From assembly GCF_025961575.1 (NCBI RefSeq), contig NZ_JAOQNX010000008.1:62001-126000 (forward strand): 64,000 bases of DNA, read 5' to 3'. The translations under genes were made by a program, and so were the position numbers. The stretch is from Rhodoblastus acidophilus. GTDB taxonomy: Bacteria > Pseudomonadota > Alphaproteobacteria > Rhizobiales > Beijerinckiaceae. Shown here piece by piece: positions 1 to 64,000 of this stretch (position 1 is the stretch's first letter; every line of letters begins with the position of its first letter). The notes under the pieces were generated by a model, which made no database searches, had not been told where the DNA came from, and was given only the letters and a program-made list of their open reading frames with translations.

Positions 1-413
1 TAGCCGATCGCGGCGCGCCCCACCGCCACCACCAGCTCCGCCTGCGGCATGAGCGCGAACAAGCGATCGTGCCAGAGGGCGCGGCATTCGCGGCGCGGCG
101 GCAGGTCGGCGCCGCGCGCGTCGTAACCCGGAAAGCAGAAGCCCATGGCGGCGATGGCGATGCGGGACGTGTCGTAGAATGTTTCGCGGTCGATCCCCAG
201 CCAGAGGCGCAAGCGGTCGCCGGAGGCGTCGTCGAAGGGCAAGCCGCTGGCGTGCACCCGTGCGCCGGGCGCCTGGCCGGCGATCAGCACGCGGGCCGTA
301 GAGGACACGCGCACCACCGGACGCGGCGCATGAGGCAAGGGCGCGCCGACGGGGTTTTCAACACACGCCCGGCAAGCGCCGATTTCCGCGACCAGTCCGG
401 CCAGATCGTCCAT
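1..413 (-). CDS. Uracil-DNA glycosylase family protein, C-terminus cut by window edge
   Basis: Reading the minus strand from an ATG at 413 gives an open frame to the window edge, about 137 residues. It starts with a CxxC pair (ACRACVENP), followed by GQAPGARVHASGLPFDD and GDRLRLWLGI. These are the glycine-rich catalytic loop and uracil-binding region of the small alphaproteobacterial uracil-DNA glycosylase family. A later MGFCFPGYDARG stretch is also typical. Family members remove uracil from DNA as the first step of base excision repair. The gene starts 5 bp after the stop of the upstream glutathione S-transferase, so the two are probably co-transcribed. The real C-terminus lies outside the window. 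Family assignment is firm; exact substrate range is inferred. Confidence 0.85.
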   Translation of the reverse strand, partial: MDDLAGLVAEIGACRACVENPVGAPLPHAPRPVVRVSSTARVLIAGQAPGARVHASGLPFDDASGDRLRLWLGIDRETFYDTSRIAIAAMGFCFPGYDARGADLPPRRECRALWHDRLFALMPQAELVVAVGRAAIG

Positions 414-418
414 GCGCC

Positions 419-1030
419 TCAGGTCGAAGCGCTCGGCCGCGCCGAAACCTCGGCGCGCCAGCGCGCGAAATTTTTAAGATCGTCAGGGAAGGCGATGCGC
501 GCCGATTTGGCAAAATCCGCCGCCACCAGCGCGGTGATGTCGGCAATGGAAAAAGCCTCGCCCGCGACGAAGCGGCGTTTCGCCAGTTCGCCGTCCAGAA
601 ACCGTGCGAAAGCGAGGGCGCGCGGCTTGTTGACCTCCGCCCATGCGGCGATCTGCGGCTGTTCCAGTTCGGCCATATGGGGGTGGCTGTGGCGGAAGGC
701 GTGGGTGACGGGCGCGAAAAATTCGAGCTCCACCCGCCGGTTCCACATCTCCACGCGCGCCCGCTCCAGCGGGTCAATGCCGAACAAGGGCGGCTCCGGC
801 CAAAGCGCCTCGACATAGCGGCAGATCGCCACGGATTCCGTCAGGATTTCGCCGGAGTCGAGCTCCAGCGCCGGCGTGCGCTGCAACGGATTTACGGCGG
901 AAAATTCAGCGCTCCGATGCTCCAGTTTTCCCAGGTCGATGCTGACCCTGGGAAGGCAAAGCCCCTTTTCCGCCAGGAAGATGCGCACCCGACGAGGATT
1001 GGGCGCGAAGGGGGAATCGAACAGTTTCAA
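419..1030 (-). CDS. Glutathione S-transferase family protein
   Basis: About 203 residues, the usual size for a bacterial GST. The N-terminal thioredoxin-like domain opens KLFDSPFAPNPRRVRIFLAEKG and carries the glutathione-binding motif LDSGEILTESVAICRYVE. An all-helical C-terminal domain follows (FSIADITALVAADFAK). I chose a TTG start at 1030 because GGGAGA lies a few bases upstream and the GST fold begins exactly there. The frame stays open to an ATG at 1099, which would add 23 non-homologous residues. Such enzymes conjugate or isomerise electrophiles using glutathione in the cytoplasm. It probably forms an operon with the downstream glycosylase gene. The substrate cannot be read from the sequence. 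Confidence 0.85.
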   Translation of the reverse strand: MKLFDSPFAPNPRRVRIFLAEKGLCLPRVSIDLGKLEHRSAEFSAVNPLQRTPALELDSGEILTESVAICRYVEALWPEPPLFGIDPLERARVEMWNRRVELEFFAPVTHAFRHSHPHMAELEQPQIAAWAEVNKPRALAFARFLDGELAKRRFVAGEAFSIADITALVAADFAKSARIAFPDDLKNFARWRAEVSARPSAST

Positions 1031-1110
1031 GGGCGTCTCCCAGATGGCGCGGTCGATTGCGATTGTTTTTAAATAAACCGTCAGCCGATCCTTAAGCATT
1101 TTACGCCAGG

Positions 1111-2685
1111 GTGGGCGATCACTTTGTTCGTCTGGTTTGCGTCAGCATGGAGCATGTCACCGCCGAAATGATAGCGCGTGGGCGGTCCGACGGCCGCTCG
1201 ACCGAGCGTCGGCGCATGGCCAATCGCTTGCGCGAGGCCCGCGAGCGGCTGAGTTCGGCCGGCGCCGGAAACGTCAATTTCGACATCGAGCTGCTGCGCC
1301 TCTACGCTGAGGGCCGCCTCGCCGCCATCGTGCCGCAGATCATGCTCTGCCTGGCCATCGGGGCGATGACCACGCTGTGGGTCCCGACGCTGGCGGTGTT
1401 CGTCTGGCTGTGCTTCACCCTGTGCGCCCTGGCGCTCGCCTGCCTGCTCGCCCGCCGCTTCCTCAAGCTCGACCGCGGCGAGCGCGACGCCCGCGCCTGG
1501 TACGCGCGCTTCACCGTCGCGGAAGGCGTGAACGGCGTGGCCTGGGCCAGCCTCGCCCTGCTCATGGCCGGGGTCAACGATCATTGGGCGACCACCTATG
1601 TGATGGTGGTGTTCATGCTGGCGGCCGGCATCCACACCGTGGTCGCCGCTTTCGCGCCGGCCGCCGTCTTCGCCGTGCTCGCGCCGCTTGCGGCCGGCGT
1701 GGTGTTCTACATGGCGCCGACGACGCTGCAGGGCCCTGTGGCGCCGCTGACCCTGCTCGCCTGTTCGACCCTGCTCTATTTCGCCATTCTGGCGCGGCGC
1801 ATTTACGCCAGCCATGTCGACTCGCTGGCGCTGCAATCGGAAAAGGACATGCTGATCGCCGAGCTGGAGCAGGCCAAGGCGATTTCCGACGAGGCGCGCC
1901 GCCGCGCCGAGGAGGCCAGTCTCGCCAAATCCCGCTTCCTCGCCACCATGTCGCATGAATTGCGCACGCCGCTGAACGCCATTCTCGGCTTTTCCGAAGT
2001 GATGAAGAACGAGCTGTTCGGCGCCCATGCGGTGGCGGCCTATCGCGACTATTGCAACGACATCCACGCGAGCGGCTCGCACCTCCTGACCCTCATCAAC
2101 GAAATCCTCGACCTGTCGCGGGTCGAGGCGGGGCGCTACGAATTGAAGGAGGAATCGGTCTCGCTGCCGGAGGTGATCGAGGATTGCCTGCGCCTGCTCA
2201 CCCTGCGCGCCCGCAAGCGCGAGGTGACCATGACCGATGTGGTCGAGCCCAACATGCCGCGCATCTGGGCGGACGAGCGGGCGCTGCGCCAGATCGCGCT
2301 CAACCTGCTCACCAACGCCATCAAGTTCACGCCGCCTGGCGGCCAAGTCACGGTCAAGGTGGGTTGGACCCGGGTCGGCGGCCAGTATTTTTCCGTCAAG
2401 GACACCGGTCCCGGCATTCCCCAGGAGGAAATTCCGGTGATCATGTCCTCGTTCGGGCGCGGCTCCATGGCGCAGAAAAACGCCGACGAGGGCACCGGCC
2501 TCGGCCTGCCCATCGTCAAGGGGCTGGTGGAGCTGCATGGCGGCAAGTTCACGCTGCGCTCCAAGCTGCGCGAGGGCACGGAAGTTCTGGTGATCCTGCC
2601 GCCGGAGCGGGTGATGAATTCCTTGCCGCAGATGGAGGTTTTCGGGACCGCCGAACGCCGTCAGGGCCTGCGCGGCGCGGCCTGA
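1111..2685 (+). CDS. Membrane sensor histidine kinase, PdhS/DivJ/PleC-like
   Basis: 524 residues. The N-terminal half has about five to six hydrophobic segments (roughly residues 70-230) with no recognisable periplasmic sensor. A short coiled coil (AELEQAKAISDEARRRAEEA) leads to a HisKA domain with MSHELRTPLNAILGFSEVM; the phospho-acceptor is His282. An HATPase domain follows with N box NLLTNAIKF, G1 DTGPGIP and G2 GTGLGLPIV. The HisKA sequence matches the PdhS family, which in alphaproteobacteria includes DivJ and PleC and controls DivK and the cell-cycle regulator CtrA. No response regulator is adjacent. The GTG at 1111 gives the longest frame; an ATG at 1147 is an alternative start. Kinase identity is certain, the pathway is inferred. 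Confidence 0.88.
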   Translation: MGDHFVRLVCVSMEHVTAEMIARGRSDGRSTERRRMANRLREARERLSSAGAGNVNFDIELLRLYAEGRLAAIVPQIMLCLAIGAMTTLWVPTLAVFVWLCFTLCALALACLLARRFLKLDRGERDARAWYARFTVAEGVNGVAWASLALLMAGVNDHWATTYVMVVFMLAAGIHTVVAAFAPAAVFAVLAPLAAGVVFYMAPTTLQGPVAPLTLLACSTLLYFAILARRIYASHVDSLALQSEKDMLIAELEQAKAISDEARRRAEEASLAKSRFLATMSHELRTPLNAILGFSEVMKNELFGAHAVAAYRDYCNDIHASGSHLLTLINEILDLSRVEAGRYELKEESVSLPEVIEDCLRLLTLRARKREVTMTDVVEPNMPRIWADERALRQIALNLLTNAIKFTPPGGQVTVKVGWTRVGGQYFSVKDTGPGIPQEEIPVIMSSFGRGSMAQKNADEGTGLGLPIVKGLVELHGGKFTLRSKLREGTEVLVILPPERVMNSLPQMEVFGTAERRQGLRGAA

Positions 2686-2769
2686 GGCGGCGCGCCAAGC
2701 GTCATTTCCGCGCACCGCTCTTGTCGAGACGGCCAAAAAGCTTTAAATTGCAAACATAAATTGAATCCG

Positions 2770-2873
2770 GGCCCCTCTGGCGAGGACCCCGACACTGGTC
2801 GGGCAACCTCGCGATGTCGGATCGCCGATCCCGCGCTGTGCGCTGGAAGCGGTCGATGTCGCGGGGCCTTTTT
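2770..2873 (+). ncRNA. Candidate structured RNA (sRNA or leader) ending in a T-run
   Basis: An intergenic stretch folds by eye into a compact multi-branched RNA. GGCCCC (2770-2775) pairs with GGGGCC (2863-2868), directly followed by TTTTT. Inside, GCGAGG (2780-2785) pairs with CCTCGC (2807-2812) and encloses CCCGAC-actg-GTCGGG (2788-2803). GGATC-gcc-GATCC (2819-2831) and GCGC-tgt-GCGC (2834-2844) form two more hairpins. An AT-rich stretch with a possible TTGTCG/TTTAAAT promoter lies upstream. It ends 65 bp before the TerB-like gene, so it could be a leader or an independent sRNA. I do not recognise the family; it lacks yybP-ykoY and SRP RNA motifs. Confidence 0.45.
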
Positions 2874-2938
2874 CTGCAAACTCCCCGACCAGGCCATTCA
2901 GCTTCCGCACGCACACGGCGCCAGCAAAAGGAACCGTG

Positions 2939-3400
2939 ATGTCGAAGCATCGATCGAAATGGCGGTCGCAGCAGTGGCGCGCCGAACTCGCCGCCTCATA
3001 TCAGGAAAGCCGCGAAGACGACTTGTTCGACCTGCTGGTCTCGGCGGCGGCGCTGACCGCGCGCGCCGATGGCCGGGTCGAGGAGGTCGAGCGCGTCCAG
3101 CTGCTGGATTTTCTCGACCGGCGCGACCTCCTCTGGATGCGCGACCGCGAAGATGTTCTCGCCCAGTTCGAGCTCTGCGTCAGCGCGCCGGACGAACAGC
3201 TCTCCACCCTTGCGCGCCTGCGCCGCTACCGGGACAGCCGGGCGGCTGAGCTCATCCTCGGCCTCTGCGACGAAGTCGCGGCCGCCGATTGCCGTCTCGA
3301 TCCGCGCGAGGATCAGCTTCTGCGTCTGATCCGGGCCAGTCTCGACCGCCTTGGGCCGGAGCCCGCGACCGCGCGCGGGCTTGCGCCGCAAATCCATTGA
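2939..3400 (+). CDS. TerB-like tellurite resistance domain protein
   Basis: About 153 residues, all helical and strongly charged. The pattern DLFDLLVSAAALTARADGRVEEVERVQLLDFL, repeated later as LCDEVAAADCRLDPREDQLLRLI, is the duplicated acidic helical hairpin typical of TerB/DjlA-type domains, which can bind metal ions through their Asp/Glu residues. The ATG at 2939 is preceded by AAAAGGA. A TerC family gene lies 0.7 kb downstream, but the rest of a canonical ter operon (terA, terD, terZ) is absent. The role is probably membrane or metal stress rather than proven tellurite resistance. No signal peptide or membrane segment is visible. Confidence 0.75.
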   Translation: MSKHRSKWRSQQWRAELAASYQESREDDLFDLLVSAAALTARADGRVEEVERVQLLDFLDRRDLLWMRDREDVLAQFELCVSAPDEQLSTLARLRRYRDSRAAELILGLCDEVAAADCRLDPREDQLLRLIRASLDRLGPEPATARGLAPQIH

Positions 3401-3419
3401 ACAATGACAGGAGACTCTC

Positions 3420-3731
3420 ATGAATAAACCGCTCAGCGATCGCGCCAAGGGTCAGGAAGCCGCCTTCATCCACAAGGAGGAAATGGCGTTTCGGATCACC
3501 GCGCGCCGCAACCGGCTGTTCGGCCTGTGGGCGGCGGGCCGGCTCGGGCTTTATGGCGACGCGGCCGAGGCTTACGCCCTGGTCGTCATCGCCGCGGATT
3601 TCCAGGCGCCCGGCGATGAGGACGTGATCGGCAAGGTCTTGGGCGACCTCGCCGGAAAAGCCTCGGAAGCGGAGGTGCGCGCCGCCTTCGAACGCGCCGC
3701 CGTCGAAGCGGACCGGCAACTTTCCGCCTGA
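3420..3731 (+). CDS. DUF1476 / ATP-synthase inhibitor zeta-subunit-like protein
   Basis: 103 residues with a good ribosome binding site (AGGAGA before the ATG). The sequence FIHKEEMAFRITARRNRLFGLWAAGRLGL followed by AADFQAPGDEDVIGKV matches the alphaproteobacterial DUF1476 family, whose studied members in Paracoccus are the zeta subunit, a natural inhibitor of F1-ATPase hydrolysis. Compared with the usual zeta N-terminus, the first 15 residues here (MNKPLSDRAKGQEAA) differ. The gene sits among stress-type genes rather than beside ATP-synthase genes, so it may be a paralogue. It is probably co-transcribed with the TerB-like gene 19 bp upstream. Confidence 0.8.
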   Translation: MNKPLSDRAKGQEAAFIHKEEMAFRITARRNRLFGLWAAGRLGLYGDAAEAYALVVIAADFQAPGDEDVIGKVLGDLAGKASEAEVRAAFERAAVEADRQLSA

Positions 3732-3744
3732 GGCGGGTCTCTTG

Positions 3745-3775
3745 GCCGAGGGGGCGGGAACGCCTCCTCGGCTTT
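3745..3775 (+). terminator. Hairpin after the zeta-like gene
   Basis: GCCGAGGGGGCG (3745-3756) pairs with CGCCTCCTCGGC (3761-3772), with one G-U pair in RNA, and is followed by TTT. It lies between the zeta-like gene and the PGPGW gene and may end or attenuate transcription. Confidence 0.5.
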
Positions 3776-3797
3776 GGCCTTTCCGAACAAGGGCGTC

Positions 3798-4070
3798 ATG
3801 GATAAAACAGCGCTGCGCGTGTGGTTCGAAAAGTTGCGTCATCCCGAGCGGCGCTGGCTACGTGTGCCGATCGGGATTGCGCTGGTTTTCGGAGGTCTTG
3901 TCGGCTTCCTCCCGGTTGTCGGCTTCTGGATGATCCCGCTTGGGCTTTCCCTCCTCGCGCTCGATTTCCCGGCGGCGGCGAAAGCCAATCGCTGGATCGA
4001 ACGAAAATTCCGCGCTGCGGTCGCCTGGGCCGCGCGGCGCGGGCTGCTGCGGCGGCGCAGGCCGGACTGA
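3798..4070 (+). CDS. PGPGW-family small transmembrane protein
   Basis: About 90 residues. The core RVPIGIALVFGGLVGFLPVVGFWMIPLGLSLLALDFP contains two hydrophobic helices joined by a tight turn, the pattern of the PGPGW (TIGR02611-like) membrane protein family. A basic amphipathic tail (RWIERKFRAAVAWAARRGLLRRRR) follows. The ATG at 3798 is preferred over a TTG at 3774 because it has GGG at suitable distance and the upstream TTG falls in the hairpin region. The molecular function of the family is unknown. Its position between TerB-like and TerC genes suggests a shared membrane-stress role, which is inference. Confidence 0.7.
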   Translation: MDKTALRVWFEKLRHPERRWLRVPIGIALVFGGLVGFLPVVGFWMIPLGLSLLALDFPAAAKANRWIERKFRAAVAWAARRGLLRRRRPD

Positions 4071-4108
4071 ACCTCGTCGCCGCAGGGCGCTCATAGATGG
4101 AATTCCCA

Positions 4109-4831
4109 ATGGACTATTTCAGCGCCAGTTATTTGGTTCCGCTGCTGGAAATCATCTGGATCGATATTCTGCTGTCGGGAGATAATGCGGTGGTCATCGC
4201 CATGGCCTGCCGATCCTTGCCGCCAAATCGGCAAAGACTCGGCATTGGGCTCGGCGCCGCCACTGCGGTCGTGCTGCGCATCGTCTTTGCTGCGATCATC
4301 ATCCAATTGCTCGCCATTCCCTATCTGCGCATCGGCGGCGGCGCGCTGCTGCTCTGGATCGCCGTCAAGTTGCTCCAGTCAGAGGAGGAGGATGAGAATC
4401 AGGTCGCGGCCCATGCGACCCTGTTCGCCGCCGTGCGCACCATCGCCCTCGCCGATCTCGTCATGAGCCTGGACAATGTGGTCGCCGTCGCCGCCGCGGC
4501 GCATGGGCAGATTTCGCTGTTCGTCATTGGCCTGCTGATCTCCATTCCCTTCGTCGTCGGCGGCGCTTCGCTGCTCTCCGGCCTGATCCAGCGGTTTCCC
4601 GCGCTCATCTGGTTGGGCGGCGCGCTGCTGGGCTGGATTTCCGGCGAGATGATCGCCAGCGATCCCCTGGTCATTGGCCTGACCCAAGGCGCCAGCGTGG
4701 CGCACGGCTCCGTCCAGGGTTTTGTCGGGCCGATCTTCGGCGCGGCGCTCGTCGTCGCCGTCGGCCATCTCCTCTCCAGACGGAGACTGCGCGCCGCGAA
4801 GGCGGGGGATTTCGGCGCAGGCTCGGAATGA
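4109..4831 (+). CDS. TerC family integral membrane protein (YjbE-type)
   Basis: About 240 residues with seven predicted membrane helices. The acidic intramembrane motifs IDILLSGDNAVVIA and LADLVMSLDNVVAVAAAAHG are the paired signature of the TerC/Alx/YjbE superfamily, in which buried Asp and Asn residues are thought to carry metal ions. Alx and related proteins have been linked to manganese export and to loading of exported Mn enzymes. I prefer ATG 4109 (MDYFSASYL) because GGAA is correctly spaced and homologues begin similarly; ATG 4097 is in frame. The stop overlaps the start of the next gene by ATGA. No manganese riboswitch is visible before this gene, unlike mntP later in the window. Confidence 0.85.
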   Translation: MDYFSASYLVPLLEIIWIDILLSGDNAVVIAMACRSLPPNRQRLGIGLGAATAVVLRIVFAAIIIQLLAIPYLRIGGGALLLWIAVKLLQSEEEDENQVAAHATLFAAVRTIALADLVMSLDNVVAVAAAAHGQISLFVIGLLISIPFVVGGASLLSGLIQRFPALIWLGGALLGWISGEMIASDPLVIGLTQGASVAHGSVQGFVGPIFGAALVVAVGHLLSRRRLRAAKAGDFGAGSE

Positions 4832-5457
4832 ACGGCGGGCTCCCGACTCTCGCCATTTCGGCGCGCGTCCCGATCGCGCGCGCCGACCTGCCGGCCGAGA
4901 CGGTCGCCCTCGCCACTTATCTGATTGGCAAGATCGTGGCGCGCGCCCTGCCGGAAGGTTTTGCAAGCGGGCGCATCGTCGAGACCGAGGCCTATCTGGT
5001 CGGCGACGCCGCCAGCCACGCCTATCGCGGCATGACGCCCCGCAATCGCGCCATGTTTCTCGAGCGCGGCCACGCCTATGTCTATCTCGCCTACGGAACC
5101 TCTTACATGCTGAACGTGTCAAGCGAGACCGCGGGCGTCGGCGCCGCCGTGCTGATCAGGGCGCTCGAACCGCTGGACGGCGTCGCCGCCATGACGCGAA
5201 ACCGCAGCGATGCGCCCTTGCGCGATCTGGCGCGCGGACCGGGCCGGCTCGCCGCCGCCTTGGGGATCGATCGCGGGCTCGACGGGATCGATCTGTGCAA
5301 CCAAGGCCCGCTGTGGCTGGCGCGCGACGATTTTCAGCCCGACGACATCGGGCGGAGCGTGCGAATCGGCATTTCGCGCGACGCGGATCGCCTGCTGCGC
5401 TTCTATCTGCGCGGCAGCAAGTTCCTCAGCGGTCCACGCGCGCTGAATGGCGCGTGA
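4828..5457 (+). CDS. DNA-3-methyladenine glycosylase, AAG/MPG family
   Basis: 209 residues, the normal length for bacterial Aag/MPG-type glycosylases. Recognisable segments are GRIVETEAYLVGDAASHAYRGMTPRNRAMF (with the catalytic Glu in VETEAY), GHAYVYLAYGTSYMLNVSSE, ARGPGRLAAALGID near residues 130-145, and the C-terminal GISRDADRLLRFYLRGSKFLSG. The enzyme excises alkylated purines such as 3-methyladenine and hypoxanthine from DNA. It starts inside the terC stop codon (ATGA overlap), so translation is coupled to the membrane protein gene. No functional link between the two products is obvious. Confidence 0.93.
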   Translation: MNGGLPTLAISARVPIARADLPAETVALATYLIGKIVARALPEGFASGRIVETEAYLVGDAASHAYRGMTPRNRAMFLERGHAYVYLAYGTSYMLNVSSETAGVGAAVLIRALEPLDGVAAMTRNRSDAPLRDLARGPGRLAAALGIDRGLDGIDLCNQGPLWLARDDFQPDDIGRSVRIGISRDADRLLRFYLRGSKFLSGPRALNGA

Positions 5458-5570
5458 ATGGCGGGCGCGCGGACAGCAAAAGCCGCAATCTTATTTTTCA
5501 TCCGCCGTTTCGCTCTGGCGCGAAATGGCAATGCGCCGGTCCCGCTTATGCGCTAGCCTAACCGGACTCA

Positions 5571-5608
5571 TCAATTGAGGAACTGACGAAATCAATCGAG
5601 GAGCTGAC
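5571..5608 (+). promoter_or_regulatory. Two direct 17-bp repeats, 21-bp period, upstream of sulfatase
   Basis: TCAATTGAGGAACTGAC (5571-5587) and TCAATCGAGGAGCTGAC (5592-5608) are 17-bp direct repeats differing at two positions and separated by 4 bp. A 17-bp half site with a 21-bp period is the geometry of AraC-type operators such as araI1-araI2. They lie 72 bp before the sulfatase start, and an AraC-family regulator gene is found just beyond the sulfatase. Direct binding is inference. Confidence 0.5.
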
Positions 5609-5680
5609 ACGCGCGGAAGTCCGGGTGCGGCGGTCCGCCCCTCCGTCCCCTGCGCGCAGGCTTCAAGACACGGGTGCAAC

Positions 5681-7201
5681 ATGTCCGAACAACAAAAAAC
5701 CGTCCGGATCGATCGCCGGGCCATTTTGAAGGGTGGAACCGCCGTCGCCGCCGTCGGAGCGCTTTCCGGCGTTTTTGGCGCTTCTTCTTCCGCGCGCGCA
5801 AAAGAAGAAACGCCGCCGCGCCCGCACATCGTCTATATCGTCTCCGACGACCAGGGCTGGCGCGACGCCGGCTTCAACGGCTCACCCGACATCCGCACCC
5901 CCAATCTCGACAAGCTCGCCCGCGGCGGCGCGGTGTTCGACCAGTTCTACGCGCTGCCCATGTGCACGCCGAGCCGCGCCACGCTGATGACCGGCCGCTA
6001 TCCCTTCCGCTACGGCCTGCAAACCGGCGTCATTCCTTCCGGCGGCGATTATGGGCTGGCGCTCGACGAATATCTGCTGCCCCAGGCGCTGAGCGACGCC
6101 GGCTATCGCACCGCCATGGTGGGCAAATGGCATCTCGGCCACGCTCGTCGCGAGTTCTGGCCCAGGCAGCGCGGCTTCGACAGCTATTACGGGCCGCTGG
6201 TGGGCGAAATCGACCACTTCCGCCACGCCTCGCATGGCGTCGTCGACTGGTATCGCGACAATACGCTGCTGCATGAGGACGGTTACGACACCGACCTGTT
6301 CGGCGCCGAGGCGGTCAAGATCATCCGCGGCCATGACAAGACCACGCCGCTGTTCCTCTATCTGGCCTTCACCGCGCCGCACACGCCCTATCAGGCGCCC
6401 AAACCCTGGCTCGACGCCTATGCCGACATCTCCGACGAGTCGCGGCGCGCCTATGCCGCCCAGATCTCGTCAATGGACGACGCGATCGGCAAGGTTGTGG
6501 CCGCGCTCGAGGAGAGCGGGCTGCGGCAGAACACGCTGATCGTCTTCCATTCCGACAATGGCGGCACGCGCTCGGCGATGTTCGCCGGGGAATCCGCGGT
6601 CAAGGGCGAATTGCCGCCCAACAATGGCGTCTATCGCGACGGAAAGGGGACGCTCTACGAGGGCGGAACCCGCGTCGCCGGTTTCGCCAATTGGCCGGGC
6701 GCCGTCCAGGCCGGCCACGTCAAGGGTCCCGTCCATATCGCCGACATGTTTCCGACGCTGGCGGCGCTCGCCGGGGCGAAGACGGATAAGGCCAAGCCGA
6801 TGGATGGCGTCAATGTCTGGGGCGCCGTCGCCAAGGGCGAGGCCTCGCCGCGCACCGAAGTGGTTTATAATATCGAGCCCTATCGGGTTGGCGTCCGCCA
6901 GGGCGATTTAAAACTGATCTGGGCGCCGATCCTGCCCGGCAAGCTTGAGCTTTACGATCTGGCGGACGATCCCTCGGAGACCAAGAACCTTGCCGCCGCC
7001 AACCCGCAGCAGGTGGAAAAGCTCCAGAAGCGCGCCGAGCAGCTTTCCAAGGAGGCCATCCCGCCTCTGCTGATCGGCCAGATGATCAAGACCACTTTTT
7101 CCGCGCCCCCTTCGACGCCCCAGGGGGATGCGCCGGCCCCGACCGCGCCCAAGAACGCCAGCAAGGGATTTTTGTCTGATCTGGAGCGGGCCGACGATTA
7201 G
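5681..7201 (+). CDS. Tat-exported arylsulfatase, Cys-type (formylglycine-dependent)
   Basis: 506 residues. The N-terminus DRRAILKGG followed by a hydrophobic run and SARA is a twin-arginine signal, so the enzyme is exported folded to the periplasm. The sulfatase domain begins HIVYIVSDDQGWRDAGF with metal-ligand Asp56-Asp57. The active-site motif is C95-T-P-S-R99 followed by ATLMTGR, where Cys95 must be converted to formylglycine. AMVGKWHLGH and IVFHSDNGG are further type I sulfatase motifs. It hydrolyses sulfate esters of an unknown aromatic or carbohydrate substrate. The matching maturase gene (8568-9824) and an AraC-family regulator are close by. The C-terminal 40 residues are Pro/Ala-rich and not part of the domain. 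Confidence 0.93.
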   Translation: MSEQQKTVRIDRRAILKGGTAVAAVGALSGVFGASSSARAKEETPPRPHIVYIVSDDQGWRDAGFNGSPDIRTPNLDKLARGGAVFDQFYALPMCTPSRATLMTGRYPFRYGLQTGVIPSGGDYGLALDEYLLPQALSDAGYRTAMVGKWHLGHARREFWPRQRGFDSYYGPLVGEIDHFRHASHGVVDWYRDNTLLHEDGYDTDLFGAEAVKIIRGHDKTTPLFLYLAFTAPHTPYQAPKPWLDAYADISDESRRAYAAQISSMDDAIGKVVAALEESGLRQNTLIVFHSDNGGTRSAMFAGESAVKGELPPNNGVYRDGKGTLYEGGTRVAGFANWPGAVQAGHVKGPVHIADMFPTLAALAGAKTDKAKPMDGVNVWGAVAKGEASPRTEVVYNIEPYRVGVRQGDLKLIWAPILPGKLELYDLADDPSETKNLAAANPQQVEKLQKRAEQLSKEAIPPLLIGQMIKTTFSAPPSTPQGDAPAPTAPKNASKGFLSDLERADD

Positions 7202-7376
7202 CAGGCTGCTGAAAACCCGTGGACCGCCCCCGCCCTTCGAGACGCCCGCCAAGGCGGGCTCCTCAGGGTGAGGGCTACGCGATTGTTCTATATAAATAAA
7301 ATCCCTCATGGTGAGGAGGCTGCGAAGCAGCCGTCTCGAACCATGGCCATCGGAACGGGATTTTTCAGCAGCCTGT
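7201..7376. repeat. MITE/REP-like element with terminal inverted repeats
   Basis: The element begins GCAGGCTGCTGAAAA at 7201 and ends with the inverse at 7355-7376 (ACGGGATTTTTCAGCAGCCTGT), giving imperfect 20-22 bp terminal inverted repeats. Inside are two palindromic modules: GCCCGCC-AA-GGCGGGC flanked by CTTCGAGAC and CTCAGGGTGAGG, and CTCATGGTGAGGAGGCTGC with its partner GCAGCCGTCTCGAAC. To my knowledge the TTCGAGAC...GGCGGGC...CTCAGG type of sequence is abundant in Rhizobiales genomes. It abuts the sulfatase stop codon, has no coding capacity, and lies between two convergent genes, so it could act as a bidirectional terminator. Confidence 0.65.
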
Positions 7377-7390
7377 TAGAGCAGCGCGCT

Positions 7391-8497
7391 TTAAGGGCGT
7401 CCCTGCGCTTCCCGCGCGAATGTGGACGGGGTTCGCCCCGTCCACCGCCTGAAGGCGCGGACGAAATGGGAGGAATCGGAATAGCCGAGCGCCATGGCGA
7501 TCGTGGTGAGGTTCGACTGGCCCGCGCGCACCATGTCTTCGGCATGGGCGCGGCGATGCCGGTCGAGCACGTCCTCAAAGGTCGCGCCCTGCGTCTTCAG
7601 CCGGCGCTGCAGGGAGCGCACCGGCATGCCCAGGGTCTGCGCCACTTCGGGCAGGCCGATGCCGCCATGTCCGACATGGCTCTCCACCATGGTCTCGACA
7701 GCCGCGAGCACGCGCGCGTCGGACGGGCGCGCGTCGGACGGGCGCGCGTCGGACGGGCGCGCGCCGGAGAGGCCGTCCTCGTCCAGGCCGAAAAGGCCCG
7801 CGCCCGACGGTTGCGCCACCGGGCGCGCCAGCGCCTCGGCGTCGAAGCGGATTTCGGCGCGCTGCCCCGTGCCGAACACCACGGGCGCGCCGAAGAATTC
7901 CTCATAGACCGACGCCCTGCCGTAGCAGGGGTGCGGAAAACTCAGGCGCTGCGGCCGCCAGTCCTCGCCGACCAGCGAGCGTATGGTGCGGCACATGAAG
8001 GCCGACGCGCCCTCATAGAGCAGATAAAGCCCCTCGCCCCAGGGCAGTCTCATGGCTTGGGTCCAAACGGCGACGCCGTCGACAATCTCCAGGGACACAT
8101 CGGAATCCGCCTGGATCCGCGGCATCAGCCGGGCGTGCGCGCGCAATCCGTCGAGCAGGGTGCGTCCCCCGACCAGCGCGCATCCGGGCGCGCCGAGCTT
8201 GATCGGGTCGGCCTTTTCGCCCAGATGCAATCCGAGTTGCGGCAGGCCGACGGAGCGCGACGAAGCCTGGAGGGCGGCGAACACCTGGCTCTGCGACACC
8301 ACCGCGCCTTGGGCCACGTCGCTCAGGCTGCCGACGCCCACGCTCTTGAAAATGGCGTCCGGGGATACGCCGTGACTTTCCAGAAATTCCGGAAGCATGT
8401 GCAGCAGGTTCAGGCGCGCAGGCGCGTAATGAACGATCGAACCCTCTCCCTCTCGGATGATCTTGGTCGCGAGCATAGCACGGCGCCAAACGGACAA
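7391..8497 (-). CDS. AraC-family transcriptional regulator (OruR/ArgR-like)
   Basis: 368 residues. The N-terminal about 200 residues form an arabinose_bd-type ligand domain (LPEFLESHGVSPDAIFKSVGVG, LGLHLGEKADPIKLGAPGCALVGG). The C-terminal about 100 residues form the double helix-turn-helix DNA-binding domain (LPEVAQTLGMPVRSLQRRLK, TIAMALGYSDSSHFVRAFRRWTGRTPSTF). The linker holds a perfect pentapeptide repeat ARPSD three times, encoded by 15-bp DNA repeats. Located between sulfatase and maturase and divergent from the maturase, it is the natural candidate regulator of both. The start may be ATG 8497 or 8473. The ligand, perhaps a sulfated aromatic or its product, is unknown. Confidence 0.88.
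   Translation of the reverse strand: MSVWRRAMLATKIIREGEGSIVHYAPARLNLLHMLPEFLESHGVSPDAIFKSVGVGSLSDVAQGAVVSQSQVFAALQASSRSVGLPQLGLHLGEKADPIKLGAPGCALVGGRTLLDGLRAHARLMPRIQADSDVSLEIVDGVAVWTQAMRLPWGEGLYLLYEGASAFMCRTIRSLVGEDWRPQRLSFPHPCYGRASVYEEFFGAPVVFGTGQRAEIRFDAEALARPVAQPSGAGLFGLDEDGLSGARPSDARPSDARPSDARVLAAVETMVESHVGHGGIGLPEVAQTLGMPVRSLQRRLKTQGATFEDVLDRHRRAHAEDMVRAGQSNLTTIAMALGYSDSSHFVRAFRRWTGRTPSTFAREAQGRP
7712..7769. repeat. 15-bp tandem repeat inside the AraC-family gene
   Basis: The unit GCGCGCGTCGGACGG is repeated exactly at 7712-7726, 7727-7741 and 7742-7756, with a diverged fourth partial copy to about 7769. It is in frame and encodes ARPSD units in the interdomain linker, so slippage would change linker length without frameshift. 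Confidence 0.9.
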
Positions 8498-8567
8498 GAC
8501 AAGTCACGTGTTGTTGAGGCCCTCCCGCTGATCCGCGCTGTGCCGGCGGATCGAGGAAAGTGTTGAG

Positions 8568-9824
8568 ATGTCAAAGAGACCAGCCAAGCGTCCGTTTCAT
8601 CTGATGGCCAAGCCCACCGGCTTTCGCTGCAACATCGCCTGCGATTACTGCTTCTATCTGGAAAAAGAGGCGGGCGCGCTGAAGCCGCAGAGTCCGCAGC
8701 TCCATATGGACGACGCGACGCTCGACGCCTATGTGCGCGCCTATATCGAAGCCAATCCCGTGGATGAGGTGGAATTCGCCTGGCAGGGCGGCGAGCCCAC
8801 GCTGGCGGGCCTGGATTTTTTCGAAAAGGCGCTGGCGTGCCAGGCCCGCCACGCCCGCGGCAAAACCATCCGAAATTCGATGCAGACCAACGGGCTGCTG
8901 ATCGACGAGCGCTGGGCGCGCTTCCTCGCGGCCAACGCTTTTGTCGTCGGCATTTCCGTCGACGGGCCGCCGGAGATCCATGATTGCTATCGCCGGGCGC
9001 GCAATGGCAAGGGGGTTTACGACGAGGTCGCGCGCGCCATCGCGCTGTTCAAGAAACATGGCGTCGAGCACAATATTCTGGCCGTCGTCAATTCCGTCAC
9101 CGCCGAACATCCGGTCGAGGTCTATCGGCATCTGACCCGGGAGCTTGGCGCGCAGCACGTGCAGTTCATACCGGCTGTCGAGCGCCGGCCGGCCGGTCTC
9201 GCCGCCGGCGAGCTGCTCCATCCCCAGGTCGAAGCGGCGGACGCCGCGCTGACGGACTGGTCGGTGACGGGCGAGGCCTATGGCCGCTTCACCATCGCCG
9301 TGTTCGACGAATGGGTTCAGCGCGATGTCGGGCGCGTCTTCGTGCAATTGTTCGAGAACACGCTCGCCGCCTTCGCCGGCGAGACGCCCAGCCTTTGCGT
9401 GATGCGTCCGACCTGCGGGCAGTCGCTGGTCATCGAGATGAACGGCGACGTCTATTCCTGCGATCACTATGTCTATCCGCAGCATCGCCTGGGCAATGTC
9501 CGCAGGGACGATCTGGCGGCCATGGTCTCGGGCGCGAAGCAGCGCGACTTTGGCATGGCCAAGGCGGACCTTTCCGCCAAATGCATGAAATGCGACTGGC
9601 GTTTCGTCTGTCGCGGCGGCTGCCCCAAGCATCGCATCCATCGCGCCGGGACGCATTGGCACAACCATTTGTGCGCCGGCTATGAGGCGATGTTCGCGCA
9701 TATGGCGCCCTATATGCGGTTCATGGCCGAGCGGCTCGGCCGGCGACAGTCGCCGGCCGCCGTGATGGGCGCGGTTGCGGCGATCCGCGCTGCGCAAACG
9801 TCCGGGTCCGCAGCGGACGCGTAG
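8568..9824 (+). CDS. Anaerobic sulfatase-maturating enzyme (anSME), radical SAM/SPASM
   Basis: 418 residues. The radical SAM cluster motif is C21-x3-C25-x2-C28 (CNIACDYC). GGEPTLAG is the SAM-binding glycine-rich loop. The C-terminal SPASM region holds CGQSLVIEMNGDVYSCDHYVYP and CMKCDWRFVCRGGCPKHR, supplying ligands for two auxiliary [4Fe-4S] clusters. The Asp in CDHYVYP corresponds to the catalytic base of anSMEs. These enzymes oxidise the active-site Cys or Ser of sulfatases to formylglycine without oxygen. The probable client is the C95TPSR sulfatase 1.4 kb away. It is divergent from the AraC-family gene with a 70-bp shared promoter region. Confidence 0.92.
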   Translation: MSKRPAKRPFHLMAKPTGFRCNIACDYCFYLEKEAGALKPQSPQLHMDDATLDAYVRAYIEANPVDEVEFAWQGGEPTLAGLDFFEKALACQARHARGKTIRNSMQTNGLLIDERWARFLAANAFVVGISVDGPPEIHDCYRRARNGKGVYDEVARAIALFKKHGVEHNILAVVNSVTAEHPVEVYRHLTRELGAQHVQFIPAVERRPAGLAAGELLHPQVEAADAALTDWSVTGEAYGRFTIAVFDEWVQRDVGRVFVQLFENTLAAFAGETPSLCVMRPTCGQSLVIEMNGDVYSCDHYVYPQHRLGNVRRDDLAAMVSGAKQRDFGMAKADLSAKCMKCDWRFVCRGGCPKHRIHRAGTHWHNHLCAGYEAMFAHMAPYMRFMAERLGRRQSPAAVMGAVAAIRAAQTSGSAADA

Positions 9825-9983
9825 GGTTCGAGACCCCGCGGTTCGCCTCCCAGGCTTTTCTAATATTTCGAACAAAATGTGCGAATTTATTCGGCTGTTT
9901 CGAGCGGGCCGATGCTGGCACTTTGCGGGCATCGCATTCGTCGAGGCGATGATCCCCGGCGAAAGTCACAGAAAGGTCCCGCA

Positions 9984-10592
9984 ATGAAGCTCTTGCACGT
10001 CGATTCCAGCATTCTCGGACCCGGCTCCGTCAGCCGCCAGCTCTCGGCGGAAATCGTCGCCGCCGAAAAGCGCCGCCATCCCGACCTGACCGTGATCTAT
10101 CGCGATCTCGCGGCGGAGCCGGTCGGCCATCTCTCCGGCGCACATCTGGCCGCCGCGCAAGCCGCGCCTGTCGAGGGCAGCTGGCTGCAGCAGGATGTCG
10201 CCGCCGGACAGGCGGCGCTGGAAGAGTTCCTCGCCGCCGACATAGTGGTCGTCGGCGCGCCCATGTACAATTTTTCGGTTCCCAGCCAGCTCAAAGCCTG
10301 GATCGACCGGCTCGCGGTGGCGGGCAAGACGTTCCGCTACACGGAGAACGGTCCGGTCGGCCTCGCCGGCGGCAAGAAGGTGATCGTCGCCTCCTCGCGC
10401 GGCGGCTTTTACGGGCCGGGAACGCCCGTCGCCTTCCTCGATCACCAGGAGAATTATCTGCGCGGCGTGTTCGGCTTTTTCGGCATTGACGATGTGACCT
10501 TCGTTCGGGCGGAAGGGGTCGCGCTGGGGGCCGAGCAACGCGCCAGCGCGATCGACGCCGCCAAGGCGGAGATCGCCCGCAACGCAGCCTAA
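9984..10592 (+). CDS. azoR: FMN-dependent NADH-azoreductase
   Basis: 202 residues, the normal AzoR length. The flavodoxin-like fold starts [25 protein letters not shown] with the FMN phosphate loop. [19 protein letters not shown] and [12 protein letters not shown] are characteristic AzoR motifs for FMN and substrate binding, followed by [18 protein letters not shown]. The enzyme reduces azo bonds and quinones using NADH in the cytoplasm and is mainly a quinone detoxification enzyme. The start at ATG 9984 has GAAAGG upstream and matches homologues; the frame is open further upstream without homology. It stands alone, closed by a hairpin terminator. Confidence 0.92.
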
Positions 10593-10626
10593 TTTTCTCA
10601 AGTTTTCCGCCACATCGGGTGACCAT

Positions 10627-10658
10627 GGGGCCGGCCGCAGCGCCGGCCCCATGCTTTT
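10627..10658 (+). terminator. Rho-independent terminator of azoR
   Basis: GGGGCCGGC (10627-10635) and GCCGGCCCC (10642-10650) form a perfect 9-bp stem with a 6-base loop. TTTT follows at 10655-10658. Confidence 0.75.
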
Positions 10659-10669
10659 ACGCTCCAGTC

Positions 10670-10725
10670 TTGACAAGGAGCCTCGCTCTACATAATTAGG
10701 AGCCTAATCATATGTCTCCTAATTA
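10670..10725 (+). promoter_or_regulatory. Promoter and palindromic MarR operator before the efflux operon
   Basis: TTGACA at 10670-10675 is followed after exactly 17 bp by TAATTA (10693-10698), a good sigma-70 promoter. A perfect inverted repeat TAATTAGGAG (10693-10702) / CTCCTAATTA (10716-10725) overlaps the -10 box, and a smaller palindrome ATTAGG-ag-CCTAAT is nested within it. The next gene is a MarR-family repressor, so autorepression by occlusion of the promoter is likely. Confidence 0.75.
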
Positions 10726-10738
10726 AAGGCTTTCCAAA

Positions 10739-11194
10739 ATGTCGCCGGAGCAATTCGTCAACAGCGCCATCGCTTTGACGCGACGCTGGCGCGTCCTCAT
10801 GGACGCGGAAATGTCCCGCTTCGGGCTGACCTCGTCGACCTGCCGTCCCCTGTTCTATCTCGGCGAACTCGGGGACGGCGTGCGCCCCAAGGATCTGGCG
10901 GAAATGCTCGAAATGGAGCGTCCGTCCCTGAGCCAGCTCGTCGATCGCCTGGAGCAGCAAGGTTTTGTCACGCGCCGGAACGATCCCAATGACCGGCGCG
11001 GCAAGACCCTGCATCTGACGCCCTCGGGGCGGGAAATCTACGATCTGACCGCCGGCGTCGCGAAGCGGGTGCGGCGGGACCTGCTCGAGGGCGTCGGGGA
11101 GGCGGATCTGTCCGCCTGCATGCGGGTGTTCGGCCAGGTGTTCGGCAATGCGCAGCGGCTGCACGATTTCGCCCACGGTCGGGACCGCGCATGA
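10739..11194 (+). CDS. MarR-family transcriptional regulator
   Basis: 151 residues with a winged-helix core: LTSSTCRPLFYLGELGDGVRPKDLAEMLEMERPSLSQLVDRLEQQGFVTRRNDPNDRRGKTLHLTPSGR. This is the recognition helix, wing and conserved DxRxK segment of MarR proteins. Long helices at both ends make the dimer interface. The gene is first in a four-gene operon with FUSC, DUF1656 and HlyD components, and its stop overlaps the next start by ATGA. A palindromic operator covers the -10 box 40 bp upstream. By analogy it represses the pump and is released by a phenolic or other aromatic ligand. The ligand is unknown. Confidence 0.92.
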   Translation: MSPEQFVNSAIALTRRWRVLMDAEMSRFGLTSSTCRPLFYLGELGDGVRPKDLAEMLEMERPSLSQLVDRLEQQGFVTRRNDPNDRRGKTLHLTPSGREIYDLTAGVAKRVRRDLLEGVGEADLSACMRVFGQVFGNAQRLHDFAHGRDRA

Positions 11195-13323
11195 CCGTCG
11201 CCGCCGCTCCGATGGCGCCGCGCGGCGCGTCCGCCGCGCCCGTGCTCCGCATCGCCGCCGCGCAAATCGTCGCGGCGCCGGCGGCGCGCTTGCGCGCGCT
11301 CTTCCTCCATCTGATGAAGCCCGCCACTGCACTCCATGCGGCGCGCACCACGATTGCGGGCCTGACCGCCCTGTGGCTCGCTTTCGTGTTCCAGGTCGAG
11401 ATGCCCTTTTCCGCGCTGACCACGGTCATGCTGGTCTCCAATCCGGTGCAGGGCATGATCCTGGAAAAGAGCCTGTACCGACTCGGCGGCACATTGCTGG
11501 GCGGCGTGGCGGCCCTGGCGCTGATGGCGCTGTTTGCGCAGACGCCGGAGCTTTTCCTCCTTGGCCTGGCGGTCTGGATGGCGCTGTGCACCGCCGCCTC
11601 GACGCTGCTGCGCGGCCATCGCTCCTATGGCGCCGTGCTCGCCGGCTATACCGTCGCCTTGATCTCCTTGCCGGCCGTGGAGACGCCTGAAAGCATTTTC
11701 TCGGTCACCATGGCGCGTGTGGGCGCCGTCACCATCGGCGTCGTCACCTCCGCGCTGGTCGGCGCGCTGTTGACCGGCCACACCGCGCAACGACGGCTCG
11801 ACGCTTTGTTGCGGGCGTTGCTGGCGGATCTGGTCGGCGTGGGCCGCGCCGCGCTCCAGGGTGGATCGCTGTCGACGCGCTTGCATGCGTTCAGCGTCCG
11901 GCTCGGCGGTCTCGACGACGCCATCCGCTTCGCCGTGGTGGAGACGCCTGAGGTCGCGGCCAGGGGCGCCTCCTTGCGCGCGGCCTCCGCCGCCATGCAT
12001 GGCGTGCTGAGCGCGGCGCGCGGCCTGAGCGATGCGCTGGCGCATCCCATCGCCCTGGTCTCGCCGGTCGCGGATTGGCTGCGCGAAGTGGAGGCGCTGC
12101 TGGCGCGGGCCGAAGCCGCGCTGGAGCGGCGCGACGCGGCGGAGCTGGAAAAAGTCGCGGTCGCCGTGCGCCGCCTCGCCGATGAGCTCGACGCCTTCTT
12201 CTCCGGCGATGCCGGCGACGCGCCGAACCTGAGCGAAGACATGCTGATCCTCGCCGACCGGCTGGGCGATTTTCTCGATGAGCTCGCCAGAAGTCTGGCG
12301 GGCTTGACCAAGCCGGACGCTGCGGACGGCGAGGCGCCGCCCGCGCGCATTGCGATCCATCTCGACTGGGCCTGGGCCGGGCTGAATGCGGCGCGCGCCG
12401 CCATCGCCGTCCTGGTCGCCGGCGGCCTCTGGCTCGGGCTCGCCTGGCCGCTGGGGGCGTCGATGATGTTGGCCATCATTCCGACCATCGGCCTGAACGC
12501 TTTGCGCGAACGCCCGTCGGCGGATGTGCTGCAATTCGCCTGGGGCACGGTGGCGGCGGCCCTGCTCGGGCTGTTCTATCTGCTCTGGGTGCTGCCGCAG
12601 ATCAACAGCTTCGCCTTGCTCGCGATGTGGCTCGCGCCGCCTCTGGCCTTTTGCGCCGCGGCGGTGACCATGCCGTCCGTCGCGTTCTTCGCGCTGGGCC
12701 TCGCCATCTTCCTGGTCACCTTGCTCGCGCCCTCCAATCCCATGGTCTTCGATCCCAGCGCCTTTCTCAACAATGCTTTGGCGACGACCGCGGGCTGCGT
12801 CATCACGGCGCTGATCTTTCAGATCGTCCTGCCGGTGGATGCGCGCCGCCTGAAGCGGCATCTGATGCGGGGCGTCCAGCGCGACGTGATCGCCGTGCTG
12901 CGGTCAGGCGCTTCGATCGACGCGCGCCAATGGGACAGCCGCATGCACGACCGCATGCGCCTGTTGAGCGCGCGCCTGCGCGCCGCCAACATCGACCCGC
13001 GCTGGTCCATGGGCGCGGCCTTCGACGCCCTGCGCCTGGGCCGCGAAGTGTTTCGGCTGCGCGCGCTGACGCAGGGCGACGCCGAACTGGCGGCCGCGAC
13101 CGAGGCGAGCCTCATCCCGATCGCGGAGGGACGTTCGCGCGGCGAGGCGCTTAAAACCTTCGCCCGGACGCGCGATTGGCTCGAAGACCGACGCGCCGCG
13201 CGTCCGGACGAGGCGGCCCGCATTCTCCGGATCGAAGCCGCCCTCACCTCCATCGGCTCGCTTCACGCGCGCGGCGCGCGCTTCTTCCAGCAGGCGGCCC
13301 AGTTCCAGCAGGGGCGAGCATGA
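11191..13323 (+). CDS. FUSC family inner-membrane efflux protein (AaeB-like)
   Basis: 710 residues. Two blocks of about five to six membrane helices each (roughly residues 50-195 and 395-545) are separated by a soluble helical domain, and a long cytoplasmic helical tail follows. This duplicated layout is the FUSC/aromatic acid exporter family. ARTTIAGLTALWLAFVFQVEMPFSALTTVMLVSNPVQGM and LEKSLYRLGGTLLGGV are typical of the first block. With the DUF1656 protein and the HlyD-like adaptor it should form a tripartite pump for aromatic acids or similar compounds. Start and stop codons overlap both neighbours by ATGA, indicating translational coupling. No outer-membrane partner is encoded here. Confidence 0.88.
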   Translation: MTVAAAPMAPRGASAAPVLRIAAAQIVAAPAARLRALFLHLMKPATALHAARTTIAGLTALWLAFVFQVEMPFSALTTVMLVSNPVQGMILEKSLYRLGGTLLGGVAALALMALFAQTPELFLLGLAVWMALCTAASTLLRGHRSYGAVLAGYTVALISLPAVETPESIFSVTMARVGAVTIGVVTSALVGALLTGHTAQRRLDALLRALLADLVGVGRAALQGGSLSTRLHAFSVRLGGLDDAIRFAVVETPEVAARGASLRAASAAMHGVLSAARGLSDALAHPIALVSPVADWLREVEALLARAEAALERRDAAELEKVAVAVRRLADELDAFFSGDAGDAPNLSEDMLILADRLGDFLDELARSLAGLTKPDAADGEAPPARIAIHLDWAWAGLNAARAAIAVLVAGGLWLGLAWPLGASMMLAIIPTIGLNALRERPSADVLQFAWGTVAAALLGLFYLLWVLPQINSFALLAMWLAPPLAFCAAAVTMPSVAFFALGLAIFLVTLLAPSNPMVFDPSAFLNNALATTAGCVITALIFQIVLPVDARRLKRHLMRGVQRDVIAVLRSGASIDARQWDSRMHDRMRLLSARLRAANIDPRWSMGAAFDALRLGREVFRLRALTQGDAELAAATEASLIPIAEGRSRGEALKTFARTRDWLEDRRAARPDEAARILRIEAALTSIGSLHARGARFFQQAAQFQQGRA

Positions 13324-13514
13324 CGCACGAGCTCAACCTGTTTGGCGTCTATCTCGCGCCCTTCGTCGGCGATCTTTTACGCGCGGCGCTGGTGTTTTTC
13401 ATCCTCCGCGGCCTGCTGGCGCGCGCGCGCCTGTCGCGGCGCGTCTGGCACCCCGCGCTGTTCGAGCTTTGCCTGTTCGTCCTCGTCCTCTCCGCAACCG
13501 TGTATCTGACATGA
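13320..13514 (+). CDS. DUF1656 small membrane protein (AaeX-like)
   Basis: 64 residues with two hydrophobic segments (YLAPFVGDLLRAALVFFILRGLL and LFELCLFVLVLSATVYL). The opening MTHELNLFGVYLAP and the internal VWHPALFELCLFV are conserved features of DUF1656/AaeX proteins. These almost always lie between the FUSC and HlyD genes of aromatic acid efflux systems. It overlaps both neighbours by ATGA. Its role in the pump is not established; it may help assemble the membrane complex. Confidence 0.85.
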   Translation: MTHELNLFGVYLAPFVGDLLRAALVFFILRGLLARARLSRRVWHPALFELCLFVLVLSATVYLT

Positions 13515-14443
13515 AGCCGTTTGTTCGCCTCCGCTCCGCCCTTCGCTTCGGCCTGACCGCCGGCGCGCTGATCGCCGCCGTCCTCGCCGCCACCGCGCTG
13601 TGGCGCCATTACATGATCTCGCCCTGGACCCGCGACGGCCGGGTGCGCGTCGAGACCGTCACCATTTCGCCCGAGGTCAGCGGACGGTTGATCGAGTTGA
13701 AGGTCAAGGACAATCAAAAGGTTCACAAGGGCGACGTGCTGTTCGTGATCGATCCCAGCAATTACAAAATCGCGCTCGATCAGGCGCAGGCGGAGCTCGA
13801 CGGCCAAGACCATTCGCTGCACATCGCCCGCATCAAGGCCGAAAACCGCGCGCGGCTTACCGAACTGGCGGTCTCGCGCGAGGATCGCCAAACCTATGAA
13901 AGCGCCGCCAATGTCGCGGCGGCGGCGACGCTGGCGGCGCGCGCAAAACTCGAACGGGCGCGGCTCGACCTGGAGCGCACGACCGTGCGCGCGCCCGTCA
14001 ACGGCTATATCGTCAATCTCCGGCTGCGCGAGGGCGATTATGTTACCTCCGGCCAGCCGGCGCTCGCGGTCGTGGACAGCGATTCCTTCTGGGTGGCGGG
14101 CTATTTCGAGGAGACCCAGCTCGCCGGCGTCCATCCCGGCGACAGCGCGCGCTTCACGCTGATGGGCTATCCCGACATTCCCCTGACCGGCCGCGTCGAC
14201 AGCATCAGCCGGGGCATCGCCGACCAGAACGCGGCGGGCTCCATGGCGGAACTGTCGAATGTGAACCCGGTGTTCACCTGGGTGCGGCTGGCCCAGCGCA
14301 TTCCGGTGCGCATGACCATCGACCGCGCGCCGCCCGAGGTCACGCTCGCCGCGGGCATGACGGCGACGGTCGCGGTGGGCAAGCCGTCCACCTTCCGGGA
14401 CGATCTGGCGTTCGCGATCCGATTCTGGACGCGGATTTTTTGA
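13511..14443 (+). CDS. HlyD-family periplasmic adaptor (AaeA-like)
   Basis: 310 residues. An N-terminal membrane anchor (residues about 13-30) is followed by SPWTRDGRVRVETVTISPEVSGRL, the first half of the lipoyl domain. A helical hairpin follows (about residues 75-150), then the second lipoyl half TTVRAPVNGYIVNLRLREGDYV and beta-barrel segments (FWVAGYFEETQLAGVHPGD). This order is the membrane fusion protein fold. It links the FUSC inner-membrane protein to an outer-membrane channel encoded elsewhere. Start ATG 13511 overlaps the DUF1656 stop. It is the last gene of the MarR-controlled operon. Confidence 0.9.
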   Translation: MKPFVRLRSALRFGLTAGALIAAVLAATALWRHYMISPWTRDGRVRVETVTISPEVSGRLIELKVKDNQKVHKGDVLFVIDPSNYKIALDQAQAELDGQDHSLHIARIKAENRARLTELAVSREDRQTYESAANVAAAATLAARAKLERARLDLERTTVRAPVNGYIVNLRLREGDYVTSGQPALAVVDSDSFWVAGYFEETQLAGVHPGDSARFTLMGYPDIPLTGRVDSISRGIADQNAAGSMAELSNVNPVFTWVRLAQRIPVRMTIDRAPPEVTLAAGMTATVAVGKPSTFRDDLAFAIRFWTRIF

Positions 14444-14469
14444 ACTCCGCGTCCGGTCTGCCAGGAGCA

Positions 14470-14494
14470 GAGCGGCGGCGTTCAAGCGCCGCTC
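14470..14494. terminator. Hairpin between convergent hlyD-like gene and lepB remnant
   Basis: GAGCGGCG (14470-14477) pairs with CGCCGCTC (14487-14494), loop of 9 bases. No long T-run follows on either side, so termination is only probable. Confidence 0.4.
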
Positions 14495-14825
14495 ATTCGA
14501 TTTCCGCGCCGATTCGCGCCCAGCGCGGACCATTGCTCCAGGAGAACCAGATCTGCCGCGCCTTGCCGATCAGGTCCGCGAGCGGAACGAACCCGAATTT
14601 GCGCGAGCCGACACTGTTGTTGCGGTTATCGCCCAGCACGAAAATCCGCGCAGGCGGCACAATGAATTCCGCATCGGCTGCGCTGTCCCGCGGCGGCATT
14701 GCGCCCGTCAGCGATGACCGCCGGCCTGTTCGGCGAACAGGATATGATCGCCTTCGGCGGTCTCCGCGCGGTCCGGCCTCGAAGCGGCGCAGGCGCTCCC
14801 CCCGCAGTTCATCGCTGATTTCCAA
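14493..14825 (-). pseudogene. lepB: Decayed signal peptidase I (lepB) C-terminal remnant
   Basis: The minus-strand frame ends with FVLGDNRNNSVGSRKFGFVPLADLIGKARQIWFSWS, which is box E and the C-terminal strand of signal peptidase I, normally GDNRDNSxDSR. Upstream in this frame the sequence becomes Arg-rich and meaningless, while an alternative frame gives ETAEGDHILFAEQAGG, resembling the preceding lepB segment, so a frameshift is likely. The catalytic Ser (box B) and Lys (box D) regions are missing altogether. The remnant could not process signal peptides. It borders a region of integrase and transposase debris and suggests past rearrangement. A functional lepB must exist elsewhere. Confidence 0.75.
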
Positions 14826-15236
14826 CGACCGGGATCGCGTCAGATGATCTATTTAAGCCCCAAGCGGCAACGTCATGCATGATCTCCGCGAGCGACTTTG
14901 CCGCAGCTCTCATTGTGCTACGCCCTCTCGACGCCGCGCCAAAATGGCTCAAATCCCGCGTTCAGCACACCCGTCAAGAATCCACCTTATTTCCGCGGGG
15001 GCTGTCCAAACAAGCGGCGCCTGCTCTCGGCTTCCCGCTCGCTTCGACCGAGTAGAGCCTCGCGGCGCTTGACGCATGGGCAATTTGCTTTGCGCGGGGT
15101 TGATCCTTACTCTTAACTGCTGCCCGCCGCCAGGTTCCGACCGTCCGACGATGGCTTGGCTGCAGAGCGCGCGCACGTCCTCCAACTGGACATCGGTCTG
15201 ACCGATAAATTAAAGGCGAGACGGTGAGGATTGTTG
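14826..15236. other. Intergenic stretch without recognisable gene
   Basis: About 410 bp between the lepB remnant and the radical SAM gene. No frame shows convincing homology or a Shine-Dalgarno linked start. Base composition falls gradually towards the radical SAM gene. GGCGAGACGGTGAGG just before 15237 provides the ribosome binding site of that gene. Confidence 0.6.
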
Positions 15237-16697
15237 ATGTTTGATTTTGCAACACGATTGCTGCGAAAATACCATCCGGCGCCTGCATTCGACCTCGATA
15301 CCTTGAAGCGCATCCATGCTGATTATCTGGCTTCAGCTGCGGTTCACCCCGACCGTGAAGTTTGGCTCAGAGATATCAATGACTCTGAGTTCGCGCGAGA
15401 CCTTATCAGCAGGCGTGCCGGAAAGAAGGACGATGATCTTTCATGGACGAACCTTCTATTGAATTTGTTGCAAAATAACCGTTTTGAACCCCATCATGAC
15501 GACTTCGCGGGCTCTATGCTGGCCGCTGCGGCAGACGCCCTTTTAAGAGCAGGCCGCGCAACCGAAGCGTTGAGCTTCGCCGAACTTGCATTCGCGCACA
15601 GCATCTATGACCTTTGGGTTCAACGCGTTTTGACCGCAGTTAGAGCTCACGCTAGGGGAACGCCAGAAATCGTGGATGAAACGGAACAATGGTTGAAGAC
15701 CAAGTTCTGCTCAGCCCCATTTGACACCGTGGAGACGATTTCCAACTCACAAATGGCGATTTGCTGTCCGCTGTGGCTTCCGGTCAGCATAGGCGGATTT
15801 AAGGATAAGAGCATAGAAGAGGCCTTGAACTCCAAATCTGTGCAACTTGTCCGAAAATCAATTGTCGACGGTTCATACCGATATTGCAGCAGGGTGCACT
15901 GTGTTCGCATCACAGAACGTGATCTCCCATCCCGTGAAAGTATCAATCTCGCTTCATTAGAAGCCACAGTGTATCCAAAATACGTTACCTTTAGCCATGA
16001 TCAGAGTTGCAATCTCAGTTGTCCGTCTTGCCGAGGCCATGTGGTGATCGTGCCGAAGTCACAGAGAGACAACTTTATTTCGATTCCCGATTTTCTTTTG
16101 CCTCTCATGTTAAATGCTGAGTCCGTCAAAATATGTGGTAGTGGTGACCCGTTCGCATCGTGGCATTTCAGAAGTCTTTTGAAGGCATACTGCAGTCACG
16201 TGGGGGCGCATCGGAACATAGTGCTTCATACAAACGGCGTACTTTGCGATCAGCGCTCATGGAGCGCCCTTGGCCTCAGCACGTTCGTCAAAACCGTCAT
16301 GGTTTCCCTCGATGCAGCCGAGGAAGAAACCTACTCATATACGCGCCGGGGTGGGCAATGGCGCCGTGTGCTGGATAATATTCGGTTTTTGTCGCAACTT
16401 AAGATTCGTGGCGCCATCGACACCATCGAGCTCTTGTTTGTTGTTCAGAACAGAAACTTCAGGGAAATGATTGATTTTGTTCATCTCGCCAAGTCTTTAG
16501 GGGCGGATAAGGTCTTGTTTCAGGCTATTACAAATTGGGGGACCTATTCTGAAATTGAGTTCGAGGAACATAATATATTTTCTTTAACGCACCCTAACCA
16601 CCAAGCGCTACTCGAATTGTTGAACGACGAAATTTTCGACGACCCGATTGTTGATCTTTTTAGCGTTGGGAAGTTTCGCAAAAAGTTCTTCAAATGA
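15237..16697 (+). CDS. Radical SAM protein with N-terminal SPASM-like domain
   Basis: 486 residues. Residues 1-145 are helical and unrecognised, possibly TPR-like. Residues 158-222 contain FCSAPFDTVETISNSQ, CCPLWLPVSIGG (Cys176, Cys177) and YRYCSRVHC (Cys217, Cys222), which is the Cys pattern of a SPASM/twitch auxiliary cluster domain normally found after the radical SAM core. The core follows with C258-x3-C262-x2-C265 (CNLSCPSC) and KICGSGDPFAS as the glycine-rich loop. The domain order is thus swapped. Codon use is less GC-rich than in surrounding genes, and the gene is flanked by a lepB remnant and integrase/IS debris, all pointing to horizontal transfer. No peptide substrate is visible next to it. 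Function unknown; peptide or sugar modification is possible. Confidence 0.8.
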   Translation: MFDFATRLLRKYHPAPAFDLDTLKRIHADYLASAAVHPDREVWLRDINDSEFARDLISRRAGKKDDDLSWTNLLLNLLQNNRFEPHHDDFAGSMLAAAADALLRAGRATEALSFAELAFAHSIYDLWVQRVLTAVRAHARGTPEIVDETEQWLKTKFCSAPFDTVETISNSQMAICCPLWLPVSIGGFKDKSIEEALNSKSVQLVRKSIVDGSYRYCSRVHCVRITERDLPSRESINLASLEATVYPKYVTFSHDQSCNLSCPSCRGHVVIVPKSQRDNFISIPDFLLPLMLNAESVKICGSGDPFASWHFRSLLKAYCSHVGAHRNIVLHTNGVLCDQRSWSALGLSTFVKTVMVSLDAAEEETYSYTRRGGQWRRVLDNIRFLSQLKIRGAIDTIELLFVVQNRNFREMIDFVHLAKSLGADKVLFQAITNWGTYSEIEFEEHNIFSLTHPNHQALLELLNDEIFDDPIVDLFSVGKFRKKFFK

Positions 16698-16835
16698 CGT
16701 TGAAGCGTCGCTGATATTTTTGAATTTCGCAGTAAACGTTACGTGCCTTGTTGAAGGGCGGCCACGAAAGCCTCGCCTTGGCTTCTGTCCATAGGCGAGG
16801 GCGGGCGTCCGTATCTGGTCTGCTCAAAGTATAAG

Positions 16836-16976
16836 GGCGCTGACCCCGCCGAAGAAAAGCTGCAAGGCCGTCAAGCCAACACCGTGGCGGAGCTGTGCGA
16901 CAGCTACCTTGAGGCCAGAGAGGCCGGGCGCATTCTGACCCGGCGGCGCATCCCCAAGAAGGCATCGACGCTCGCT
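16836..16976 (+). pseudogene. Tyrosine integrase remnant (internal fragment)
   Basis: The frame reads ADPAEEKLQGRQANTVAELC, then a DSYLEA...LTRRRIPKKASTLA segment. It aligns with the intact integrase at 51584 (EDPAQDRTARRKAITVDQLC, then DDYLAA...PKKPSTLA) across the SAM-like N-terminal domain, and stops exactly where the IS5-type fragment begins. Catalytic domain and N-terminus are missing. Just upstream the same frame reads GEGGRPYLVCSKYK, which may come from a serine recombinase zinc ribbon, making a mosaic of recombinase pieces. Confidence 0.7.
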
Positions 16977-17286
16977 GGGCAACCTCGTTCGCTTTGAACT
17001 CCTGCCGGGCCATCGCTTCGACACGGTGGGCGTTCCGCCGCTTCTCAAGGGAGTGGCTTTCGACGCGCTGCTTGCCGACAAGGCGTTCGACAGCAACGCG
17101 ATCATCGCCGACCTCGACAAACGCGGAGCAAAGGCCGTGATTTCCCAGCATCCGCGCCACGCACAGCCACTCCCGATCGACGAGGAGATGTACAAGTGGC
17201 GTCACCTCATCGAAAACTTCTTCTGCAAGCTCAAGGAGTTCAAAGGGGTGGCGCATCCAAAGCGCCATGTGCCGACACCCCAGTAA
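16972..17286 (+). pseudogene. IS5-family transposase, C-terminal fragment
   Basis: The frame SLGNLVRFELLPGHRFDTVG continues into GVAFDALLADKAFDSNAIIADL and ends EEMYKWRHLIENFFCKLKEFKGVAHP. These are the DDE-domain motifs around the second Asp and the final Glu (YKWRHLIENFFCKLKEF) of IS5 (IS427/IS1031-like) transposases. The first catalytic Asp region is missing and the tail is cut after HPKRHV, so it cannot transpose. It is joined directly to an integrase remnant. Confidence 0.85.
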
Positions 17287-17395
17287 AGAAAATTGTTGGT
17301 ATATTTTCTGGTATGCCGGAGAGCGGCGTTGCGCAATATACCCCGGTCAGGCGCCAAAGTTTTGCGCCGTGCCTATGCACGGCGCCACCGCCCTC

Positions 17396-18439
17396 TCAGC
17401 CTTCCCCTTCCGTCTTTTCTTTCGGCGCCTTGCCTGACAGCAGCACCGCGACCGCGCGGCTTTCCGGGAAATGTTCGCACAGCGTCAGGCAGGCGATGGC
17501 GATGGGCACGCCGATGAACGTGCCCGGAAGCCCCCAAACAAAACCCCAGAAAAACACCGAAAACAGAACCAGGAAGGGCGAAATCGTCAGATTCTTGCCC
17601 GCCAGCAGCGGCTCCAGATAGCTGCCGATGAGAAATTGCAGGATCGACAGGGTCGCGAGAACGATCAGCGCCAGCTCCCAGGAGCCGGTTTGCGCCAGGG
17701 CGAACAGCGCCGGCAGCGTGGTGGCGATCAGCGGACCGACAAAGGGAATGAAATTCAGGGCGAAGGCGATCACGCCCCAGGCGGCCGCCAGCTCCAGCCC
17801 GATCAAAAGCGAAAAGCCCCAGACCGTGAGGCCGGTGAGCAGGCTCGCCCCGGCGCGCACCAGCATGTAGCGCCTGAGCTTGCCGCCGATCTCGGCGCCG
17901 GCGGCGATCAGCCTGCTTCCCGTCACCTCACCGCCCACGGTGCGAAGGTTTTTGGCGAAAGCCTCGGCTTCGAGCAGCCCCAAAGCCAGGAAGACGAAGA
18001 CAAGCAGCGAGAAGCCGACCAGGCTGTTCAGCCGCAAGGCGACCTGTTGCGACAGGCGCAGCACCCAGACGACATTGAACCGCTCCGAGATCAGCGTCGA
18101 CAGGAAAATGTCGTGTTGCTCCAGCCATTGCGCGCCGGCCGCGTAGACGCTTTGCAGACGGTCGAAATTCCGGGTGAGCCAATGGGCGATCTGCCCTCCC
18201 CCCCAGGCGACCAATGAGGTCAAGGTGAAGACGATCACCAGCCCGACCACCACCGTGGCGATCAGCGCCACGGTTTTTGGCGCGCGCGTTTGCAGCGCCT
18301 TTTGCATGGGCCAGCTGATGGCGATGAAGAAAAACGCAAAGGCGACGGGCTCGAAAACCGCCGAGGCGAAATAAAGGGCGCCGATGACGATCGTCGCGAC
18401 GATCAGCGCGGCGGCCAGGCGCAGGAGCGTGGTGGGCAC
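17396..18439 (-). CDS. AI-2E family transporter (PerM-type permease)
   Basis: About 347 residues with around eight membrane helices. Early helices (LLRLAAALIVATIVIGALYFAS, FEPVAFAFFFIAISWPMQ), a soluble middle part with an amphipathic LEQHDIFLSTLISERF region, and the C-terminal LNFIPFVGPLIATTLPALFALAQ plus FWGFVWGLPGTFIGVPIAI are diagnostic of the AI-2E/UPF0118 family. I chose GTG 18439 because GGAGG stands six bases upstream; an upstream ATG at 18466 is less well placed. Members export or import varied small molecules, and some act as Na+/H+ antiporters; the family name does not prove AI-2 transport. The Lys/Glu-rich tail is cytoplasmic. Confidence 0.85.
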   Translation of the reverse strand: MPTTLLRLAAALIVATIVIGALYFASAVFEPVAFAFFFIAISWPMQKALQTRAPKTVALIATVVVGLVIVFTLTSLVAWGGGQIAHWLTRNFDRLQSVYAAGAQWLEQHDIFLSTLISERFNVVWVLRLSQQVALRLNSLVGFSLLVFVFLALGLLEAEAFAKNLRTVGGEVTGSRLIAAGAEIGGKLRRYMLVRAGASLLTGLTVWGFSLLIGLELAAAWGVIAFALNFIPFVGPLIATTLPALFALAQTGSWELALIVLATLSILQFLIGSYLEPLLAGKNLTISPFLVLFSVFFWGFVWGLPGTFIGVPIAIACLTLCEHFPESRAVAVLLSGKAPKEKTEGEG

Positions 18440-18520
18440 GTCATTCCTCCAAATTTTTGGCGTCACGCCCGCGGGGGCGAAAATGTCTTCTCCACGGGCG
18501 CGACCACGCGACGGTCGCGC

Positions 18521-19996
18521 TCACTGCACGCGAAAACCTTCTTCGATCCGGCCGATCAGGTAGGGAAAGAACGGGTTCGACGCCATGCGCAGCAGCGCGT
18601 CCAGGCTGACGATCAGCGTTCCCCGCTCGCCGCGCGGCGCGATCGCGCCGAGGTTGAGGCCGAAATCCTCGCTCTGATCCGGCTGCAATCCGTAGAGCGA
18701 ATCGGTCAGCGGGAACGGCAGCGCCACATGCGACAGCGAAAACACGCCGGGCGGATAGGCGAGCCCGAGCGCGCGGGTCTGCTCCGTCTCGGCGCCGGCC
18801 TCGGTCACGCGCTCGGCGACCTCTCCGCTGTCGGGCGATGTGTTGGTGATGATCGTCGTCCGGAACGCGCGCGGCGGCGGCGGCGGCGGCAGCAGCCGCG
18901 ACACCGTCGTGTTCGCCGCGATGCGCAGCAATTGGCCGAGTTTCGCGGTGCGGTTCAGGTCAAACAGCACGAGTTCGCTGCCGTTGGCCGGCAGGCGCGC
19001 GTAAAAATTGGTGATGATCGCGCGCGTCGACACAGTAAAATCCATGATCGACTGGAAGGTGAGAACCGGCGCCAGCGCGTCGAGCCGCTTTTCGTCGGCG
19101 AGCCGCGCGACCTGCTCCTGCAGCACCTGGGTGACGAGATGCGACTGGCGCGCGCCATTCACCGGAAACGAATTGTACTTGAACGGATTGAACTCGGGCA
19201 CGACGCCAAGCCAGGCCGCCTTGGCGAAGGCCGGAAACACGGCCGGTAGCGCCGCCCATCCGGCGAAGCGCGCAAACTGGGTGATGCCGATCATCGGCGA
19301 AATCAGAACGAGCCGATCCGGTCGCGCCAGTTTTGAATCCTCGATGGCGTCGAGCGCATATTTGAGCCCGAGCGCGCCGCCGTTGGAAAAGCCGACGATA
19401 TGCAGCGGCAGAGGCGCGGCGACGCGTCGCCGGGCTTCGCGCACCGCGAGCCGAGTTGCCGCGCTCCAGTCCTCCCAGGAGACATCGGTCAAGGCGCCAG
19501 GCACCGTGCCATGCGCCGGCAGCCGAATCGCGATGACGAAATAGCCGTGGTCGCGATAGACGCGGGCGACATGGCGCAGGCTGTAGGGCGAATCCGTCAG
19601 GCCGTGCAGGAGCACCACGGCGCCCAAGGGCGTTCCCTGTGGCTCCAGCGTGTAAGAGCGGTTCCAATCCTGCTTGAAATGCCCGGGATAGACGGGGCTG
19701 TCCTTGAAATAGCGATTGATCGGGATCTGTTCGTCGGCGGGCAGTTCGTCCGTGACGTTTTTCCGAACCTCGGAAAAGGCTTCGTCTTCCGCCTTGAGAT
19801 AAGCCGCCCAATCCGCGCGGTCGAGGTCCTTGGCCTTGAGCTCATGCGGCGCAAAGGTGTGCCAGAGTTCGAGCGGCGGACCGCGCTGGCTGTCGTAAAT
19901 GCGCACGCCGAGCAAGACGAAGGCGACGACGACGAGCAGCAGACCCGCGCGCTTCAACAACCGGATGAACCGGCCTGGCGTCTTCCTGGTCTCCAT
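18521..19996 (-). CDS. Membrane-anchored alpha/beta hydrolase
   Basis: About 491 residues. One N-terminal membrane segment (LLLVVVAFVLLGVRIYD) anchors the protein, probably with the enzyme in the periplasm. VVLLHGLTDSPYSLRHVARVYRDHGYFVIAIRLPAHG is the oxyanion strand of an alpha/beta hydrolase, and IVGFSNGGALGL supplies the nucleophile elbow (GFSNGG). VLTFQSIMDFTVSTRAI probably carries the acid residue and SLSHVALPFP the His. A long insertion lies between the acid and the His, with a run of six or more prolines. ATG 19996 has GGAG six bases upstream. Substrate unknown; esterase or lipase activity is likely. Confidence 0.8.
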   Translation of the reverse strand: METRKTPGRFIRLLKRAGLLLVVVAFVLLGVRIYDSQRGPPLELWHTFAPHELKAKDLDRADWAAYLKAEDEAFSEVRKNVTDELPADEQIPINRYFKDSPVYPGHFKQDWNRSYTLEPQGTPLGAVVLLHGLTDSPYSLRHVARVYRDHGYFVIAIRLPAHGTVPGALTDVSWEDWSAATRLAVREARRRVAAPLPLHIVGFSNGGALGLKYALDAIEDSKLARPDRLVLISPMIGITQFARFAGWAALPAVFPAFAKAAWLGVVPEFNPFKYNSFPVNGARQSHLVTQVLQEQVARLADEKRLDALAPVLTFQSIMDFTVSTRAIITNFYARLPANGSELVLFDLNRTAKLGQLLRIAANTTVSRLLPPPPPPRAFRTTIITNTSPDSGEVAERVTEAGAETEQTRALGLAYPPGVFSLSHVALPFPLTDSLYGLQPDQSEDFGLNLGAIAPRGERGTLIVSLDALLRMASNPFFPYLIGRIEEGFRVQ

Positions 19997-20276
19997 GTCA
20001 GGCTCCACCGGCAGGGGCGCTGTTTGTCCTCGAGCGAGCTTGCTTCATCAACGCGCCTTCCTTCCTGCGTTCCCGATGTCGCGCCCAGCATAAGCCGCGT
20101 TCCCCGGCAAACTCAACCGCCCTACGAAGGGCTGACGGGAATGCGGGGTTTACGGATTGTCGCATTGGTGTAGAACGTCAAAGCTACCGGTCAGACTATG
20201 GCCGGGCCCGGCTCCGGGTCCGAAAAATCGTTTTCGATCAGAATGCCTGTTCCTCGTTTGTTGACACGGAGCCCGC

Positions 20277-21326
20277 ATGGCGAACAAGCCGAGTCCCGAC
20301 GCCCAGGGATCGCGCGAAACAATTCTGGTCGATCTGGCGCTTCAAGGCGGCGGCTCTCACGGCGCTTTCACCTGGGGTGTGCTCGACCGTCTGCTCGAAG
20401 AACCCTGGATCAAGATCGAAGCGATCTCCGGGACCTCGGCGGGGGCGATGAACGCCGCCATTCTCGTCAGCGGCTATTTGAAGGGCGGCGCGGCCGGCGC
20501 CCGCGCGGCGCTTGACGCCTATTGGGCGCGCGTCGCCGACGCCGCGCGCTACAGCCCGATCCAGCGTTCGATGCTCGACCGGATGCTGAACCGCTGGTCG
20601 CTCGACGCCTCGCCCGGCTATCTGATGATGGACCTGATGAGCCGGGTGGTCTCGCCCTACAACATCAACCCGTTCGGCCATAATCCGCTGCGCGCGATGC
20701 TCGAGGACAGCATCGATTTCGCCCATCTCGCCGAGGCGAGCATAAAACTGTTCATCACCGCGACCAATGTCCATACCGGGCGCGGCCGCGTGTTCCGCAA
20801 CAGGGAGATCACGCCGGAGGTGCTGCTCGCCTCGGCCTGCCTCCCCACTTTGTTCCAGGCGATCGAGATCGACGGCGAGCCCTATTGGGACGGCGGCTAC
20901 GCCGGCAATCCGACGATCACGCCGCTGGTGCGCGAGAGCGAGGCCCGCGACGTCATTCTGGTGCAGATCAATCCGCGCGAGCGTCGAACCACGCCGCGCA
21001 GCGCGGCCGAAATCCTTGACCGGCTCAACGAGATTTCCTTCAACGCCCCGCTGATGAAGGAGCTGCGCATGATCGCGCTGCTGCGGCAGGCGGCCGATCC
21101 CGGCGCCGGCGAGGGCCGCCGCTGGGCGGAGATGCGCATGCATCGCATTCTCACCGACAGACTCGCGGAGTTCGGCGCCTCGTCCAAGCTCAATGCGGAG
21201 AAACCGTTTTTGCAGCTGCTCAAGGATGAGGGCCGCCGGGCGGCCGACGGATTCTTGCGGGATCACGGCGACGACCTCGGCCACAGGTCATCCGCCGATC
21301 TCGATATTCTCGCGCAGGAGTGCTGA
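20277..21326 (+). CDS. Patatin-like phospholipase
   Basis: 349 residues. The oxyanion hole is in LALQGGGSHGAF (residues 20-31), the nucleophile is Ser54 in G52-T-S-A-G56, and the catalytic Asp205 lies in the DGG motif (PYWDGGYAGNP). This is the complete Ser-Asp dyad of the patatin family. No signal peptide is present, so it acts in the cytoplasm or at the inner face of the membrane. Patatins hydrolyse acyl ester bonds in lipids. It stands about 100 bp upstream of an alkylsulfatase gene on the same strand, but no common pathway is evident. Confidence 0.92.
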   Translation: MANKPSPDAQGSRETILVDLALQGGGSHGAFTWGVLDRLLEEPWIKIEAISGTSAGAMNAAILVSGYLKGGAAGARAALDAYWARVADAARYSPIQRSMLDRMLNRWSLDASPGYLMMDLMSRVVSPYNINPFGHNPLRAMLEDSIDFAHLAEASIKLFITATNVHTGRGRVFRNREITPEVLLASACLPTLFQAIEIDGEPYWDGGYAGNPTITPLVRESEARDVILVQINPRERRTTPRSAAEILDRLNEISFNAPLMKELRMIALLRQAADPGAGEGRRWAEMRMHRILTDRLAEFGASSKLNAEKPFLQLLKDEGRRAADGFLRDHGDDLGHRSSADLDILAQEC

Positions 21327-21426
21327 CGATGAAACATCTCGTCGCGCCCCCGGGCTGGTTGTGACGCGCGCATATTTTCAACGAAACGAAGGCGGCGGAC
21401 CGCCTCCCATGCTGCAGGAGACGCAA

Positions 21427-23508
21427 ATGAGATTATTGGTTCTTGGATTTGTGCTGGCGGCCGCCCTACCCTCCGCGGGCCTGGCGCAGACCACGTCCCC
21501 GGGCGAAAAACATTTCGATCCCAAGGGCGCGCCGCCCTCGACCTTCACGATCGAGCTGCGCAAAGGCGTTTACGCCACCCTGCCTTTCGAGGACCAACGC
21601 GATTTCGAGGAGGCCAAGAGAGGTTTTATCGCCGAGCCGCCCTATAAAAAGATCATGGCGGACGCCGGCAATGTCGCCTGGGACATGGGCAGCTACCAAT
21701 GGCTGCTGCAAGGCAAGGATTTTGAAAGCATCCATCCCTCGCTGCAGCGGCAGGCCGTGCTCAACATGGCTTACGGCCTCTACGAAGTCGTCCCCGAAAA
21801 AGTCTATCAGGTGCGCGGCTTCGACCTCGCCAACATCACCTTCATCAAGGGGGACACGGGCTGGATCGTCTTCGATCCGCTCACGGCGAAAGAAACCGCG
21901 CGCGCCGCGCTCGAACTCGTCAACGAAAAACTCGGCAAGCGCCCCGTGCTCGGCGTGGTCTATTCGCATTCGCATGTCGATCATTTCGGCGGCGTGCGCG
22001 GCGTCATTGACGAGGCCGACGCCGCCAGCGGCAAGGTCAAGGTGATCGCGCCTGAAGGCTTCATGCAGGCGGCGATCGAGGAAAACGTTTTTAGCGGCAA
22101 CGCCATGTCGCGGCGCACCCAATATTCCTACGCCGTGCTGCTGCCGCGCGATCCGAACGGCCATGCCGACCAGTCGATCGGCAAGAACGTGGCCAACGGC
22201 AATGTCGGCCTGATCGCGCCCAATGTCCTGATCAAGAAGGATTTTGAGGACATCACCGTCGACGGCGTGCAGATGGTGTTCCAGAACACGCCGGACACCG
22301 AAGCCCCCGTCGAAATGAACACCTGGTTCCCGCAGTTCAAGGGGTTTTGGGCGGCCGAGAACATCACCGGCACCATCCACAACATCTACACGCCGCGCGG
22401 CGCCCCGGTGCGCAACGCGCTCAACTGGTCCAAGCAGATCAACACCGCCCTCTACAAGTTCGGCCAGTCCGCCGACGTGATGTTCGCCTCCCACAGCTGG
22501 CCGCGCTGGGGCAATGCGCGCATCCAGGAGGTGATGCGCACCCAGCGCGACACCTACGCCAACCTCAACAACCAGACCCTGCACTTCGCCAATCAGGGCG
22601 TCACCATCAACGAGATCCAGAACGTCTACAAGCTGCCGCCGAGCCTTTGGAAACAATGGGCGGCGCACAGCTATCACGGCTCGGAAATGCACAACAGCCG
22701 CGGCGTCATCAACCGCTTCCTCGGCTATTGGGACGGCAACCCGACCAATATCGCGCCGCTGTCGCCGCGCGATTCCGCGCCGCTCTATGTCGAGATGATG
22801 GGCGGCTCGGACAAGATTCTGGCCAAGGGCAAGGAGCTCAACGACGCCGGCAAATATCGCGAGGCCATGGAAATCCTCAACAAGCTGGTGTTCGCGCAGC
22901 CAAGCAACCAGGCGGCGAAGGATCTGCTGGCGATCTCCTTCGAGCAATTGGGCTACCAGATGGAGAGCCCGACCCTGCGCAACATCTATCTCCAGGGCGC
23001 CTATGAGCTGCGCAACGGCCTGCCCACCGGCCCGGCCGTGCGTTCGAGCGCGCCCGACGTGATCCGGGCCATGTCGACGGAAAACTGGCTCGACTTCATC
23101 GGCATCAGCATCGACCCGAAAAAGGCCGAAGGCATCCGGTTCACCATCAACCTGTTCACGCCCGACAATGGCGAGAAATACATCATCGAGATGAGCAATG
23201 CGACGCTGACCAACATCAAGGGCGAGCAGGCGGAGAAGCCGGACCTCACCGTGACGGTTAACCGCGCCGACCTCAATCAGGTGATGATGGGCGCCGCGAC
23301 CTTCGACGATCTCGTCAAGGCCCATAAGGCGACGTTTTCGGGCGATCGCAAGCCCTTCGACCAGCTCCGCGGCCTGATCGTCGCTTTCAGGCCGAATTTT
23401 GAAATCATGCCGGGCACGGCGGCCAAGGCCGCGAGCGCGCCCGCGGAGAAACCGGCGGACCCGTTCACGCTGCCCGACATGGCGCCGCCGGATTCGGCTG
23501 GCGACTGA
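21427..23508 (+). CDS. Class III alkyl/aryl sulfatase (SdsA1/BDS1-like, metallo-beta-lactamase fold)
   Basis: 693 residues with a signal peptide (LLVLGFVLAAALPSAGLAQ). The Zn-binding motif SHSHVDHFGG has His181, His183, Asp185 and His186. The metallo-beta-lactamase domain is followed by a dimerisation domain (EMMGGSDKILAKGKELNDAG) and a C-terminal SCP2-like lipid-binding domain (YIIEMSNATLTNIKGEQAEKPDLTVTVNR). This order is that of SDS hydrolase SdsA1. The enzyme cleaves primary alkyl sulfates in the periplasm. It needs no formylglycine, unlike the sulfatase at 5681. ATG 21427 is preceded by AGGAG; ATG 21409 is in frame but lacks a comparable site. Confidence 0.93.
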   Translation: MRLLVLGFVLAAALPSAGLAQTTSPGEKHFDPKGAPPSTFTIELRKGVYATLPFEDQRDFEEAKRGFIAEPPYKKIMADAGNVAWDMGSYQWLLQGKDFESIHPSLQRQAVLNMAYGLYEVVPEKVYQVRGFDLANITFIKGDTGWIVFDPLTAKETARAALELVNEKLGKRPVLGVVYSHSHVDHFGGVRGVIDEADAASGKVKVIAPEGFMQAAIEENVFSGNAMSRRTQYSYAVLLPRDPNGHADQSIGKNVANGNVGLIAPNVLIKKDFEDITVDGVQMVFQNTPDTEAPVEMNTWFPQFKGFWAAENITGTIHNIYTPRGAPVRNALNWSKQINTALYKFGQSADVMFASHSWPRWGNARIQEVMRTQRDTYANLNNQTLHFANQGVTINEIQNVYKLPPSLWKQWAAHSYHGSEMHNSRGVINRFLGYWDGNPTNIAPLSPRDSAPLYVEMMGGSDKILAKGKELNDAGKYREAMEILNKLVFAQPSNQAAKDLLAISFEQLGYQMESPTLRNIYLQGAYELRNGLPTGPAVRSSAPDVIRAMSTENWLDFIGISIDPKKAEGIRFTINLFTPDNGEKYIIEMSNATLTNIKGEQAEKPDLTVTVNRADLNQVMMGAATFDDLVKAHKATFSGDRKPFDQLRGLIVAFRPNFEIMPGTAAKAASAPAEKPADPFTLPDMAPPDSAGD

Positions 23509-23556
23509 CGCTTTATCGAAAGCCCTGAACCTGGAATTTTTTGGAAGGAAAGCGCA

Positions 23557-24123
23557 ATGACAAACATATTTACTCCTGACGTCTCGGGGCCGCTCGCCCC
23601 GCTGCGCGCCAAGCGCGGCTGGATCATCGCCTTGGGCGTGGTCTATCTGATCTCGGGTCTCGTGGCGCTCGGCAGCGTCGTGGCGGCGACCGCGGCGAGC
23701 GTGCTCGTGGTCGGCATCATGATGGTCGTCGCCGGCGTGTTCGAGGTGATCAACGCCTTTCAGGTCAAGACCTGGGGGCGTTTCTTCCTCTGGCTGCTGC
23801 TCGGCATTCTCTACATCGCCGCCGGCATTCTGGCCTGGGACAATCCGGCCCTCACCGCCGTCTGGCTCACCCTGTTCCTCGGCGCCGCGCTGGTCGCGTC
23901 CGGCATCACCCGCATTGTCCTGGCCTTCGGCATGAAGCACGGGTCGCCCTGGATCATGGTGGCGGTCTCCGGCCTCGTCACCCTGCTGCTCGGCGTGATC
24001 ATCCTGGCGAAATGGCCGGTTTCGGCGGTCTACACGCTGGGCATTTTCCTCGGCGTCGACCTTGTCTTCGCCGGCGCGAGCTGGATCGGCCTTGGCGTCT
24101 CCCTCAAGAAGCCGCAGGCCTGA
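23557..24123 (+). CDS. HdeD-family acid-resistance membrane protein (DUF308)
   Basis: 188 residues with six membrane helices arranged as three hairpins, starting RAKRGWIIALGVVYLISGLVALGSVVAATAASVLVVGIMMVVAGVFEVI. The repeated pattern LYIAAGILAWDNPALTAVWLTLFLGAALVASGITRI is typical of HdeD/DUF308. HdeD in E. coli contributes to acid resistance at high cell density. A Shine-Dalgarno (GGAAGGAAAG) precedes the ATG. The gene follows the alkylsulfatase by 48 bp and may be co-transcribed with it, perhaps as protection against acid released by sulfate ester hydrolysis; that link is speculative. Confidence 0.87.
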   Translation: MTNIFTPDVSGPLAPLRAKRGWIIALGVVYLISGLVALGSVVAATAASVLVVGIMMVVAGVFEVINAFQVKTWGRFFLWLLLGILYIAAGILAWDNPALTAVWLTLFLGAALVASGITRIVLAFGMKHGSPWIMVAVSGLVTLLLGVIILAKWPVSAVYTLGIFLGVDLVFAGASWIGLGVSLKKPQA

Positions 24124-24189
24124 CCTCCCCGCCGCTCGCCCGCTCAAGGCATGACGGGCGAGCGGCGCCTGTATTTTGACGCGGCGCGC

Positions 24190-24482
24190 GTGGTCGTCGC
24201 CATCCGGGCGCCCATGACGCCGCCTCCGCGCTCGACATCGTTCCCGTCTTCAAGCCCGAGATTGTGTTTCTCGACATCGGCATGCCGGGCATGGCGGATG
24301 CGAGACCGCCCGGCGCCTCAGAGCGCTTCCCGAGGGCGAGGGCGTCCATCTCGTCGCCTTGACGGGAGGGGGATCAGGATCACCGCCGCACCCGCGAGGC
24401 CGTCGACACGCATCTGGTCAAGCCCGTGGACGTCGACCAGGCGCAGGCCATCCTGACGCAACAGCGACAAACGGGCGTCTGA
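24190..24482 (+). pseudogene. Frameshifted response-regulator receiver domain
   Basis: Three successive frames must be joined to restore a receiver domain: HDAASALDIVPVFKPEIVFL followed by DIGMPGM, then ETARRLRALPEGEGVHLVAL, then RRTREAVDTHLVKPVDVDQA and a final QAILTQ. Together they carry the phospho-acceptor Asp (FLDIGMPG), the conserved Thr/Ser switch region (LVALTG) and the Lys of HLVKPV. At least two indels separate them, and the N-terminal acidic pair is absent. The gene is dead. The sequence resembles the receivers found at the C-terminus of hybrid kinases. Confidence 0.75.
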
Positions 24483-24582
24483 CCACGGTCAAGGCCAGAT
24501 TTGGCGCGCGCCTTGCGTGAATGGTCTCGGGAAAGCGCGACGCGCTCATTCCTGGGACACGTTCCTGCGAGGTTGAGACGAA

Positions 24583-26139
24583 ATGCTCAAGCCGAACGTT
24601 AAAACGAACAGCTTTTTTCCGATTGTGGGACAGCGCGGCCCGCTCGCGGGAAGCCGCGGCCCGCTTATGGAAAGCCGCGGCCCACTTATGGAAAGCCGCG
24701 GCCCACTTATGGAAAGCCGCGGCGCTTGGCGGAGCGTCGGAAAAAGTCGCCTGCGCGTGAGCAGCAAGGCGGTGCTGGGCGCCTTCCCCGCCCTGCTCGC
24801 CACGCTCGACGCGTTCGTGATCGTCAACGCGGCCGTCCTCACATCCAGCCTCTATCATGGGTTTCGCAACGACCCGAGCGAGGCGGTCGGCGGCGAGGTG
24901 ACTCTCGCGCTTCTGATCGTCGCCCTTTATGTCGGGCAAAACCTGTTGCATGGCGTCTACCGCTTTCGCGACGTCTTGAGCGAAAAATTCAATTTTCCCG
25001 CGCTGCTCAGACGCTGGATCTACGCCTTCTTCATCGCCTCCGTGCTCGCCTTCGTCACGCGGAGCGGCGGCGAGATGTCGCGCGTGGCGACGCTTCTGTT
25101 TTTCGGCGTGGGCGCGGCGAGCCTGCTGGCGACGAGCCGCCTCGCCGCGCACGGGACGCGCGAATTGCTGCGCAATGGCGCGGTGTCCCTGAACCGGGTC
25201 TTCCTCGTCGGCTATGAAGAGGAAATCAAATCCTTCACCGAGCGCTACAAACCGTGGTCTCTCGGCATGGAGATCGTCACCGCCGCCGTTCTGCGCAACC
25301 AGGAAACCATCGCGGAGGATTTGCAGCTGGCGACGGCGACGGCGCGCATTTTCCAGCCTGACGACGTCTTCATTCTGCTGCCATGGCATGAGGTCGAGGC
25401 CATCGAGGCCTGCGTCGAAACCTTTTTGGGCTTGCCGACCTCGGTCCATCTGGGGCCGGACCGCATTCTCGAACGATTCAACGGCGCCACTCTCGACAAG
25501 GTCGGGCCGATCTCCAGCATTCGCCTGGTCCGCAGCCCGCTCAACGGCGTCGAGCTCATGATGAAGCGGGCTTTCGATCTGGTCGCCGCGGGCTGCGGCC
25601 TCGCCCTGCTGGCGCCGCTGTTCGCGCTCGTCGCGCTCGCCATCAAGCTCGAAAGTCCGGGGCCGGTGTTCTTCCGGCAAAGGCGCTACGGCTTCAATCA
25701 GCAGCCGTTCAGCATCTTCAAGTTCCGCTCCATGACCTGGCTGAAAGAGGGCGCGGACCTTCGCCAGGCGACCCGGAACGACGCGCGCGTCACCCGCGTG
25801 GGCCGTTTCATCCGGCGCACCAACATCGACGAATTGCCGCAGCTCATCAATGTCCTGCTCGGACAGATGTCGCTGGTCGGGCCGCGCCCGCACATTATGG
25901 CGCATGACCAGATGCTCGGCCGCGTCGTCAGCCAAGCCGCCCGGCGTCACAATGTGAAGCCCGGCATCACCGGCTGGGCGCAGGCGCACGGTTTTCGCGG
26001 CGAACTCGACAGCGGCGAAAAGCTGCGGGGCCGCATCGAACACGATCTCTACTACATCGACCACTGGTCGCTGTGGCTCGACATCAGAATCCTGTTCCTG
26101 ACCCTGTTCTCACGCCAGGCCTATCGCAACGCCTATTGA
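24583..26139 (+). CDS. Polyprenyl-phosphate sugar-1-phosphate transferase (WcaJ/WbaP-type)
   Basis: 518 residues. The N-terminus contains three exact copies of a seven-residue repeat (SRGPLME) not found in the family. Four membrane helices follow (about 60-165), then a soluble domain, a further helix (MMKRAFDLVAAGCGLALLAPLFALVALAIKLESPGPVFFRQRR) and the catalytic core IFKFRSMTW, RFIRRTNIDELPQLINVLLGQMSLVGPRP and KPGITGWAQAHGFRGEL. These are the signatures of enzymes that move a hexose-1-phosphate from UDP-sugar to undecaprenyl phosphate and thereby start capsule or O-antigen synthesis. It opens the glycan locus. Substrate sugar (glucose or galactose) cannot be read. Confidence 0.92.
   Translation: MLKPNVKTNSFFPIVGQRGPLAGSRGPLMESRGPLMESRGPLMESRGAWRSVGKSRLRVSSKAVLGAFPALLATLDAFVIVNAAVLTSSLYHGFRNDPSEAVGGEVTLALLIVALYVGQNLLHGVYRFRDVLSEKFNFPALLRRWIYAFFIASVLAFVTRSGGEMSRVATLLFFGVGAASLLATSRLAAHGTRELLRNGAVSLNRVFLVGYEEEIKSFTERYKPWSLGMEIVTAAVLRNQETIAEDLQLATATARIFQPDDVFILLPWHEVEAIEACVETFLGLPTSVHLGPDRILERFNGATLDKVGPISSIRLVRSPLNGVELMMKRAFDLVAAGCGLALLAPLFALVALAIKLESPGPVFFRQRRYGFNQQPFSIFKFRSMTWLKEGADLRQATRNDARVTRVGRFIRRTNIDELPQLINVLLGQMSLVGPRPHIMAHDQMLGRVVSQAARRHNVKPGITGWAQAHGFRGELDSGEKLRGRIEHDLYYIDHWSLWLDIRILFLTLFSRQAYRNAY
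24652..24725. repeat. 21-bp tandem repeat in the sugar transferase gene
   Basis: The unit AGCCGCGGCCCRCTTATGGAA occurs at 24652-24672, 24673-24693 and 24694-24714, with a partial fourth copy starting at 24715. It is in frame near the 5' end and encodes SRGPLME units in the cytoplasmic N-terminus, so copy number changes would leave the frame intact. Confidence 0.9.
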
Positions 26140-27959
26140 GCGGGGTCGGGCGCGATCATGTTTTCGGCCAGCTCCTCGCGCGACAGGAAAGGCGCCATGT
26201 CCTCGAGCGGCGCCGAGACCATGCGGCCATCCTCGAGCTTTCGCGACGACAGCTTTGGCGAGAAGGGCTGCTTGGGGTCGAGCATGATCTCGCAGATTTG
26301 CGGCCCCTCCCCGTCCAGCGTGGCGCGGATCGCGGCGTCGAGGTCTTGGTGCGCGCCGCAGCGGCGGGCCTCGATGCCGAACGCCGCGGCGACGCGCAAA
26401 AAGTCCGGGAACGTCACACCGTTCGTTGGGCCGCAGCCGTAAATATTGTCGGAAAAGAAGGCGCGCTGGGTCTGGATGATGGAATGATAGCCGTCGTTCG
26501 ACAGGACAAAAATCTTGATCGGCAGGTTCTGGCCGACAATGGTCTGCAGCTCCTGCAAGTTCATCATGATGCTGCCGTCGCCGGCGAGGCAGACGATGCG
26601 CCCGCCGGTGGCGTAATGGGCGCCGATCGCGGCCGGCAGGTCGTAGCCCATCGAGGCGCTGCCGGAATTGGAGAACAGCCGCTGCCCCGCTTTTATGCGC
26701 GCGGCCTGGAATGTGACCACGCAGGCCGTGGCGTTGGCGGTGACCACGACATCGTCGGATTCGAGCCGCTCGAACAGGTCGCGGGCGAAAACATAGGGGT
26801 TTACGGGCGCTTCGCTCTCCCGGTACGCCGGCAGCACCGTCGGATAGCGTTTGACGCGGGCGCGACACCAGTCGAGCCAGGCCGCATTGGCCGGCGAGGG
26901 CTCGTACGCATCGAGTTCGGCCAGCATCGCCTCGAAGAAATCCGCGAGGTCGGCATGGATGGGCGCGTCGATTTTTAGGGTCGGCTTGGCGAGTTCGGCC
27001 TTGTCGATATCCACCATCGCCTTGAAGGCCGAGCGGGCGAAGGCCGACCAGTTGTAGCTGATCTGGCGAATGTTGAGCCGGCAGCCGAGAACCAGCAGGA
27101 CGTCGGAATTTTGAACCGCGAAATTGCCGGCGCGGTCGCCGACGGTTCCGGGACGGCCGGCGTAGCAGGGGTGATCGTCGGCGACGAGGTCATGCGCATT
27201 GAACGCAGTGGCGACCGGAACGCCCAAACGCTCGATCACGCGCACAAAATTGTCGTAGGCGCCTGAGGCGCGCACACCGGTCCCCGGCATCAGCACGGGA
27301 CGCTCGGACGCCCGCAGTTTTTCGATCACTTCGCGAGCAACGGCCCTTAGCGCGTCGCCCTTGAGCGCCCCCTGCTCCACCGCGGGGACATCAGCCTCGC
27401 GAGGCTCAAAGCCGCGCAGAAAACTTTCGTCGACTTGCGCCCCCTGCACATCCACGGGCACGTCGATCCAGACCGGGCCAGGGCGGCCGTTCCCCGCCAG
27501 CCAGAGCGCCTTTTCGACCTCGTAGCGCACATCGTCAGGGTTTTGCAGGCAGACCGCGTATTTGACGACGGGGCGCGCCATGGCGACGATATCGACCTCC
27601 TGGTCGCCGAGCTGGCGCAGCGGCAGATCGAAATTCGCCATCAGCGTCTCGCGCTTGACCTGTCCGGAGACGACGATCATGCCCACGGAATCGGTATAGG
27701 CGCCAAAAACCCCGTTGAGGGCGTTGATGCCGCCGGGGCCGGTGGTGACATTGACCAGCGCGAGTTTTCCGCTCACCCGCGCGTAACCCTCCGCGGCCAT
27801 GGCGCAAGCCTGCTCATGGTGGAAGCAGACGGAGGTCAAGCCGGGGTGGCGCGTAAAACCGTCGTTGAGGTGCATGGCGCCGCCGCCGGTCACCAGGAAG
27901 GCGTGGGTGACGCCGCCCTCGACCAGACGGGCGGCGATATAGTCCGCCACACGGATCAT
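26133..27959 (-). CDS. Thiamine-pyrophosphate enzyme, acetolactate synthase-like (YerE-like candidate)
   Basis: 608 residues with the three-domain plan of TPP enzymes. The N-terminal PYR domain has catalytic Glu49 in CFHHEQACAMAAEGYAR and TTGPGGINALNGVFGAYTDS. The central domain is Rossmann-like (RPVLMPGTGVRASGAYDNF). The PP domain carries GDGSIMMNLQELQTI...NDGYHSI, the Mg-TPP motif. Amino-acid biosynthetic acetolactate synthase normally has a regulatory subunit, which is absent here. In this glycan locus, and with rfbFGH nearby, the closest pathway precedent is YerE, which transfers an acetyl unit from pyruvate to CDP-3,6-dideoxy-4-ketoglucose to form yersiniose. It lies 16 bp downstream of a NeuB-like gene. 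TPP enzyme: certain; YerE role: inference. Confidence 0.85.
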   Translation of the reverse strand: MIRVADYIAARLVEGGVTHAFLVTGGGAMHLNDGFTRHPGLTSVCFHHEQACAMAAEGYARVSGKLALVNVTTGPGGINALNGVFGAYTDSVGMIVVSGQVKRETLMANFDLPLRQLGDQEVDIVAMARPVVKYAVCLQNPDDVRYEVEKALWLAGNGRPGPVWIDVPVDVQGAQVDESFLRGFEPREADVPAVEQGALKGDALRAVAREVIEKLRASERPVLMPGTGVRASGAYDNFVRVIERLGVPVATAFNAHDLVADDHPCYAGRPGTVGDRAGNFAVQNSDVLLVLGCRLNIRQISYNWSAFARSAFKAMVDIDKAELAKPTLKIDAPIHADLADFFEAMLAELDAYEPSPANAAWLDWCRARVKRYPTVLPAYRESEAPVNPYVFARDLFERLESDDVVVTANATACVVTFQAARIKAGQRLFSNSGSASMGYDLPAAIGAHYATGGRIVCLAGDGSIMMNLQELQTIVGQNLPIKIFVLSNDGYHSIIQTQRAFFSDNIYGCGPTNGVTFPDFLRVAAAFGIEARRCGAHQDLDAAIRATLDGEGPQICEIMLDPKQPFSPKLSSRKLEDGRMVSAPLEDMAPFLSREELAENMIAPDPAQ

Positions 27960-27975
27960 GGAATGAAACTCCCGG

Positions 27976-29100
27976 TCAGCCGCGGGCCGCCAGCTTCAGC
28001 TGCGGTTGCGGCGCGTCGGCGGGCAGTCCGCGCGTCGCGATCATGGCCCGCAGCGCATCGTCGCCGGACCGCGCGCCGTCGACATTGTTGAAGCGCACGA
28101 CGCCGTCCGCCGCGACGGGGGCGCGCAGGACGTCGCCATGGGCGAGTTCGCGACAGGACATCTGGCCCTGCTGCAGCGGGATGGCGAGATAGACGTCGCC
28201 CGGGCCGATGACATGGCCCGCCGGAAGGTCGCGCTTGGCGTAAACGCCGCGCGCCAAAGCGTCGAGATAGGCGATTTCGCGCTGCGGCGGCGTACGCTTC
28301 ACCTTCCCGGAACCGCCGCACATTTCCTTGGCCTTGTTGAACGCCTTGAACCAGACGTCGACCTGGTGCGGCAGCGAGCAATAGGCGGAGACCGGGACGT
28401 TCTCATAGTCGATGTCGACGTGGCGCTCGAAGGTGCGCGCGCCCTTGGCGTAGGCCATCAGCAGCGACGCCTGCCAGTCGTGATATTCGTGGCTGGAAAA
28501 GCCGATCTCGTTGTCGGGATAACGGTTGATCAGGAAATCGATCTGGTTGAGTTCGAGATCGGCGTCCTCGCTCGGATAGAGCGAGACGCAGTGATTGATG
28601 GCGAGCGGAATGTCGCGGGCGTTGAAATAGGCGACGATGGCGTCGATTTCCGCCAGCGAGGCGCCGCCGGTGGAAATGATCACGGGTTTTTTCGTCGCAG
28701 CGATTTTCCCGATGAGATGCCAGTCCTTGATGTCGGAACTGGCGATCTTGATGATCTCCACGCCATATTCGACGCACTTTTCCACGGAGCGCTCGTCGAA
28801 CGGCGTCGCCATCGCCACCATGTCGTGGTCGCGCACGGCTTGGGTCAGCCAGCGGTAGCTCTCCCAGGGCATATGGGTGTCGAGCGTCTTCTTGACGTAG
28901 CGGATGTCGGCGCGGTCGCGGAAATCCTTGTGAATGAAACTGTCGACATCACGGAATTGCAGCTTCATGGCGGCGCGCACGCCATTGGCTCGGACGACGC
29001 GACCGTAATCCTGAACGATCTTCAATCCGCGCTCGAGCTTGCCCCAGTGATTCGAGGCGAGTTCAAGAACGAAGAGATCGGTGAAAATTGCGTCGCGCAC
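27976..29100 (-). CDS. N-acetylneuraminate synthase (NeuB) family protein with SAF domain
   Basis: About 374 residues. The TIM-barrel NeuB domain opens FVLELASNHWGKLERGLKIV and includes MKLQFRDVDSF, ATPFDERSVEKCVEYGVEIIKIASSDI, PVIISTGGASLAEI, LNQIDFLINRYPDNEIGFSSHEYHDW and RTFERHVDID. A C-terminal antifreeze-like SAF domain follows (RGVYAKRDLPAGHVIGPGDVYLAIP). NeuB enzymes condense phosphoenolpyruvate with an amino-hexose to make nine-carbon acids. GTG 29100 is chosen because GGGAGG precedes it at the right distance; the frame is open to 29190. The usual partners NeuC and NeuA are missing nearby, and the motif is SNHWG rather than the common NHNG, so the product may not be sialic acid. Confidence 0.85.
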   Translation of the reverse strand: MRDAIFTDLFVLELASNHWGKLERGLKIVQDYGRVVRANGVRAAMKLQFRDVDSFIHKDFRDRADIRYVKKTLDTHMPWESYRWLTQAVRDHDMVAMATPFDERSVEKCVEYGVEIIKIASSDIKDWHLIGKIAATKKPVIISTGGASLAEIDAIVAYFNARDIPLAINHCVSLYPSEDADLELNQIDFLINRYPDNEIGFSSHEYHDWQASLLMAYAKGARTFERHVDIDYENVPVSAYCSLPHQVDVWFKAFNKAKEMCGGSGKVKRTPPQREIAYLDALARGVYAKRDLPAGHVIGPGDVYLAIPLQQGQMSCRELAHGDVLRAPVAADGVVRFNNVDGARSGDDALRAMIATRGLPADAPQPQLKLAARG

Positions 29101-29387
29101 GCAGGGCCTCCCTTGAAAACACATGTACTGAACACGTCGCCCGGCGCGCCGATCTGCGGCCTTCGTCAAGCATTTGGGGCGTGCGCCCAACCGTCTCCGT
29201 CGACGAACCTTTTCAGCTTTAGGTTAAGAATTCCCTTTCGACGCTGCCCCTGCGTCAAAGCTTGCGCAAGGACGGTGAACGCTCCCTTCCTCCCTTCCAT
29301 GCGCGGCGTAACCCTGCATTTACCGTGGATGCCCCAAGGTCTTGGCTCGTCGCCGGCGGCGTTCGCGGCGGCGCGGAAAGGAAGCCG

Positions 29388-30323
29388 ATGAAAACCCTGA
29401 GCCTCGTGACGCCCTGTTACAACGAGGAGGCGGGCATCGCGGAATGCTACGAAGCCTGCCGAAACATCATGAGCGAACTGCCGGGCTACGCCTATGAGCA
29501 CGTCTTCATTGACAATTGCTCTGGGGACCGCACGGTGGCGATCCTCAAGGAAATCGCGGCCAGGGACAAGCGGGTCAAGATCATCGTCAACGCCCGCAAT
29601 TTTGGCCACGCGCGTTCGCCGCACCACGCGATGTTGCAGGTCGACGGCGACGCCGTCATTCCCGTCCTCGCCGACCTGCAAACGCCGCCCGCGCTCATCC
29701 CGGAAATGGTGCGCGCGTGGGAGGAGGGTTATAAAGTCGTCGTCGCGGTCCGCGAGAACGCCGGCGCCGGCTCGCCGCCGGTCGCACTGGCGCGAAAACT
29801 GTTCTACAGCCTGATCCGCAAGATTTCGAACGTCGAACAAATCCCCAATTACATCGGCTATGGCCTCTACGACCGTCGCGTGATGGATGTCATGCGCACG
29901 CTTTACGAACCCGACCCGTATTTTCGCGGCCTGGTCCCCGAAATCGGCTTCGAGCGCAAGGTGGTCGCCTATCACCAGCCCGAGCGCAAGCATGGGACGT
30001 CGCGGCACAGTATCTTTGACCTCGTCGACTACGCCCTGACCGGAATCACCACATTTTCGAAGGCGCCGATGCGGCTGATGACCGTCGTCGGTTTCGTCGC
30101 GGCCTGCCTCAGCTTCGCCTTCGGCTTTCTCTACCTCATCGCCAAATTGCTGTTCTGGAGCAGCATCCCCTTCGGCGTCGCGCCGATCCTGATCGCCGTG
30201 TTCATGCTCGGCTCGATCCAGCTTCTGGCGCTGGGCCTGCTCGGCGAATATGTCGGCGTGCTCCTGCAATATGCGCGGCGCTTCCCGCTGGTGGTCGAGA
30301 AGGAGCGGGTGAATTTCGATTGA
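29388..30323 (+). CDS. Family 2 glycosyltransferase with C-terminal membrane helices (GtrB-like)
   Basis: 311 residues. The GT-A domain begins LSLVTPCYNEEAGIAECYEACRNIM. FIDNCSGDRTVAILKEIAARD and VIPVLADLQTPPALIPEMVRAW (the DxD-like DLQ motif) are characteristic of the dolichol-phosphate mannosyltransferase/GtrB group. Two C-terminal membrane helices (about 225-290) anchor it. Such enzymes load a sugar from a nucleotide donor onto undecaprenyl phosphate. ATG 29388 has GGAAAGGA upstream. It is divergent from the NeuB-like gene and convergent with the methyltransferase gene. A GtrA-type flippase gene is encoded nearby, which fits a lipid-linked sugar donor system. Confidence 0.9.
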   Translation: MKTLSLVTPCYNEEAGIAECYEACRNIMSELPGYAYEHVFIDNCSGDRTVAILKEIAARDKRVKIIVNARNFGHARSPHHAMLQVDGDAVIPVLADLQTPPALIPEMVRAWEEGYKVVVAVRENAGAGSPPVALARKLFYSLIRKISNVEQIPNYIGYGLYDRRVMDVMRTLYEPDPYFRGLVPEIGFERKVVAYHQPERKHGTSRHSIFDLVDYALTGITTFSKAPMRLMTVVGFVAACLSFAFGFLYLIAKLLFWSSIPFGVAPILIAVFMLGSIQLLALGLLGEYVGVLLQYARRFPLVVEKERVNFD

Positions 30324-30329
30324 AGGTGG

Positions 30330-31373
30330 TCAGTCGAGCAGTTCCGAGATCGGAATGATCCGGGCGACGCGCGCGCCGAACCGCTGCTCGATCTCGGCGC
30401 GGATCGGCGCCTCGAACTCCAGCGAATTGATCAATACCGTCCAGTCCGACCCCGCCCCCAACGCCTCCGGCCCGCGAACCGGCGCGCCCAATCGAAGGCT
30501 GGCCTGCTTGCCTTCGTCCTTGTCGATGAAAAAGGCGATGCGCGCGGGGTCGAAATAATGGGCCAGCATTTCCTCGACCATGCGGCCGGCGCCCCAGACC
30601 ACGACCTTGTCCACGCCGGCGAGCTTCGGGTGATCCGACAGAATTGACGGATCGGCGCGCAAAGGCGCGGGTCGGCGGGCGAGGACGCGCAGGGAATCGG
30701 AATAGCGCTCATCGAGCCGCGCGCCGGTTTCCGCGACACGGGTTTCCAGGCCGTGCCGCGCCAGCAGGCGCGTCAGCGAGGAAACGCCGAAGAAATGGAT
30801 GTGCGAACGGTTGTCGTCGAAGGGCAGGCGCGCATGGCCGCCGCGATGCGGCACCTCAAGAAACAGCGCGGCCTCGGGCTTCATCACCCGCAACATGGCG
30901 GCGATCACGTCCGAGGGCGAATCGAGATGTTCGAGGCAATGGGAGGACAGGACGAGGTCGTAACTCGCCGCCTCGACCTCGCCCGACGCGAGCAGGTCTT
31001 CGACGGGCTTGGCGAAGACGCGGTCCATGCGCGTCGCGGCTATGTCGCGGGCCGGGGAGAACTCGACGCCGTGATAGGCGGAAAAGGTCTTGCGACGCCG
31101 CAACGCCTCCGCGAGGTCGCCCGCGGCGCAGCCGATTTCCAGCGCGCGCGCGCCGTCGGCGATGTGGGGCGCGACAAAGCCGGCCTGCGCGGCGAGGCGC
31201 TCCGGCGTGCGTCCCGCGCCGCCCATGGCGAAGCCCTTGTAGTCGAATGGCTCGACATCGATGCGCTGCGAATGATGGCACGACGGACAAAAGGTCCGCC
31301 GCAAGCCGCCGATGGTGAAAATCTCCGGTTCGGGAAGGCCGCAGACGGCGCAGACCACGGGCAACTCATACAT
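30330..31373 (-). CDS. Class I SAM methyltransferase with N-terminal zinc-binding motif
   Basis: 347 residues. Cys8, Cys11, Cys29 and Cys32 (CAVC...CPSC) form an N-terminal zinc site. The SAM-binding core reads RALEIGCAAGDLAEAL and YDLVLSSHCLEHLDSPSDVIAAMLRVMKP. A C-terminal Rossmann-like domain follows (VDKVVVWGAGRMVEEMLAHYF). The arrangement zinc site, methyltransferase, C-terminal domain resembles NDP-sugar C-methyltransferases such as TylC3/NovU, which methylate C3 of 4-keto-6-deoxy sugars. It is the last gene of the rfbF-initiated operon and overlaps the radical SAM gene by 8 bp. A role in decorating the deoxysugar is likely but the target atom is unknown. Confidence 0.82.
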   Translation of the reverse strand: MYELPVVCAVCGLPEPEIFTIGGLRRTFCPSCHHSQRIDVEPFDYKGFAMGGAGRTPERLAAQAGFVAPHIADGARALEIGCAAGDLAEALRRRKTFSAYHGVEFSPARDIAATRMDRVFAKPVEDLLASGEVEAASYDLVLSSHCLEHLDSPSDVIAAMLRVMKPEAALFLEVPHRGGHARLPFDDNRSHIHFFGVSSLTRLLARHGLETRVAETGARLDERYSDSLRVLARRPAPLRADPSILSDHPKLAGVDKVVVWGAGRMVEEMLAHYFDPARIAFFIDKDEGKQASLRLGAPVRGPEALGAGSDWTVLINSLEFEAPIRAEIEQRFGARVARIIPISELLD

Positions 31374-32409
31374 GAGGCTCTCCTGGGGCGCGCCGCCGCC
31401 GGTAGACTTCGGGGTCGAGATCGTCGAGATTGTCCGGTGAGGTGTGGAGATACGTGCAGTTCTTGCAGGCCGGATGCGATCCCGCCCGCCGTTCGAGCTG
31501 CATCATCTGGAATTCGCGGAGCGGTTCGCCGCGCCAGATTTCCGCCAGCGTCCGCGCGCGCAGGTCGCCGACAACGGCTTCCTTCGCCCAGTCGACACAG
31601 CAGACGCTGACGCGCAGGTCCGAATGCACGACAAGCGAGTAGAAGGGGAAAGGGCAGACCTGCTTGCGCTGACTAAAAAAGGACGAGTCCAGCCGCTGTT
31701 GCCGCGAGATGAGCGAGAGGTCGCCCTCATCGGGATCGTTCCAGTTCATCGCCGGCTCGATCGTCACCTCGTCGCCGATGTCGCGGAATGTCGACAGGAA
31801 CTGGCTGTTCTCCTCGGGCGAACCGGAATCGATCATCTTCACGTAAACAAACGTGGCAGCGCCCATTTCGTCGCGCCATTGGCGGAACCGGGCGACATTC
31901 TCCACCACGCGATCCAGCGCAATCTTGCCCTGGGTCGTCCGGGCGTAGGACTCAGGCGTGCCGCCGTAGATGGAAACGCGCAGGTAATCGAGACCGGCCG
32001 CGAGGATTCGCCGCGACACGTCCTCCTTGAGCAAGGTGCCATTGCTGGTGATGGTGATGCGTTCGGCGATGTCCTTCCGCCTGGCGATCCGCACGAATTC
32101 AGGCAATTCGCGATTCACGAAGGGTTCGCCCAGCATGTAGAGGTTCAGCGACTTGATCCGCCCCAACTCCCTGACCTGGTCCGCCAGCAGGTCGAAGGCC
32201 CGCGCGTCCATGCGGTGGAGCCCCCCGCTTCTCTCCTCGAAATTGTCGAAGGATTCAGGGCAGTAAACGCAGCGGAAGTTGCAGATGTTGGTCGGCTCGA
32301 CGAAGAGCGTCAGCGGCGCCGGCAGGGGCGCCGCCTCGCTCAGCGATTGGCGCGGCGCCTGGCGAAGCTCGCTGTAGCGGAGCGGTTGAGAAGCGGCGTG
32401 TTCGGTCAC
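31366..32409 (-). CDS. Radical SAM/SPASM protein in glycan operon
   Basis: 347 residues. The cluster motif is C43-x3-C47-x2-C50 (CNFRCVYC), preceded by LFVEPTNI. YMLGEPFVNREL corresponds to the SAM-binding GGE-type segment. The C-terminal SPASM part has CPFPFYSLVVHSDLRVSVCCVDWAKEAVVGDL and CKNCTYLH, enough Cys for at least one auxiliary cluster. The family includes enzymes of sugar, peptide and tRNA modification. Four-base overlap with gtrA upstream and an 8-bp overlap with the methyltransferase downstream show it belongs to the sugar operon. The substrate is unknown; a nucleotide or lipid-linked sugar is plausible from context. Confidence 0.85.
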   Translation of the reverse strand: MTEHAASQPLRYSELRQAPRQSLSEAAPLPAPLTLFVEPTNICNFRCVYCPESFDNFEERSGGLHRMDARAFDLLADQVRELGRIKSLNLYMLGEPFVNRELPEFVRIARRKDIAERITITSNGTLLKEDVSRRILAAGLDYLRVSIYGGTPESYARTTQGKIALDRVVENVARFRQWRDEMGAATFVYVKMIDSGSPEENSQFLSTFRDIGDEVTIEPAMNWNDPDEGDLSLISRQQRLDSSFFSQRKQVCPFPFYSLVVHSDLRVSVCCVDWAKEAVVGDLRARTLAEIWRGEPLREFQMMQLERRAGSHPACKNCTYLHTSPDNLDDLDPEVYRRRRAPGEPHV

Positions 32410-32837
32410 GTGGCGCGGGTCCTCTCGATGGGTTTCGAGGCGAAGACGAAAGAACGGTTGAGCGCGTAGGAGATGAGCACCGCGCCCGGCAGGAGCAGCA
32501 ACCCCGCCAGCCCCGCGTCGACGCCCGCCGCCTGGAAGATTGTCAGGCCCGCGGCGTTGTAGAGATAGACGATCACGTAGACGCCAAAGAAGGGGAGAAG
32601 ACGCCGCCGCTCGGTGTTGCGAAAGACAAGGCCGCCCGTCGTCATGAAGTTGAACAGGATGGCGAGAATGGTCGAAAACGTCAGCGCGAACATCGGCGCG
32701 CCGCTCAACCGCAGCACCGTGTAAAATAGCCCGAAGCCAAAGAGCGTGTTGAAGCCGCCCACCACCAGGAAGCGCAGAAAACGCACATCAAGACAGCGCT
32801 TCGCCGCCAGCAGGGCGCGGGACATCAGGCCCATCAT
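32406..32837 (-). CDS. GtrA family membrane protein (putative lipid-linked sugar flippase)
   Basis: About 143 residues with four membrane helices: RFLVVGGFNTLFGFGLFYTVL, MFALTFSTILAILFNFMTTGGLVF, FFGVYVIVYLYNAAGLTIFQ and LLLLPGAVLISYALNRSFVFAS. The opening RFLRFLVVGGFNTLFGFGLFY and the final YALNRSFVF are classic GtrA features. GtrA proteins are proposed to flip undecaprenyl-phosphate-linked sugars across the inner membrane. It overlaps the stop of the upstream membrane protein gene by 4 bp and the downstream radical SAM gene start by 4 bp. Two adjacent ATG codons (32837, 32834) are possible starts. Confidence 0.85.
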   Translation of the reverse strand: MMGLMSRALLAAKRCLDVRFLRFLVVGGFNTLFGFGLFYTVLRLSGAPMFALTFSTILAILFNFMTTGGLVFRNTERRRLLPFFGVYVIVYLYNAAGLTIFQAAGVDAGLAGLLLLPGAVLISYALNRSFVFASKPIERTRAT

Positions 32838-34414
32838 CGCGGCCCCGGTTGCGCGGCGGCCGTCGTCTCCGCCGACGTGAACACGGGATGATCCGGCCAG
32901 CACCAATTCGTCCCCACGGTTTCGAACACGGCATCGGCGGGCGGCGCAATCAACAGCCACGCGGGCGCGCGACGGATCGAGTCGATGTAATTGGTCGGCA
33001 GGCCCGCGGGACTGAGCTGCCGGCTGGCGGTGACGAGGTTGCAGGCGCTCGCCGTCCATTTCGGTTCAAGCAGCGCGATGCCGAAGGCGATCAAAGCCTT
33101 GGCGGCGCCGATGACGATGATGAGGACGCCGATAACGCGCGCAAGCTTCTGTTCCGGCTTCAACTCCAGGAAGACGGCGCTGAACAAGAAGGCGACCACG
33201 AACAGCGGCGCGGTGGCGCCGCGCATGGTGAAGTCATTGCTCGGCCCGAAGCTGTAGAGCGGCAAAAGCGCGAGCATGAGCGCGGCGATGACGAGCAGCG
33301 GCTTCCAGTCGTCGCGAATCTTCGGCCAGAGCGCGGCGAGAAAGACCACATGGACAAGCTCGACCAGCACGAACAGGGCATAGGTCGGCCAGAAATCGGC
33401 GTTCTCGAGCGGCGACCCATGCCGGATCGCGCCCGCGCCCGCGACGAGATAGAGGGCCACGGGGACAAAGCAGGCGCCGAAAGCGGCGCCGACGGCGAGG
33501 CGCGCCCAGGCGACGGCCTTGCGATCCCGCCATGCGAGATAAAGCATGAAAGGCGCGGCGAGCAAGGGGGCGAGCGGCGACCACAGCAGCAGCGCGGCGA
33601 AAACACCGCCGAGCGTGGCGAGATCGATCTCGCGCCGCGCCGCGAACAGAGCAAGGACAGCAAAGAACCAGCCGCAAATGGCGTGGTTGGGCACGAAGCA
33701 AATCTGGGTGAAATGGTCCGTGTATTGAAAATAGGAGGCCCACCAGTTCACATCGCGGGCGGGCAAGGCCCAGGCGCCCGTCCGCATAGCGTCGAGGACC
33801 ATGCCTCCCATCCAGGGCAGGATGTCGAACCCGCCGTAGAGGACCAGCAGATAGGCCATCGCGCGGCCCGAACTCATGGCGCCCGCGAGATAGAAGATCA
33901 GGGCGAACATCAGCGCGTTCTGGGTCAGCATCGCCAGATGCGCGGCGTGGAGGCCGAGCCCCTGCCCGATCAGGCCGGGGATCATGTACATGCCGAGCGG
34001 CGCGCGCAGATAGAAGGCGTCGCCGTCGATCCTGTAGAACACCGGCCAACCGTGCCGGACGATGTCGGCGAGCACGGCGTCGCGCGTCAGCCAGTCGTCG
34101 GTGGTGAAGAAGAAATGGCCTTCGCCGCCGAGCACGACGACGACGAAACCGAGCGCGAGACAAGCGAGCAGCAAGCCGCCGTTCACCGGCGCGTCGAGCG
34201 CGCCGCCATCCACGCGACCCCGGGCGGAAAACAGCAGCGCGGTGACGCCGGCGCAGCCAAGCAGCACGATGATGGCTGCGGGTAGCGCCAATCCCGCCGC
34301 CCAGACGGCGTTGCCGGCGACAAACACCAGTGCGCCCGCGTTGAGCAAAGTGCGATTGGAGAGGCTCAAGGTTTTCGCGCGCGCCGACGCGGCGGGAAGA
34401 GCGGCCTCGGTCAC
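32834..34414 (-). CDS. Large multispan membrane protein, probable GT-C-type glycosyltransferase
   Basis: About 526 residues with roughly 11-12 hydrophobic segments. A first extracytoplasmic loop reads GHFFFTTDDWLTRDAVLADIV, with paired Asp residues as in GT-C enzymes, and FYLRAPLGMYMIPGLIGQG follows. No family signature beyond this is clear to me. GTG 34414 is the likely start, since GGAGC is placed upstream and the gene then begins 2 bp after rfbH ends. Together with GtrA and a GtrB-like enzyme it would complete a gtrABC-type module, in which the large membrane protein transfers the lipid-linked sugar to a glycan in the periplasm. That role is inferred from context and topology. Confidence 0.65.
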   Translation of the reverse strand: MTEAALPAASARAKTLSLSNRTLLNAGALVFVAGNAVWAAGLALPAAIIVLLGCAGVTALLFSARGRVDGGALDAPVNGGLLLACLALGFVVVVLGGEGHFFFTTDDWLTRDAVLADIVRHGWPVFYRIDGDAFYLRAPLGMYMIPGLIGQGLGLHAAHLAMLTQNALMFALIFYLAGAMSSGRAMAYLLVLYGGFDILPWMGGMVLDAMRTGAWALPARDVNWWASYFQYTDHFTQICFVPNHAICGWFFAVLALFAARREIDLATLGGVFAALLLWSPLAPLLAAPFMLYLAWRDRKAVAWARLAVGAAFGACFVPVALYLVAGAGAIRHGSPLENADFWPTYALFVLVELVHVVFLAALWPKIRDDWKPLLVIAALMLALLPLYSFGPSNDFTMRGATAPLFVVAFLFSAVFLELKPEQKLARVIGVLIIVIGAAKALIAFGIALLEPKWTASACNLVTASRQLSPAGLPTNYIDSIRRAPAWLLIAPPADAVFETVGTNWCWPDHPVFTSAETTAAAQPGPR

Positions 34415-34416
34415 GG

Positions 34417-35757
34417 TCAGGCGCTCCGTCGCGCAGGCAGGACGAGCGCCTCTTTGATGGCGCTGATCATATGGTCGATATGACCGGCCTCCAGGCCCGG
34501 ATAGACCCCGATCCAAAAGGTGCGGTCGACGACAATATCGGCATTGTCGAGCGCGCCCGCGATGCGGAAATTCTGGCCGATCATATAGGGCTGGCGCACG
34601 AGATTGCCGCCAAACAGCAGCCGCGTGCCGATCCTTTGCGCGTTCAAATGCTGCACCAGCCCGTCGCGCGACACCGGCGCAGTCTCGCGCAGCGTGATCG
34701 GAAAGCCGAACCAGGAGGGCTCGGTTCCAGCGGTGGCTTCCGGCAGGATCAAGACGTCGTTGAGCGCGCGCAAACCGTCTGTCAGGCGGTCGAAATTGCG
34801 GCGTCGGGCGTCGATGAAATCGTCGAGGCGATCGAGCTGCGCGAGACCCACGGCCGCCTGCATATCGGTGATCTTCAGATTGAAGCCGAGATGCGAATAG
34901 ACATATTTGTGGTCGTAGCCCCTTGGGAGATCGCCGAGCTTCCAGCCATAGCGCTTGTTGCACGTGGCGTCCTTGCCGGGCGCGCAATAGCAGTCGCGGC
35001 CCCAGTCGCGAAAACTCTCCATGATTTTCGCCAGCAGCGGATTGTCGGTGAAGACGGCCCCGCCCTCGCCCATGGTGATGTGGTGGGCGGGATAAAAGCT
35101 CAGCGTGCCGATGTCGCCGAAGGTCCCGACATGTTTGCCGTCGACCGTCGCCCCGAGCGCGTCGCAGCAATCCTCAATCAGCCACAGACCATGCTTATCG
35201 CACAGGGTTTTGATGGCCTTGACGTCGAATGGGTTTCCCAGCGTGTGCGCGACCATCACCGCCTTGGTTTTGGGTCCGATGGCGGCTTCGAGCGCGGCGA
35301 CGTCGATGTTGTAGGTGGGAATGTCGACATCGACGAAAACCGGAACGGCGCCCCACAAAATCGCGGGATTGACCGTGGTGGGAAAGCCGGTGGCGCAGGT
35401 GATGACTTCATCGCCGGGCTTGATCTGGCGCTCCTTCAAACGCGGCGAGGTCAGCGCCGAAAAGGCGACGAGATTGGCGGAAGACCCGGAATTGACGGTG
35501 AGCGCGGAGCGGACCCCGATGCGGGCGGCGAGTTTGTTCTCAAAATCCGCGTTGAAGCGCCCGGTGGTCAACCAAAAGTCCAGCGCGGAATCGACCAATG
35601 TCTGCATTTCGCGCGCGCCATAGACGCGGCCAGACACTGGGACGCTTGCGCCGGGCGCAAAAGCCGGCTGGCGATGGGCGAGCTCGTGATAGCGCCCGAC
35701 CAGCTCAAGAATTTGCGCGCGCAAACCTTCGGCTTCAGGCGATTCGTTGGGCTTCAT
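34417..35757 (-). CDS. rfbH: CDP-4-keto-6-deoxyglucose-3-dehydrase (E1, RfbH/DdhC)
   Basis: 446 residues, aminotransferase-like fold. In place of the PLP-lysine it has His225 in [13 protein letters not shown], the known hallmark of E1, which uses PMP and does not transaminate. The [2Fe-2S] ligands are present in the exact E1 spacing: Cys198-x57-Cys256-x1-Cys258-x7-Cys266 (IEDCCDA and [12 protein letters not shown]). The enzyme removes the C3 hydroxyl of CDP-4-keto-6-deoxyglucose and, with reductase E3, gives CDP-4-keto-3,6-dideoxyglucose. ATG 35757 is preferred and overlaps rfbG by 23 bp. No E3 gene is in the window. Identification is strong because every cofactor residue is conserved. Confidence 0.95.
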
Positions 35758-36862
35758 GGTCGTCCCGCGCATTGGAGAAGGGGGAGGTCAGGCGCACGCG
35801 CTGACCGAGATAGGCGTCGATCTGCCCAAAAGTGTGCGCGCGCATGTCGGCGCCGTCGGCGTGGGCGCGATACCAGCGCGCCGTCCATTCCACCGTCTCG
35901 TCAAAACTCAGCAGCGGCTTCCAACCGAGTTTTTCCCGGGCCTTGCTGGCGTCGAGCCGCAACAGGCCGGCCTCGTGCGGATGCGCGGCGCGATCCGGCA
36001 GCCAGCGCGCCTCCGGTCCCCAGGCGGCCATGAAGCGGGTGAGCAAGGCTTCCACATCCTGTTCGCTTTCGGCGCCCGGTCCGAAATTCCAGCCGTCGGC
36101 AAAGCCTGCGCCCTGCAGCGCCGCCTTTTGCGCGAGCATGAGATAGCCGGACAGGGGTTCCAGCACATGCTGCCAGGGCCGCACCGATTTGGGCGCGCGC
36201 ACCTCGACCGGACGTCCCGCGCGAAAGGCGCGCACGGCGTCGGGCAGGATGCGGTCGGGCGCAAAATCCCCTCCCCCGATCACATTTCCGGCGCGCGCCG
36301 TCGCGACGGTCGCCCCCTGTTCAAAGAAGGAGGCGCGATAGGAGGCGGTGACCAGTTCGGCGCAGGCCTTGCTGTTGGAATAGGGATCGCGTCCGCCAAG
36401 CGCATCGGTCTCGCGATAGCCCCAGATCCAGTCGCGATTGTCGTAGCACTTGTCGGTGGTGACGTTCACCAGCGCCTTCAGATTCTTGCAGGCGCGCGCG
36501 GCTTCGAGCACATGCACGCAGCCCATGACATTGGTCTGGAAGGTCGCGACCGGATCGGCATAGCCCTGCTTCACCAGCGGCTGCGCGGCCATGTGGATGA
36601 CGATGTCCGGATCGGCGGCGACCATGGCGCGGCGCAAATTTTCGAAATCGTTGATGTCGCCGCGCAAATCCTCGAGCGTGGCGCCGACCGACAGCAGGTC
36701 GAACAGGGATGGATTGGTCGGCGGCGCCAGGGCGTAACCCGTGGTCTCCGCATTCAGCCGCGCCAGCATCAGCGACAGCCACGCGCCCTTGAACCCCGTA
36801 TGTCCCGTGACAAAAACGCGCCGACGGCGCCAGAAGCTGGAATCGATCACCACACTCTCCAT
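35735..36862 (-). CDS. rfbG: CDP-glucose 4,6-dehydratase
   Basis: 375 residues, extended SDR fold. NAD binding is by [14 protein letters not shown] (Gly20, Gly23, Gly26). The active site has Thr136-Asp137-Lys138 (VTTDKCYDN) and the Tyr161-x3-Lys165 pair ([12 protein letters not shown]). [24 protein letters not shown] and [14 protein letters not shown] are typical of CDP-glucose rather than dTDP-glucose dehydratases. It converts CDP-glucose to CDP-4-keto-6-deoxyglucose, the substrate of RfbH. ATG 36862 overlaps the end of rfbF by 16 bp and its own 3' end overlaps rfbH, so the three genes are translationally linked. Confidence 0.95.
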
Positions 36863-37617
36863 GGCGCGGCGCCGCTCGCCCAATGGTCTTCGAGAAAAAT
36901 CTTGTCGCGCAGCGTGTCCATCGGCGACCAGAAACCGGGATGGACGAAGGCCTGCAGCTGCCCTTGCGCCGTCAGCCGGTTCATCGGCTCGCGCTCCCAT
37001 ACGGTGTCGTCGCCCTCGATCAGGTCGCAGACTTTCGGCGACAGCATGAAGAAGCCGCCGCTGATCCAGCCGCCCTCGTCATCCGGCTTTTCGGTGAAGG
37101 CGGTGACGCGCTCGCCATCGAGGAGCAGGGTGCCAAAACGCTTGGCGGGCCGCACCGCTGTCACGGTCGCAAGCTTGCCATGCGCGCGATGAAAGGCGAG
37201 TTGCGCGGTGAGGTCGACATTGCCGACGCCGTCGCCATAGGTGAGCGCAAACACCTCATCGTCAGCGACATAATCGCGAATGCGCTTGATGCGCCCGCCG
37301 GTCATGGTCTGCTCGCCGGTGTCGATCAGCGTGACCCGCCAAGGCTCCGCCATCTCCCGATGCACTTCCATTCTGTTGGCGCGCATGTCGAAGGTGACGT
37401 CGGACATATGCAGAAAATAGTTCGAGAAGAACTCTTTGATGTAATAGCCCTTGTATCCCAGGCAGATCACGAATTCATTGAACCCGTGCGCCGAGTAGAT
37501 TTTCATGATGTGCCAGAGGATGGGGCGTCCGCCGATTTCGACCATCGGCTTTGGACGAATCGCCGTCTCCTCGGCGAGCCTCGTGCCCATCCCGCCGGTC
37601 AGGATCACCACTTTCAT
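36847..37617 (-). CDS. rfbF: Glucose-1-phosphate cytidylyltransferase
   Basis: 256 residues, standard length. The nucleotidyltransferase signature MKVVILTGGMGTRLAEET with Lys23 (RPKPMVEIGGRPILWHIM) is complete. ALTYGDGVGNVDL is the metal-binding segment. FGTLLLDGERVTAFTEKPDDEGGWISGGFFML and WEREPMNRLTAQGQLQAFVHPGFWSPMDTLRDK are specific to CTP-dependent glucose-1-phosphate cytidylyltransferases. It makes CDP-glucose, the entry point to CDP-dideoxyhexoses. It is the first gene of a seven-gene minus-strand operon; its promoter must lie in the 160-bp gap shared with the divergent GT-C gene. Confidence 0.95.
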   Translation of the reverse strand: MKVVILTGGMGTRLAEETAIRPKPMVEIGGRPILWHIMKIYSAHGFNEFVICLGYKGYYIKEFFSNYFLHMSDVTFDMRANRMEVHREMAEPWRVTLIDTGEQTMTGGRIKRIRDYVADDEVFALTYGDGVGNVDLTAQLAFHRAHGKLATVTAVRPAKRFGTLLLDGERVTAFTEKPDDEGGWISGGFFMLSPKVCDLIEGDDTVWEREPMNRLTAQGQLQAFVHPGFWSPMDTLRDKIFLEDHWASGAAPWRVW

Positions 37618-37776
37618 TGAATCATACTCGCGGCCAGCAAGGGCTGTTGTGCCCGAATCAGCATGACTGACGCGGCGTAAAGGATCGGTTAAGCCTGTCA
37701 GGCGCTTGCGCCAGCGAACGCGCGTAAGCGTTCCTTAAGCCGGGCCTGCGAGAACGTTGAGCGTTTGGGAGGCCGC

Positions 37777-39603
37777 GTGACGCAACTGACCGCAACCGGG
37801 ACCGCTGGCGTCCGATCCGCTGGGGCGAGCTTTGCCTGGCTCGCCTTCCTGCTGGCGCTCGCCGCTTATTTCGGCCTGGGCGCGGATCGGATCGTCGAGG
37901 TCTGGCGGACCGGCGCCTATCACGACACCGACGACGCCATGCGCATGGTTCAGGTGCGCGATCTGCTCGCGGGCCAGGCCTGGTACGATATGACCGCCTG
38001 GCGCCTCGACCCGCCCAATGGCATGTTCTCGCACTGGTCGCGCGTCGTCGACGCGCCGCTCGCCGCGCTCATCCTGCTGTTTCGCACGTTTCTCGATGGC
38101 GCGCAGGCGGAACGCGCGGCGCGCATCGTCTTTCCCGCGCTGATGACGCTGGGGCTGTTCGGCGCGGGGTTTTACGCCGCGCGTATTTTCGCCGGCCGCT
38201 CGATGCGGCTGTTCGGCCTCGCCGCCATGCTGTTCTGCGGCGTGCTGTTCTGGCAGTTTCCCGCGGGACGGGTCGATCACCACGCGCCGCAGATCGTTGC
38301 GCTGCTGGCGGCGGTGGCGGCGATGGCGGCCTGTTTCGGCAGGGCTGACGCGCGCGGGCCGGCGGCCGTGTCGGGCGCGATGACCGCGCTGAGCCTGTCC
38401 ATCGGCCTGGAAAATCTGCCTTTCCTCGCGCTGGTCGCCGCGGCGCCGGCCATTCTGTTCGTCATGCGCGGCGCGGAGGCGCGCCAAACCCTTGTTGGCT
38501 TCGCGCTCGGCCTCGCCGGCGCGCTCATTCCGCTTTATCTGGCGACGGTCGGCCCGCAGCGCTGGCTTATGCCGGCCTGCGACGCGCTTTCGGGGCCTTA
38601 TCTGTTCGCCTGTCTCGGCGGCTGCATCGCTTATCTTGGCGTCGCCTGGTTCGGCGGCGCCGCGCTTTGGCGGCGTTTGGCGCTGGTGGCGCTCGCCGGG
38701 CTTTTGGCGGCGGCGCCGCTCAGCCTGATGCCGCGCGCCTGCCTGAGCGATCCCTATTACGGCATGGACGCGCTGGTGCGCAGCTATTGGCTGGTCCCAA
38801 ACCCTGAAGTGATTTCGATCCTGCGGCAGGCGCAAGTCGACGGGCATCTGGCGCTGATGCTGTTCGTCCCCACGCTGGTCGGCCTGTTGGCGGCCCTGTT
38901 CGGCGCCGCAACGACGGCCGGCGCGGCGCGCGCCCGCTGGAGTTTTTTGGCGACCCAAGTCGCGCTCGGCCTCGCCCTGGGCTCCCTGCATGTGCGGGTG
39001 TTTGCAACCGTCATGCCGCTCGCCGCGATTGGCCTGCTGGCGCCGGTCGCGTGGATTCGCCAAAAGCTCGAAGCCGCCGTCTCCGAGCAGACGCGCCCCC
39101 TGATCGGCGGCCTCTCCGGCCTTGTCGCCCTATTCGCCCTCTCCTCCATGGGGCTGATGGTCGAGCTGCCGGAAGGCGCCTTCGCCGCGGCGCCCAAACC
39201 CGACCGCTGCATGAAGTCGGAAACCTACGCGGCCCTGCGCGACCTGCCGCCCGGCGTCGCGGCGTCGATGATCTCGCCCGGCGCCTATCTGCTGGCGGAG
39301 ACGAAGCTGAGCGCATTGGCTGGCCCCTACCATCGCAACAGCCACGGCAACCGCGCCGCCCTGGACATTCTGTTCGCCAAGCCCGACGCGGCCGAGACTT
39401 TTGCCCGCGCGGCGGGGGTGCGCTACGTCATTCTGTGCTGGGACCGTCCGGATGCGGCGGCCTCATGGACGCAATGGGGTCCCGGCGGCCTGGCGGAGCA
39501 GATCATCGAAGGCGCAATTCCCCGTTGGCTGCGTCCGATCCCCGTCGAAAACACGCCCGCCCGCGTGTTCGAGATTGTGAAGCCGGGACAGGCGGCGAAC
39601 TGA
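37777..39603 (+). CDS. Large GT-C-like integral membrane protein
   Basis: About 608 residues with a dozen or more membrane helices and a soluble C-terminal region of about 130 residues (KPDRCMKSETYAALRDLPPGVAASMISPGAYLL). The first extracytoplasmic loop, YHDTDDAMRMVQVRDLLAGQAWYDMTAWRLDPPNGMFSHWSR, has the acidic DD motif and overall look of GT-C enzymes of the oligosaccharyltransferase/GT39 type. GTG 37777 is preferred because GGGAGG stands just before it. It is divergent from rfbF and ends the glycan locus. It may transfer a lipid-linked sugar in the periplasm. Exact family and acceptor are not recognised. Confidence 0.65.
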   Translation: MTQLTATGTAGVRSAGASFAWLAFLLALAAYFGLGADRIVEVWRTGAYHDTDDAMRMVQVRDLLAGQAWYDMTAWRLDPPNGMFSHWSRVVDAPLAALILLFRTFLDGAQAERAARIVFPALMTLGLFGAGFYAARIFAGRSMRLFGLAAMLFCGVLFWQFPAGRVDHHAPQIVALLAAVAAMAACFGRADARGPAAVSGAMTALSLSIGLENLPFLALVAAAPAILFVMRGAEARQTLVGFALGLAGALIPLYLATVGPQRWLMPACDALSGPYLFACLGGCIAYLGVAWFGGAALWRRLALVALAGLLAAAPLSLMPRACLSDPYYGMDALVRSYWLVPNPEVISILRQAQVDGHLALMLFVPTLVGLLAALFGAATTAGAARARWSFLATQVALGLALGSLHVRVFATVMPLAAIGLLAPVAWIRQKLEAAVSEQTRPLIGGLSGLVALFALSSMGLMVELPEGAFAAAPKPDRCMKSETYAALRDLPPGVAASMISPGAYLLAETKLSALAGPYHRNSHGNRAALDILFAKPDAAETFARAAGVRYVILCWDRPDAAASWTQWGPGGLAEQIIEGAIPRWLRPIPVENTPARVFEIVKPGQAAN

Positions 39604-39649
39604 GCGGCCGAAGAGCCGAGTTAAAGGGGCCGACGCGCCATTTAGATAT

Positions 39650-41002
39650 TCAAGGGCTCGGCGCGAAATCGATCCGCGCCGCGACGCCCAGCCCCGCGAT
39701 GCGCGTCCATTCGAAGCGGCCGCGGTGCACCACGGCGATGCGGTCGACGATTCTGAGCCCCAAGCCCTGCCGGCCCGGTTTTCCGCCGGCGCCGTCCGCC
39801 GGGCGGACGTTTCGCGCGCGGTCGCCGTCGTCGTGGACGCAAAAGGCCGCGCCCGGCCCCACGTCCACGCGGATCGCCGCGCCCTCGGGCGTATGGCGCA
39901 CGGCGTTCTCGACCAGATTGCGCAAAGCGTTCTCGATCAAGGCGGGATGGCCGGCGAAGGGCGAGGCGTCGCGCACGTCAAGCGCGATACTCTTGCCGGA
40001 GGCGTAGACGAAGGGGGCGAGATCGCCGATCACCCGTTCCGCCAGCGCCGCCGGGTCGATCTGTTCCATGGAGGCGAGCGGCGCGCCTTCGACGCGGGCG
40101 AGACTGGTCAATTGTTCGACGAGATGGTTGAGCGCCTCGAGATCCCCTTCGACTTTTCGTGCGCGCGGATCAGCGATTTTTTCCAGCTCCAGCCGCGCCA
40201 CCGCGAGCGGCGTGCGCACTTCATGCGAAATCGCCGATGTCAGCAGCCGCTGCGACGACATCAGCTCGCCGATCCGGTCGAAGGCCGTGTTGACCGCGTC
40301 GGCGAAGCCGGCGATTTCGCGCGGCATGCCCTCCGTGGGCAGCCGCGCGGCCTGCGCCCCGGGATCGAGCGCCGCGACCTGGCGCGCCGCCCTTTGCACC
40401 GGACGCAGCATTTGCATCACCGAAAGCACGGTCGCGCCGAGCACGAAGACCAGCATCAGGCCCATGGGCGGCAGCACGTGGTGGATGACCTCGCGCGCGA
40501 ACACCTGCGGGATCACGCCCGCACGATCCTCGACCACCGCGATTTCGATCATCACGGGCTCCGGCGCCTCGGCGACGACGCGCCCGCCCGCGACCTGCAA
40601 GGGCTTGCCGGGCTGAACCTGCCGCATCCAGAACACCAGCGGCCTGAACGCGAGCGGCGGGAACAGCGCCTCGCAGGCGTCGCTGCAATTGGAGAACAGC
40701 TGCGCGCCCGCCGCCGTCCTCACCCGGACGAAATAGCCGCTGTCCGCCGCGCCATAACGCGCAACGAGATCCGGGGGCAGGCTGAAGGCCGCGCGGTCCT
40801 CGTGTGCGGAAAGCCCCTGCGCCAGCGCCTCGGTCTCGACCTCGATGGCCAAACGCTCGGTCGCCTGGTCGTCGAACCAATATTCGACGAAAATGCCGGC
40901 GGTCTGCGCCAGCATGGCGAGCGCCGCGAACACGGCGATGCGCCGCACCACGAGAGCGATGAGCGAAGGCGGCGTGCGGATCACAGTTTTTCTTGCGCGC
41001 AT
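39650..41002 (-). CDS. Orphan sensor histidine kinase divergent from feoABC
   Basis: About 450 residues. Membrane helix 1 is near residues 22-40 and helix 2 near 178-197. The periplasmic loop between them contains SNCSDACEALFPP with Cys106 and Cys110. A HAMP-like linker (LRPVQRAARQVAALDPG) leads to HisKA with SAISHEVRTPLAVARLELEK (His260) and an HATPase domain with ENALRNLVENAVRHTPEG, DDGDRARN and QGLGLRIVDRI. The G1 box lacks the usual DxGxG form and the ATP lid is short. No response regulator gene adjoins it. Because it is divergent from feoA, an iron- or metal-related signal is possible but unproven. ATG 41002 is chosen by domain limits. Confidence 0.85.
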   Translation of the reverse strand: MRARKTVIRTPPSLIALVVRRIAVFAALAMLAQTAGIFVEYWFDDQATERLAIEVETEALAQGLSAHEDRAAFSLPPDLVARYGAADSGYFVRVRTAAGAQLFSNCSDACEALFPPLAFRPLVFWMRQVQPGKPLQVAGGRVVAEAPEPVMIEIAVVEDRAGVIPQVFAREVIHHVLPPMGLMLVFVLGATVLSVMQMLRPVQRAARQVAALDPGAQAARLPTEGMPREIAGFADAVNTAFDRIGELMSSQRLLTSAISHEVRTPLAVARLELEKIADPRARKVEGDLEALNHLVEQLTSLARVEGAPLASMEQIDPAALAERVIGDLAPFVYASGKSIALDVRDASPFAGHPALIENALRNLVENAVRHTPEGAAIRVDVGPGAAFCVHDDGDRARNVRPADGAGGKPGRQGLGLRIVDRIAVVHRGRFEWTRIAGLGVAARIDFAPSP

Positions 41003-41084
41003 GACAGGGGACCATCCGCGATCTTCTTCAGGGAGGGCGCCAGCAGACTGCGCCGCGCCAGGCCGCGCAATCCAATTGCGCCTC

Positions 41085-41101
41085 ACTGGAATATTTCTAA
41101 A
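41085..41101 (+). promoter_or_regulatory. Weak Irr-box (ICE-like) upstream of feoA
   Basis: ACTGGAA-TAT-TTCTAAA matches the ICE consensus TTTAGAA-N3-TTCTAAA in all 7 bases of the right half and 4 of 7 in the left. It lies 69-85 bp before feoA in the shared promoter region with the histidine kinase. Confidence 0.4.
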
Positions 41102-41169
41102 GAATACGAAGTTTGCCCCGGGCTCGCCGCATTCGGCGTACAACAGTCGGAAAATTGCGGGACGCGGAC

Positions 41170-41409
41170 ATGAGCAAAGACATTTCATTGCAGACGATGA
41201 AGCCGGGCGAATCCGCGCGCATCCTTGGGTTCGTCAAGGGCGAGCGCGAATACCGCCAGCGCCTGCTGGCGATGGGCCTGACCCCGGGAACCGTGTTCTC
41301 CGTGACCCGCGTCGCGCCGCTCGGCGATCCCCTGGAGATCTCGGTGCGCAATTTCACCCTCACTCTGCGCCGGCGCGAAGCCGCGATCCTCCTGGCGGAA
41401 AGACTTTAG
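41170..41409 (+). CDS. feoA: Ferrous iron transport protein A
   Basis: 79 residues forming an SH3-like beta barrel: LQTMKPGESARILGFVKGEREYRQRLLAMGLTPGTVFSVTRVAPLGDPLEISVRNFTLTLRRREAAILL. The RQRLLAMGLTPG and LGDPLEI motifs are those of FeoA. The cytoplasmic protein associates with FeoB and supports Fe2+ uptake. ATG 41170 is chosen because the domain starts there; the frame is open about 57 bases upstream. FeoB begins 3 bp after its stop. Confidence 0.93.
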   Translation: MSKDISLQTMKPGESARILGFVKGEREYRQRLLAMGLTPGTVFSVTRVAPLGDPLEISVRNFTLTLRRREAAILLAERL

Positions 41410-41412
41410 ACC

Positions 41413-43761
41413 ATGGCCCATGTCGTCGCCGTCGTCGGCAATCCCAATTGCGGCAAGACCACCCTGTTCAACGCGCTCACCGGCTCGACCCAGCAGGTGG
41501 GCAACTGGCCGGGCGTCACCGTCGAAAAGAAGGTGGGCGCCTATGCGCTCGGCGATGAGCGCTTCGACCTCGTCGACCTCCCCGGCATCTACATGATCGG
41601 CGGCCTGTCGAAAGGCTCCGAGGACGAGCGCGTCGCCCGCGACTACATCCTCTCCGGCGAGGCGCGCGTCGCGGTGAACATCCTCGACGCCTCCAATCTG
41701 GAGCGCAATCTCTATCTGACCACGCAATTGCTGGAGATGCGCGTTCCCGTCGTGGTCGCCGTCAATATGGTGGACCTCGCGGAAAAAAGCGGCATCCGCA
41801 TCGACGTGAAGGCGCTGTCCGAGGCGCTCGACTGCCCGGTGGTCGCCCTTGTCGCCAGCCGACGCCGCGGCGTGTCCGAGCTGAAACAGGCCATCGCCGC
41901 CGCCTGCAGGAACCCGAGAATTCCGTCGGTTCAACCGACGCACGCCCCCGCCGTCGAGGCGGCGCGCGCCGCTTTGGTCCCCGCGGTCGCGCAGGCCGCC
42001 GCCCGCCGCCAGGTCGATCCCGGCTGGGTGGCGCTCAAACTGCTCGAAGGCGACGGTTTTGCAGAAGAGCTGGCCGGTCCGGGCCTGCGGGGCGACATAG
42101 AGCGGCATGGACAGGCGATCGAAACCGCCTGCGGCGAGGAGGCCGACATCATCATCGCCGACGGCCGCTATCGCTTCATCGGCGCGGTGATCGCCGCCTG
42201 CTTCCACCAGCCCCGCAAGATTTCGCTGAAACTGACGCGGCGCATCGACAAGGTGGTGCTGAACCGGTTTCTCGGCGTGCCGGTGTTCCTGTTCGCCATG
42301 TATCTGATGTTCGTGTTCACCATAAAGGTGGGCGGCGCCTTCATCGACTTCTTCGGCCTGACCGCAGAGGCTTTGTTCGTCGACGGCGTCGGCGAGACGC
42401 TCAAGGCCGTCCACGCCCCGGAATGGCTGACCGTGCTGCTCGCCACCGGCGTCGGCGGCGGCGTCAAGACGGTCGCGACCTTCATCCCGATCATCGGATC
42501 GCTGTTCCTGTTCCTGTCCTTCCTCGAGGACTCCGGCTATATGGCGCGCGCGGCCTTTGTGATGGACCGCGCCATGCGCGCCATCGGCCTGCCCGGCAAG
42601 TCCTTCGTGCCGCTCATCGTCGGCTTCGGCTGCAACGTCCCGGCGATCATGGCGACGCGGACGCTGGAAAACCGCCGCGACCGCGTGCTGACCATCATGA
42701 TGGCGCCGTTCATGTCCTGCGGCGCCCGTCTGCCGGTCTACGCCCTGTTCGCCGCCGCCTTCTTCACCGACAACGGCCAGAATGTCGTGTTCGCCCTCTA
42801 TATTCTCGGCATCGCCTTCGCCGTGGCGACTGGCCTGCTGCTGAAAGCCACGCTGTTGCAGGGCGCGACCTCGCCCTTCGTGATGGAGCTGCCGCCCTAC
42901 CATCTGCCGACCGCACAGACCTTGCTGCTGCAGGCCTGGCGGCGGTTGCGCGAATTCGTGTTCCGCGCCGGCCAGGTGATCGTTCCCATCGTCGCTGTGC
43001 TCAGCTTCTTCAACGCCATGGGAACGGACGGCTCGTTCGGCAAGGAGAACACCCGCGATTCCGTGCTTGCGGCGGCGAGCCAGAGCATCACCCCGGTGTT
43101 CCGCCCGCTCGGCGTGACCGAGGAGAACTGGCCCGCCGCGGTCGGCCTGCTCACCGGCGTGTTCGCCAAGGAGGCCGTGGTCGGGACGCTGAATTCGCTT
43201 TACGCCGATATGGGCGCGGCCGACGCGGCGACCAAGGCGAAAACCGAAGGCGACGCGGCGGCTTCGGCCGAGACCGGCGGCGTCGTCGCCAAGCTCGGCG
43301 AGGCCTTCGCCACCGTGCCGGCCAAATTGGCCGAAATCGCGCCTTCGCTCGGCGATCCGCTGGGGCTGAACGTTTCCTATACCGGCGACGCCGCTCAGGC
43401 GGCGACCGAGCTCAAGGTGCAGAACGGGGTGTTCGGCGCGATGACCAGCCGGTTCGACGGCGTCGCCGGGGCTTTCGCCTATATGCTGTTCATCCTGCTC
43501 TACTCGCCCTGCGTGGCTTCGCTCGGCGCGATCCGCCACGAAGCCGGCATGGGCTGGACGGCTTTCGCCGTGCTCTGGAACACGCTGCTGGGGTACACGT
43601 CGGCGGTCGCATTCTACCAGGCCGCCACTTTCTCCCGCGATCCCGAAATGGCCTCGGCCTGGCTGCTCGCCTGCGCGACGCTGACGCTGGGCGCCATCGG
43701 GGCGATGATTGCGGCGGGGCGCTGGCGGGCGCGCGCGCTGGCGACCGCGCCGGCGGAGTGA
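41413..43761 (+). CDS. feoB: Ferrous iron transport protein B (GTP-dependent Fe2+ permease)
   Basis: 782 residues. The N-terminal G domain has the P-loop GNPNCGKTTLFN (residues 9-20), switch I QQVGNWPGVTVEKK, G3 VDLPGIYM, G4 NMVD and G5-like VASRRRG. A helical GDI domain follows. The membrane part includes the two inverted gate regions, LFLFLSFLEDSGYMARAAFVMDR with GKSFVPLIVGFGCNVPAIMATRTLE (Cys in GFGCNVP) and LFILLYSPCVASLGAIRHE. FeoB imports ferrous iron across the inner membrane. It lies between feoA and feoC in a tight operon (gaps 3 and 4 bp), probably induced under iron limitation. Confidence 0.97.
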   Translation: MAHVVAVVGNPNCGKTTLFNALTGSTQQVGNWPGVTVEKKVGAYALGDERFDLVDLPGIYMIGGLSKGSEDERVARDYILSGEARVAVNILDASNLERNLYLTTQLLEMRVPVVVAVNMVDLAEKSGIRIDVKALSEALDCPVVALVASRRRGVSELKQAIAAACRNPRIPSVQPTHAPAVEAARAALVPAVAQAAARRQVDPGWVALKLLEGDGFAEELAGPGLRGDIERHGQAIETACGEEADIIIADGRYRFIGAVIAACFHQPRKISLKLTRRIDKVVLNRFLGVPVFLFAMYLMFVFTIKVGGAFIDFFGLTAEALFVDGVGETLKAVHAPEWLTVLLATGVGGGVKTVATFIPIIGSLFLFLSFLEDSGYMARAAFVMDRAMRAIGLPGKSFVPLIVGFGCNVPAIMATRTLENRRDRVLTIMMAPFMSCGARLPVYALFAAAFFTDNGQNVVFALYILGIAFAVATGLLLKATLLQGATSPFVMELPPYHLPTAQTLLLQAWRRLREFVFRAGQVIVPIVAVLSFFNAMGTDGSFGKENTRDSVLAAASQSITPVFRPLGVTEENWPAAVGLLTGVFAKEAVVGTLNSLYADMGAADAATKAKTEGDAAASAETGGVVAKLGEAFATVPAKLAEIAPSLGDPLGLNVSYTGDAAQAATELKVQNGVFGAMTSRFDGVAGAFAYMLFILLYSPCVASLGAIRHEAGMGWTAFAVLWNTLLGYTSAVAFYQAATFSRDPEMASAWLLACATLTLGAIGAMIAAGRWRARALATAPAE

Positions 43762-43765
43762 AGCC

Positions 43766-43987
43766 ATGGCCATGACCCTGATGGAGGCCAAGGCCTATCT
43801 GGTGGCGCGCCGGCGCGCCACCCTCGTCGACATCGCAACGCATTTTGATTCGTCTCCCGACGCGGCGCGCCAGCTCATGCGGCATTGGCTCGACAAGGGC
43901 CGGGTGAAGCTCCTGGAATGCCGGCAATGCGACGCCGGCTGCCATTGCGGCCGGGGTCCCGACGAAATCTACGAATGGGTGAGCTGA
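43766..43987 (+). CDS. feoC: FeoC-like winged-helix protein with Cys cluster
   Basis: 73 residues. The winged-helix part ([46 protein letters not shown]) is followed by Cys52, Cys55, Cys59 and Cys61 ([11 protein letters not shown]), the ligand set for an oxygen-sensitive [4Fe-4S] cluster described in FeoC proteins. FeoC in enterobacteria binds FeoB and protects it from proteolysis; a transcriptional role is also debated. Position 4 bp after feoB supports the name. Confidence 0.88.
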
Positions 43988-44035
43988 GACGCCGCCGGTT
44001 TGCTTCTGTCGCTCCGTCAAGCTAAAACCCCGCCT

Positions 44036-44151
44036 GCATTGGGGAGTAGGCGCCGCCTCCTGGCGGAGCGTCATCAACATGATGAGCTGCGGCGACATGA
44101 TCAGCTGCGGCTCTGGTGACGCGGGTGGACACACTCTGGCGAGACCAATGC
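44036..44151 (+). promoter_or_regulatory. yybP-ykoY manganese riboswitch upstream of mntP
   Basis: Stem P1 is perfect: GCATTGG (44036-44042) pairs with CCAATGC (44145-44151). The conserved 5' strand GGGGAGTAG (44041-44049) and the 3' strand ACTCTGGCGAGACCAA (around 44133-44148) match the yybP-ykoY consensus, with extra hairpins between. The class senses Mn2+. mntP starts 30 bp downstream with AGGAGG between, so control of translation or of early termination is likely. Confidence 0.92.
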
Positions 44152-44180
44152 TCCACGGCCACGCGCCAGGAGGGGTCGCC

Positions 44181-44732
44181 ATGTTGCAAACGCTTATTCT
44201 CGCCTTCAGCCTGTCCACCGACGCTTTCGCCGCCTCCGTGGCGAAAGGGGCGCGCTTCCCCAATATGGGCGCGGGCCGAATCGCCGCCATCGCCTTCAGC
44301 TTCGGACTGCTGGAGGCCTGCGCGCCGCTGGTCGGCTATCTGCTCGGCATCCAATTCGCGGGGACGATCGAGGCGTTCGACCACTGGATCGCCTTCGGCA
44401 TCCTCGGCTTCCTAGGCGGCCGGATGATCTGGAAAAGCTTTGAGGAAGGCGCCGAAGAGGTCGACAGCGCCCTGCCGACCGTCGCCGCGGTGTTCGCGAC
44501 CGCGCTTGGCACCAGCGTCGACGCCACCGCGGTCGGCGTCAGCCTGGCGCTGTTCAGCGACAATATTCCGCTGACGCTGCTCACCATCGGCGCTGTGACC
44601 TTGATGATGACCTTGATCGGCCTGCGCCTCGGCGGCGTGATCGGCGAACGCACCGGCAAATGGGCCGAGCGGATCGGCGGCGTCGGCCTGTTCGCCATCG
44701 GCGCGAAAATCCTGGTCTCCCATCTGGCCTGA
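44181..44732 (+). CDS. mntP: Manganese efflux pump MntP
   Basis: 183 residues with six membrane helices in two repeats. [20 protein letters not shown] and [18 protein letters not shown] are the paired Asp-containing motifs that form the Mn2+ pathway in MntP/Yeb[12 protein letters not shown] lies in the central loop. ATG 44181 is preceded by AGGAGGGG. The protein exports Mn2+ from the cytoplasm. A yybP-ykoY riboswitch immediately upstream gives a direct manganese-induced control. It sits between two iron-uptake units, which matches the known antagonism of iron and manganese homeostasis. Confidence 0.95.
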
Positions 44733-44833
44733 CCCGGCCAGTTCGCATCCGTCACCGTTATTTTTCAGGCGCGAACTCGAGTGCGCGCCCGCGATGACGT
44801 GCGTCGCACACAATCGCCAACCCCATGTCTTAA

Positions 44834-44850
44834 TTTAGAAAAATTCTAAG
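44834..44850 (+). promoter_or_regulatory. Irr box / iron control element upstream of siderophore genes
   Basis: TTTAGAA-AAA-TTCTAAG matches the ICE consensus TTTAGAA-N3-TTCTAAA at 13 of 14 specified bases. It lies 166 bp before the small gene at 45016 that leads the receptor-piuC-exbB-exbD-tonB unit. Irr binds such boxes under iron limitation in Rhizobiales; whether it activates or represses here cannot be read from the sequence alone. Confidence 0.7.
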
Positions 44851-45015
44851 AAGCGCAGATTGCTTTGCTGCATGGCGGCAAGCTTGGCAATCTGGCAGCA
44901 TCGGAACCGCGGCCTCGCCGCCTCTCGGAAACCTTGATCATGACATCTGCGCTTCGCGCGGCGACCCGCCGCGCGGAAACGAACAAGCCTGTCCAAAATC
45001 CTTCGGGGGACAGGC

Positions 45016-45258
45016 ATGGATGAACTGAACGGCCGGATGATGGCCTTCCAGATTCTGCTCACCGGCCTGATCGCGCGCTCCGCCAATGACGCGCGCGATC
45101 CGCTCGGCTTTCTCAGCGACTTTCGCGACGAAATGCGCGCCGTCATCCGCGGCGTGCGCATCGACGGCCTGCCCGATGGCGGTCCGGTCCGCGACCACGC
45201 GCTGCGCGCCGCCGACGAAATGTTTTCGCTGATGAAGGCGCCAGCGAACGATCAATGA
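45016..45258 (+). CDS. Small conserved-looking protein leading the siderophore unit
   Basis: 80 residues, mostly helical: MDELNGRMMAFQILLTGLIA continuing to RDPLGFLSDFRDEMRAVIRG. A Shine-Dalgarno (GGGGGAC) precedes the ATG, and the gene ends 13 bp before the TonB-dependent receptor. No domain is recognised. There is no signal peptide or convincing membrane helix. Its position suggests a helper or regulatory role in siderophore uptake, which is speculation. Confidence 0.65.
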   Translation: MDELNGRMMAFQILLTGLIARSANDARDPLGFLSDFRDEMRAVIRGVRIDGLPDGGPVRDHALRAADEMFSLMKAPANDQ

Positions 45259-45271
45259 AGGGAAGCACCAC

Positions 45272-47707
45272 GTGACTGAAGCGACCAATCTCTCCATCCG
45301 GCGGCCTCTGTCGCTGCGCGGCGTCGGCGCCGCGCCCGGCGCGACATTCGCCGCCGCCTGCCTCGCCGGCGTCACCGCCTCCGACAGGGTGGAGGCGCAG
45401 GACTCCGCCCTTCCCGCGCTGACCGTAGACGCGCCGACCCAGCGCCATCGCGCCGCGCCGCCCAAGCCGACGCCGGCGCAACAGCGCGCCCGCGCCAGCC
45501 TGCGCCAGATGGCGCGCGCCCGCGCCGCGCAGCCGGCGGCGCGCCAGCCCAGCGAGCCCGCGCGCGCCCCAACGGCCGCCGCCGCCAATGTCCCGGCCGA
45601 CGCCGATCCCTATGCCGAGCCCGGCGCGCCCTACAAGGTCAACCGCGTCTCCAGTTCGTTCAAATTCCCCGAAACCATCGCCAATACGGCGCGGACCATC
45701 ACGGTCCTGTCGAAGGAAGTTTTGGACGACAAGGGAACCACCTCGCTGCGCGACGTCGCCCGCACCACCGCCGGCGTGACGCTGGGCACGGGCGAAGGCG
45801 GCAACGCCTTCGGCGATCGGTTTTTCGTGCGCGGCTTCGATGTGCGCAACGATATTTTCATCGACGGCGTGCGCGATCCCGGCGTTAGCATCCGCGAAAA
45901 CTTTTTTACCGAACAGGTCGAGATCATGCGCGGCCCCGGCTCCGCCTATGCCGGGCGCGGCACCGCCGGCGGCGCCATCAACATCGTGCCGAAACAAGCG
46001 ACCGATCGCGACTTCCAGACGATCGAAGGCATGGCCGGCACCGACCGCACGCGCCGCGTCACCTTCGACGTCAACCAGACGATCACGCCGACCCTGTCGG
46101 TGCGCGCCGGCGGCCTGCTGCAAGGCGCGAGCGTCGCCGGCCGCGACGTGACCACCGACTACCGCGAAGGCGCCTTCCTCGCGGTGAAATGGACGCCGCT
46201 CGACTCCTTCACCCTGCGGGCCAATTACATCTACACCAATCTGCACGGCATCCCCGATTTCGGCGTGCCCTATTACCGCGTCTCGAACGCCGTCTGGGGC
46301 TCGCCGGTCACAGAAATCGGCGTCAACCGCGACACATTCTACGGTTTCGCCAATCGCGACTTCCAGCAGGCGCAGCAAAACATCGGCACGCTCAACGGCG
46401 AATATCGCGTCAACGACATCGTCACCCTCAGCAACAAGCTGCGCGTCCAGGAATCCTTGCTCGCCTACGTCGGCACGCTGGCGCAGCGCGTCACCGCCAA
46501 TGGCCCCCTCGCCAATTGGACCGTGAGCACCAATCCGCAAAGCCGCCACCAGATCACCGACGTGATCGCCGACCAGGCCGAGGCCAGACTGACTTTTGCG
46601 ACCGGCGCGGTGAATCATATCGCGGTGGCGGGCGCCGAATTCTCGCATGAATCCGTCAAGGTGCAGAATTATACCAACCTCGTCTCCGAGGCGTTCGGCG
46701 GCGGCTCGACCAGCTCCAGCATCACGCAAAATCTGGCCGATCCGCAATACACCTATCTTTCCTTTCCCACGCCGGCGCTCAATCCGGCGTCAACCGGAAT
46801 CAATGTCGCGACGCAGAGCGCCTATCTGCTCGACACCGCCAATTACAATGATGTGCTCTTCGTCAATGGCGGCGTCCGCATGGACAATTACGCCATTTCC
46901 TCGGCCAATGCGCAGGGACGCAATGAGGTGGACGCGCTGATGTTCAACTCGAACGCCGGCGTGCTGGTGAAGCCGCTGCCGACGCTCAGCCTTTACGGCG
47001 CCTACGCCACCTCCTCGAACCCCTATGGCGCGGAACTCGACTCCACCAGCTATGCCTATGGCGGCCTGTCGCCGACGACCAATCAGGTGTTCGGCCCCGA
47101 GCGCAATCTCGGCTACGAAATCGGCGCCAAATGGGAGCTGTTCGATAGAAAACTGCTCGCCACCGCCGCGCTGTTCCGCACCGAAAAGACCAACGCCCGC
47201 GATGTCGGCGCCACCACGACCGCCGGCGCCGCCTATGAGATCGAAGGCATTGACCTCGGCGCCGGCGGCAACATTACTGAGGATTGGAGCGTGTTTTCCG
47301 GCCTGGTGCTGATGCGCTCGAAGGTGACGGAATCGCACACCGCGCCGGCCAACACCACAATGTACAAGACCAATGTCGGCCTGCCCCTCGCCAATATCGC
47401 GCATCAGAGCTTCAATATCCTGACCAAATACAAGATCGACCCGACCTGGGAGGTCGGCGGACAGGCGACCTATATGTCACAGATCTTCGGCGGCACGCTG
47501 GCGGCCAATGCCGGAACGGTGCTGCCCGCCCACTGGCGCTTCGACGCTTTCGTTGAGGCCAATCTCACCAAGCAGCTCACGCTGAAAGCCTCGGTGAACA
47601 ACATCTTCAACCAGCTCTACTACGACGCCTTCTACCGCAGCCTGTCGCCCTTCACCATGGTTGCGCCGGGGCGCGCCGCCTATCTCACCGTGACGGCGAA
47701 GTTCTGA
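45272..47707 (+). CDS. TonB-dependent siderophore receptor (Fiu-like)
   Basis: 811 residues. An N-terminal export region ends near VEAQDS. A long Ala/Pro/Arg-rich linker follows (about residues 60-105), then the plug domain: [62 protein letters not shown] and [22 protein letters not shown]. The beta-barrel ends in [21 protein letters not shown] with terminal Phe. The gene is paired with piuC, as Fiu/PiuA receptors for catecholates often are. GTG 45272 is the start, with GAAGGGA upstream. Energy would come from the ExbB-ExbD-TonB complex encoded just downstream. Confidence 0.93.
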
Positions 47708-47708
47708 C

Positions 47709-48392
47709 ATGCTGATCTGCATCCCCGAAGTCCTCACCAAAGCGGAGGTCGCGGATTTCCGCGCCCTCATGGACGCCGCGGCCTGGGAGGACGGCAAGAA
47801 AACCGCCGGCGCCCAATCGGCTGTTGTCAAGAACAACGAGCAATTGCCGGTCGACGGCGAGTTGGCGCGGGCGCTCGGCGCCCGCATCATCCAGAAGATC
47901 ACGGCGAACCCCTTGTTCGTTTCCGCCGCCGTGCCGCTGCACATTTTCCCGCCGCTGTTCAACCGCTACGGCCCCGGCGCGCATTTCGGCCTGCACGTCG
48001 ACAATTCCATTCGCGGCGATGCGGCCACCGGCCTGCGCATCCGCACCGATTTGTCGGCCACTCTGTTCCTGTCGGAGCCCGAGGATTACGACGGCGGCGA
48101 ACTGACGGTGGAGACCGCCTATGGCGCGCAGGAGGTGAAACTGCCGGCGGGCCATATGGTGCTCTATCCCGCCTATAGCCTGCATCTGGTGGCGCCGGTC
48201 ACGCGCGGCGCGCGCGTGTCCTCGTTCTTCTGGATTCAGAGCATGATCCACGACCCGCAGGCCCGCGCGCTGATCTTCGACCTCGACCAGGCCATCCAGG
48301 GCGTCACCACGAAACTCGGCGTCGACGCCGACGAGACCGTGCGCCTCAGCCATGTCTATCACAATCTCATCCGCGCCCACGCGGAAGTCTAG
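47709..48392 (+). CDS. piuC: Fe(II)/2-oxoglutarate-dependent PKHD-type hydroxylase PiuC
   Basis: 227 residues. The iron ligands are His96 and Asp98 ([11 protein letters not shown]) and His159 (YSLHLVAPV); Arg169 in [11 protein letters not shown] binds 2-oxoglutarate. [19 protein letters not shown] is a typical PiuC/YbiX segment. The gene begins one base after the receptor stop. PiuC proteins are regularly found with Fiu/PiuA receptors and are thought to act in release or processing of iron from the siderophore; the substrate is not established. Confidence 0.93.
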
Positions 48393-48403
48393 GAAAGCCG
48401 GCC

Positions 48404-49096
48404 ATGCATGATCTCTCGCCCTGGTCGATGTTTCTCAACGCCGACCTTTTCGTGAAAGCGGTGATGACCACTTTGGCGCTCGCCTCGGTCGCCACCTGGA
48501 CGGTGTTCCTGGCGAAACTTTATGAGCTGTTTCGCGCGCGAAAAAACCTGGAGGGGGCGCTGGTTCGGATCGCCGGCGCGCGCAGCCTCGCCGACGCGCG
48601 CGGCGAACTCGGCGAGGGTCCGGGCGTGGTCGCCGCGCTGTTGCAGGCGGCGGCGCGCGAATGGGCCTTGTCCGGCGAAGCCGCCAAAAACCTCGAGGCG
48701 CGCGCCGCCTCGCATTTCCAGGAAATCGCCAAGGATGAAGCGGCGCGGGCGCGGCGCGGCACGGCGGTGCTGGCGACGGTGGGCGCGATCGCTCCCTTCG
48801 TCGGCCTGCTCGGCACGGTCTGGGGCATCATGAACAGTTTCATCGGCATTTCCAAAGCGCAGACCACCAATCTCGCCGTGGTCGCGCCCGGCATTGCCGA
48901 AGCGTTGCTCGCCACCGCGATCGGCCTGGTCGCCGCCATTCCGGCCGTCGTGTTCTACAATGCCGTGTCGCGCGCGGCGAAAACCTATCTGGAAAGCGTG
49001 CAGCGCGCCTCAGGCGTCGCCGCGCGTCTGCTGTCGCGCGATCTCGACCGGGCGCATCATGGCGCGGGCGCAAATCTCCGGCTGGCGGGAGAGTGA
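48404..49096 (+). CDS. exbB: ExbB, proton-channel subunit of the TonB complex
   Basis: 230 residues with three membrane helices. The N-terminal helix is LFVKAVMTTLALASVATWTVFLAKLYEL. The MotA/TolQ/ExbB signature GTAVLATVGAIAPFVGLLGTVWGIMNSFIGISKAQTTNLAVVAPGIAEALLATAIGLVAAIPAVVFYN is complete. With ExbD it uses the proton gradient to energise TonB. The gene follows piuC by 11 bp and is part of the siderophore operon. Confidence 0.96.
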   Translation: MHDLSPWSMFLNADLFVKAVMTTLALASVATWTVFLAKLYELFRARKNLEGALVRIAGARSLADARGELGEGPGVVAALLQAAAREWALSGEAAKNLEARAASHFQEIAKDEAARARRGTAVLATVGAIAPFVGLLGTVWGIMNSFIGISKAQTTNLAVVAPGIAEALLATAIGLVAAIPAVVFYNAVSRAAKTYLESVQRASGVAARLLSRDLDRAHHGAGANLRLAGE

Positions 49097-49097
49097 C

Positions 49098-49538
49098 ATG
49101 GCCGCCGCCCTGCCCAATTCCGAAGACGAGGATTTCGCCGAGACGCATGACATCAATGTCACGCCGTTCATCGACGTCATCCTGGTGCTGCTGATCATCT
49201 TCATGGTGGCGGCGCCGCTCTCGACCGTGGATCTGCCCATCGACCTGCCCAGCGCCAACGCCGCGCCGCAGAAAAAGCCGGACAAGCCGGTCTATGTCAG
49301 CCTGAAAAGCGATCTGGAGCTGTTTGTCGGGGAAACGCCGGTCAAGCGCGCCGACCTCGCGCGCCGGCTGGGCGAAGAGCCCGAAGCGAAGGAGCGCCGC
49401 ATCTTTTTGCGCGCGGACAAGACGGCGCCTTACGGCGAGCTGATGGCGGTGCTCGATCTGATCAAGGGCGCGGGCTTTTCGAAGATCGCGCTGGTGGCCC
49501 TGGAAGGCGCGCCGGCGGCGACGGGAGGACAGAAGTGA
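49098..49538 (+). CDS. exbD: ExbD, TonB-complex subunit
   Basis: 146 residues. The N-terminal DINVTPFIDVILVLLIIFMVAAP contains the essential membrane Asp (FIDVILVLL). A periplasmic domain follows (VYVSLKSDLELFVGETPVKRADLARRL and IFLRADKTAPYGELMAVLDLIKGAGFSKIALV). Length and motifs are standard. It starts one base after exbB and overlaps the tonB start by 4 bp. Confidence 0.96.
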   Translation: MAAALPNSEDEDFAETHDINVTPFIDVILVLLIIFMVAAPLSTVDLPIDLPSANAAPQKKPDKPVYVSLKSDLELFVGETPVKRADLARRLGEEPEAKERRIFLRADKTAPYGELMAVLDLIKGAGFSKIALVALEGAPAATGGQK

Positions 49539-50338
49539 CCGAACTCGCGCTGAACTGGAGCGAGACGCCGGCGCCGCGCCGCCTCTCCGCGACCTGGCTG
49601 ATCGCCGGCGGCGTCGCGCTCGCCCTGCACGGCGGCGCGGCCGCTGTCGCGCTGATGGACCGGGACACCGAGCTTGACGACGCGGTCGGCGCCGCCGCCA
49701 TCGAAATCGGCCTCGACTATGAGGCGCCGCGCAACGAGCCCTCCTTCCTGCCGCCGGGCCAGGAGGCGCAGGAGTCGCGCGCGGCGCTCGAAACGCCCGA
49801 CCAGAAGATCAAGACGGACAGCGCCCTGCCCGAGGCGCAAATGACGCAAGCCGAGGAGGCCGAGCAGCAGGCGGCGCCCAAGCCGCTGGAAAAGCCGGAC
49901 GAAAAGACGGAAGAAGCGAAGCAGAACACGGTGGCGACCCAGGCCGCGGTCGAGGCCGAAGCCGCCGCCGCGCCCTCCTCCGAAGCCGCGAAGCCATCGA
50001 ACCGCTCGCGCGCGCCGGTTCTGGGCGTCGGCGAAACCGCGCGCCGCACGGTCTTGACCTGGCAAAAGCAGCTGGTCGCCCATCTCGACCGCGCCAAGCG
50101 CTATCCGGCGGAGGGCGGCGGGCGCGGCGCCACGGTGAAGGTGCGCTTTCGCATCGACCGCATGGGCCGGCTGCAAATGGCGGAATCCGCGGCGACGCGC
50201 CAGGACCCGGCCTTCGAGGCGGCGGCGCTCGCCATGCTGAAGCGCGCCGACCCGGTTCCGCCGCCGCCGCCGGACCTCGCCGACGCCGGCCTGACGTTTT
50301 CGCTGCCCGTGGTGTTCCGGGCGCAACCGAAGCGTTAG
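49535..50338 (+). CDS. tonB: TonB energy-transducing protein
   Basis: 267 residues. One N-terminal membrane anchor (TWLIAGGVALALHGGAAAVALM, with the His typical of TonB helices). A long Glu/Pro/Ala-rich spacer spans the periplasm (about residues 60-155). The C-terminal domain reads WQKQLVAHLDRAKRYPAEGGGRGATVKVRFRIDRMGRLQMAESA and ends in LTFSLPVVFRAQ, the TonB_C fold that contacts receptor TonB boxes. It overlaps exbD by ATGA and is the last gene of the operon. Confidence 0.95.
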   Translation: MTELALNWSETPAPRRLSATWLIAGGVALALHGGAAAVALMDRDTELDDAVGAAAIEIGLDYEAPRNEPSFLPPGQEAQESRAALETPDQKIKTDSALPEAQMTQAEEAEQQAAPKPLEKPDEKTEEAKQNTVATQAAVEAEAAAAPSSEAAKPSNRSRAPVLGVGETARRTVLTWQKQLVAHLDRAKRYPAEGGGRGATVKVRFRIDRMGRLQMAESAATRQDPAFEAAALAMLKRADPVPPPPPDLADAGLTFSLPVVFRAQPKR

Positions 50339-50491
50339 CTCTATGGTTGCCCGGAAATCCCCGGCAAGATCGCCCGTGGCGAACCTCAGTGTGACGGCAA
50401 AGGGCGCTGCCCTCAACTTCACGGCAAAATCCGAGACGCGAACACCCATCAAGCGGGGGGAAAAGTTCCCCCGTGGCCGCCCCCTCTGCAG

Positions 50492-51244
50492 TCAAAAGCG
50501 ATCTCGCAGTGTGGGGCGAACCTCTATCCTGAGGGGCTGCAGTGGATTTTCGGCGAGCTGTCGCACTGCGGAACGAATCTCGGGCGAGCGTTCAATTAGC
50601 TCGAACGCATGAGCGTCCTCCAGCGCAACTTCCCGACGTAGTTCCTCGGTCGCCACTCGGAGGTTTTTGGCGTTTTCTGCACGAGAAATATCTAGCTGCC
50701 TCGCCTCAGCTGCGAGTTTGTCTGCTTCATACTCCGCTTTTCGGGCGTTGGCCCTCGCTAAGCGCACAGAGGCAGGTATATGCATCAGCTTGTCTAAGGA
50801 CTGCACCAGCGCCCAGATACCAGCCAAAGCGCCCGCACTTGTCGCCACTGGTCCAGCTTGGTTTATCAATTCAATGAGGAGCGGCGACTCGAATCGCATC
50901 CGGGTAACCGATAGCTGAACGTCTTCAGGCAATCGGTAGCTGTTTCGATTACGGGATGAGCCACCGACTCCGGCACGAACTGCCTCTCGGTAGCCAACTA
51001 CGTAAATACGGTTCAGATCCCATAACAGCGATGAGAGATCGAGAACTGAGAGGCTGTGACTTTTTCAATTTTGGTCACCTTCGACCACTGCAAAATCAAT
51101 GAGTTAGCAGTGTCGAAAACCGAAAATCTTGAATAAAGTCACAAACTCTGAGAAGTCTTGCAGCGACCCGAACTCCAACCCGACCGCATATTGCCGCGCG
51201 TGCGCCATAACAGACCGGTCCTCAACCTCCGAAGCAATGCGCAA
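50492..51244 (-). pseudogene. Hypothetical membrane/coiled-coil protein interrupted by two in-frame stops
   Basis: A continuous minus-strand frame from TTG 51244 reads SEVEDRSVMAHARQYAVGLE and FGSLQDFSEFVTLFKIFGF, then meets TAA (51104-51106) and TGA (51065-51067). It resumes as SVLDLSSLLWDLNRIYVVGY and REAVRAGVGG, and continues to 50492. The last part is a clean 146-codon frame with a hydrophobic segment (AGPVATSAGALAGIWALVQSL) and a coiled coil (ANARKAEYEADKLAAEARQLDISRAENAKNLRVATEELRREV). Coding-like sequence on both sides of the stops argues for one decayed gene. A TTG at 50930-50932 could still start the 146-residue distal part. Family unknown. Confidence 0.6.
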
Positions 51245-51368
51245 ACCTTAACCTTCGGCATGAGGTGTGACAACGAACTGGCATCACGTCCGGTGTGACA
51301 ACCTGAGGCTTAGGCAGGAAACGCGAGGAGCGAACTCGGCAAAATCTCGGTTTTTCAGGGTTTTGAGA

Positions 51369-51420
51369 TGGCGCACCCGACAGGATTCGAACCTGTGACC
51401 TCTGCCTTCGGAGGGCAGAC
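51369..51420 (-). other. tRNA-Arg(CCG) 3' fragment: probable att site of the island
   Basis: On the minus strand the sequence runs from the anticodon stem-loop (CTGCC-CTCCGAA-GGCAG, anticodon CCG at 51409-51411) through a variable loop and a perfect T arm (ACAGG-TTCGAAT-CCTGT) to the CCA end at 51369-51371. The D arm and 5' acceptor strand are missing: 5' of the fragment the sequence becomes unrelated. A tyrosine integrase gene begins 164 bp further on. This is the usual direct-repeat copy left by integration into a tRNA 3' end; the intact tRNA should mark the other island end. Confidence 0.85.
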
Positions 51421-51583
51421 GTTAGATGTTTCCCAGAGATTGCTGTCTGTTTCTACATTGCTATATATAACTGTTATTAAACGAATTATCATCCTTCGTT
51501 TGGTTTCTAATGTTTGCCGGTGTATTCCAATTTTTCCCATCTCATGGTGAGATATTGGTGAGTAAGCGCTTGGAGTCGTCAAA

Positions 51584-52894
51584 ATGCCAAAACTCACCCT
51601 GTCGGTCGTCAAAGCGGCGGCGCCTCGTGAAAAGCAATATACGATTTGGTGCAGCGAACTCGCTGGCTTTGGGGTTTACATCCTACCCACAGGAAAGCGC
51701 ACTTATTTCGTCGATTACCGCAATGCCGACGGCGTGCGTCATAGGATCACGATAGGTCGGCACGGAAAGATAACCACAGAAGAGGCTCGCAAGCTGGCCA
51801 TAGGCGCCCTCGGCCGGACCGTGCATGGCGAAGACCCTGCACAGGACCGCACCGCCCGCCGAAAAGCGATCACCGTCGATCAGCTGTGTGATGATTATTT
51901 AGCGGCAGCGGAAAAAGGCCTCATCCTTGGGAAGAAAGAACGCCCAAAGAAGCCGTCGACGCTCGCCACTGACCGTGGGCGGATTGAGCGTCACATAAGG
52001 CCACTGCTAGGCCGGAAACTCGTCAAAGATGTCGTCCCTGCCGATATCGTTAGGTTTATATCAGACGTTTCACTCGGAAAAACCGCTGTGGTTGAAAAGA
52101 CCAACAAGTTGCGGGGAAAAGCGGTCGTGGAAGGCGGTCGCGGCACCGCAACGCGGACCGTGGGGTTGCTGGGCGGAATTATGTCGTACGCCGTCGAGAA
52201 CGGCGTCATCAGCCACAATCCGGTGACCGGCGTAAAGCGGCCGGCTTACAAGGAACGTGATCGCCGACTTTCTCCCGAGGAGTTTCAAAAGCTCGGCGCG
52301 GCCCTGCGCGCGGCGAAGAAAGAAGGCGAAATCTGGCAAGCCGTCCTCGGCGTTCAATTGCTCGCCCTCACAGGCGCCCGCTTTGAAGATATCGAGACCT
52401 TGAAATGGGCGGAGGTTGACGAAGGCGAGAATTGCTTCCGCCTCGACGACAGTAAAGAGGGGGCATCAGTGCGACCGATCGGCGAGCCAGTGTTCAGCTT
52501 GCTCGGAACAATTGATCGAAGCAAGGATGCCATCTTCGTACTTCCCGCAGCCCGCAAGAAGGATGGCCACTACGGCGGACTGGATGGTGCTGTGGAAAGA
52601 ATTATGCAACGAGCCGGTTTCTCGGACGTCACCGCTCACACTTTACGACACTCCTACGCCTCAGTAGCAGGCGATTTGGGTTACGCAGAAGCCACGATTG
52701 CTGCGATGGTGGGTCATGCAAAAGGCTCAGTAACCAGCAAATATATTCATCACCTCGATTCCGTGCTCGTCGCCGCTGCCGATAACGTCGCGAAAACAAT
52801 CGCTGGCTATATGAGCGGGGAGTTAGCGACTGAGAAATCGCTTCGTCGTCGCCACGGCCGGGCACACGAAGCCCATCAACCGAAATCGAGTTAA
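51584..52894 (+). CDS. Tyrosine site-specific integrase of the island
   Basis: 436 residues. The N-terminal DUF4102-like arm-binding part reads WCSELAGFGVYILPTGKRTYFVDYRNADGVRHRITIGRHGKITTEEARKLA. The core-binding SAM-like domain follows (ITVDQLCDDYLAAAEKG). The catalytic domain has Arg in LTGARFEDIETLKWAEVD, the HxxR motif HTLRHSYAS, and a final Tyr near SKYIHHLD. It is next to the tRNA-Arg fragment, as expected for the enzyme that integrated the element. It resembles the integrase remnant at 16836, so the same integrase type has visited this genome region twice. Confidence 0.93.
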   Translation: MPKLTLSVVKAAAPREKQYTIWCSELAGFGVYILPTGKRTYFVDYRNADGVRHRITIGRHGKITTEEARKLAIGALGRTVHGEDPAQDRTARRKAITVDQLCDDYLAAAEKGLILGKKERPKKPSTLATDRGRIERHIRPLLGRKLVKDVVPADIVRFISDVSLGKTAVVEKTNKLRGKAVVEGGRGTATRTVGLLGGIMSYAVENGVISHNPVTGVKRPAYKERDRRLSPEEFQKLGAALRAAKKEGEIWQAVLGVQLLALTGARFEDIETLKWAEVDEGENCFRLDDSKEGASVRPIGEPVFSLLGTIDRSKDAIFVLPAARKKDGHYGGLDGAVERIMQRAGFSDVTAHTLRHSYASVAGDLGYAEATIAAMVGHAKGSVTSKYIHHLDSVLVAAADNVAKTIAGYMSGELATEKSLRRRHGRAHEAHQPKSS

Positions 52895-52898
52895 GCAG

Positions 52899-53747
52899 AT
52901 GTTTGACATCAAGGAAAATCAACCGCTGATCCTTGAACGCAAGCCTGATTGGGTCGAGCTTCGCCGCGCGCCGTTTTTATTTCGTGCTATGAAATTGCAT
53001 TACCCACATGGGTTTGGCGAGGCTGGGCCTTTGGCCGACTTTGAAAAACGCCTTTACCAATCCGGCGCCTCCTTCGCTGAAATTGACCCCGACGAGGGGT
53101 TATTCGTGATCGACGCGTGGGAGTGTGAACCGCAAGACTCAGATTATGTGCTCGACCTCATGGTCGATTGCGGGGATCTGGACGCCGCCGCCGGAGCACG
53201 GTTGCGTAAGGAAATGCCGTCCATCTGGCATGAGATGTACTGTGAGTTCCTGAATGCGCTACAAAGCGGACAGGCGCGGCTTTTCGCCCGTACCGGCTCA
53301 GTCGCCAACACTGCCTTCGTCGAAATCCCGCCGGATGACACCAGAGGATTGATGGTGACGAGTTGGGATGACGGTAGAGCGTCGACAGCAGATGGCGAGG
53401 CCCTCCGGTCGGTTTATGTAGCAGGTCCAAAAAGCGGGCGAATTTCAGCCCCGCCGCGTCTTTCGAAAAGCTCCGACATCGAACGGGAACTAGTTAGCCG
53501 TCGAGCATCTGAGGCTGGAAAGAAGAGTGGAGAAAGACGGAGAGCGAACCGCCTTTGGGTCAAAATCGTAGAGGAATTTGCTCGAGAGATTCGAGAGAAG
53601 CAACCTTCTCTCTCACAATCCAAACTGGCAGAAGAGATTGCGGTTTTTTGGAAGTCAGAAGAAATAAAATGCCCAGGCCATGACACGCTTGTTAATCATA
53701 TCGCATGGATGGAAAAGACAGGGCAGCTGCCAAAAGCCACGCGCTGA
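52899..53747 (+). CDS. Hypothetical protein downstream of integrase
   Basis: 282 residues, starting 4 bp after the integrase stop and probably co-transcribed. The N-terminal half is acidic with aromatic residues (DEGLFVIDAWECEPQDSDYV). The C-terminal 90 residues are basic and helical (SRRASEAGKKSGERRRANRLWVKIVEEFAREIREKQPSLSQSKLAEEIAVFW), with a helix-turn-helix-like LSQSKLAEEIAVFWKSEEIKCPGHDTLVNHI. It may bind DNA, for example as an accessory factor of the element. I do not recognise the family. Confidence 0.7.
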   Translation: MFDIKENQPLILERKPDWVELRRAPFLFRAMKLHYPHGFGEAGPLADFEKRLYQSGASFAEIDPDEGLFVIDAWECEPQDSDYVLDLMVDCGDLDAAAGARLRKEMPSIWHEMYCEFLNALQSGQARLFARTGSVANTAFVEIPPDDTRGLMVTSWDDGRASTADGEALRSVYVAGPKSGRISAPPRLSKSSDIERELVSRRASEAGKKSGERRRANRLWVKIVEEFAREIREKQPSLSQSKLAEEIAVFWKSEEIKCPGHDTLVNHIAWMEKTGQLPKATR

Positions 53748-54199
53748 CCACAACGCTATGCGTGTCAATCGGCTCCCAATTTTGACCCCGGATCGGCGTC
53801 CAACATTGTGATCTCTTTGTACAGCGCCGTAGCGGGAGCGCTGGCCGAGACGTTGGCGCGCCGGAAGAGCGAGGTGCGCGCTATCAACACTGTGGCCGCG
53901 CGCCCCGTAGGTAAGCGCCGCAGCGAAAGCCCAGGGGGAGGCCAAGCTGTTTTCCCGCAAAGCGCAAAAGGCCAGTTTCACCAGATCGGCGCGCGTCGAT
54001 TGAACGGCACCGCACGCTTGAGTATGAGGTTTTCCGGACCGCAGTTAAGTGCGCCTAAGTGCGCCAAGACATCGTTCATCATATGTTCGATGACACCATG
54101 CTCTTGACGTCTGGCAAATCTGCGTTACGTTTCCACGGTAGAACGGAGGTCGTGATGCATCGCGATATTCCTTGGACTTAAGCACAAGTTCGATAATAT
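53748..54199. other. Gene-poor stretch with a probable IS21-family end
   Basis: About 450 bp without a convincing gene. Near the left end, TCCCAATTTTGACCCC (around 53771-53786) followed by GGCGTCCAACATTG resembles the repeated terminal sequences of IS21-like elements, as I recall them. The following 300 bp are open in some frames but show no recognisable protein, start signal or consistent coding pattern. Confidence 0.4.
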
Positions 54200-54223
54200 G
54201 GCCCCCAACTAGCGTTGGGGGCC
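54200..54223. terminator. Perfect 10-bp stem-loop
   Basis: GGCCCCCAAC (54200-54209), loop TAGC, GTTGGGGGCC (54214-54223). It precedes, and partly overlaps, the most upstream possible start of the DUF4760-like gene. It could insulate that gene from upstream transcription or hide its start codon. The T-run TTTTTTT at 54239-54247 is too distant to be part of it. Confidence 0.5.
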
Positions 54224-54940
54224 ACCTTGCTTTCAGACCTTTTTTTTAACGTCGTTGGAGTGCCGTTTGACAAATTGCAAACACAACAAGCAGCTGTTAT
54301 ATCGTCTTTAGTGGTAATAATAGGCTGGTACATTGCAAGACTCAGCCAGATTAAAAGCGATCGCGTCAAGAACACAATGGCTTTCGTTGACTTTCTTCGT
54401 TCAGAAGAAGTTGCGAACTACCGTAAGGCCATTTCTAAAAAAGTAAACACAAGAGGCGCATTTTCGCTTTTTGATAGCGAAACGAGACAACCGCTCATGA
54501 GAATACTCGAGATAATTGAGTATACGTGCGCATCTATTTCAACTGGTCTGATTTCAGAAAGCTACATATATAGCGTTCAAAAAACCCTCATACATTCATT
54601 GTTTATATCTTCATCAAAAATGACTCACAACATGAGAGTTTTTCGTGGATCCAATACAATCTATGAGAACATTGAGGCTTTTTACATCAGAACGGTATTC
54701 TACAGGCATAATTTTGCTATTGCAATAATAGACGCTATTTTTGGCCGTCCTCTTTATGGGCTGTCATTGACGTTGTTTAGGTTTGAGTACAAATTTTTAT
54801 CAAAATTGTATAACCTCAACGATAATTATTTACTCGAGGATTGGAATAGGATTAAGAAATATTATAATGAGTGGAATAATTTTGTAAGATTTGTATTATT
54901 TTTGCTATGTGTTGTTTTTATTTTTTATGGATATAGATGA
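54215..54940 (+). CDS. AT-rich membrane protein, DUF4760-like
   Basis: Up to 241 residues. A hydrophobic helix (AAVISSLVVIIGWYIARL) is followed by a cytoplasmic helical domain with MAFVDFLRSEEVANYRKAISKKV and RILEIIEYTCASIS, then a C-terminal helix (FVRFVLFLLCVVFIFYGYR). The order, a membrane helix then a charged helical domain with early Asn/Arg-rich motifs, resembles DUF4760 proteins. No ATG precedes the first helix; TTG codons at 54215 or 54224 are possible. Base composition is far more AT-rich than everything around it, a sign of recent transfer. Small membrane proteins of this kind are frequent in phage-defence cargo, but no function is shown here. Confidence 0.6.
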   Translation: MGATLLSDLFFNVVGVPFDKLQTQQAAVISSLVVIIGWYIARLSQIKSDRVKNTMAFVDFLRSEEVANYRKAISKKVNTRGAFSLFDSETRQPLMRILEIIEYTCASISTGLISESYIYSVQKTLIHSLFISSSKMTHNMRVFRGSNTIYENIEAFYIRTVFYRHNFAIAIIDAIFGRPLYGLSLTLFRFEYKFLSKLYNLNDNYLLEDWNRIKKYYNEWNNFVRFVLFLLCVVFIFYGYR

Positions 54941-55349
54941 TTTCATTTTCTGAGATTAATTGCGGTCAGCACCTCCTCTGAGGTGTAAGTAGAAGCTTTG
55001 CGCTGACTGCATCGCCCGATGCGGTACTTTTCCCATATGAGCAGCCACTTAACGGAAAGGTTCGGCTGCTCGTCGAACCCCTAAAACCGCGCCATCTTGC
55101 GCGAACTGCCTCCTTGCGGAGATGCTTGCGCGTTGCGGGATGATTGATCTTTCAAAATCAGCGAAAGCCTCTGTAATTGAATAACGCAAGCGCTCCTGGG
55201 GGGGCGGTCACAACGGTCACCAACTGATCTATAACGAGCTGGTTCAGGTGGTCGCATGAACCAGTTCGCTCAATCGTAATACTCTCACGTTTCCTTCAGT
55301 GTTCCTGCGGTTGGCGAGGTTTTCTCGTCACTTAACCAAGGGAAATTTT
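54941..55349. other. Regulatory or replication-type intergenic region
   Basis: About 400 bp without a gene. It has several short inverted repeats (for example TGGTTCA...TGAACCA around 55240-55264 and CATCG-CC-CGATG near 55011) and mixed base composition. It lies directly upstream of the small-gene module ending in the DUF3987 protein, so it probably contains that operon's promoter and control sites. Confidence 0.45.
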
Positions 55350-55595
55350 ATGAACAACCTTAAATACCTCCGCCGCAAGCAGGCGGGCGAATACCTCAAA
55401 AGCAAATATGGATTCGGCGCTGCCAAGACGCTCGCCAAGCTCGCCGTTGTCGGCGGCGGCCCCGAAATTTGCTATGCAGGATCGCGCACTCCGCTCTATC
55501 GCCTGGACGCACTGGACGCTTGGGCCAGCGGACGCATCAGCGGCCCGGTCCGCAACACCTCCGAACGCGACGCAGCGCCGGAGGCGTCCGAATAA
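55350..55595 (+). CDS. Small DNA-binding protein (excisionase/AlpA-like position)
   Basis: 81 residues: MNNLKYLRRKQAGEYLKSKY, then a segment ending LYRLDALDAWA. This is the MerR-type winged helix used by excisionases and AlpA-like regulators, in which LRRKQAGEYL forms the first helix-turn-helix and LYRLDALDAWA the conserved end of the domain. AAGGGA precedes the ATG. It is the first gene of a tight four-gene module (the next start overlaps its stop as TAATG). Likely role: regulation or excision of the element. Confidence 0.75.
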   Translation: MNNLKYLRRKQAGEYLKSKYGFGAAKTLAKLAVVGGGPEICYAGSRTPLYRLDALDAWASGRISGPVRNTSERDAAPEASE

Positions 55596-55798
55596 TGGAG
55601 CAAGAGAAACAGAACCCGGCCGCATTTGCCGATGCTGGCCGGGCTCCGATGCTGATCTGCTTGGCGGCGATCGCTTCGGAGGATACTTCGGACTCCCTCA
55701 TTTCGCAACACTTGCGTCGCCGTTTCGGGCTCTCGGCCGAATTGGCCGAAATCGTCCGTCACCTCGCGGGCCTCGGTCCGAAGGAGGCGTCCAAATGA
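55595..55798 (+). CDS. Small hypothetical protein in replication-type module
   Basis: 67 residues (MEQEKQNPAAFADAGRAPML at the start, LISQHLRRRFGLSAELAEIV in the second half). Its ATG overlaps the previous stop and its own stop overlaps the next ATG, so translation is coupled on both sides. The C-terminal part looks like a small helical, possibly DNA-binding unit. No family recognised. Confidence 0.65.
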   Translation: MEQEKQNPAAFADAGRAPMLICLAAIASEDTSDSLISQHLRRRFGLSAELAEIVRHLAGLGPKEASK

Positions 55799-56013
55799 GC
55801 GAAGCGCCCAAAATCGATAAAGTTGTGGCGTTGCACTTGGCGGGCGATGCCATCGCGGACGCCGCCCGCATGATCGCGGTTAATGGCTTGATGGCGGAAA
55901 GCGCCGCCCGTCGCGGCGACGGCGAAGAGGCGTTCGCGCGTCTCCGTGTCGTTTCCGATGCGCTTGAGGAAGCACGCGATATCGTGCGTCTGGCCGGGAG
56001 GATTGCCAAATGA
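55795..56013 (+). CDS. Small helical hypothetical protein in replication-type module
   Basis: 72 residues, almost entirely helical (HLAGDAIADAARMIAVNGLM and FARLRVVSDALEEARDIVRL). It overlaps both neighbours by ATGA. Nothing indicates a membrane or enzyme function. Its conserved coupling with the DUF3987 gene suggests a partner role. Confidence 0.65.
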   Translation: MSEAPKIDKVVALHLAGDAIADAARMIAVNGLMAESAARRGDGEEAFARLRVVSDALEEARDIVRLAGRIAK

Positions 56014-57563
56014 GCATTCCTCCCGTTGATTACGCTGACTGGTCTCCAGATCAGCGCAATGCGTGGTGGGCCGAAGAAAGCCGCACCAATCAGCACGATT
56101 CCAGCGACGCCCCTAAAGCGTCGCGGTGGACTTCGGAGCCTTTACCGCTTGGGGTGCCTCAAATCAAAGCGAGGCCTTATCCGATTTCGACGCTCGGCGA
56201 GGTGATGGCGAGCGCGGCGGAGAGCATCGCCAGAAAGTTTCAGTGCCCACCGGAGATGGCAGCGCAATCCGTGCTCGCCGTAGGCTCACTTGCGGCGCAG
56301 CGGCTCGCGGACGTGCGTCTGCCCTATGGGCAGACGCGCCCTTTGAGCCTGTTTTTTGTGACGATCGCGGCTTCGGGCGACCGCAAGACGACCGTCGATA
56401 TCGCAGCCCTGGCGCCGGCCCGGGAGCATGAGGAGTTGCTGAAAAAAGATTACACGGCCGCCTTTAAGGCCTGGAAAATCTCCAATGCCGCGTGGACTGC
56501 GCAGCATAAGAAAATCGAGAATGACAAGGTGCTCGACAAGGAGCAACGCATGGAAGAGCTTGCGGCGCTCGGTGACGCTCCGGTTGAACCCATCAAGCCC
56601 TTGCTGACGGCGCCAGAGCCCACGGTGGAAGCTCTGGCCAAGCATTGGCCCGTTTTGCCCGGAGGGCTGGGGTTGTTCAGCGCCGAGGGTGGCCAAATGA
56701 CAGGCGGCCACGGATTCAGTGTGGATCAACGCTTGAAAACAGCTGCGGCGCTTTCGCAGCTTTGGGATGGTGGCGGCATGCGTCGTTTCCGCGCGGGCGA
56801 CCCTCTGAGCGACCTGCGGGGCCGACGCCTTGCCATGCACATGATGGTGCAACCGGAGGCGGCAGCGACCTTCCTCTCCGAACCGATCCTGCGCGACCAA
56901 GGCTTACTTTCGCGTCTTTGCATTGCGGCGCCGGAGAGTCTCGCTGGGACCCGATTGTGGAAAGAGTCGACGGAGGAAATCGAGGCCGCAATCCACCGTT
57001 ATTCCGCTGTAGTACTCGACCTGCTGGGAAGGCCGGCGCCGGCTGAAAATGAGGCCGGCAACGAACTGACTCCTCGCGTGCTCGAACTTGACGGCGCGGC
57101 CAAGGAGGTCTGGATCGCGTTCCATGATCGCATCGAAAAAGCCATGGGGAAAGAATGCCCCCTCGAGACTTTGACTGACGTGGCAAGCAAAGCGGCGGAA
57201 AATGCGGCGCGCATTGCCGGTGTGTTGACGGTCGTCGAAAACCCGGAGGCTCAGGCCATCGAATCGAAAGCGATGGCGGCGGCCTGCGAATTGATGCTCT
57301 GGTATCTGCTCGAATCTTTGCGTCTTGCGGGCGCTTATCGTCAGACGCCAGGCTTGCGCAACGCCCAAAAACTTCTCGAATGGATTCAGACAAAGCGCAA
57401 AAAGAACGTGACGCGCTCTGAAGTCATGCAATACGGCCCGGCATGCATTCGCCAGAAAGCGGAAGCCGACGCTGCGCTTCTGGTCCTGGAGGAACACGGC
57501 TGGCTCGTTCGCGATGGTGACCGCAAAGGGTCGAAGTGGCGTGTAGTAGATGCGGCGCCGTGA
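56010..57563 (+). CDS. DUF3987 (YfjI-type) replication-associated protein of the island
   Basis: 517 residues. The core matches the DUF3987/YfjI family: MAAQSVLAVGSLAAQRLADVRLP, then SLFFVTIAASGDRKTTVDI (a P-loop-like GDRKTT segment), GGLGLFSAEGGQMTGGHGFS, LSQLWDGGGMRRFRAGDP and LRGRRLAMHMMVQPEAAATFLSEPILRDQGLLSRLCIAAPESLAGTR. A helical and winged-helix tail follows (EVMQYGPACIRQKAEADAALLVLEEHGWLV). Such proteins are carried by phages, plasmids and integrative elements, commonly in place of a primase-helicase, and may assist replication of the excised element. It is the last of four overlapping genes. Confidence 0.85.
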   Translation: MSIPPVDYADWSPDQRNAWWAEESRTNQHDSSDAPKASRWTSEPLPLGVPQIKARPYPISTLGEVMASAAESIARKFQCPPEMAAQSVLAVGSLAAQRLADVRLPYGQTRPLSLFFVTIAASGDRKTTVDIAALAPAREHEELLKKDYTAAFKAWKISNAAWTAQHKKIENDKVLDKEQRMEELAALGDAPVEPIKPLLTAPEPTVEALAKHWPVLPGGLGLFSAEGGQMTGGHGFSVDQRLKTAAALSQLWDGGGMRRFRAGDPLSDLRGRRLAMHMMVQPEAAATFLSEPILRDQGLLSRLCIAAPESLAGTRLWKESTEEIEAAIHRYSAVVLDLLGRPAPAENEAGNELTPRVLELDGAAKEVWIAFHDRIEKAMGKECPLETLTDVASKAAENAARIAGVLTVVENPEAQAIESKAMAAACELMLWYLLESLRLAGAYRQTPGLRNAQKLLEWIQTKRKKNVTRSEVMQYGPACIRQKAEADAALLVLEEHGWLVRDGDRKGSKWRVVDAAP

Positions 57564-57580
57564 GCGGCGCCGCATCTTTT
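57550..57580 (+). terminator. Terminator of the DUF3987 operon
   Basis: ATGCGGCGCC (57550-57559) and GGCGCCGCAT (57566-57575) form a perfect 10-bp stem, loop of 6 containing the stop codon, then TTTT at 57577-57580. Confidence 0.8.
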
Positions 57581-57624
57581 GAGTAACATTTTCCGGGAGG
57601 TTCGCAAAGTGAACCTCCTCATTT

Positions 57625-57683
57625 GCTAATTCTGCTAAACTGCTAAACACATCCGTCGAATTTAGCAGTTTAGCGTCATTAGC
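57625..57683. repeat. Inverted array of GCTAA repeats (iteron-like)
   Basis: Left arm 57625-57647 contains GCTAAT, GCTAAAC and TGCTAAA units. The right arm 57661-57683 is its inverse (TTTAGCA, GTTTAGC, ATTAGC). Twenty of 23 positions are complementary, with a 13-bp spacer. Six GCTAA half sites with inverted symmetry suggest a binding site for an element-encoded protein, such as an origin, an operator or an excision site. It lies between two convergent genes. Confidence 0.75.
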
Positions 57684-57709
57684 AGCCTAGGCACTCCGTA
57701 ACGGCCTTC

Positions 57710-57946
57710 TCAAATATCATACCCGTGGGAGGCGAAAAGCGCGGCCATTCTGTCGCCCTCCCAAGAACCGCGCCGCGTCAAGATCATACTGGCATCGTTG
57801 GCCAACATCTGAAGAAGGGACTCTACCGTCAAGGCGCCGTGGCTCGTGAGACCATCGGAGGCCTTGTCGATCTCGGTGCAATGGTCTGCGAGCTGAGCAA
57901 GCGTTTTAGCTACCTCGACGGAAATCTCGATTGTAATGTTTTTCAT
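57710..57946 (-). CDS. Small hypothetical protein upstream partner of the GCTAA array
   Basis: 78 residues starting MKNITIEISVEVAKTLAQLADHCTEIDKAS and ending RRGSWEGDRMAALFASHGYDI. AGAAAGGAG precedes the ATG at the right spacing, a strong sign of a real gene. The first strand-helix pattern (ITIEISVEVAKTLAQLA) recalls ribbon-helix-helix proteins, but the family is not recognised. It is next to the inverted GCTAA array, so binding there would be a natural hypothesis. Confidence 0.65.
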   Translation of the reverse strand: MKNITIEISVEVAKTLAQLADHCTEIDKASDGLTSHGALTVESLLQMLANDASMILTRRGSWEGDRMAALFASHGYDI

Positions 57947-58060
57947 TTCGTCTCCTTTCTGATCAATCTTGATTAAGTGTCGCAGACCGCGACCACAGTT
58001 GAAAGTCCTTGGGTTTATTTTTCGTTTTGAAAATCGATCGTGCAAGATGCTTGAAAACCT

Positions 58061-58939
58061 TCAAACGCATTTCCCTGCCAAATAATTGGCGGCTTGGGAC
58101 GCCTTGGAAGCGGCGGCGAAAATTGCCTTCTTGTCGGCCTTCATGATCCGGAGCCAATCGCTAAGGTATTGCGCGTGGTCGGCGCGCGGCTCGTCCGTCA
58201 CGCCGAGGTCGGCGCATAGAAAGGCCGCTCCAAGCTCGGCAACCAACTCTTCCATCGCGTAGGCCTCATCACCAAAGCGCCTACCCAGCTCGCGATTGCA
58301 GCGGGTAGGTGCGCTCGTCCAGTGGGTCAGTTCGTGCAACAGCGTCGAATAGTAGGACTCGGCGGGGCTACTGGTCGCGGTGCCATTGAAAGCTTCGCGC
58401 GGCGGTAACTGGATGCTGTCGGTCGATCGGCGATAAAAGGCGCGCTCGCCGCCGTGGCTGATCGTCGCGCCGGTGCTGGCGATAAAGCTTTCTGCATGGT
58501 CGATCGGCGTCATGATCGAGGCGGGAGTTTTGATCGTGGGCGTGGTGAAGCCGTCGACCTGCTCGGCGGCAAAGACCGGCGTGGCGCGCGCAAAAAGACG
58601 GGTTTCGGGCTCGTCATTGTTGTCGTCGGCTTCGACCGTGAATTCCTTGTAAAAAACTATGAATGCGGCTTTTTCGCCCTTCCGGACCTGGGCGCCGGCT
58701 TCGGCCCATTGGCGATAGGTGCCCCACAAACCAGAGCTATAGGCGTGCTCGTCAGCGGTCGCCCAAAGGGAAAGGATGTTCACGCCGCAATAGGCTTTTT
58801 TCGACGCGACATTGACGGGTCGGCAAATGTTGCCGGTCGATCGATGCCAAGGCAGCTGAAATTCTCCCGCGCCGCTTTCGATGGCGGCAATCAGCTTGTT
58901 TGTAATGTGCTGGTGGATATCAAAGCGTTGTCCCGGCAT
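58061..58939 (-). CDS. ArdC-family antirestriction protein (ssDNA-binding plus zincin)
   Basis: 292 residues. The N-terminal domain (DIHQHITNKLIAAIESGAGEFQLPWHRSTGNICRPVNVASKKAYCGVNILSLWAT, then WGTYRQWAEAGAQVRKGEKAAFIVFYK) is the ArdC ssDNA-binding domain. The C-terminal domain is a zinc metallopeptidase-like fold with LLHELTHWTSA (HExxH) and EELVAELGAAFLCADLG. Such proteins protect incoming mobile DNA from host restriction. ATG 58939 is chosen by homology; the frame is open further upstream through a palindrome. Gene position in the island supports a role in transfer. Confidence 0.92.
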   Translation of the reverse strand: MPGQRFDIHQHITNKLIAAIESGAGEFQLPWHRSTGNICRPVNVASKKAYCGVNILSLWATADEHAYSSGLWGTYRQWAEAGAQVRKGEKAAFIVFYKEFTVEADDNNDEPETRLFARATPVFAAEQVDGFTTPTIKTPASIMTPIDHAESFIASTGATISHGGERAFYRRSTDSIQLPPREAFNGTATSSPAESYYSTLLHELTHWTSAPTRCNRELGRRFGDEAYAMEELVAELGAAFLCADLGVTDEPRADHAQYLSDWLRIMKADKKAIFAAASKASQAANYLAGKCV

Positions 58940-58960
58940 GGTTTCGGCCTTTGCGTCGGA

Positions 58961-58990
58961 GCAGGGTTGCAGCAGCTGCTGCAACCCTGC
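58961..58990. repeat. Perfect 30-bp palindrome upstream of ardC
   Basis: The half site GCAGGGTTGCAGCAG (58961-58975) is followed immediately by its exact reverse complement to 58990, with no spacer. It starts 22 bp before the ardC start, so it is placed like an operator. A gap of some 220 bp follows, with another palindrome (GAGGGGCGGCGCCCCTC near 59099-59115), up to the resolvase gene. Confidence 0.85.
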
Positions 58991-59210
58991 CCGTCGGCGA
59001 GACCGGGGATCGGAGGGGGCAAGCCAAATCGATGCGGGTGGAGCGGGCGCACAAGCGAAGCGCGGAGCCACGGCCGTGTCGATTTTGCTTGTGGGGAGAG
59101 AGGGGCGGCGCCCCTCGGCTTCCCCTTGACGGCGGCAAACAGGCCGCTCGTGATGAAATGCGCGGCGCCAAATGCGCCGTGCCAACGCCGGCAACCTCGG
59201 CGCTATGCGC

Positions 59211-59789
59211 CTATGCCTCGCCGCGCGCCACGGCTCGGGCTGAAGGCAGATGCCGATAAAGCGTCGACGCCGAAACGCCGATCCGTCGAGCCGCCTCATC
59301 GACAGTCAAGTCGGTTCCGGCCAGAAGGGCCTTGGCGGCGTTGATGTCTTTTTCCGTCATTTTCAAAGGCCGGCCGCTCAACCGGCCCTGTGCGCGCGCC
59401 GACGCCAAGCCCGCTTGTGTGCGCTCTCGTATAAGACCACGCTCAAATTCCGCCAGCGCGCCGAAAATCTGAAAAATAAGGCGCCCGGTTGGCGTCGTCG
59501 TGTCGATCGATTCCGTCAACGAGCGGAATCCGACTTGGCGCTGATCCAAAAGTTCGATCGTCTCGATGAGCTGCTTGAGCGATCTCGCAAGGCGGTCGAG
59601 CTTCCAAACAACAAGGGTGTCACCGGGCCGAAGGTATTCGAGCGCGGCCTTGAGCTGAGGTCGATCGCGTTGGGCGCCGGAAGCCGCTTCCTCGAAAACT
59701 CGGTCGCAAGGAATCTTGGCCAGCGCATCGATCTGCAAAGCTGTCGTTTGATCGCGAGTAGAAACCCGCGCATAGCCGATGATCGACAT
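59211..59789 (-). CDS. Serine recombinase / resolvase (Tn3-type)
   Basis: 192 residues. The catalytic domain has Ser10 in IGYARVSTRDQ, then VVWKLDRLARSLKQLIETIELL with the conserved Arg residues, and the long E helix FQIFGALAEFERGLIRERTQAGLASARAQGR. The C-terminal DNA-binding helix-turn-helix is DLTVDEAARRIGVSASTLYRHL. Length and motifs are those of a Tn3-family resolvase or DNA invertase. A set of inverted repeats directly upstream looks like its res site. It may resolve element multimers. Confidence 0.93.
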   Translation of the reverse strand: MSIIGYARVSTRDQTTALQIDALAKIPCDRVFEEAASGAQRDRPQLKAALEYLRPGDTLVVWKLDRLARSLKQLIETIELLDQRQVGFRSLTESIDTTTPTGRLIFQIFGALAEFERGLIRERTQAGLASARAQGRLSGRPLKMTEKDINAAKALLAGTDLTVDEAARRIGVSASTLYRHLPSARAVARGEA

Positions 59790-59795
59790 TTATCC

Positions 59796-59928
59796 CTCTC
59801 AAAAGCCAAGCAATAATGCCACTTATGCGAGTGTAATTTCAAGGGACGGTTTTGAGAGGAGTGGATTGCTGTGCTTGAGCATCAGCCAGATATTTCGGCA
59901 CCTCTCTCATAAACCGACGTTTATGAGA
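59796..59928. promoter_or_regulatory. Probable res site of the resolvase
   Basis: CTCTCATAAA (59902-59911), spacer CCGACG, TTTATGAGAG (59918-59927) is a perfect inverted repeat of 26 bp, the size of a resolvase dimer site. A related pair, CTCTCAAAA (59796-59804) and TTTTGAGAG (59850-59858), lies nearer to the gene. The total span of about 130 bp and related half sites match the multi-subsite layout of Tn3-type res regions. Confidence 0.65.
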
Positions 59929-60015
59929 GAGGCAGTTTGGAAGAAATGGATGTGCTTTACAAACGGAATTCCGACTTCAATTATGTTGATGCCACCGAAC
60001 ACATGAGGAGCGGCA

Positions 60016-60255
60016 ATGGCTGAATTGTATGATCGTTACAAAAATGTGGTGCGCCGCGGGGAAGGACTGATTTTGAGGTCCGGAGCTGCGTTTCCAGCCG
60101 GAGCCATCTCCGAAGAGTGGAAAAAGCAGGATACGGTTGATGAAACGAAGCTGAGCAACGACGATAAAGCTGATATCGCCAAACAGGGCTATAGATATTT
60201 TAAGATGAAGGTCGAATTCTCGATTAATGAGAACGCCAAACCTCCCAGGCGGTAA
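60016..60255 (+). CDS. Small hypothetical protein
   Basis: 79 residues (MAELYDRYKNVVRRGEGLIL ... YFKMKVEFSINENAKPPRR), soluble and charged. GAGGAG precedes the ATG with good spacing and a perfect terminator follows 13 bp after the stop, so this is very likely an expressed single gene. No family is recognised. Confidence 0.7.
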   Translation: MAELYDRYKNVVRRGEGLILRSGAAFPAGAISEEWKKQDTVDETKLSNDDKADIAKQGYRYFKMKVEFSINENAKPPRR

Positions 60256-60554
60256 TGTCCAAGAACCGAAAACCCGCCTAACCGGCGGGTTTTCCGACGC
60301 GACCAATTTCTCGCGGGAACAGCCTCGAACACAGTCGCGTGGTCACTTCGCGGAGATGTGGTCGTCTTCCGCGGTCCATCCATCGCATATTGGCGCACGC
60401 CACCGACACAGGCGGCGCTGCCCCGCAGCTCGCCGTCCTCGGCGATTTTCGCGGCGGCGGCCTTGCCCATTTTGGTCAGGTTCATCGCCAAAACGACGCG
60501 CTGCCGGATCGCTTCTTGATCTTCGGCGCTCAGGTTCGGATACCGCTCGCGCAC
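60189..60554 (-). CDS. Truncated or rearranged hypothetical protein
   Basis: 121 codons from GTG 60554 (TGGAG just upstream). The first 55 residues look real: RERYPNLSAEDQEAIRQRVV, then LAMNLTKMGKAAAAKIAEDG. The remainder becomes Arg-rich and reads straight through the terminator hairpin at 60269-60293 and into the antisense of the opposite gene. I read it as the N-terminal part of a lost gene whose natural end was deleted. Family not recognised. Confidence 0.4.
   Translation of the reverse strand: MRERYPNLSAEDQEAIRQRVVLAMNLTKMGKAAAAKIAEDGELRGSAACVGGVRQYAMDGPRKTTTSPRSDHATVFEAVPARNWSRRKTRRLGGFSVLGHYRLGGLAFSLIENSTFILKYL
60269..60293. terminator. Strong bidirectional terminator
   Basis: AAAACCCGCC (60269-60278), loop TAACC, GGCGGGTTTT (60284-60293): a perfect 10-bp stem with T-runs on both strands. 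Confidence 0.9.
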
Positions 60555-60582
60555 GATGGCTCCATGCGAACCTTTGTCGGTT

Positions 60583-61029
60583 CTAGGCGGAAATCAACAC
60601 AAAGAAGGTATTAAGTTCGCGCGTCAGTGTCGCGACGTCTTTTGTCGTGCACTCCCAGATTACAAGAACGCGAAACCCCAAGTGATTAAGGGCTTCGACA
60701 TTTGCAGCGTCGCGTTCCTTGTTCCTTTGGAGCTTGGGCTGCCAATAAGCCGTGTTGGTCTTTGGCTTTGACGCAAGCCGGCAGCCGGCGTGCGAATGCC
60801 AGAAGCATCCGTGGACAAAGATGGCCCACGCCTTCCTTTTATTGGCGAGATCAGGTTTTCCAGGCAAATCATTGTTATTGATCCTGAATCTTATTCCAAG
60901 TCTGTGCACAAGCTTGCGGACCTTCATCTCGGGTGCCGTGTTCGACGACTTAATGCGCGCCATGATCTGCGACCGCGTCAGCGGTTCGCGCACCTTTCGT
61001 TTTTTGATCTTAGCTTGGCGCGCCGACAT
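60583..61029 (-). CDS. vsr: Very short patch repair endonuclease (Vsr)
   Basis: 148 residues. LTRSQIMARIKSSNTAPEMKVRKLVHRLGIRFRIN is the Vsr N-terminal signature. The catalytic Asp60 in LPGKPDLA and His73 in AIFVHGCFWHSHAGC (with Cys75, His78 and Cys83 for zinc) are all present, as is the DNA-intercalating segment near TAYWQPKLQRNKERD. Vsr nicks next to T:G mismatches produced by deamination of 5-methylcytosine and normally accompanies a cytosine-C5 methyltransferase. No such methyltransferase is in the window, so it is probably just outside to the right or the gene has a different role in a defence module. Confidence 0.93.
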   Translation of the reverse strand: MSARQAKIKKRKVREPLTRSQIMARIKSSNTAPEMKVRKLVHRLGIRFRINNNDLPGKPDLANKRKAWAIFVHGCFWHSHAGCRLASKPKTNTAYWQPKLQRNKERDAANVEALNHLGFRVLVIWECTTKDVATLTRELNTFFVLISA

Positions 61030-61099
61030 AGGCGTTTTTCAATGCCTCTTTTTCCTGAATGATGACGGGCGGCGGCTTAGTTAGCCTACCGTCCAGACT

Positions 61100-64000
61100 T
61101 TATCGCGCCGGATGCTCGATCGGCTTTTGCTGTGCGTTTTCGAGGGCTTTCAATGGCCGTCGCAGCAGCTCGAAAGTGTTAACGAAGCGTTGGTCGCCGG
61201 CATTTAGGGCGCCAAACAGCCGGGCATTGGCCGTCGCGTCTAGCCGCCATAGCGGATGGACGACCATTGTCCGCGTCTGGTTTTGGCCGCTATCGATAAC
61301 CACTGGCAGGCCCAGCGGTCCGTCGTTTGCGACCGTCAATGTCGTCGGTCTGACTGCTTGCAACTCATCGGCAAGCTCTTGCGCCTGTTGGCGCCAATCG
61401 GCAAGTTCCGGATGCGAAAAGTCTCCGTCGAGCCCGCAAGCATAGCCCCTGTCCGACAGCGCCCGTATGAATGCCAATCCAAGCCTCCAGTCCAGGAGGC
61501 CGTGGTAGCGCCGGTTGCCGTATTGCTGGATGCAATGGTAGCACGCGGTTTTGCACCGAGACGTGTGGCTATCGTCGAGCAGCTCAGCCAGCGGTCGGCA
61601 TTTCTTGTCGTTGATGATCCGGTCGATCAGGGTGACGATCTTAGGTGTTCGTCCTCCTTCGCTCGCCGCCATGGCTCGGCATAGGCCAGAACCATTGATC
61701 AGCGTGTCCGCGATCTGAAGGATTGGCCGGCTTTCGCGCAGCCGCGGCTCAAGCGCTTCGAACTCGTCGGGTGAGACGTCAAGTTCGATCGCCGCCTGTT
61801 GGATCAACATGTAGGTCGCACTGATCGCGGCGGCGCGCGCGGCGAGATGTGAGCGGTCGCCGCGTCTTGCTACGAGGTCGAACGCGAGGCGCGGGTCGAA
61901 GTCCCTGAGCTCGATGTAAAGCGCGTCAGTTTCTTTTCGCGACATGAGGCCGAATGGGCCGATCGGCGGCTGCTTGTTGATCCAGCGGTCCGTCGTGTCA
62001 GGAAGGAGGTCGTCGACCAGGGCCTGATGCTCGAGGCGGCCCCTGGCGTTTTGACCCTTTTGGCCGGGAATATAGATGCGCGCGTCTTCCATTGGCGTGA
62101 CGGTAAAGCCGGCAGGCGCGCCCAAATCGTCTTCTGGCCCCTGATTGAGCCGGATGATCGTGATGTTGGCGCCCTTTTTCAGGGTGAGGTTGGCATAGTC
62201 AGCCGGGCTGCCTTCGTGCAGCATGGTCGCCACGGTCGTCAGGTTCATGCGGTACGGCGGCTTTTCGTCGCTCTTGTCCTGAAAGGTGGTGCGGAAGCCC
62301 GCGGGCGTGTGGAAAAGCTGGAACGCCTCGGGCGGCACCGGCGATTTACAGTCGTCGCAGACGGTTGCGGCATCCGGCTTTTCTGGCGATGTGTTTGCGG
62401 AGCCGCACGTGGGGCAGAATGCGATGTGCAGCTTCTCGTCCCACCAGTGCGTCATTGGGCCGCCGAGGTCGATGCCCTGACCTTTTTTCCTCATTGGATC
62501 GGGCAGCTGGCCGGTGAATCCAACGACAAGATGTTCTCGTTTGTCCTTAGTCAGCAGGTTGCCAGGCGCGAATTCCGCTATTGCGATGTCGATGTCGCGG
62601 TCAATCGTCGACCATTCGGGAAGTTCGTCACGGCCGCCGTGCGTGGCGCCTTTTCTCAAGCCGACATAAAGATTACGCACTCGCGTCGGCATGCCGTACA
62701 TGGGCAGCAGCCCGCGTTCGGCGAGGAACTGTCCAAGGCCCATGCGTTCGGGAACGGTTCCTCCTGCGGCGTTCTTAATCTCCTCGACGACCTTGTCCGC
62801 AGTCAAATATGAGGCAATGTAGGCCGCGTCATTTTCTGATTGCGCCTTGGTTATCACCGCTGCGGTCAGGAATCGGTCGCGGTCGGTCTGTGTTGCTGCT
62901 AGAGCGGCGCGAAGCCGCTGCTGCCAATTAAGCGCCGGGTCGTAGTAGACGTCGGTCGGAACGAATTCGCCATGGATGTCCGGCGGCGTGAGCTCGTCGC
63001 CGGGGTAGGTCTCGCCTTGCGCTTCGCAGTCGTCGCGGAGCCTGGCGAACGCTGCGCGCAGCCAGACCTTCCGGGTCAGCCGTTCGGGTATCGGCAGATG
63101 TTCTGCCGCGAGGAACGGCGGTGGCGGGGGGTCGCCGGTGATCGCTTTGGGATGGCGGAAATAATGTTCATCGTGCGTGCGGCCGCGGCAGAACGTCAGT
63201 ACGAACGAGAAGGCCTGGCCGCGCCGGCCAGCCCGACCGACACGCTGCTGGTAGTTGAACCGTTGCGGCGGCATGTTCGCCTGGAATACGGTGTTAAGCG
63301 AGCCGATGTCGATGCCGACTTCCATCGTAGTGGTGACCGAAAGGAGGTCGATGTCGCGCGCGGCCCGCTCGATCGGGGTCATCTCGTCGACAAAAATGCC
63401 TTTGAACCGGCGCAGACGTTCCGAGAAGTCGTCGGTTTGTCCAGTAAGCTCCTCGCAGGTCATTCGGAAGCGTGGGATGCCCTCGATTTCGCTTCGCACT
63501 ATCCGTCGTCCAAGGAAGTTGCGCTGCCAAAGGTCGCGCGCGAGGCCGGTTTGCAAGGGCGGCAGTTGCACATGACATCGTGTGCAGATTCCGTGACCTC
63601 GGTGCAGATGGACGCGTTCGCAGGAGCGGCAGCTCCAATATGGATCGTCGGCTGAGGCCAGCCGCAGATAAAGCTTTTCGATCTGCAGCTCGCCGTTGTC
63701 ATGGCCGAACCCGTTGAAACGCTGCAGCACGCTGTCAACGCACGCATTCGGGTCGTTCGGAGCCACGGCTTCAGCATATCGCCTGACCCTCTTGTTCTTG
63801 ACGTCATTCGCGATTTGCCAGCTGGGGTTGTTGGCGGCGAAGCGGCTTTCTCTGACGCGGTAGGCCGAAGCGAAGACGCGAACCCATGCATCCAATTCGT
63901 CGCTGTCTTTTGTTAGGTCCGGTCCTAGTGAGGGATAGGCCAGACCAGTTTCTTCCAGAGCAAAAAACGTGTTTGAGAAGATTATGTCGGCGGCGAATTC
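61100..64000 (-). CDS. Large helicase-C/DUF1998-type protein, N-terminus beyond window
   Basis: At least 966 residues; the frame is open through the right edge (EFAADIIFSNTFFALEETGL is the first readable part). A zinc ribbon (CRSCERVHLHRGHGICTRC) comes first. The SF2 helicase C-terminal domain follows, with VTTTMEVGIDIGSLNTVFQANMPP (motif V) and YQQRVGRAGRRGQAF (motif VI). A second ribbon is CPTCGSANTSPEKPDAATVCDDC. Near the C-terminus, CKTACYHCIQQYGNRRYHGLLDWRLGLAFI is the Cys motif of the DUF1998/MZB domain. Motifs I-III must lie outside. Helicase plus DUF1998 is seen in DISARM (DrmA/DrmB) and in MrfA-like repair helicases. With Vsr 70 bp downstream, a phage-defence role is likely but not proven. 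Confidence 0.85.
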   Translation of the reverse strand, partial: EFAADIIFSNTFFALEETGLAYPSLGPDLTKDSDELDAWVRVFASAYRVRESRFAANNPSWQIANDVKNKRVRRYAEAVAPNDPNACVDSVLQRFNGFGHDNGELQIEKLYLRLASADDPYWSCRSCERVHLHRGHGICTRCHVQLPPLQTGLARDLWQRNFLGRRIVRSEIEGIPRFRMTCEELTGQTDDFSERLRRFKGIFVDEMTPIERAARDIDLLSVTTTMEVGIDIGSLNTVFQANMPPQRFNYQQRVGRAGRRGQAFSFVLTFCRGRTHDEHYFRHPKAITGDPPPPPFLAAEHLPIPERLTRKVWLRAAFARLRDDCEAQGETYPGDELTPPDIHGEFVPTDVYYDPALNWQQRLRAALAATQTDRDRFLTAAVITKAQSENDAAYIASYLTADKVVEEIKNAAGGTVPERMGLGQFLAERGLLPMYGMPTRVRNLYVGLRKGATHGGRDELPEWSTIDRDIDIAIAEFAPGNLLTKDKREHLVVGFTGQLPDPMRKKGQGIDLGGPMTHWWDEKLHIAFCPTCGSANTSPEKPDAATVCDDCKSPVPPEAFQLFHTPAGFRTTFQDKSDEKPPYRMNLTTVATMLHEGSPADYANLTLKKGANITIIRLNQGPEDDLGAPAGFTVTPMEDARIYIPGQKGQNARGRLEHQALVDDLLPDTTDRWINKQPPIGPFGLMSRKETDALYIELRDFDPRLAFDLVARRGDRSHLAARAAAISATYMLIQQAAIELDVSPDEFEALEPRLRESRPILQIADTLINGSGLCRAMAASEGGRTPKIVTLIDRIINDKKCRPLAELLDDSHTSRCKTACYHCIQQYGNRRYHGLLDWRLGLAFIRALSDRGYACGLDGDFSHPELADWRQQAQELADELQAVRPTTLTVANDGPLGLPVVIDSGQNQTRTMVVHPLWRLDATANARLFGALNAGDQRFVNTFELLRRPLKALENAQQKPIEHPAR

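Follow-up and report, generated by a model that had tools for sequence, protein, structure and literature searches.

In this study, we propose that a gene cassette of Rhodoblastus acidophilus, located at 26133-37617 of the 64-kb stretch of DNA analysed (the window), likely directs the synthesis of a 3,6-dideoxyhexose branched at C-4, with a branch of more than two carbons whose donor chain is provided via a NeuB-like enzyme. A first-pass annotation had read the same genes as a route to a yersiniose-like sugar carrying a two-carbon branch. All genes named there were found at their positions, and the proposal is partly supported: the observation was right and the interpretation half right. The two-carbon branch is probably wrong, as the linkage of NeuB to the branching gene points to a longer donor.

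The nucleotide sugar precursor is accounted for by three minus-strand genes: rfbF, encoding a glucose-1-phosphate cytidylyltransferase (36847-37617; TIGR02623, 434 bits, cut-off 300), rfbG, encoding a CDP-glucose 4,6-dehydratase (35735-36871, in an ORF open from 37000; TIGR02622, 474 bits, cut-off 278) and rfbH, encoding an E1-type dehydratase for the 3-deoxy step (34417-35772; NF011936, 723 bits, cut-off 423). All three score above their NCBIfam cut-offs; the genes for CDP-4-keto-3,6-dideoxyglucose are thus present in the locus, as had been claimed. RfbH contains the motif C203-X57-C261-X-C263-X7-C271 and His230 within FYPAHH. This pattern (His replacing Lys; C-X57-C-X-C-X7-C) is what we take to be the E1 signature, and the E1 cofactor residues claimed earlier are present to this extent. 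The successive reactions of RfbF, RfbG and RfbH lead to CDP-4-keto-3,6-dideoxy-D-glucose, the product predicted for these three proteins.

The branching enzyme is encoded at 26133-27959 on the minus strand. It comprises three thiamine diphosphate (TPP)-enzyme domains with a GDG motif at 460, and its closest solved structure is JanthE (8rph; 420 bits over residues 2-602, the next PDB match reaching 240). In a tree of 35 rows hand-chosen by the analyst, 25 YerE-like rows including the window enzyme and JanthE split from 10 acetolactate synthase rows with 100/100 support. Placement of the window enzyme with acetolactate synthases, the outcome named in advance as speaking against a YerE-type enzyme, was rejected by the AU test on the same hand-chosen rows (p-AU 1e-50). 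Judged from these comparisons, in which JanthE was the YerE-like reference and Yersinia YerE lay outside the trees, the protein is a YerE-like C-C ligase and not of the IlvB type, and this part of the first-pass annotation holds. JanthE itself differs in carrying a CDG motif, and its physiological substrates are given as not identified (both PMC12188165). Four loci group with JanthE, three with DmpG and acetaldehyde dehydrogenase (L098, L161, L167) and one without a recognised partner (L097). Regarding the larger trees, one of 133 rows included four acetolactate synthase rows read in the wrong frame (L025, L033, L034, L037); a 121-row tree omits these together with L002, L027, L104, L166, L171, L180, L182 and L187. 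The 121-row tree likewise speaks against a grouping of the window enzyme with IlvB; in it, seven rows around L075_Y2 form a long branch that joins at the acetolactate synthase branch. L070, L125, L173, L174 and L175 (ORF <500 aa) are absent from all trees.

Only 16 bp separate the ligase gene from the gene of the NeuB-like synthase (27976-29100, minus strand; start codon set by comparison with L068). Among 149 genomes of the family, the NeuB subfamily (E <= 1e-69) occurs in nine, all of them within the 11 YerE-like-positive genomes (p 7e-13). Among 398 genomes of the phylum it occurs in 13 (E <= 1e-71), of which 11 are YerE-like-positive, as compared to 25/398 overall (p 4e-13). G476 and G643 possess the NeuB subfamily and have no YerE-like match at E <= 1e-76, and in G530, G538 and G584 the two genes are on separate contigs. 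Plasmid records revealed neither a YerE-like protein at E 1e-75 nor a NeuB match at E 1e-30. A YerE-like gene fragment on G127:C187 lies outside the loci compared. Of 110 loci, 35 have a NeuB within 6 kb of the YerE-like gene, and in 34 of the 35 both genes share a strand. Three NeuBs scanned from YerE-like loci carry a fused cupin or xylose-isomerase-like domain.

Moreover, NeuB alternates with aldolases. In the 83 YerE-like loci with at least 3 kb of flank on each side, NeuB is found in 30, an HpaI- or HMGL-type aldolase in 27 and both in none (p 2e-7, uncorrected for descent). As the loci were gathered by similarity to the window's enzyme, these proportions should not be read as family-wide rates. 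An underpowered descent-corrected test of exclusivity on the 121-row tree, with the transketolase locus L079 scored as lacking a donor enzyme, gave five independent pairs on starred branches, zero changing the same way and a mean of 3.4 the opposite way (median p 0.25). Neither NeuB nor aldolase was present in ten control loci (L178-L187, six of them with at least 3 kb on each side), which are the final ten of a named-genome scan covering the best 80 of 596 relatives and were taken as acetolactate synthases. Because of its linkage to YerE-like genes, NeuB appears to be the best candidate supplier of a longer keto-acid donor.

From these data, the following pathway is predicted. The NeuB-like enzyme would condense PEP and an aldehyde to a 2-keto-3-deoxy acid; no gene supplying this aldehyde was recognised within the 64-kb window. 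The YerE-like enzyme would decarboxylate the keto acid on thiamine diphosphate and attach its acyl chain to the CDP-sugar at C4, which would create a tertiary alcohol there and a ketone in the branch. Such an attachment is implied by the structure of caryophyllose, a 3,6-dideoxy-4-C-(1,3,4,5-tetrahydroxyhexyl) sugar whose C2' is therefore deoxy (Mycobacterium LOS literature, PMC5706390). Reduction of the ketone is tentatively assigned, from gene linkage in relatives, to a short-chain reductase (SDR) candidate unlinked to the cassette (G000:C32:13881-14906), and the resulting branch would be CH(OH)-CH2-CH(OH)-R with the 2'-deoxy carbon derived from PEP. Matches to this reductase (E <= 1e-60) occur in six of 119 family genomes, all six YerE-like-positive, and the YerE-like-positive genomes G073, G127 and G035 have none at E <= 1e-30. 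The reductases expected elsewhere in the genome by the first-pass annotation were thus recovered in part, as a candidate for the branch ketone is available and no AscD/DdhD could be assigned. The genome-wide search for such an E3 yielded four FAD_binding_6 and eight Fer2 matches, generic reductases only; a single protein combines Fer2, FAD and NAD domains, and this protein, encoded on C22, is BenC-like (122 bits versus a cut-off of 430).

The main competitor, an outside chance in our estimation, is a true yersiniose-type route, in which the YerE-like enzyme takes pyruvate, a two-carbon branch is formed and NeuB serves another purpose. The system of Yersinia pseudotuberculosis shares with the window the precursor CDP-3,6-dideoxy-4-keto-D-glucose and a ligase of the same described subclass, and pyruvate, giving a two-carbon branch in yersiniose A, is the preferred donor of YerE (PMC12247030). 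Furthermore, 25 of the 83 loci are without a recognised donor enzyme, two of them (L123, L128) inside the window's wider clade, and pyruvate use may therefore be common. In contrast to YerE, here compared by its description, the window has a NeuB-like gene at a distance of 16 bp from that of the ligase, and the reductase candidate lies outside the cassette. The confinement of the NeuB subfamily to YerE-like-positive genomes of the family and its mutual exclusion with aldolases likewise argue against pyruvate, and the SDR-bearing, aldolase-free loci L081, L103 and L106 form deep branches separate from the window enzyme in the 35-row tree. Longer hydroxylated 2-oxo-acid donors are described for the YerE-like enzymes ErwE (erwiniose) and MMAR_2332 (caryophyllose), to which we liken the window enzyme by description; the preferred donors of ErwE are 4-hydroxy-2-oxo acids, and pyruvate is not accepted by it (PMC12247030).

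In a second alternative, which we regard as unlikely, NeuB has no role in branching and instead produces a nonulosonic (sialic-like) acid as a distinct sugar within the same glycan. The NeuB (PF03102, 130 bits) and SAF (26 bits) domains are indeed present, and the protein belongs to the same Pfam family as the nonulosonate synthases NeuB and PseI and SpsE-like 3g8r, with catalytic-type residues in common. Residues of the PEP- and metal-site type, namely E13, K46, Q48, K118, S121, S143, H204, E225 and H227, agree with the NeuB consensus (11 short, 20 long and 4 classical sequences) as well as with 3g8r and PseI 8h2c; T99 is Ser in the latter. Yet the protein stays far below both equivalog cut-offs (PseI, 119 of 340 bits; NeuB, 109 of 400), and its subfamily tracks YerE-like genes. 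The genome contains no candidate for NeuA, the CMP-nonulosonate synthetase: one CTP_transf_3 match lies below the cut-off, and the sole one above it is presumed to be, most simply, KdsB. The nonulosonic acid route is thus disfavoured. The nearest structure is 3g8r (34.9% over 332 columns), which is 97.9% identical to a Chromobacterium sinusclupearum NeuB whose ORF overlaps a YerE-like ORF.

It is more doubtful still that the order is the reverse, with NeuB acting on an aldehyde group of a product already branched by the YerE-like enzyme. The gene pair would be identical and sequence does not reveal the order of steps, but the YerE product is a ketone, without a free aldehyde while nucleotide-linked, and NeuB alternates with aldolase families that usually yield keto acids. 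That the TPP enzyme represents a paralogue of acetolactate synthase is highly improbable and rejected by the 35-row tree (100/100; p-AU as above). Among NCBIfam models the enzyme scores best with that for the biosynthetic acetolactate synthase large subunit (312 bits), but the cut-off of 538 is missed and the genome has its own IlvB elsewhere, 28% identical to the window enzyme.

Concerning the remaining genes, rfbF, rfbG and rfbH open a series of seven minus-strand genes, from 37617 down to 30330, whose successive ORF ends overlap. It continues with a polytopic membrane protein (32834-34420), gtrA (32406-32990; PF04138, 52 bits, cut-off 26), a radical SAM/SPASM gene (31366-32409; PF04055, PF13186) and a methyltransferase gene (30330-31373; PF13489, Methyltransf_23), followed on the plus strand by a GT2 family glycosyltransferase gene (29262-30323; PF00535). 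The membrane protein, gtrA and GT2 had been left unmentioned before. GT2 resembles two models without reaching either cut-off (PgfS, 190 of 500 bits; ArnC, 133 of 529) and is presumed to be an undecaprenyl-phosphate sugar synthase, GtrA being the presumed flippase of the lipid-linked sugar. Together they suggest an undecaprenyl-phosphate route by which the sugar reaches a surface glycan, perhaps with participation of the membrane protein. The latter has no Pfam or NCBIfam match; its AlphaFold model (mean pLDDT 69, from 5 sequences) has ALG12 as best PDB match (E 2e-3, probability 1.00, TM 0.36; none at E <= 1e-3), which hints weakly at a possible GT-C type glycosyltransferase. The methyltransferase, presumably tailoring the sugar, has homologues in L068 (81%) and L072 (67%). 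It had been called a zinc-methyltransferase; a CxxC motif of zinc type can be seen towards its N-terminus, but Pfam lists no zinc-domain model for the protein. The radical SAM gene looks accessory, because the sister locus L068 has no match to it.

More than 200 YerE-like enzymes are predicted, the vast majority without a known sugar structure (2025 review, PMC12247030). With somewhat better than even confidence, we suggest that a branch of the NeuB family has been recruited to supply alpha-keto-acid donors for thiamine-dependent umpolung transfer to nucleotide sugars. The cassette would represent a general platform, in which the ligase is conserved and the branch length is set by an interchangeable donor module, be it NeuB (alone or with a fused isomerase-like domain), HpaI, DmpF/DmpG or another HMGL-type aldolase. 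The branched dideoxy sugar of the window would be a higher-carbon one not described so far, and 3g8r, an orphan structure, would be such a donor synthase, which would suggest a function for it. Branch length would become predictable by sequence, provided that the neighbouring enzyme reveals the donor.

Concerning the organisation of the locus, seven minus-strand genes form a chain in which each overlaps the next (37617 to 30330): rfbF, rfbG and rfbH, then those for a membrane protein, for GtrA, for a radical SAM/SPASM enzyme and for a methyltransferase. They are followed by a GT2 gene of opposite orientation (29262-30323, plus), NeuB (27976-29100, minus) and, 16 bp beyond it, the gene for the YerE-like TPP enzyme (26133-27959, minus). 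A Bac_transf gene encoding an exopolysaccharide-type sugar transferase (24583-26139, plus) converges with the end of the cassette; divergent from rfbF lies a gene (37765-39603) for a 612-aa protein, hydrophobic by eye, with no Pfam match. The first-pass annotation, which assigned rfbF, rfbG and rfbH to synthesis of CDP-4-keto-3,6-dideoxyglucose with the E1 residues conserved, is borne out: all three proteins exceed their NCBIfam equivalog cut-offs in profile searches, and RfbH carries C203-X57-C261-X-C263-X7-C271 and His230, which we take to be the E1 signature.

The TPP enzyme is of the YerE-like type, as had been proposed. Its top solved relative is JanthE (8rph; 420 bits, next structure 240), called YerE-like in PMC12188165, and a separate IlvB-like protein, 28% identical to it, is encoded in the same genome (G000:C27). 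A quick tree of 121 rows set 16 acetolactate synthase rows on one side of a branch with support 100, with the caveat that these rows are joined by a long branch from the YerE-like side. In a careful tree of 35 rows, 25 YerE-like rows, the window enzyme included, and 10 acetolactate synthase rows split at 100/100, a comparison in which, as in the larger tree, YerE-like relatives stand in for Yersinia YerE. Grouping with acetolactate synthases, named beforehand as the outcome that would speak against a YerE-like enzyme, was rejected when forced on the 35-row tree (p-AU 1e-50).

We surveyed 110 YerE-like loci, 40 retrieved with the window protein as query and the others from named genomes (best 80 of 596, the last 10 taken as acetolactate synthase controls); 83 had at least 3 kb of flank on both sides. 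Aldolase families were assigned by Pfam on representatives and by BLAST to these for other loci. Among the 83 loci, including those from the best 80 of 596, NeuB lay within 6 kb in 30, an aldolase in 27 (9 with HpaI only, 15 with an HMGL-type enzyme only, 3 with both), a transketolase subunit in one and none of these in 25; since resemblance to the window protein decided which loci entered the survey, such proportions are not family rates. NeuB and aldolase never occurred together (0/83; Fisher p 1.9e-7, kinship ignored), and neither these nor transketolase were found within 6 kb of the ten controls, six of them with full flanks. The NeuB share was similar by source (14/29 in the first; 16/54 in the second, from the best 80 of 596). 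Across all 110 loci, again including those from the best 80 of 596, NeuB was present in 35 (12 of the short type seen in the window, 19 long, 4 classical), co-stranded with the YerE-like gene in 34. The 121-row tree required 8 changes for NeuB and 15 for aldolase; over five independent pairs (starred branches) aldolase went opposite to NeuB in a mean of 3.4 and along with it in none, an underpowered comparison (median p 0.25). A 534-aa HMGL-type family was seen in L118 (7685-9289) and 14 other loci, mostly Bacillota (15 of the 54 loci without a donor enzyme recognised at that stage), accompanied in 8 by a HAD phosphatase family.

The two-carbon branch from pyruvate suggested by the first-pass annotation is thus probably not what is made, and the donor of the YerE-like enzyme is probably not pyruvate. 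That pyruvate is used after all, giving a yersiniose-type branch with NeuB serving something else, we regard as improbable; the aldolase-free loci L123 and L128 sit within the window's wider clade in the 35-row tree, which slightly reduces our confidence in a longer branch.

The converse holds as well. Of 149 family genomes, 9 carry the NeuB subfamily seen in the window (E <= 1e-69), all nine among the 11 YerE-like-positive ones (p 7e-13); the YerE-like sample, equally large (149), was taken as the same genomes because handles agree among the matches listed. In the other two positives, a more distant NeuB adjoins the YerE-like gene (G028), or HpaI and a DHQ-synthase-like gene are present (G035). 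Where a family genome has distant NeuBs only (G010, G066, G110 and G120, with E 1.4e-22 to 1.5e-23), the YerE-like search of the 149 gave no match. In the phylum sample the subfamily is found in 13 of 398 genomes (E <= 1e-71), 11 of them among the 25 YerE-like-positive (p 4e-13), and G393, G447, G554 and G671, with distant NeuBs only, are not positive. Counter-cases are G476 and G643, with the subfamily and without a YerE-like match, and G530, G538 and G584, where both lie on different contigs.

By joining PEP to an aldehyde, NeuB-type enzymes form a 2-keto-3-deoxy acid. Such an acid, the predicted product of the NeuB-like enzyme, would be decarboxylated on thiamine diphosphate and its chain added to C4, giving a branch with CH2 at 2'. 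The same pattern is seen in caryophyllose, 4-C-(1,3,4,5-tetrahydroxyhexyl) (PMC5706390), and ErwE favours 4-hydroxy-2-oxo acids as donors, pyruvate not being used (PMC12247030). Fusions of NeuB to a cupin with a weak lyxose-isomerase match (L071, 10844-12376; L074, 10938-12722) and to a xylose-isomerase-like barrel (L073, 3960-5858) suggest an aldose as acceptor. Residues presumed to form the PEP and metal sites are conserved in the window NeuB by sequence comparison. A nonulosonic acid product is unlikely, since this protein falls far below the NeuB and PseI equivalog cut-offs and just one CTP_transf_3 protein in its genome passes the cut-off. In L154 (Chromobacterium sinusclupearum) the NeuB ORF overlaps the YerE-like ORF by 9 bp; its product shares 97.9% identity with PDB 3g8r, a deposited structure labelled a probable spore coat polysaccharide biosynthesis protein E. 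In the literature searched, the string 3g8r matched one paper, which by its listing concerns T cell receptors.

Of the reductases expected from the first-pass annotation, a candidate for the branch reductase was found elsewhere in the genome, and no dedicated E3 reductase could be assigned in a genome search. BLAST with reductase types of other loci detected none in the window besides rfbG; an SDR of such type follows fabI directly at G000:C32:13881-14906. With a threshold of E <= 1e-60, 6 of 119 family genomes contain it (its own, G071, G019, G028, G077, G089), all YerE-like-positive, within 120 bp of the YerE-like match in G071, G028, G077 and G089 and 4.3 kb away in G019 (Fisher 8e-9, provided that G073 and G035 belong to the 119, a point on which the matches listed are silent). 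Among nine hand-picked genomes, at least two already in that search, E <= 1e-30 detected it in G123 (87%, other contig), in G119, where it adjoins the YerE-like gene, and in G482, at a distance of about 8 kb, not in G143, G033 and G100 (congeneric, with no match in the YerE-like search of family genomes) nor in YerE-like-positive G073, G127 and G035.

Other YerE-like loci differ in content. A DHQ-synthase-like gene accompanies HpaI aldolase and an SDR in L078 (277 bits to TIGR04425, cut-off 400), L082, L100, L101, L113, L125 and L142, and is also present in L109, L133 and L150; it may cyclise the branch to a carbocycle-fused sugar such as bradyrhizose, which has this structure. L079 and L080 each have an SDR gene and one resembling a transketolase subunit beside the YerE-like gene. 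The closest sister locus, L068, has a TylF-type methyltransferase gene (5755-6522), and nothing in it matched the radical SAM gene of the window. YerE-like genes also occur in L146 (contig titled Altiarchaeota, with NeuB) and L149 (contig titled Pacearchaeota).

YerE-like branching itself is already known, with more than 200 candidates predicted (PMC12247030). A search of non-subscription literature returned no paper naming both YerE and NeuB, and, among the 15 listed of 76 matches, none pairing one of three sugar names with neuB; subscription papers on YerE-like clusters may already contain the NeuB link.

Concerning export, the GT2 protein resembles the PgfS and ArnC models, below both cut-offs; along with GtrA, it points to a sugar carried on undecaprenyl phosphate. 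For the membrane protein, the predicted structure is moderately good (mean pLDDT 69), with a weak best match to the GT-C enzyme ALG12. Taken together, we consider it reasonably probable that the cassette is for a C-4 branched 3,6-dideoxyhexose, the branch of which is longer than two carbons and comes from a NeuB-derived donor.
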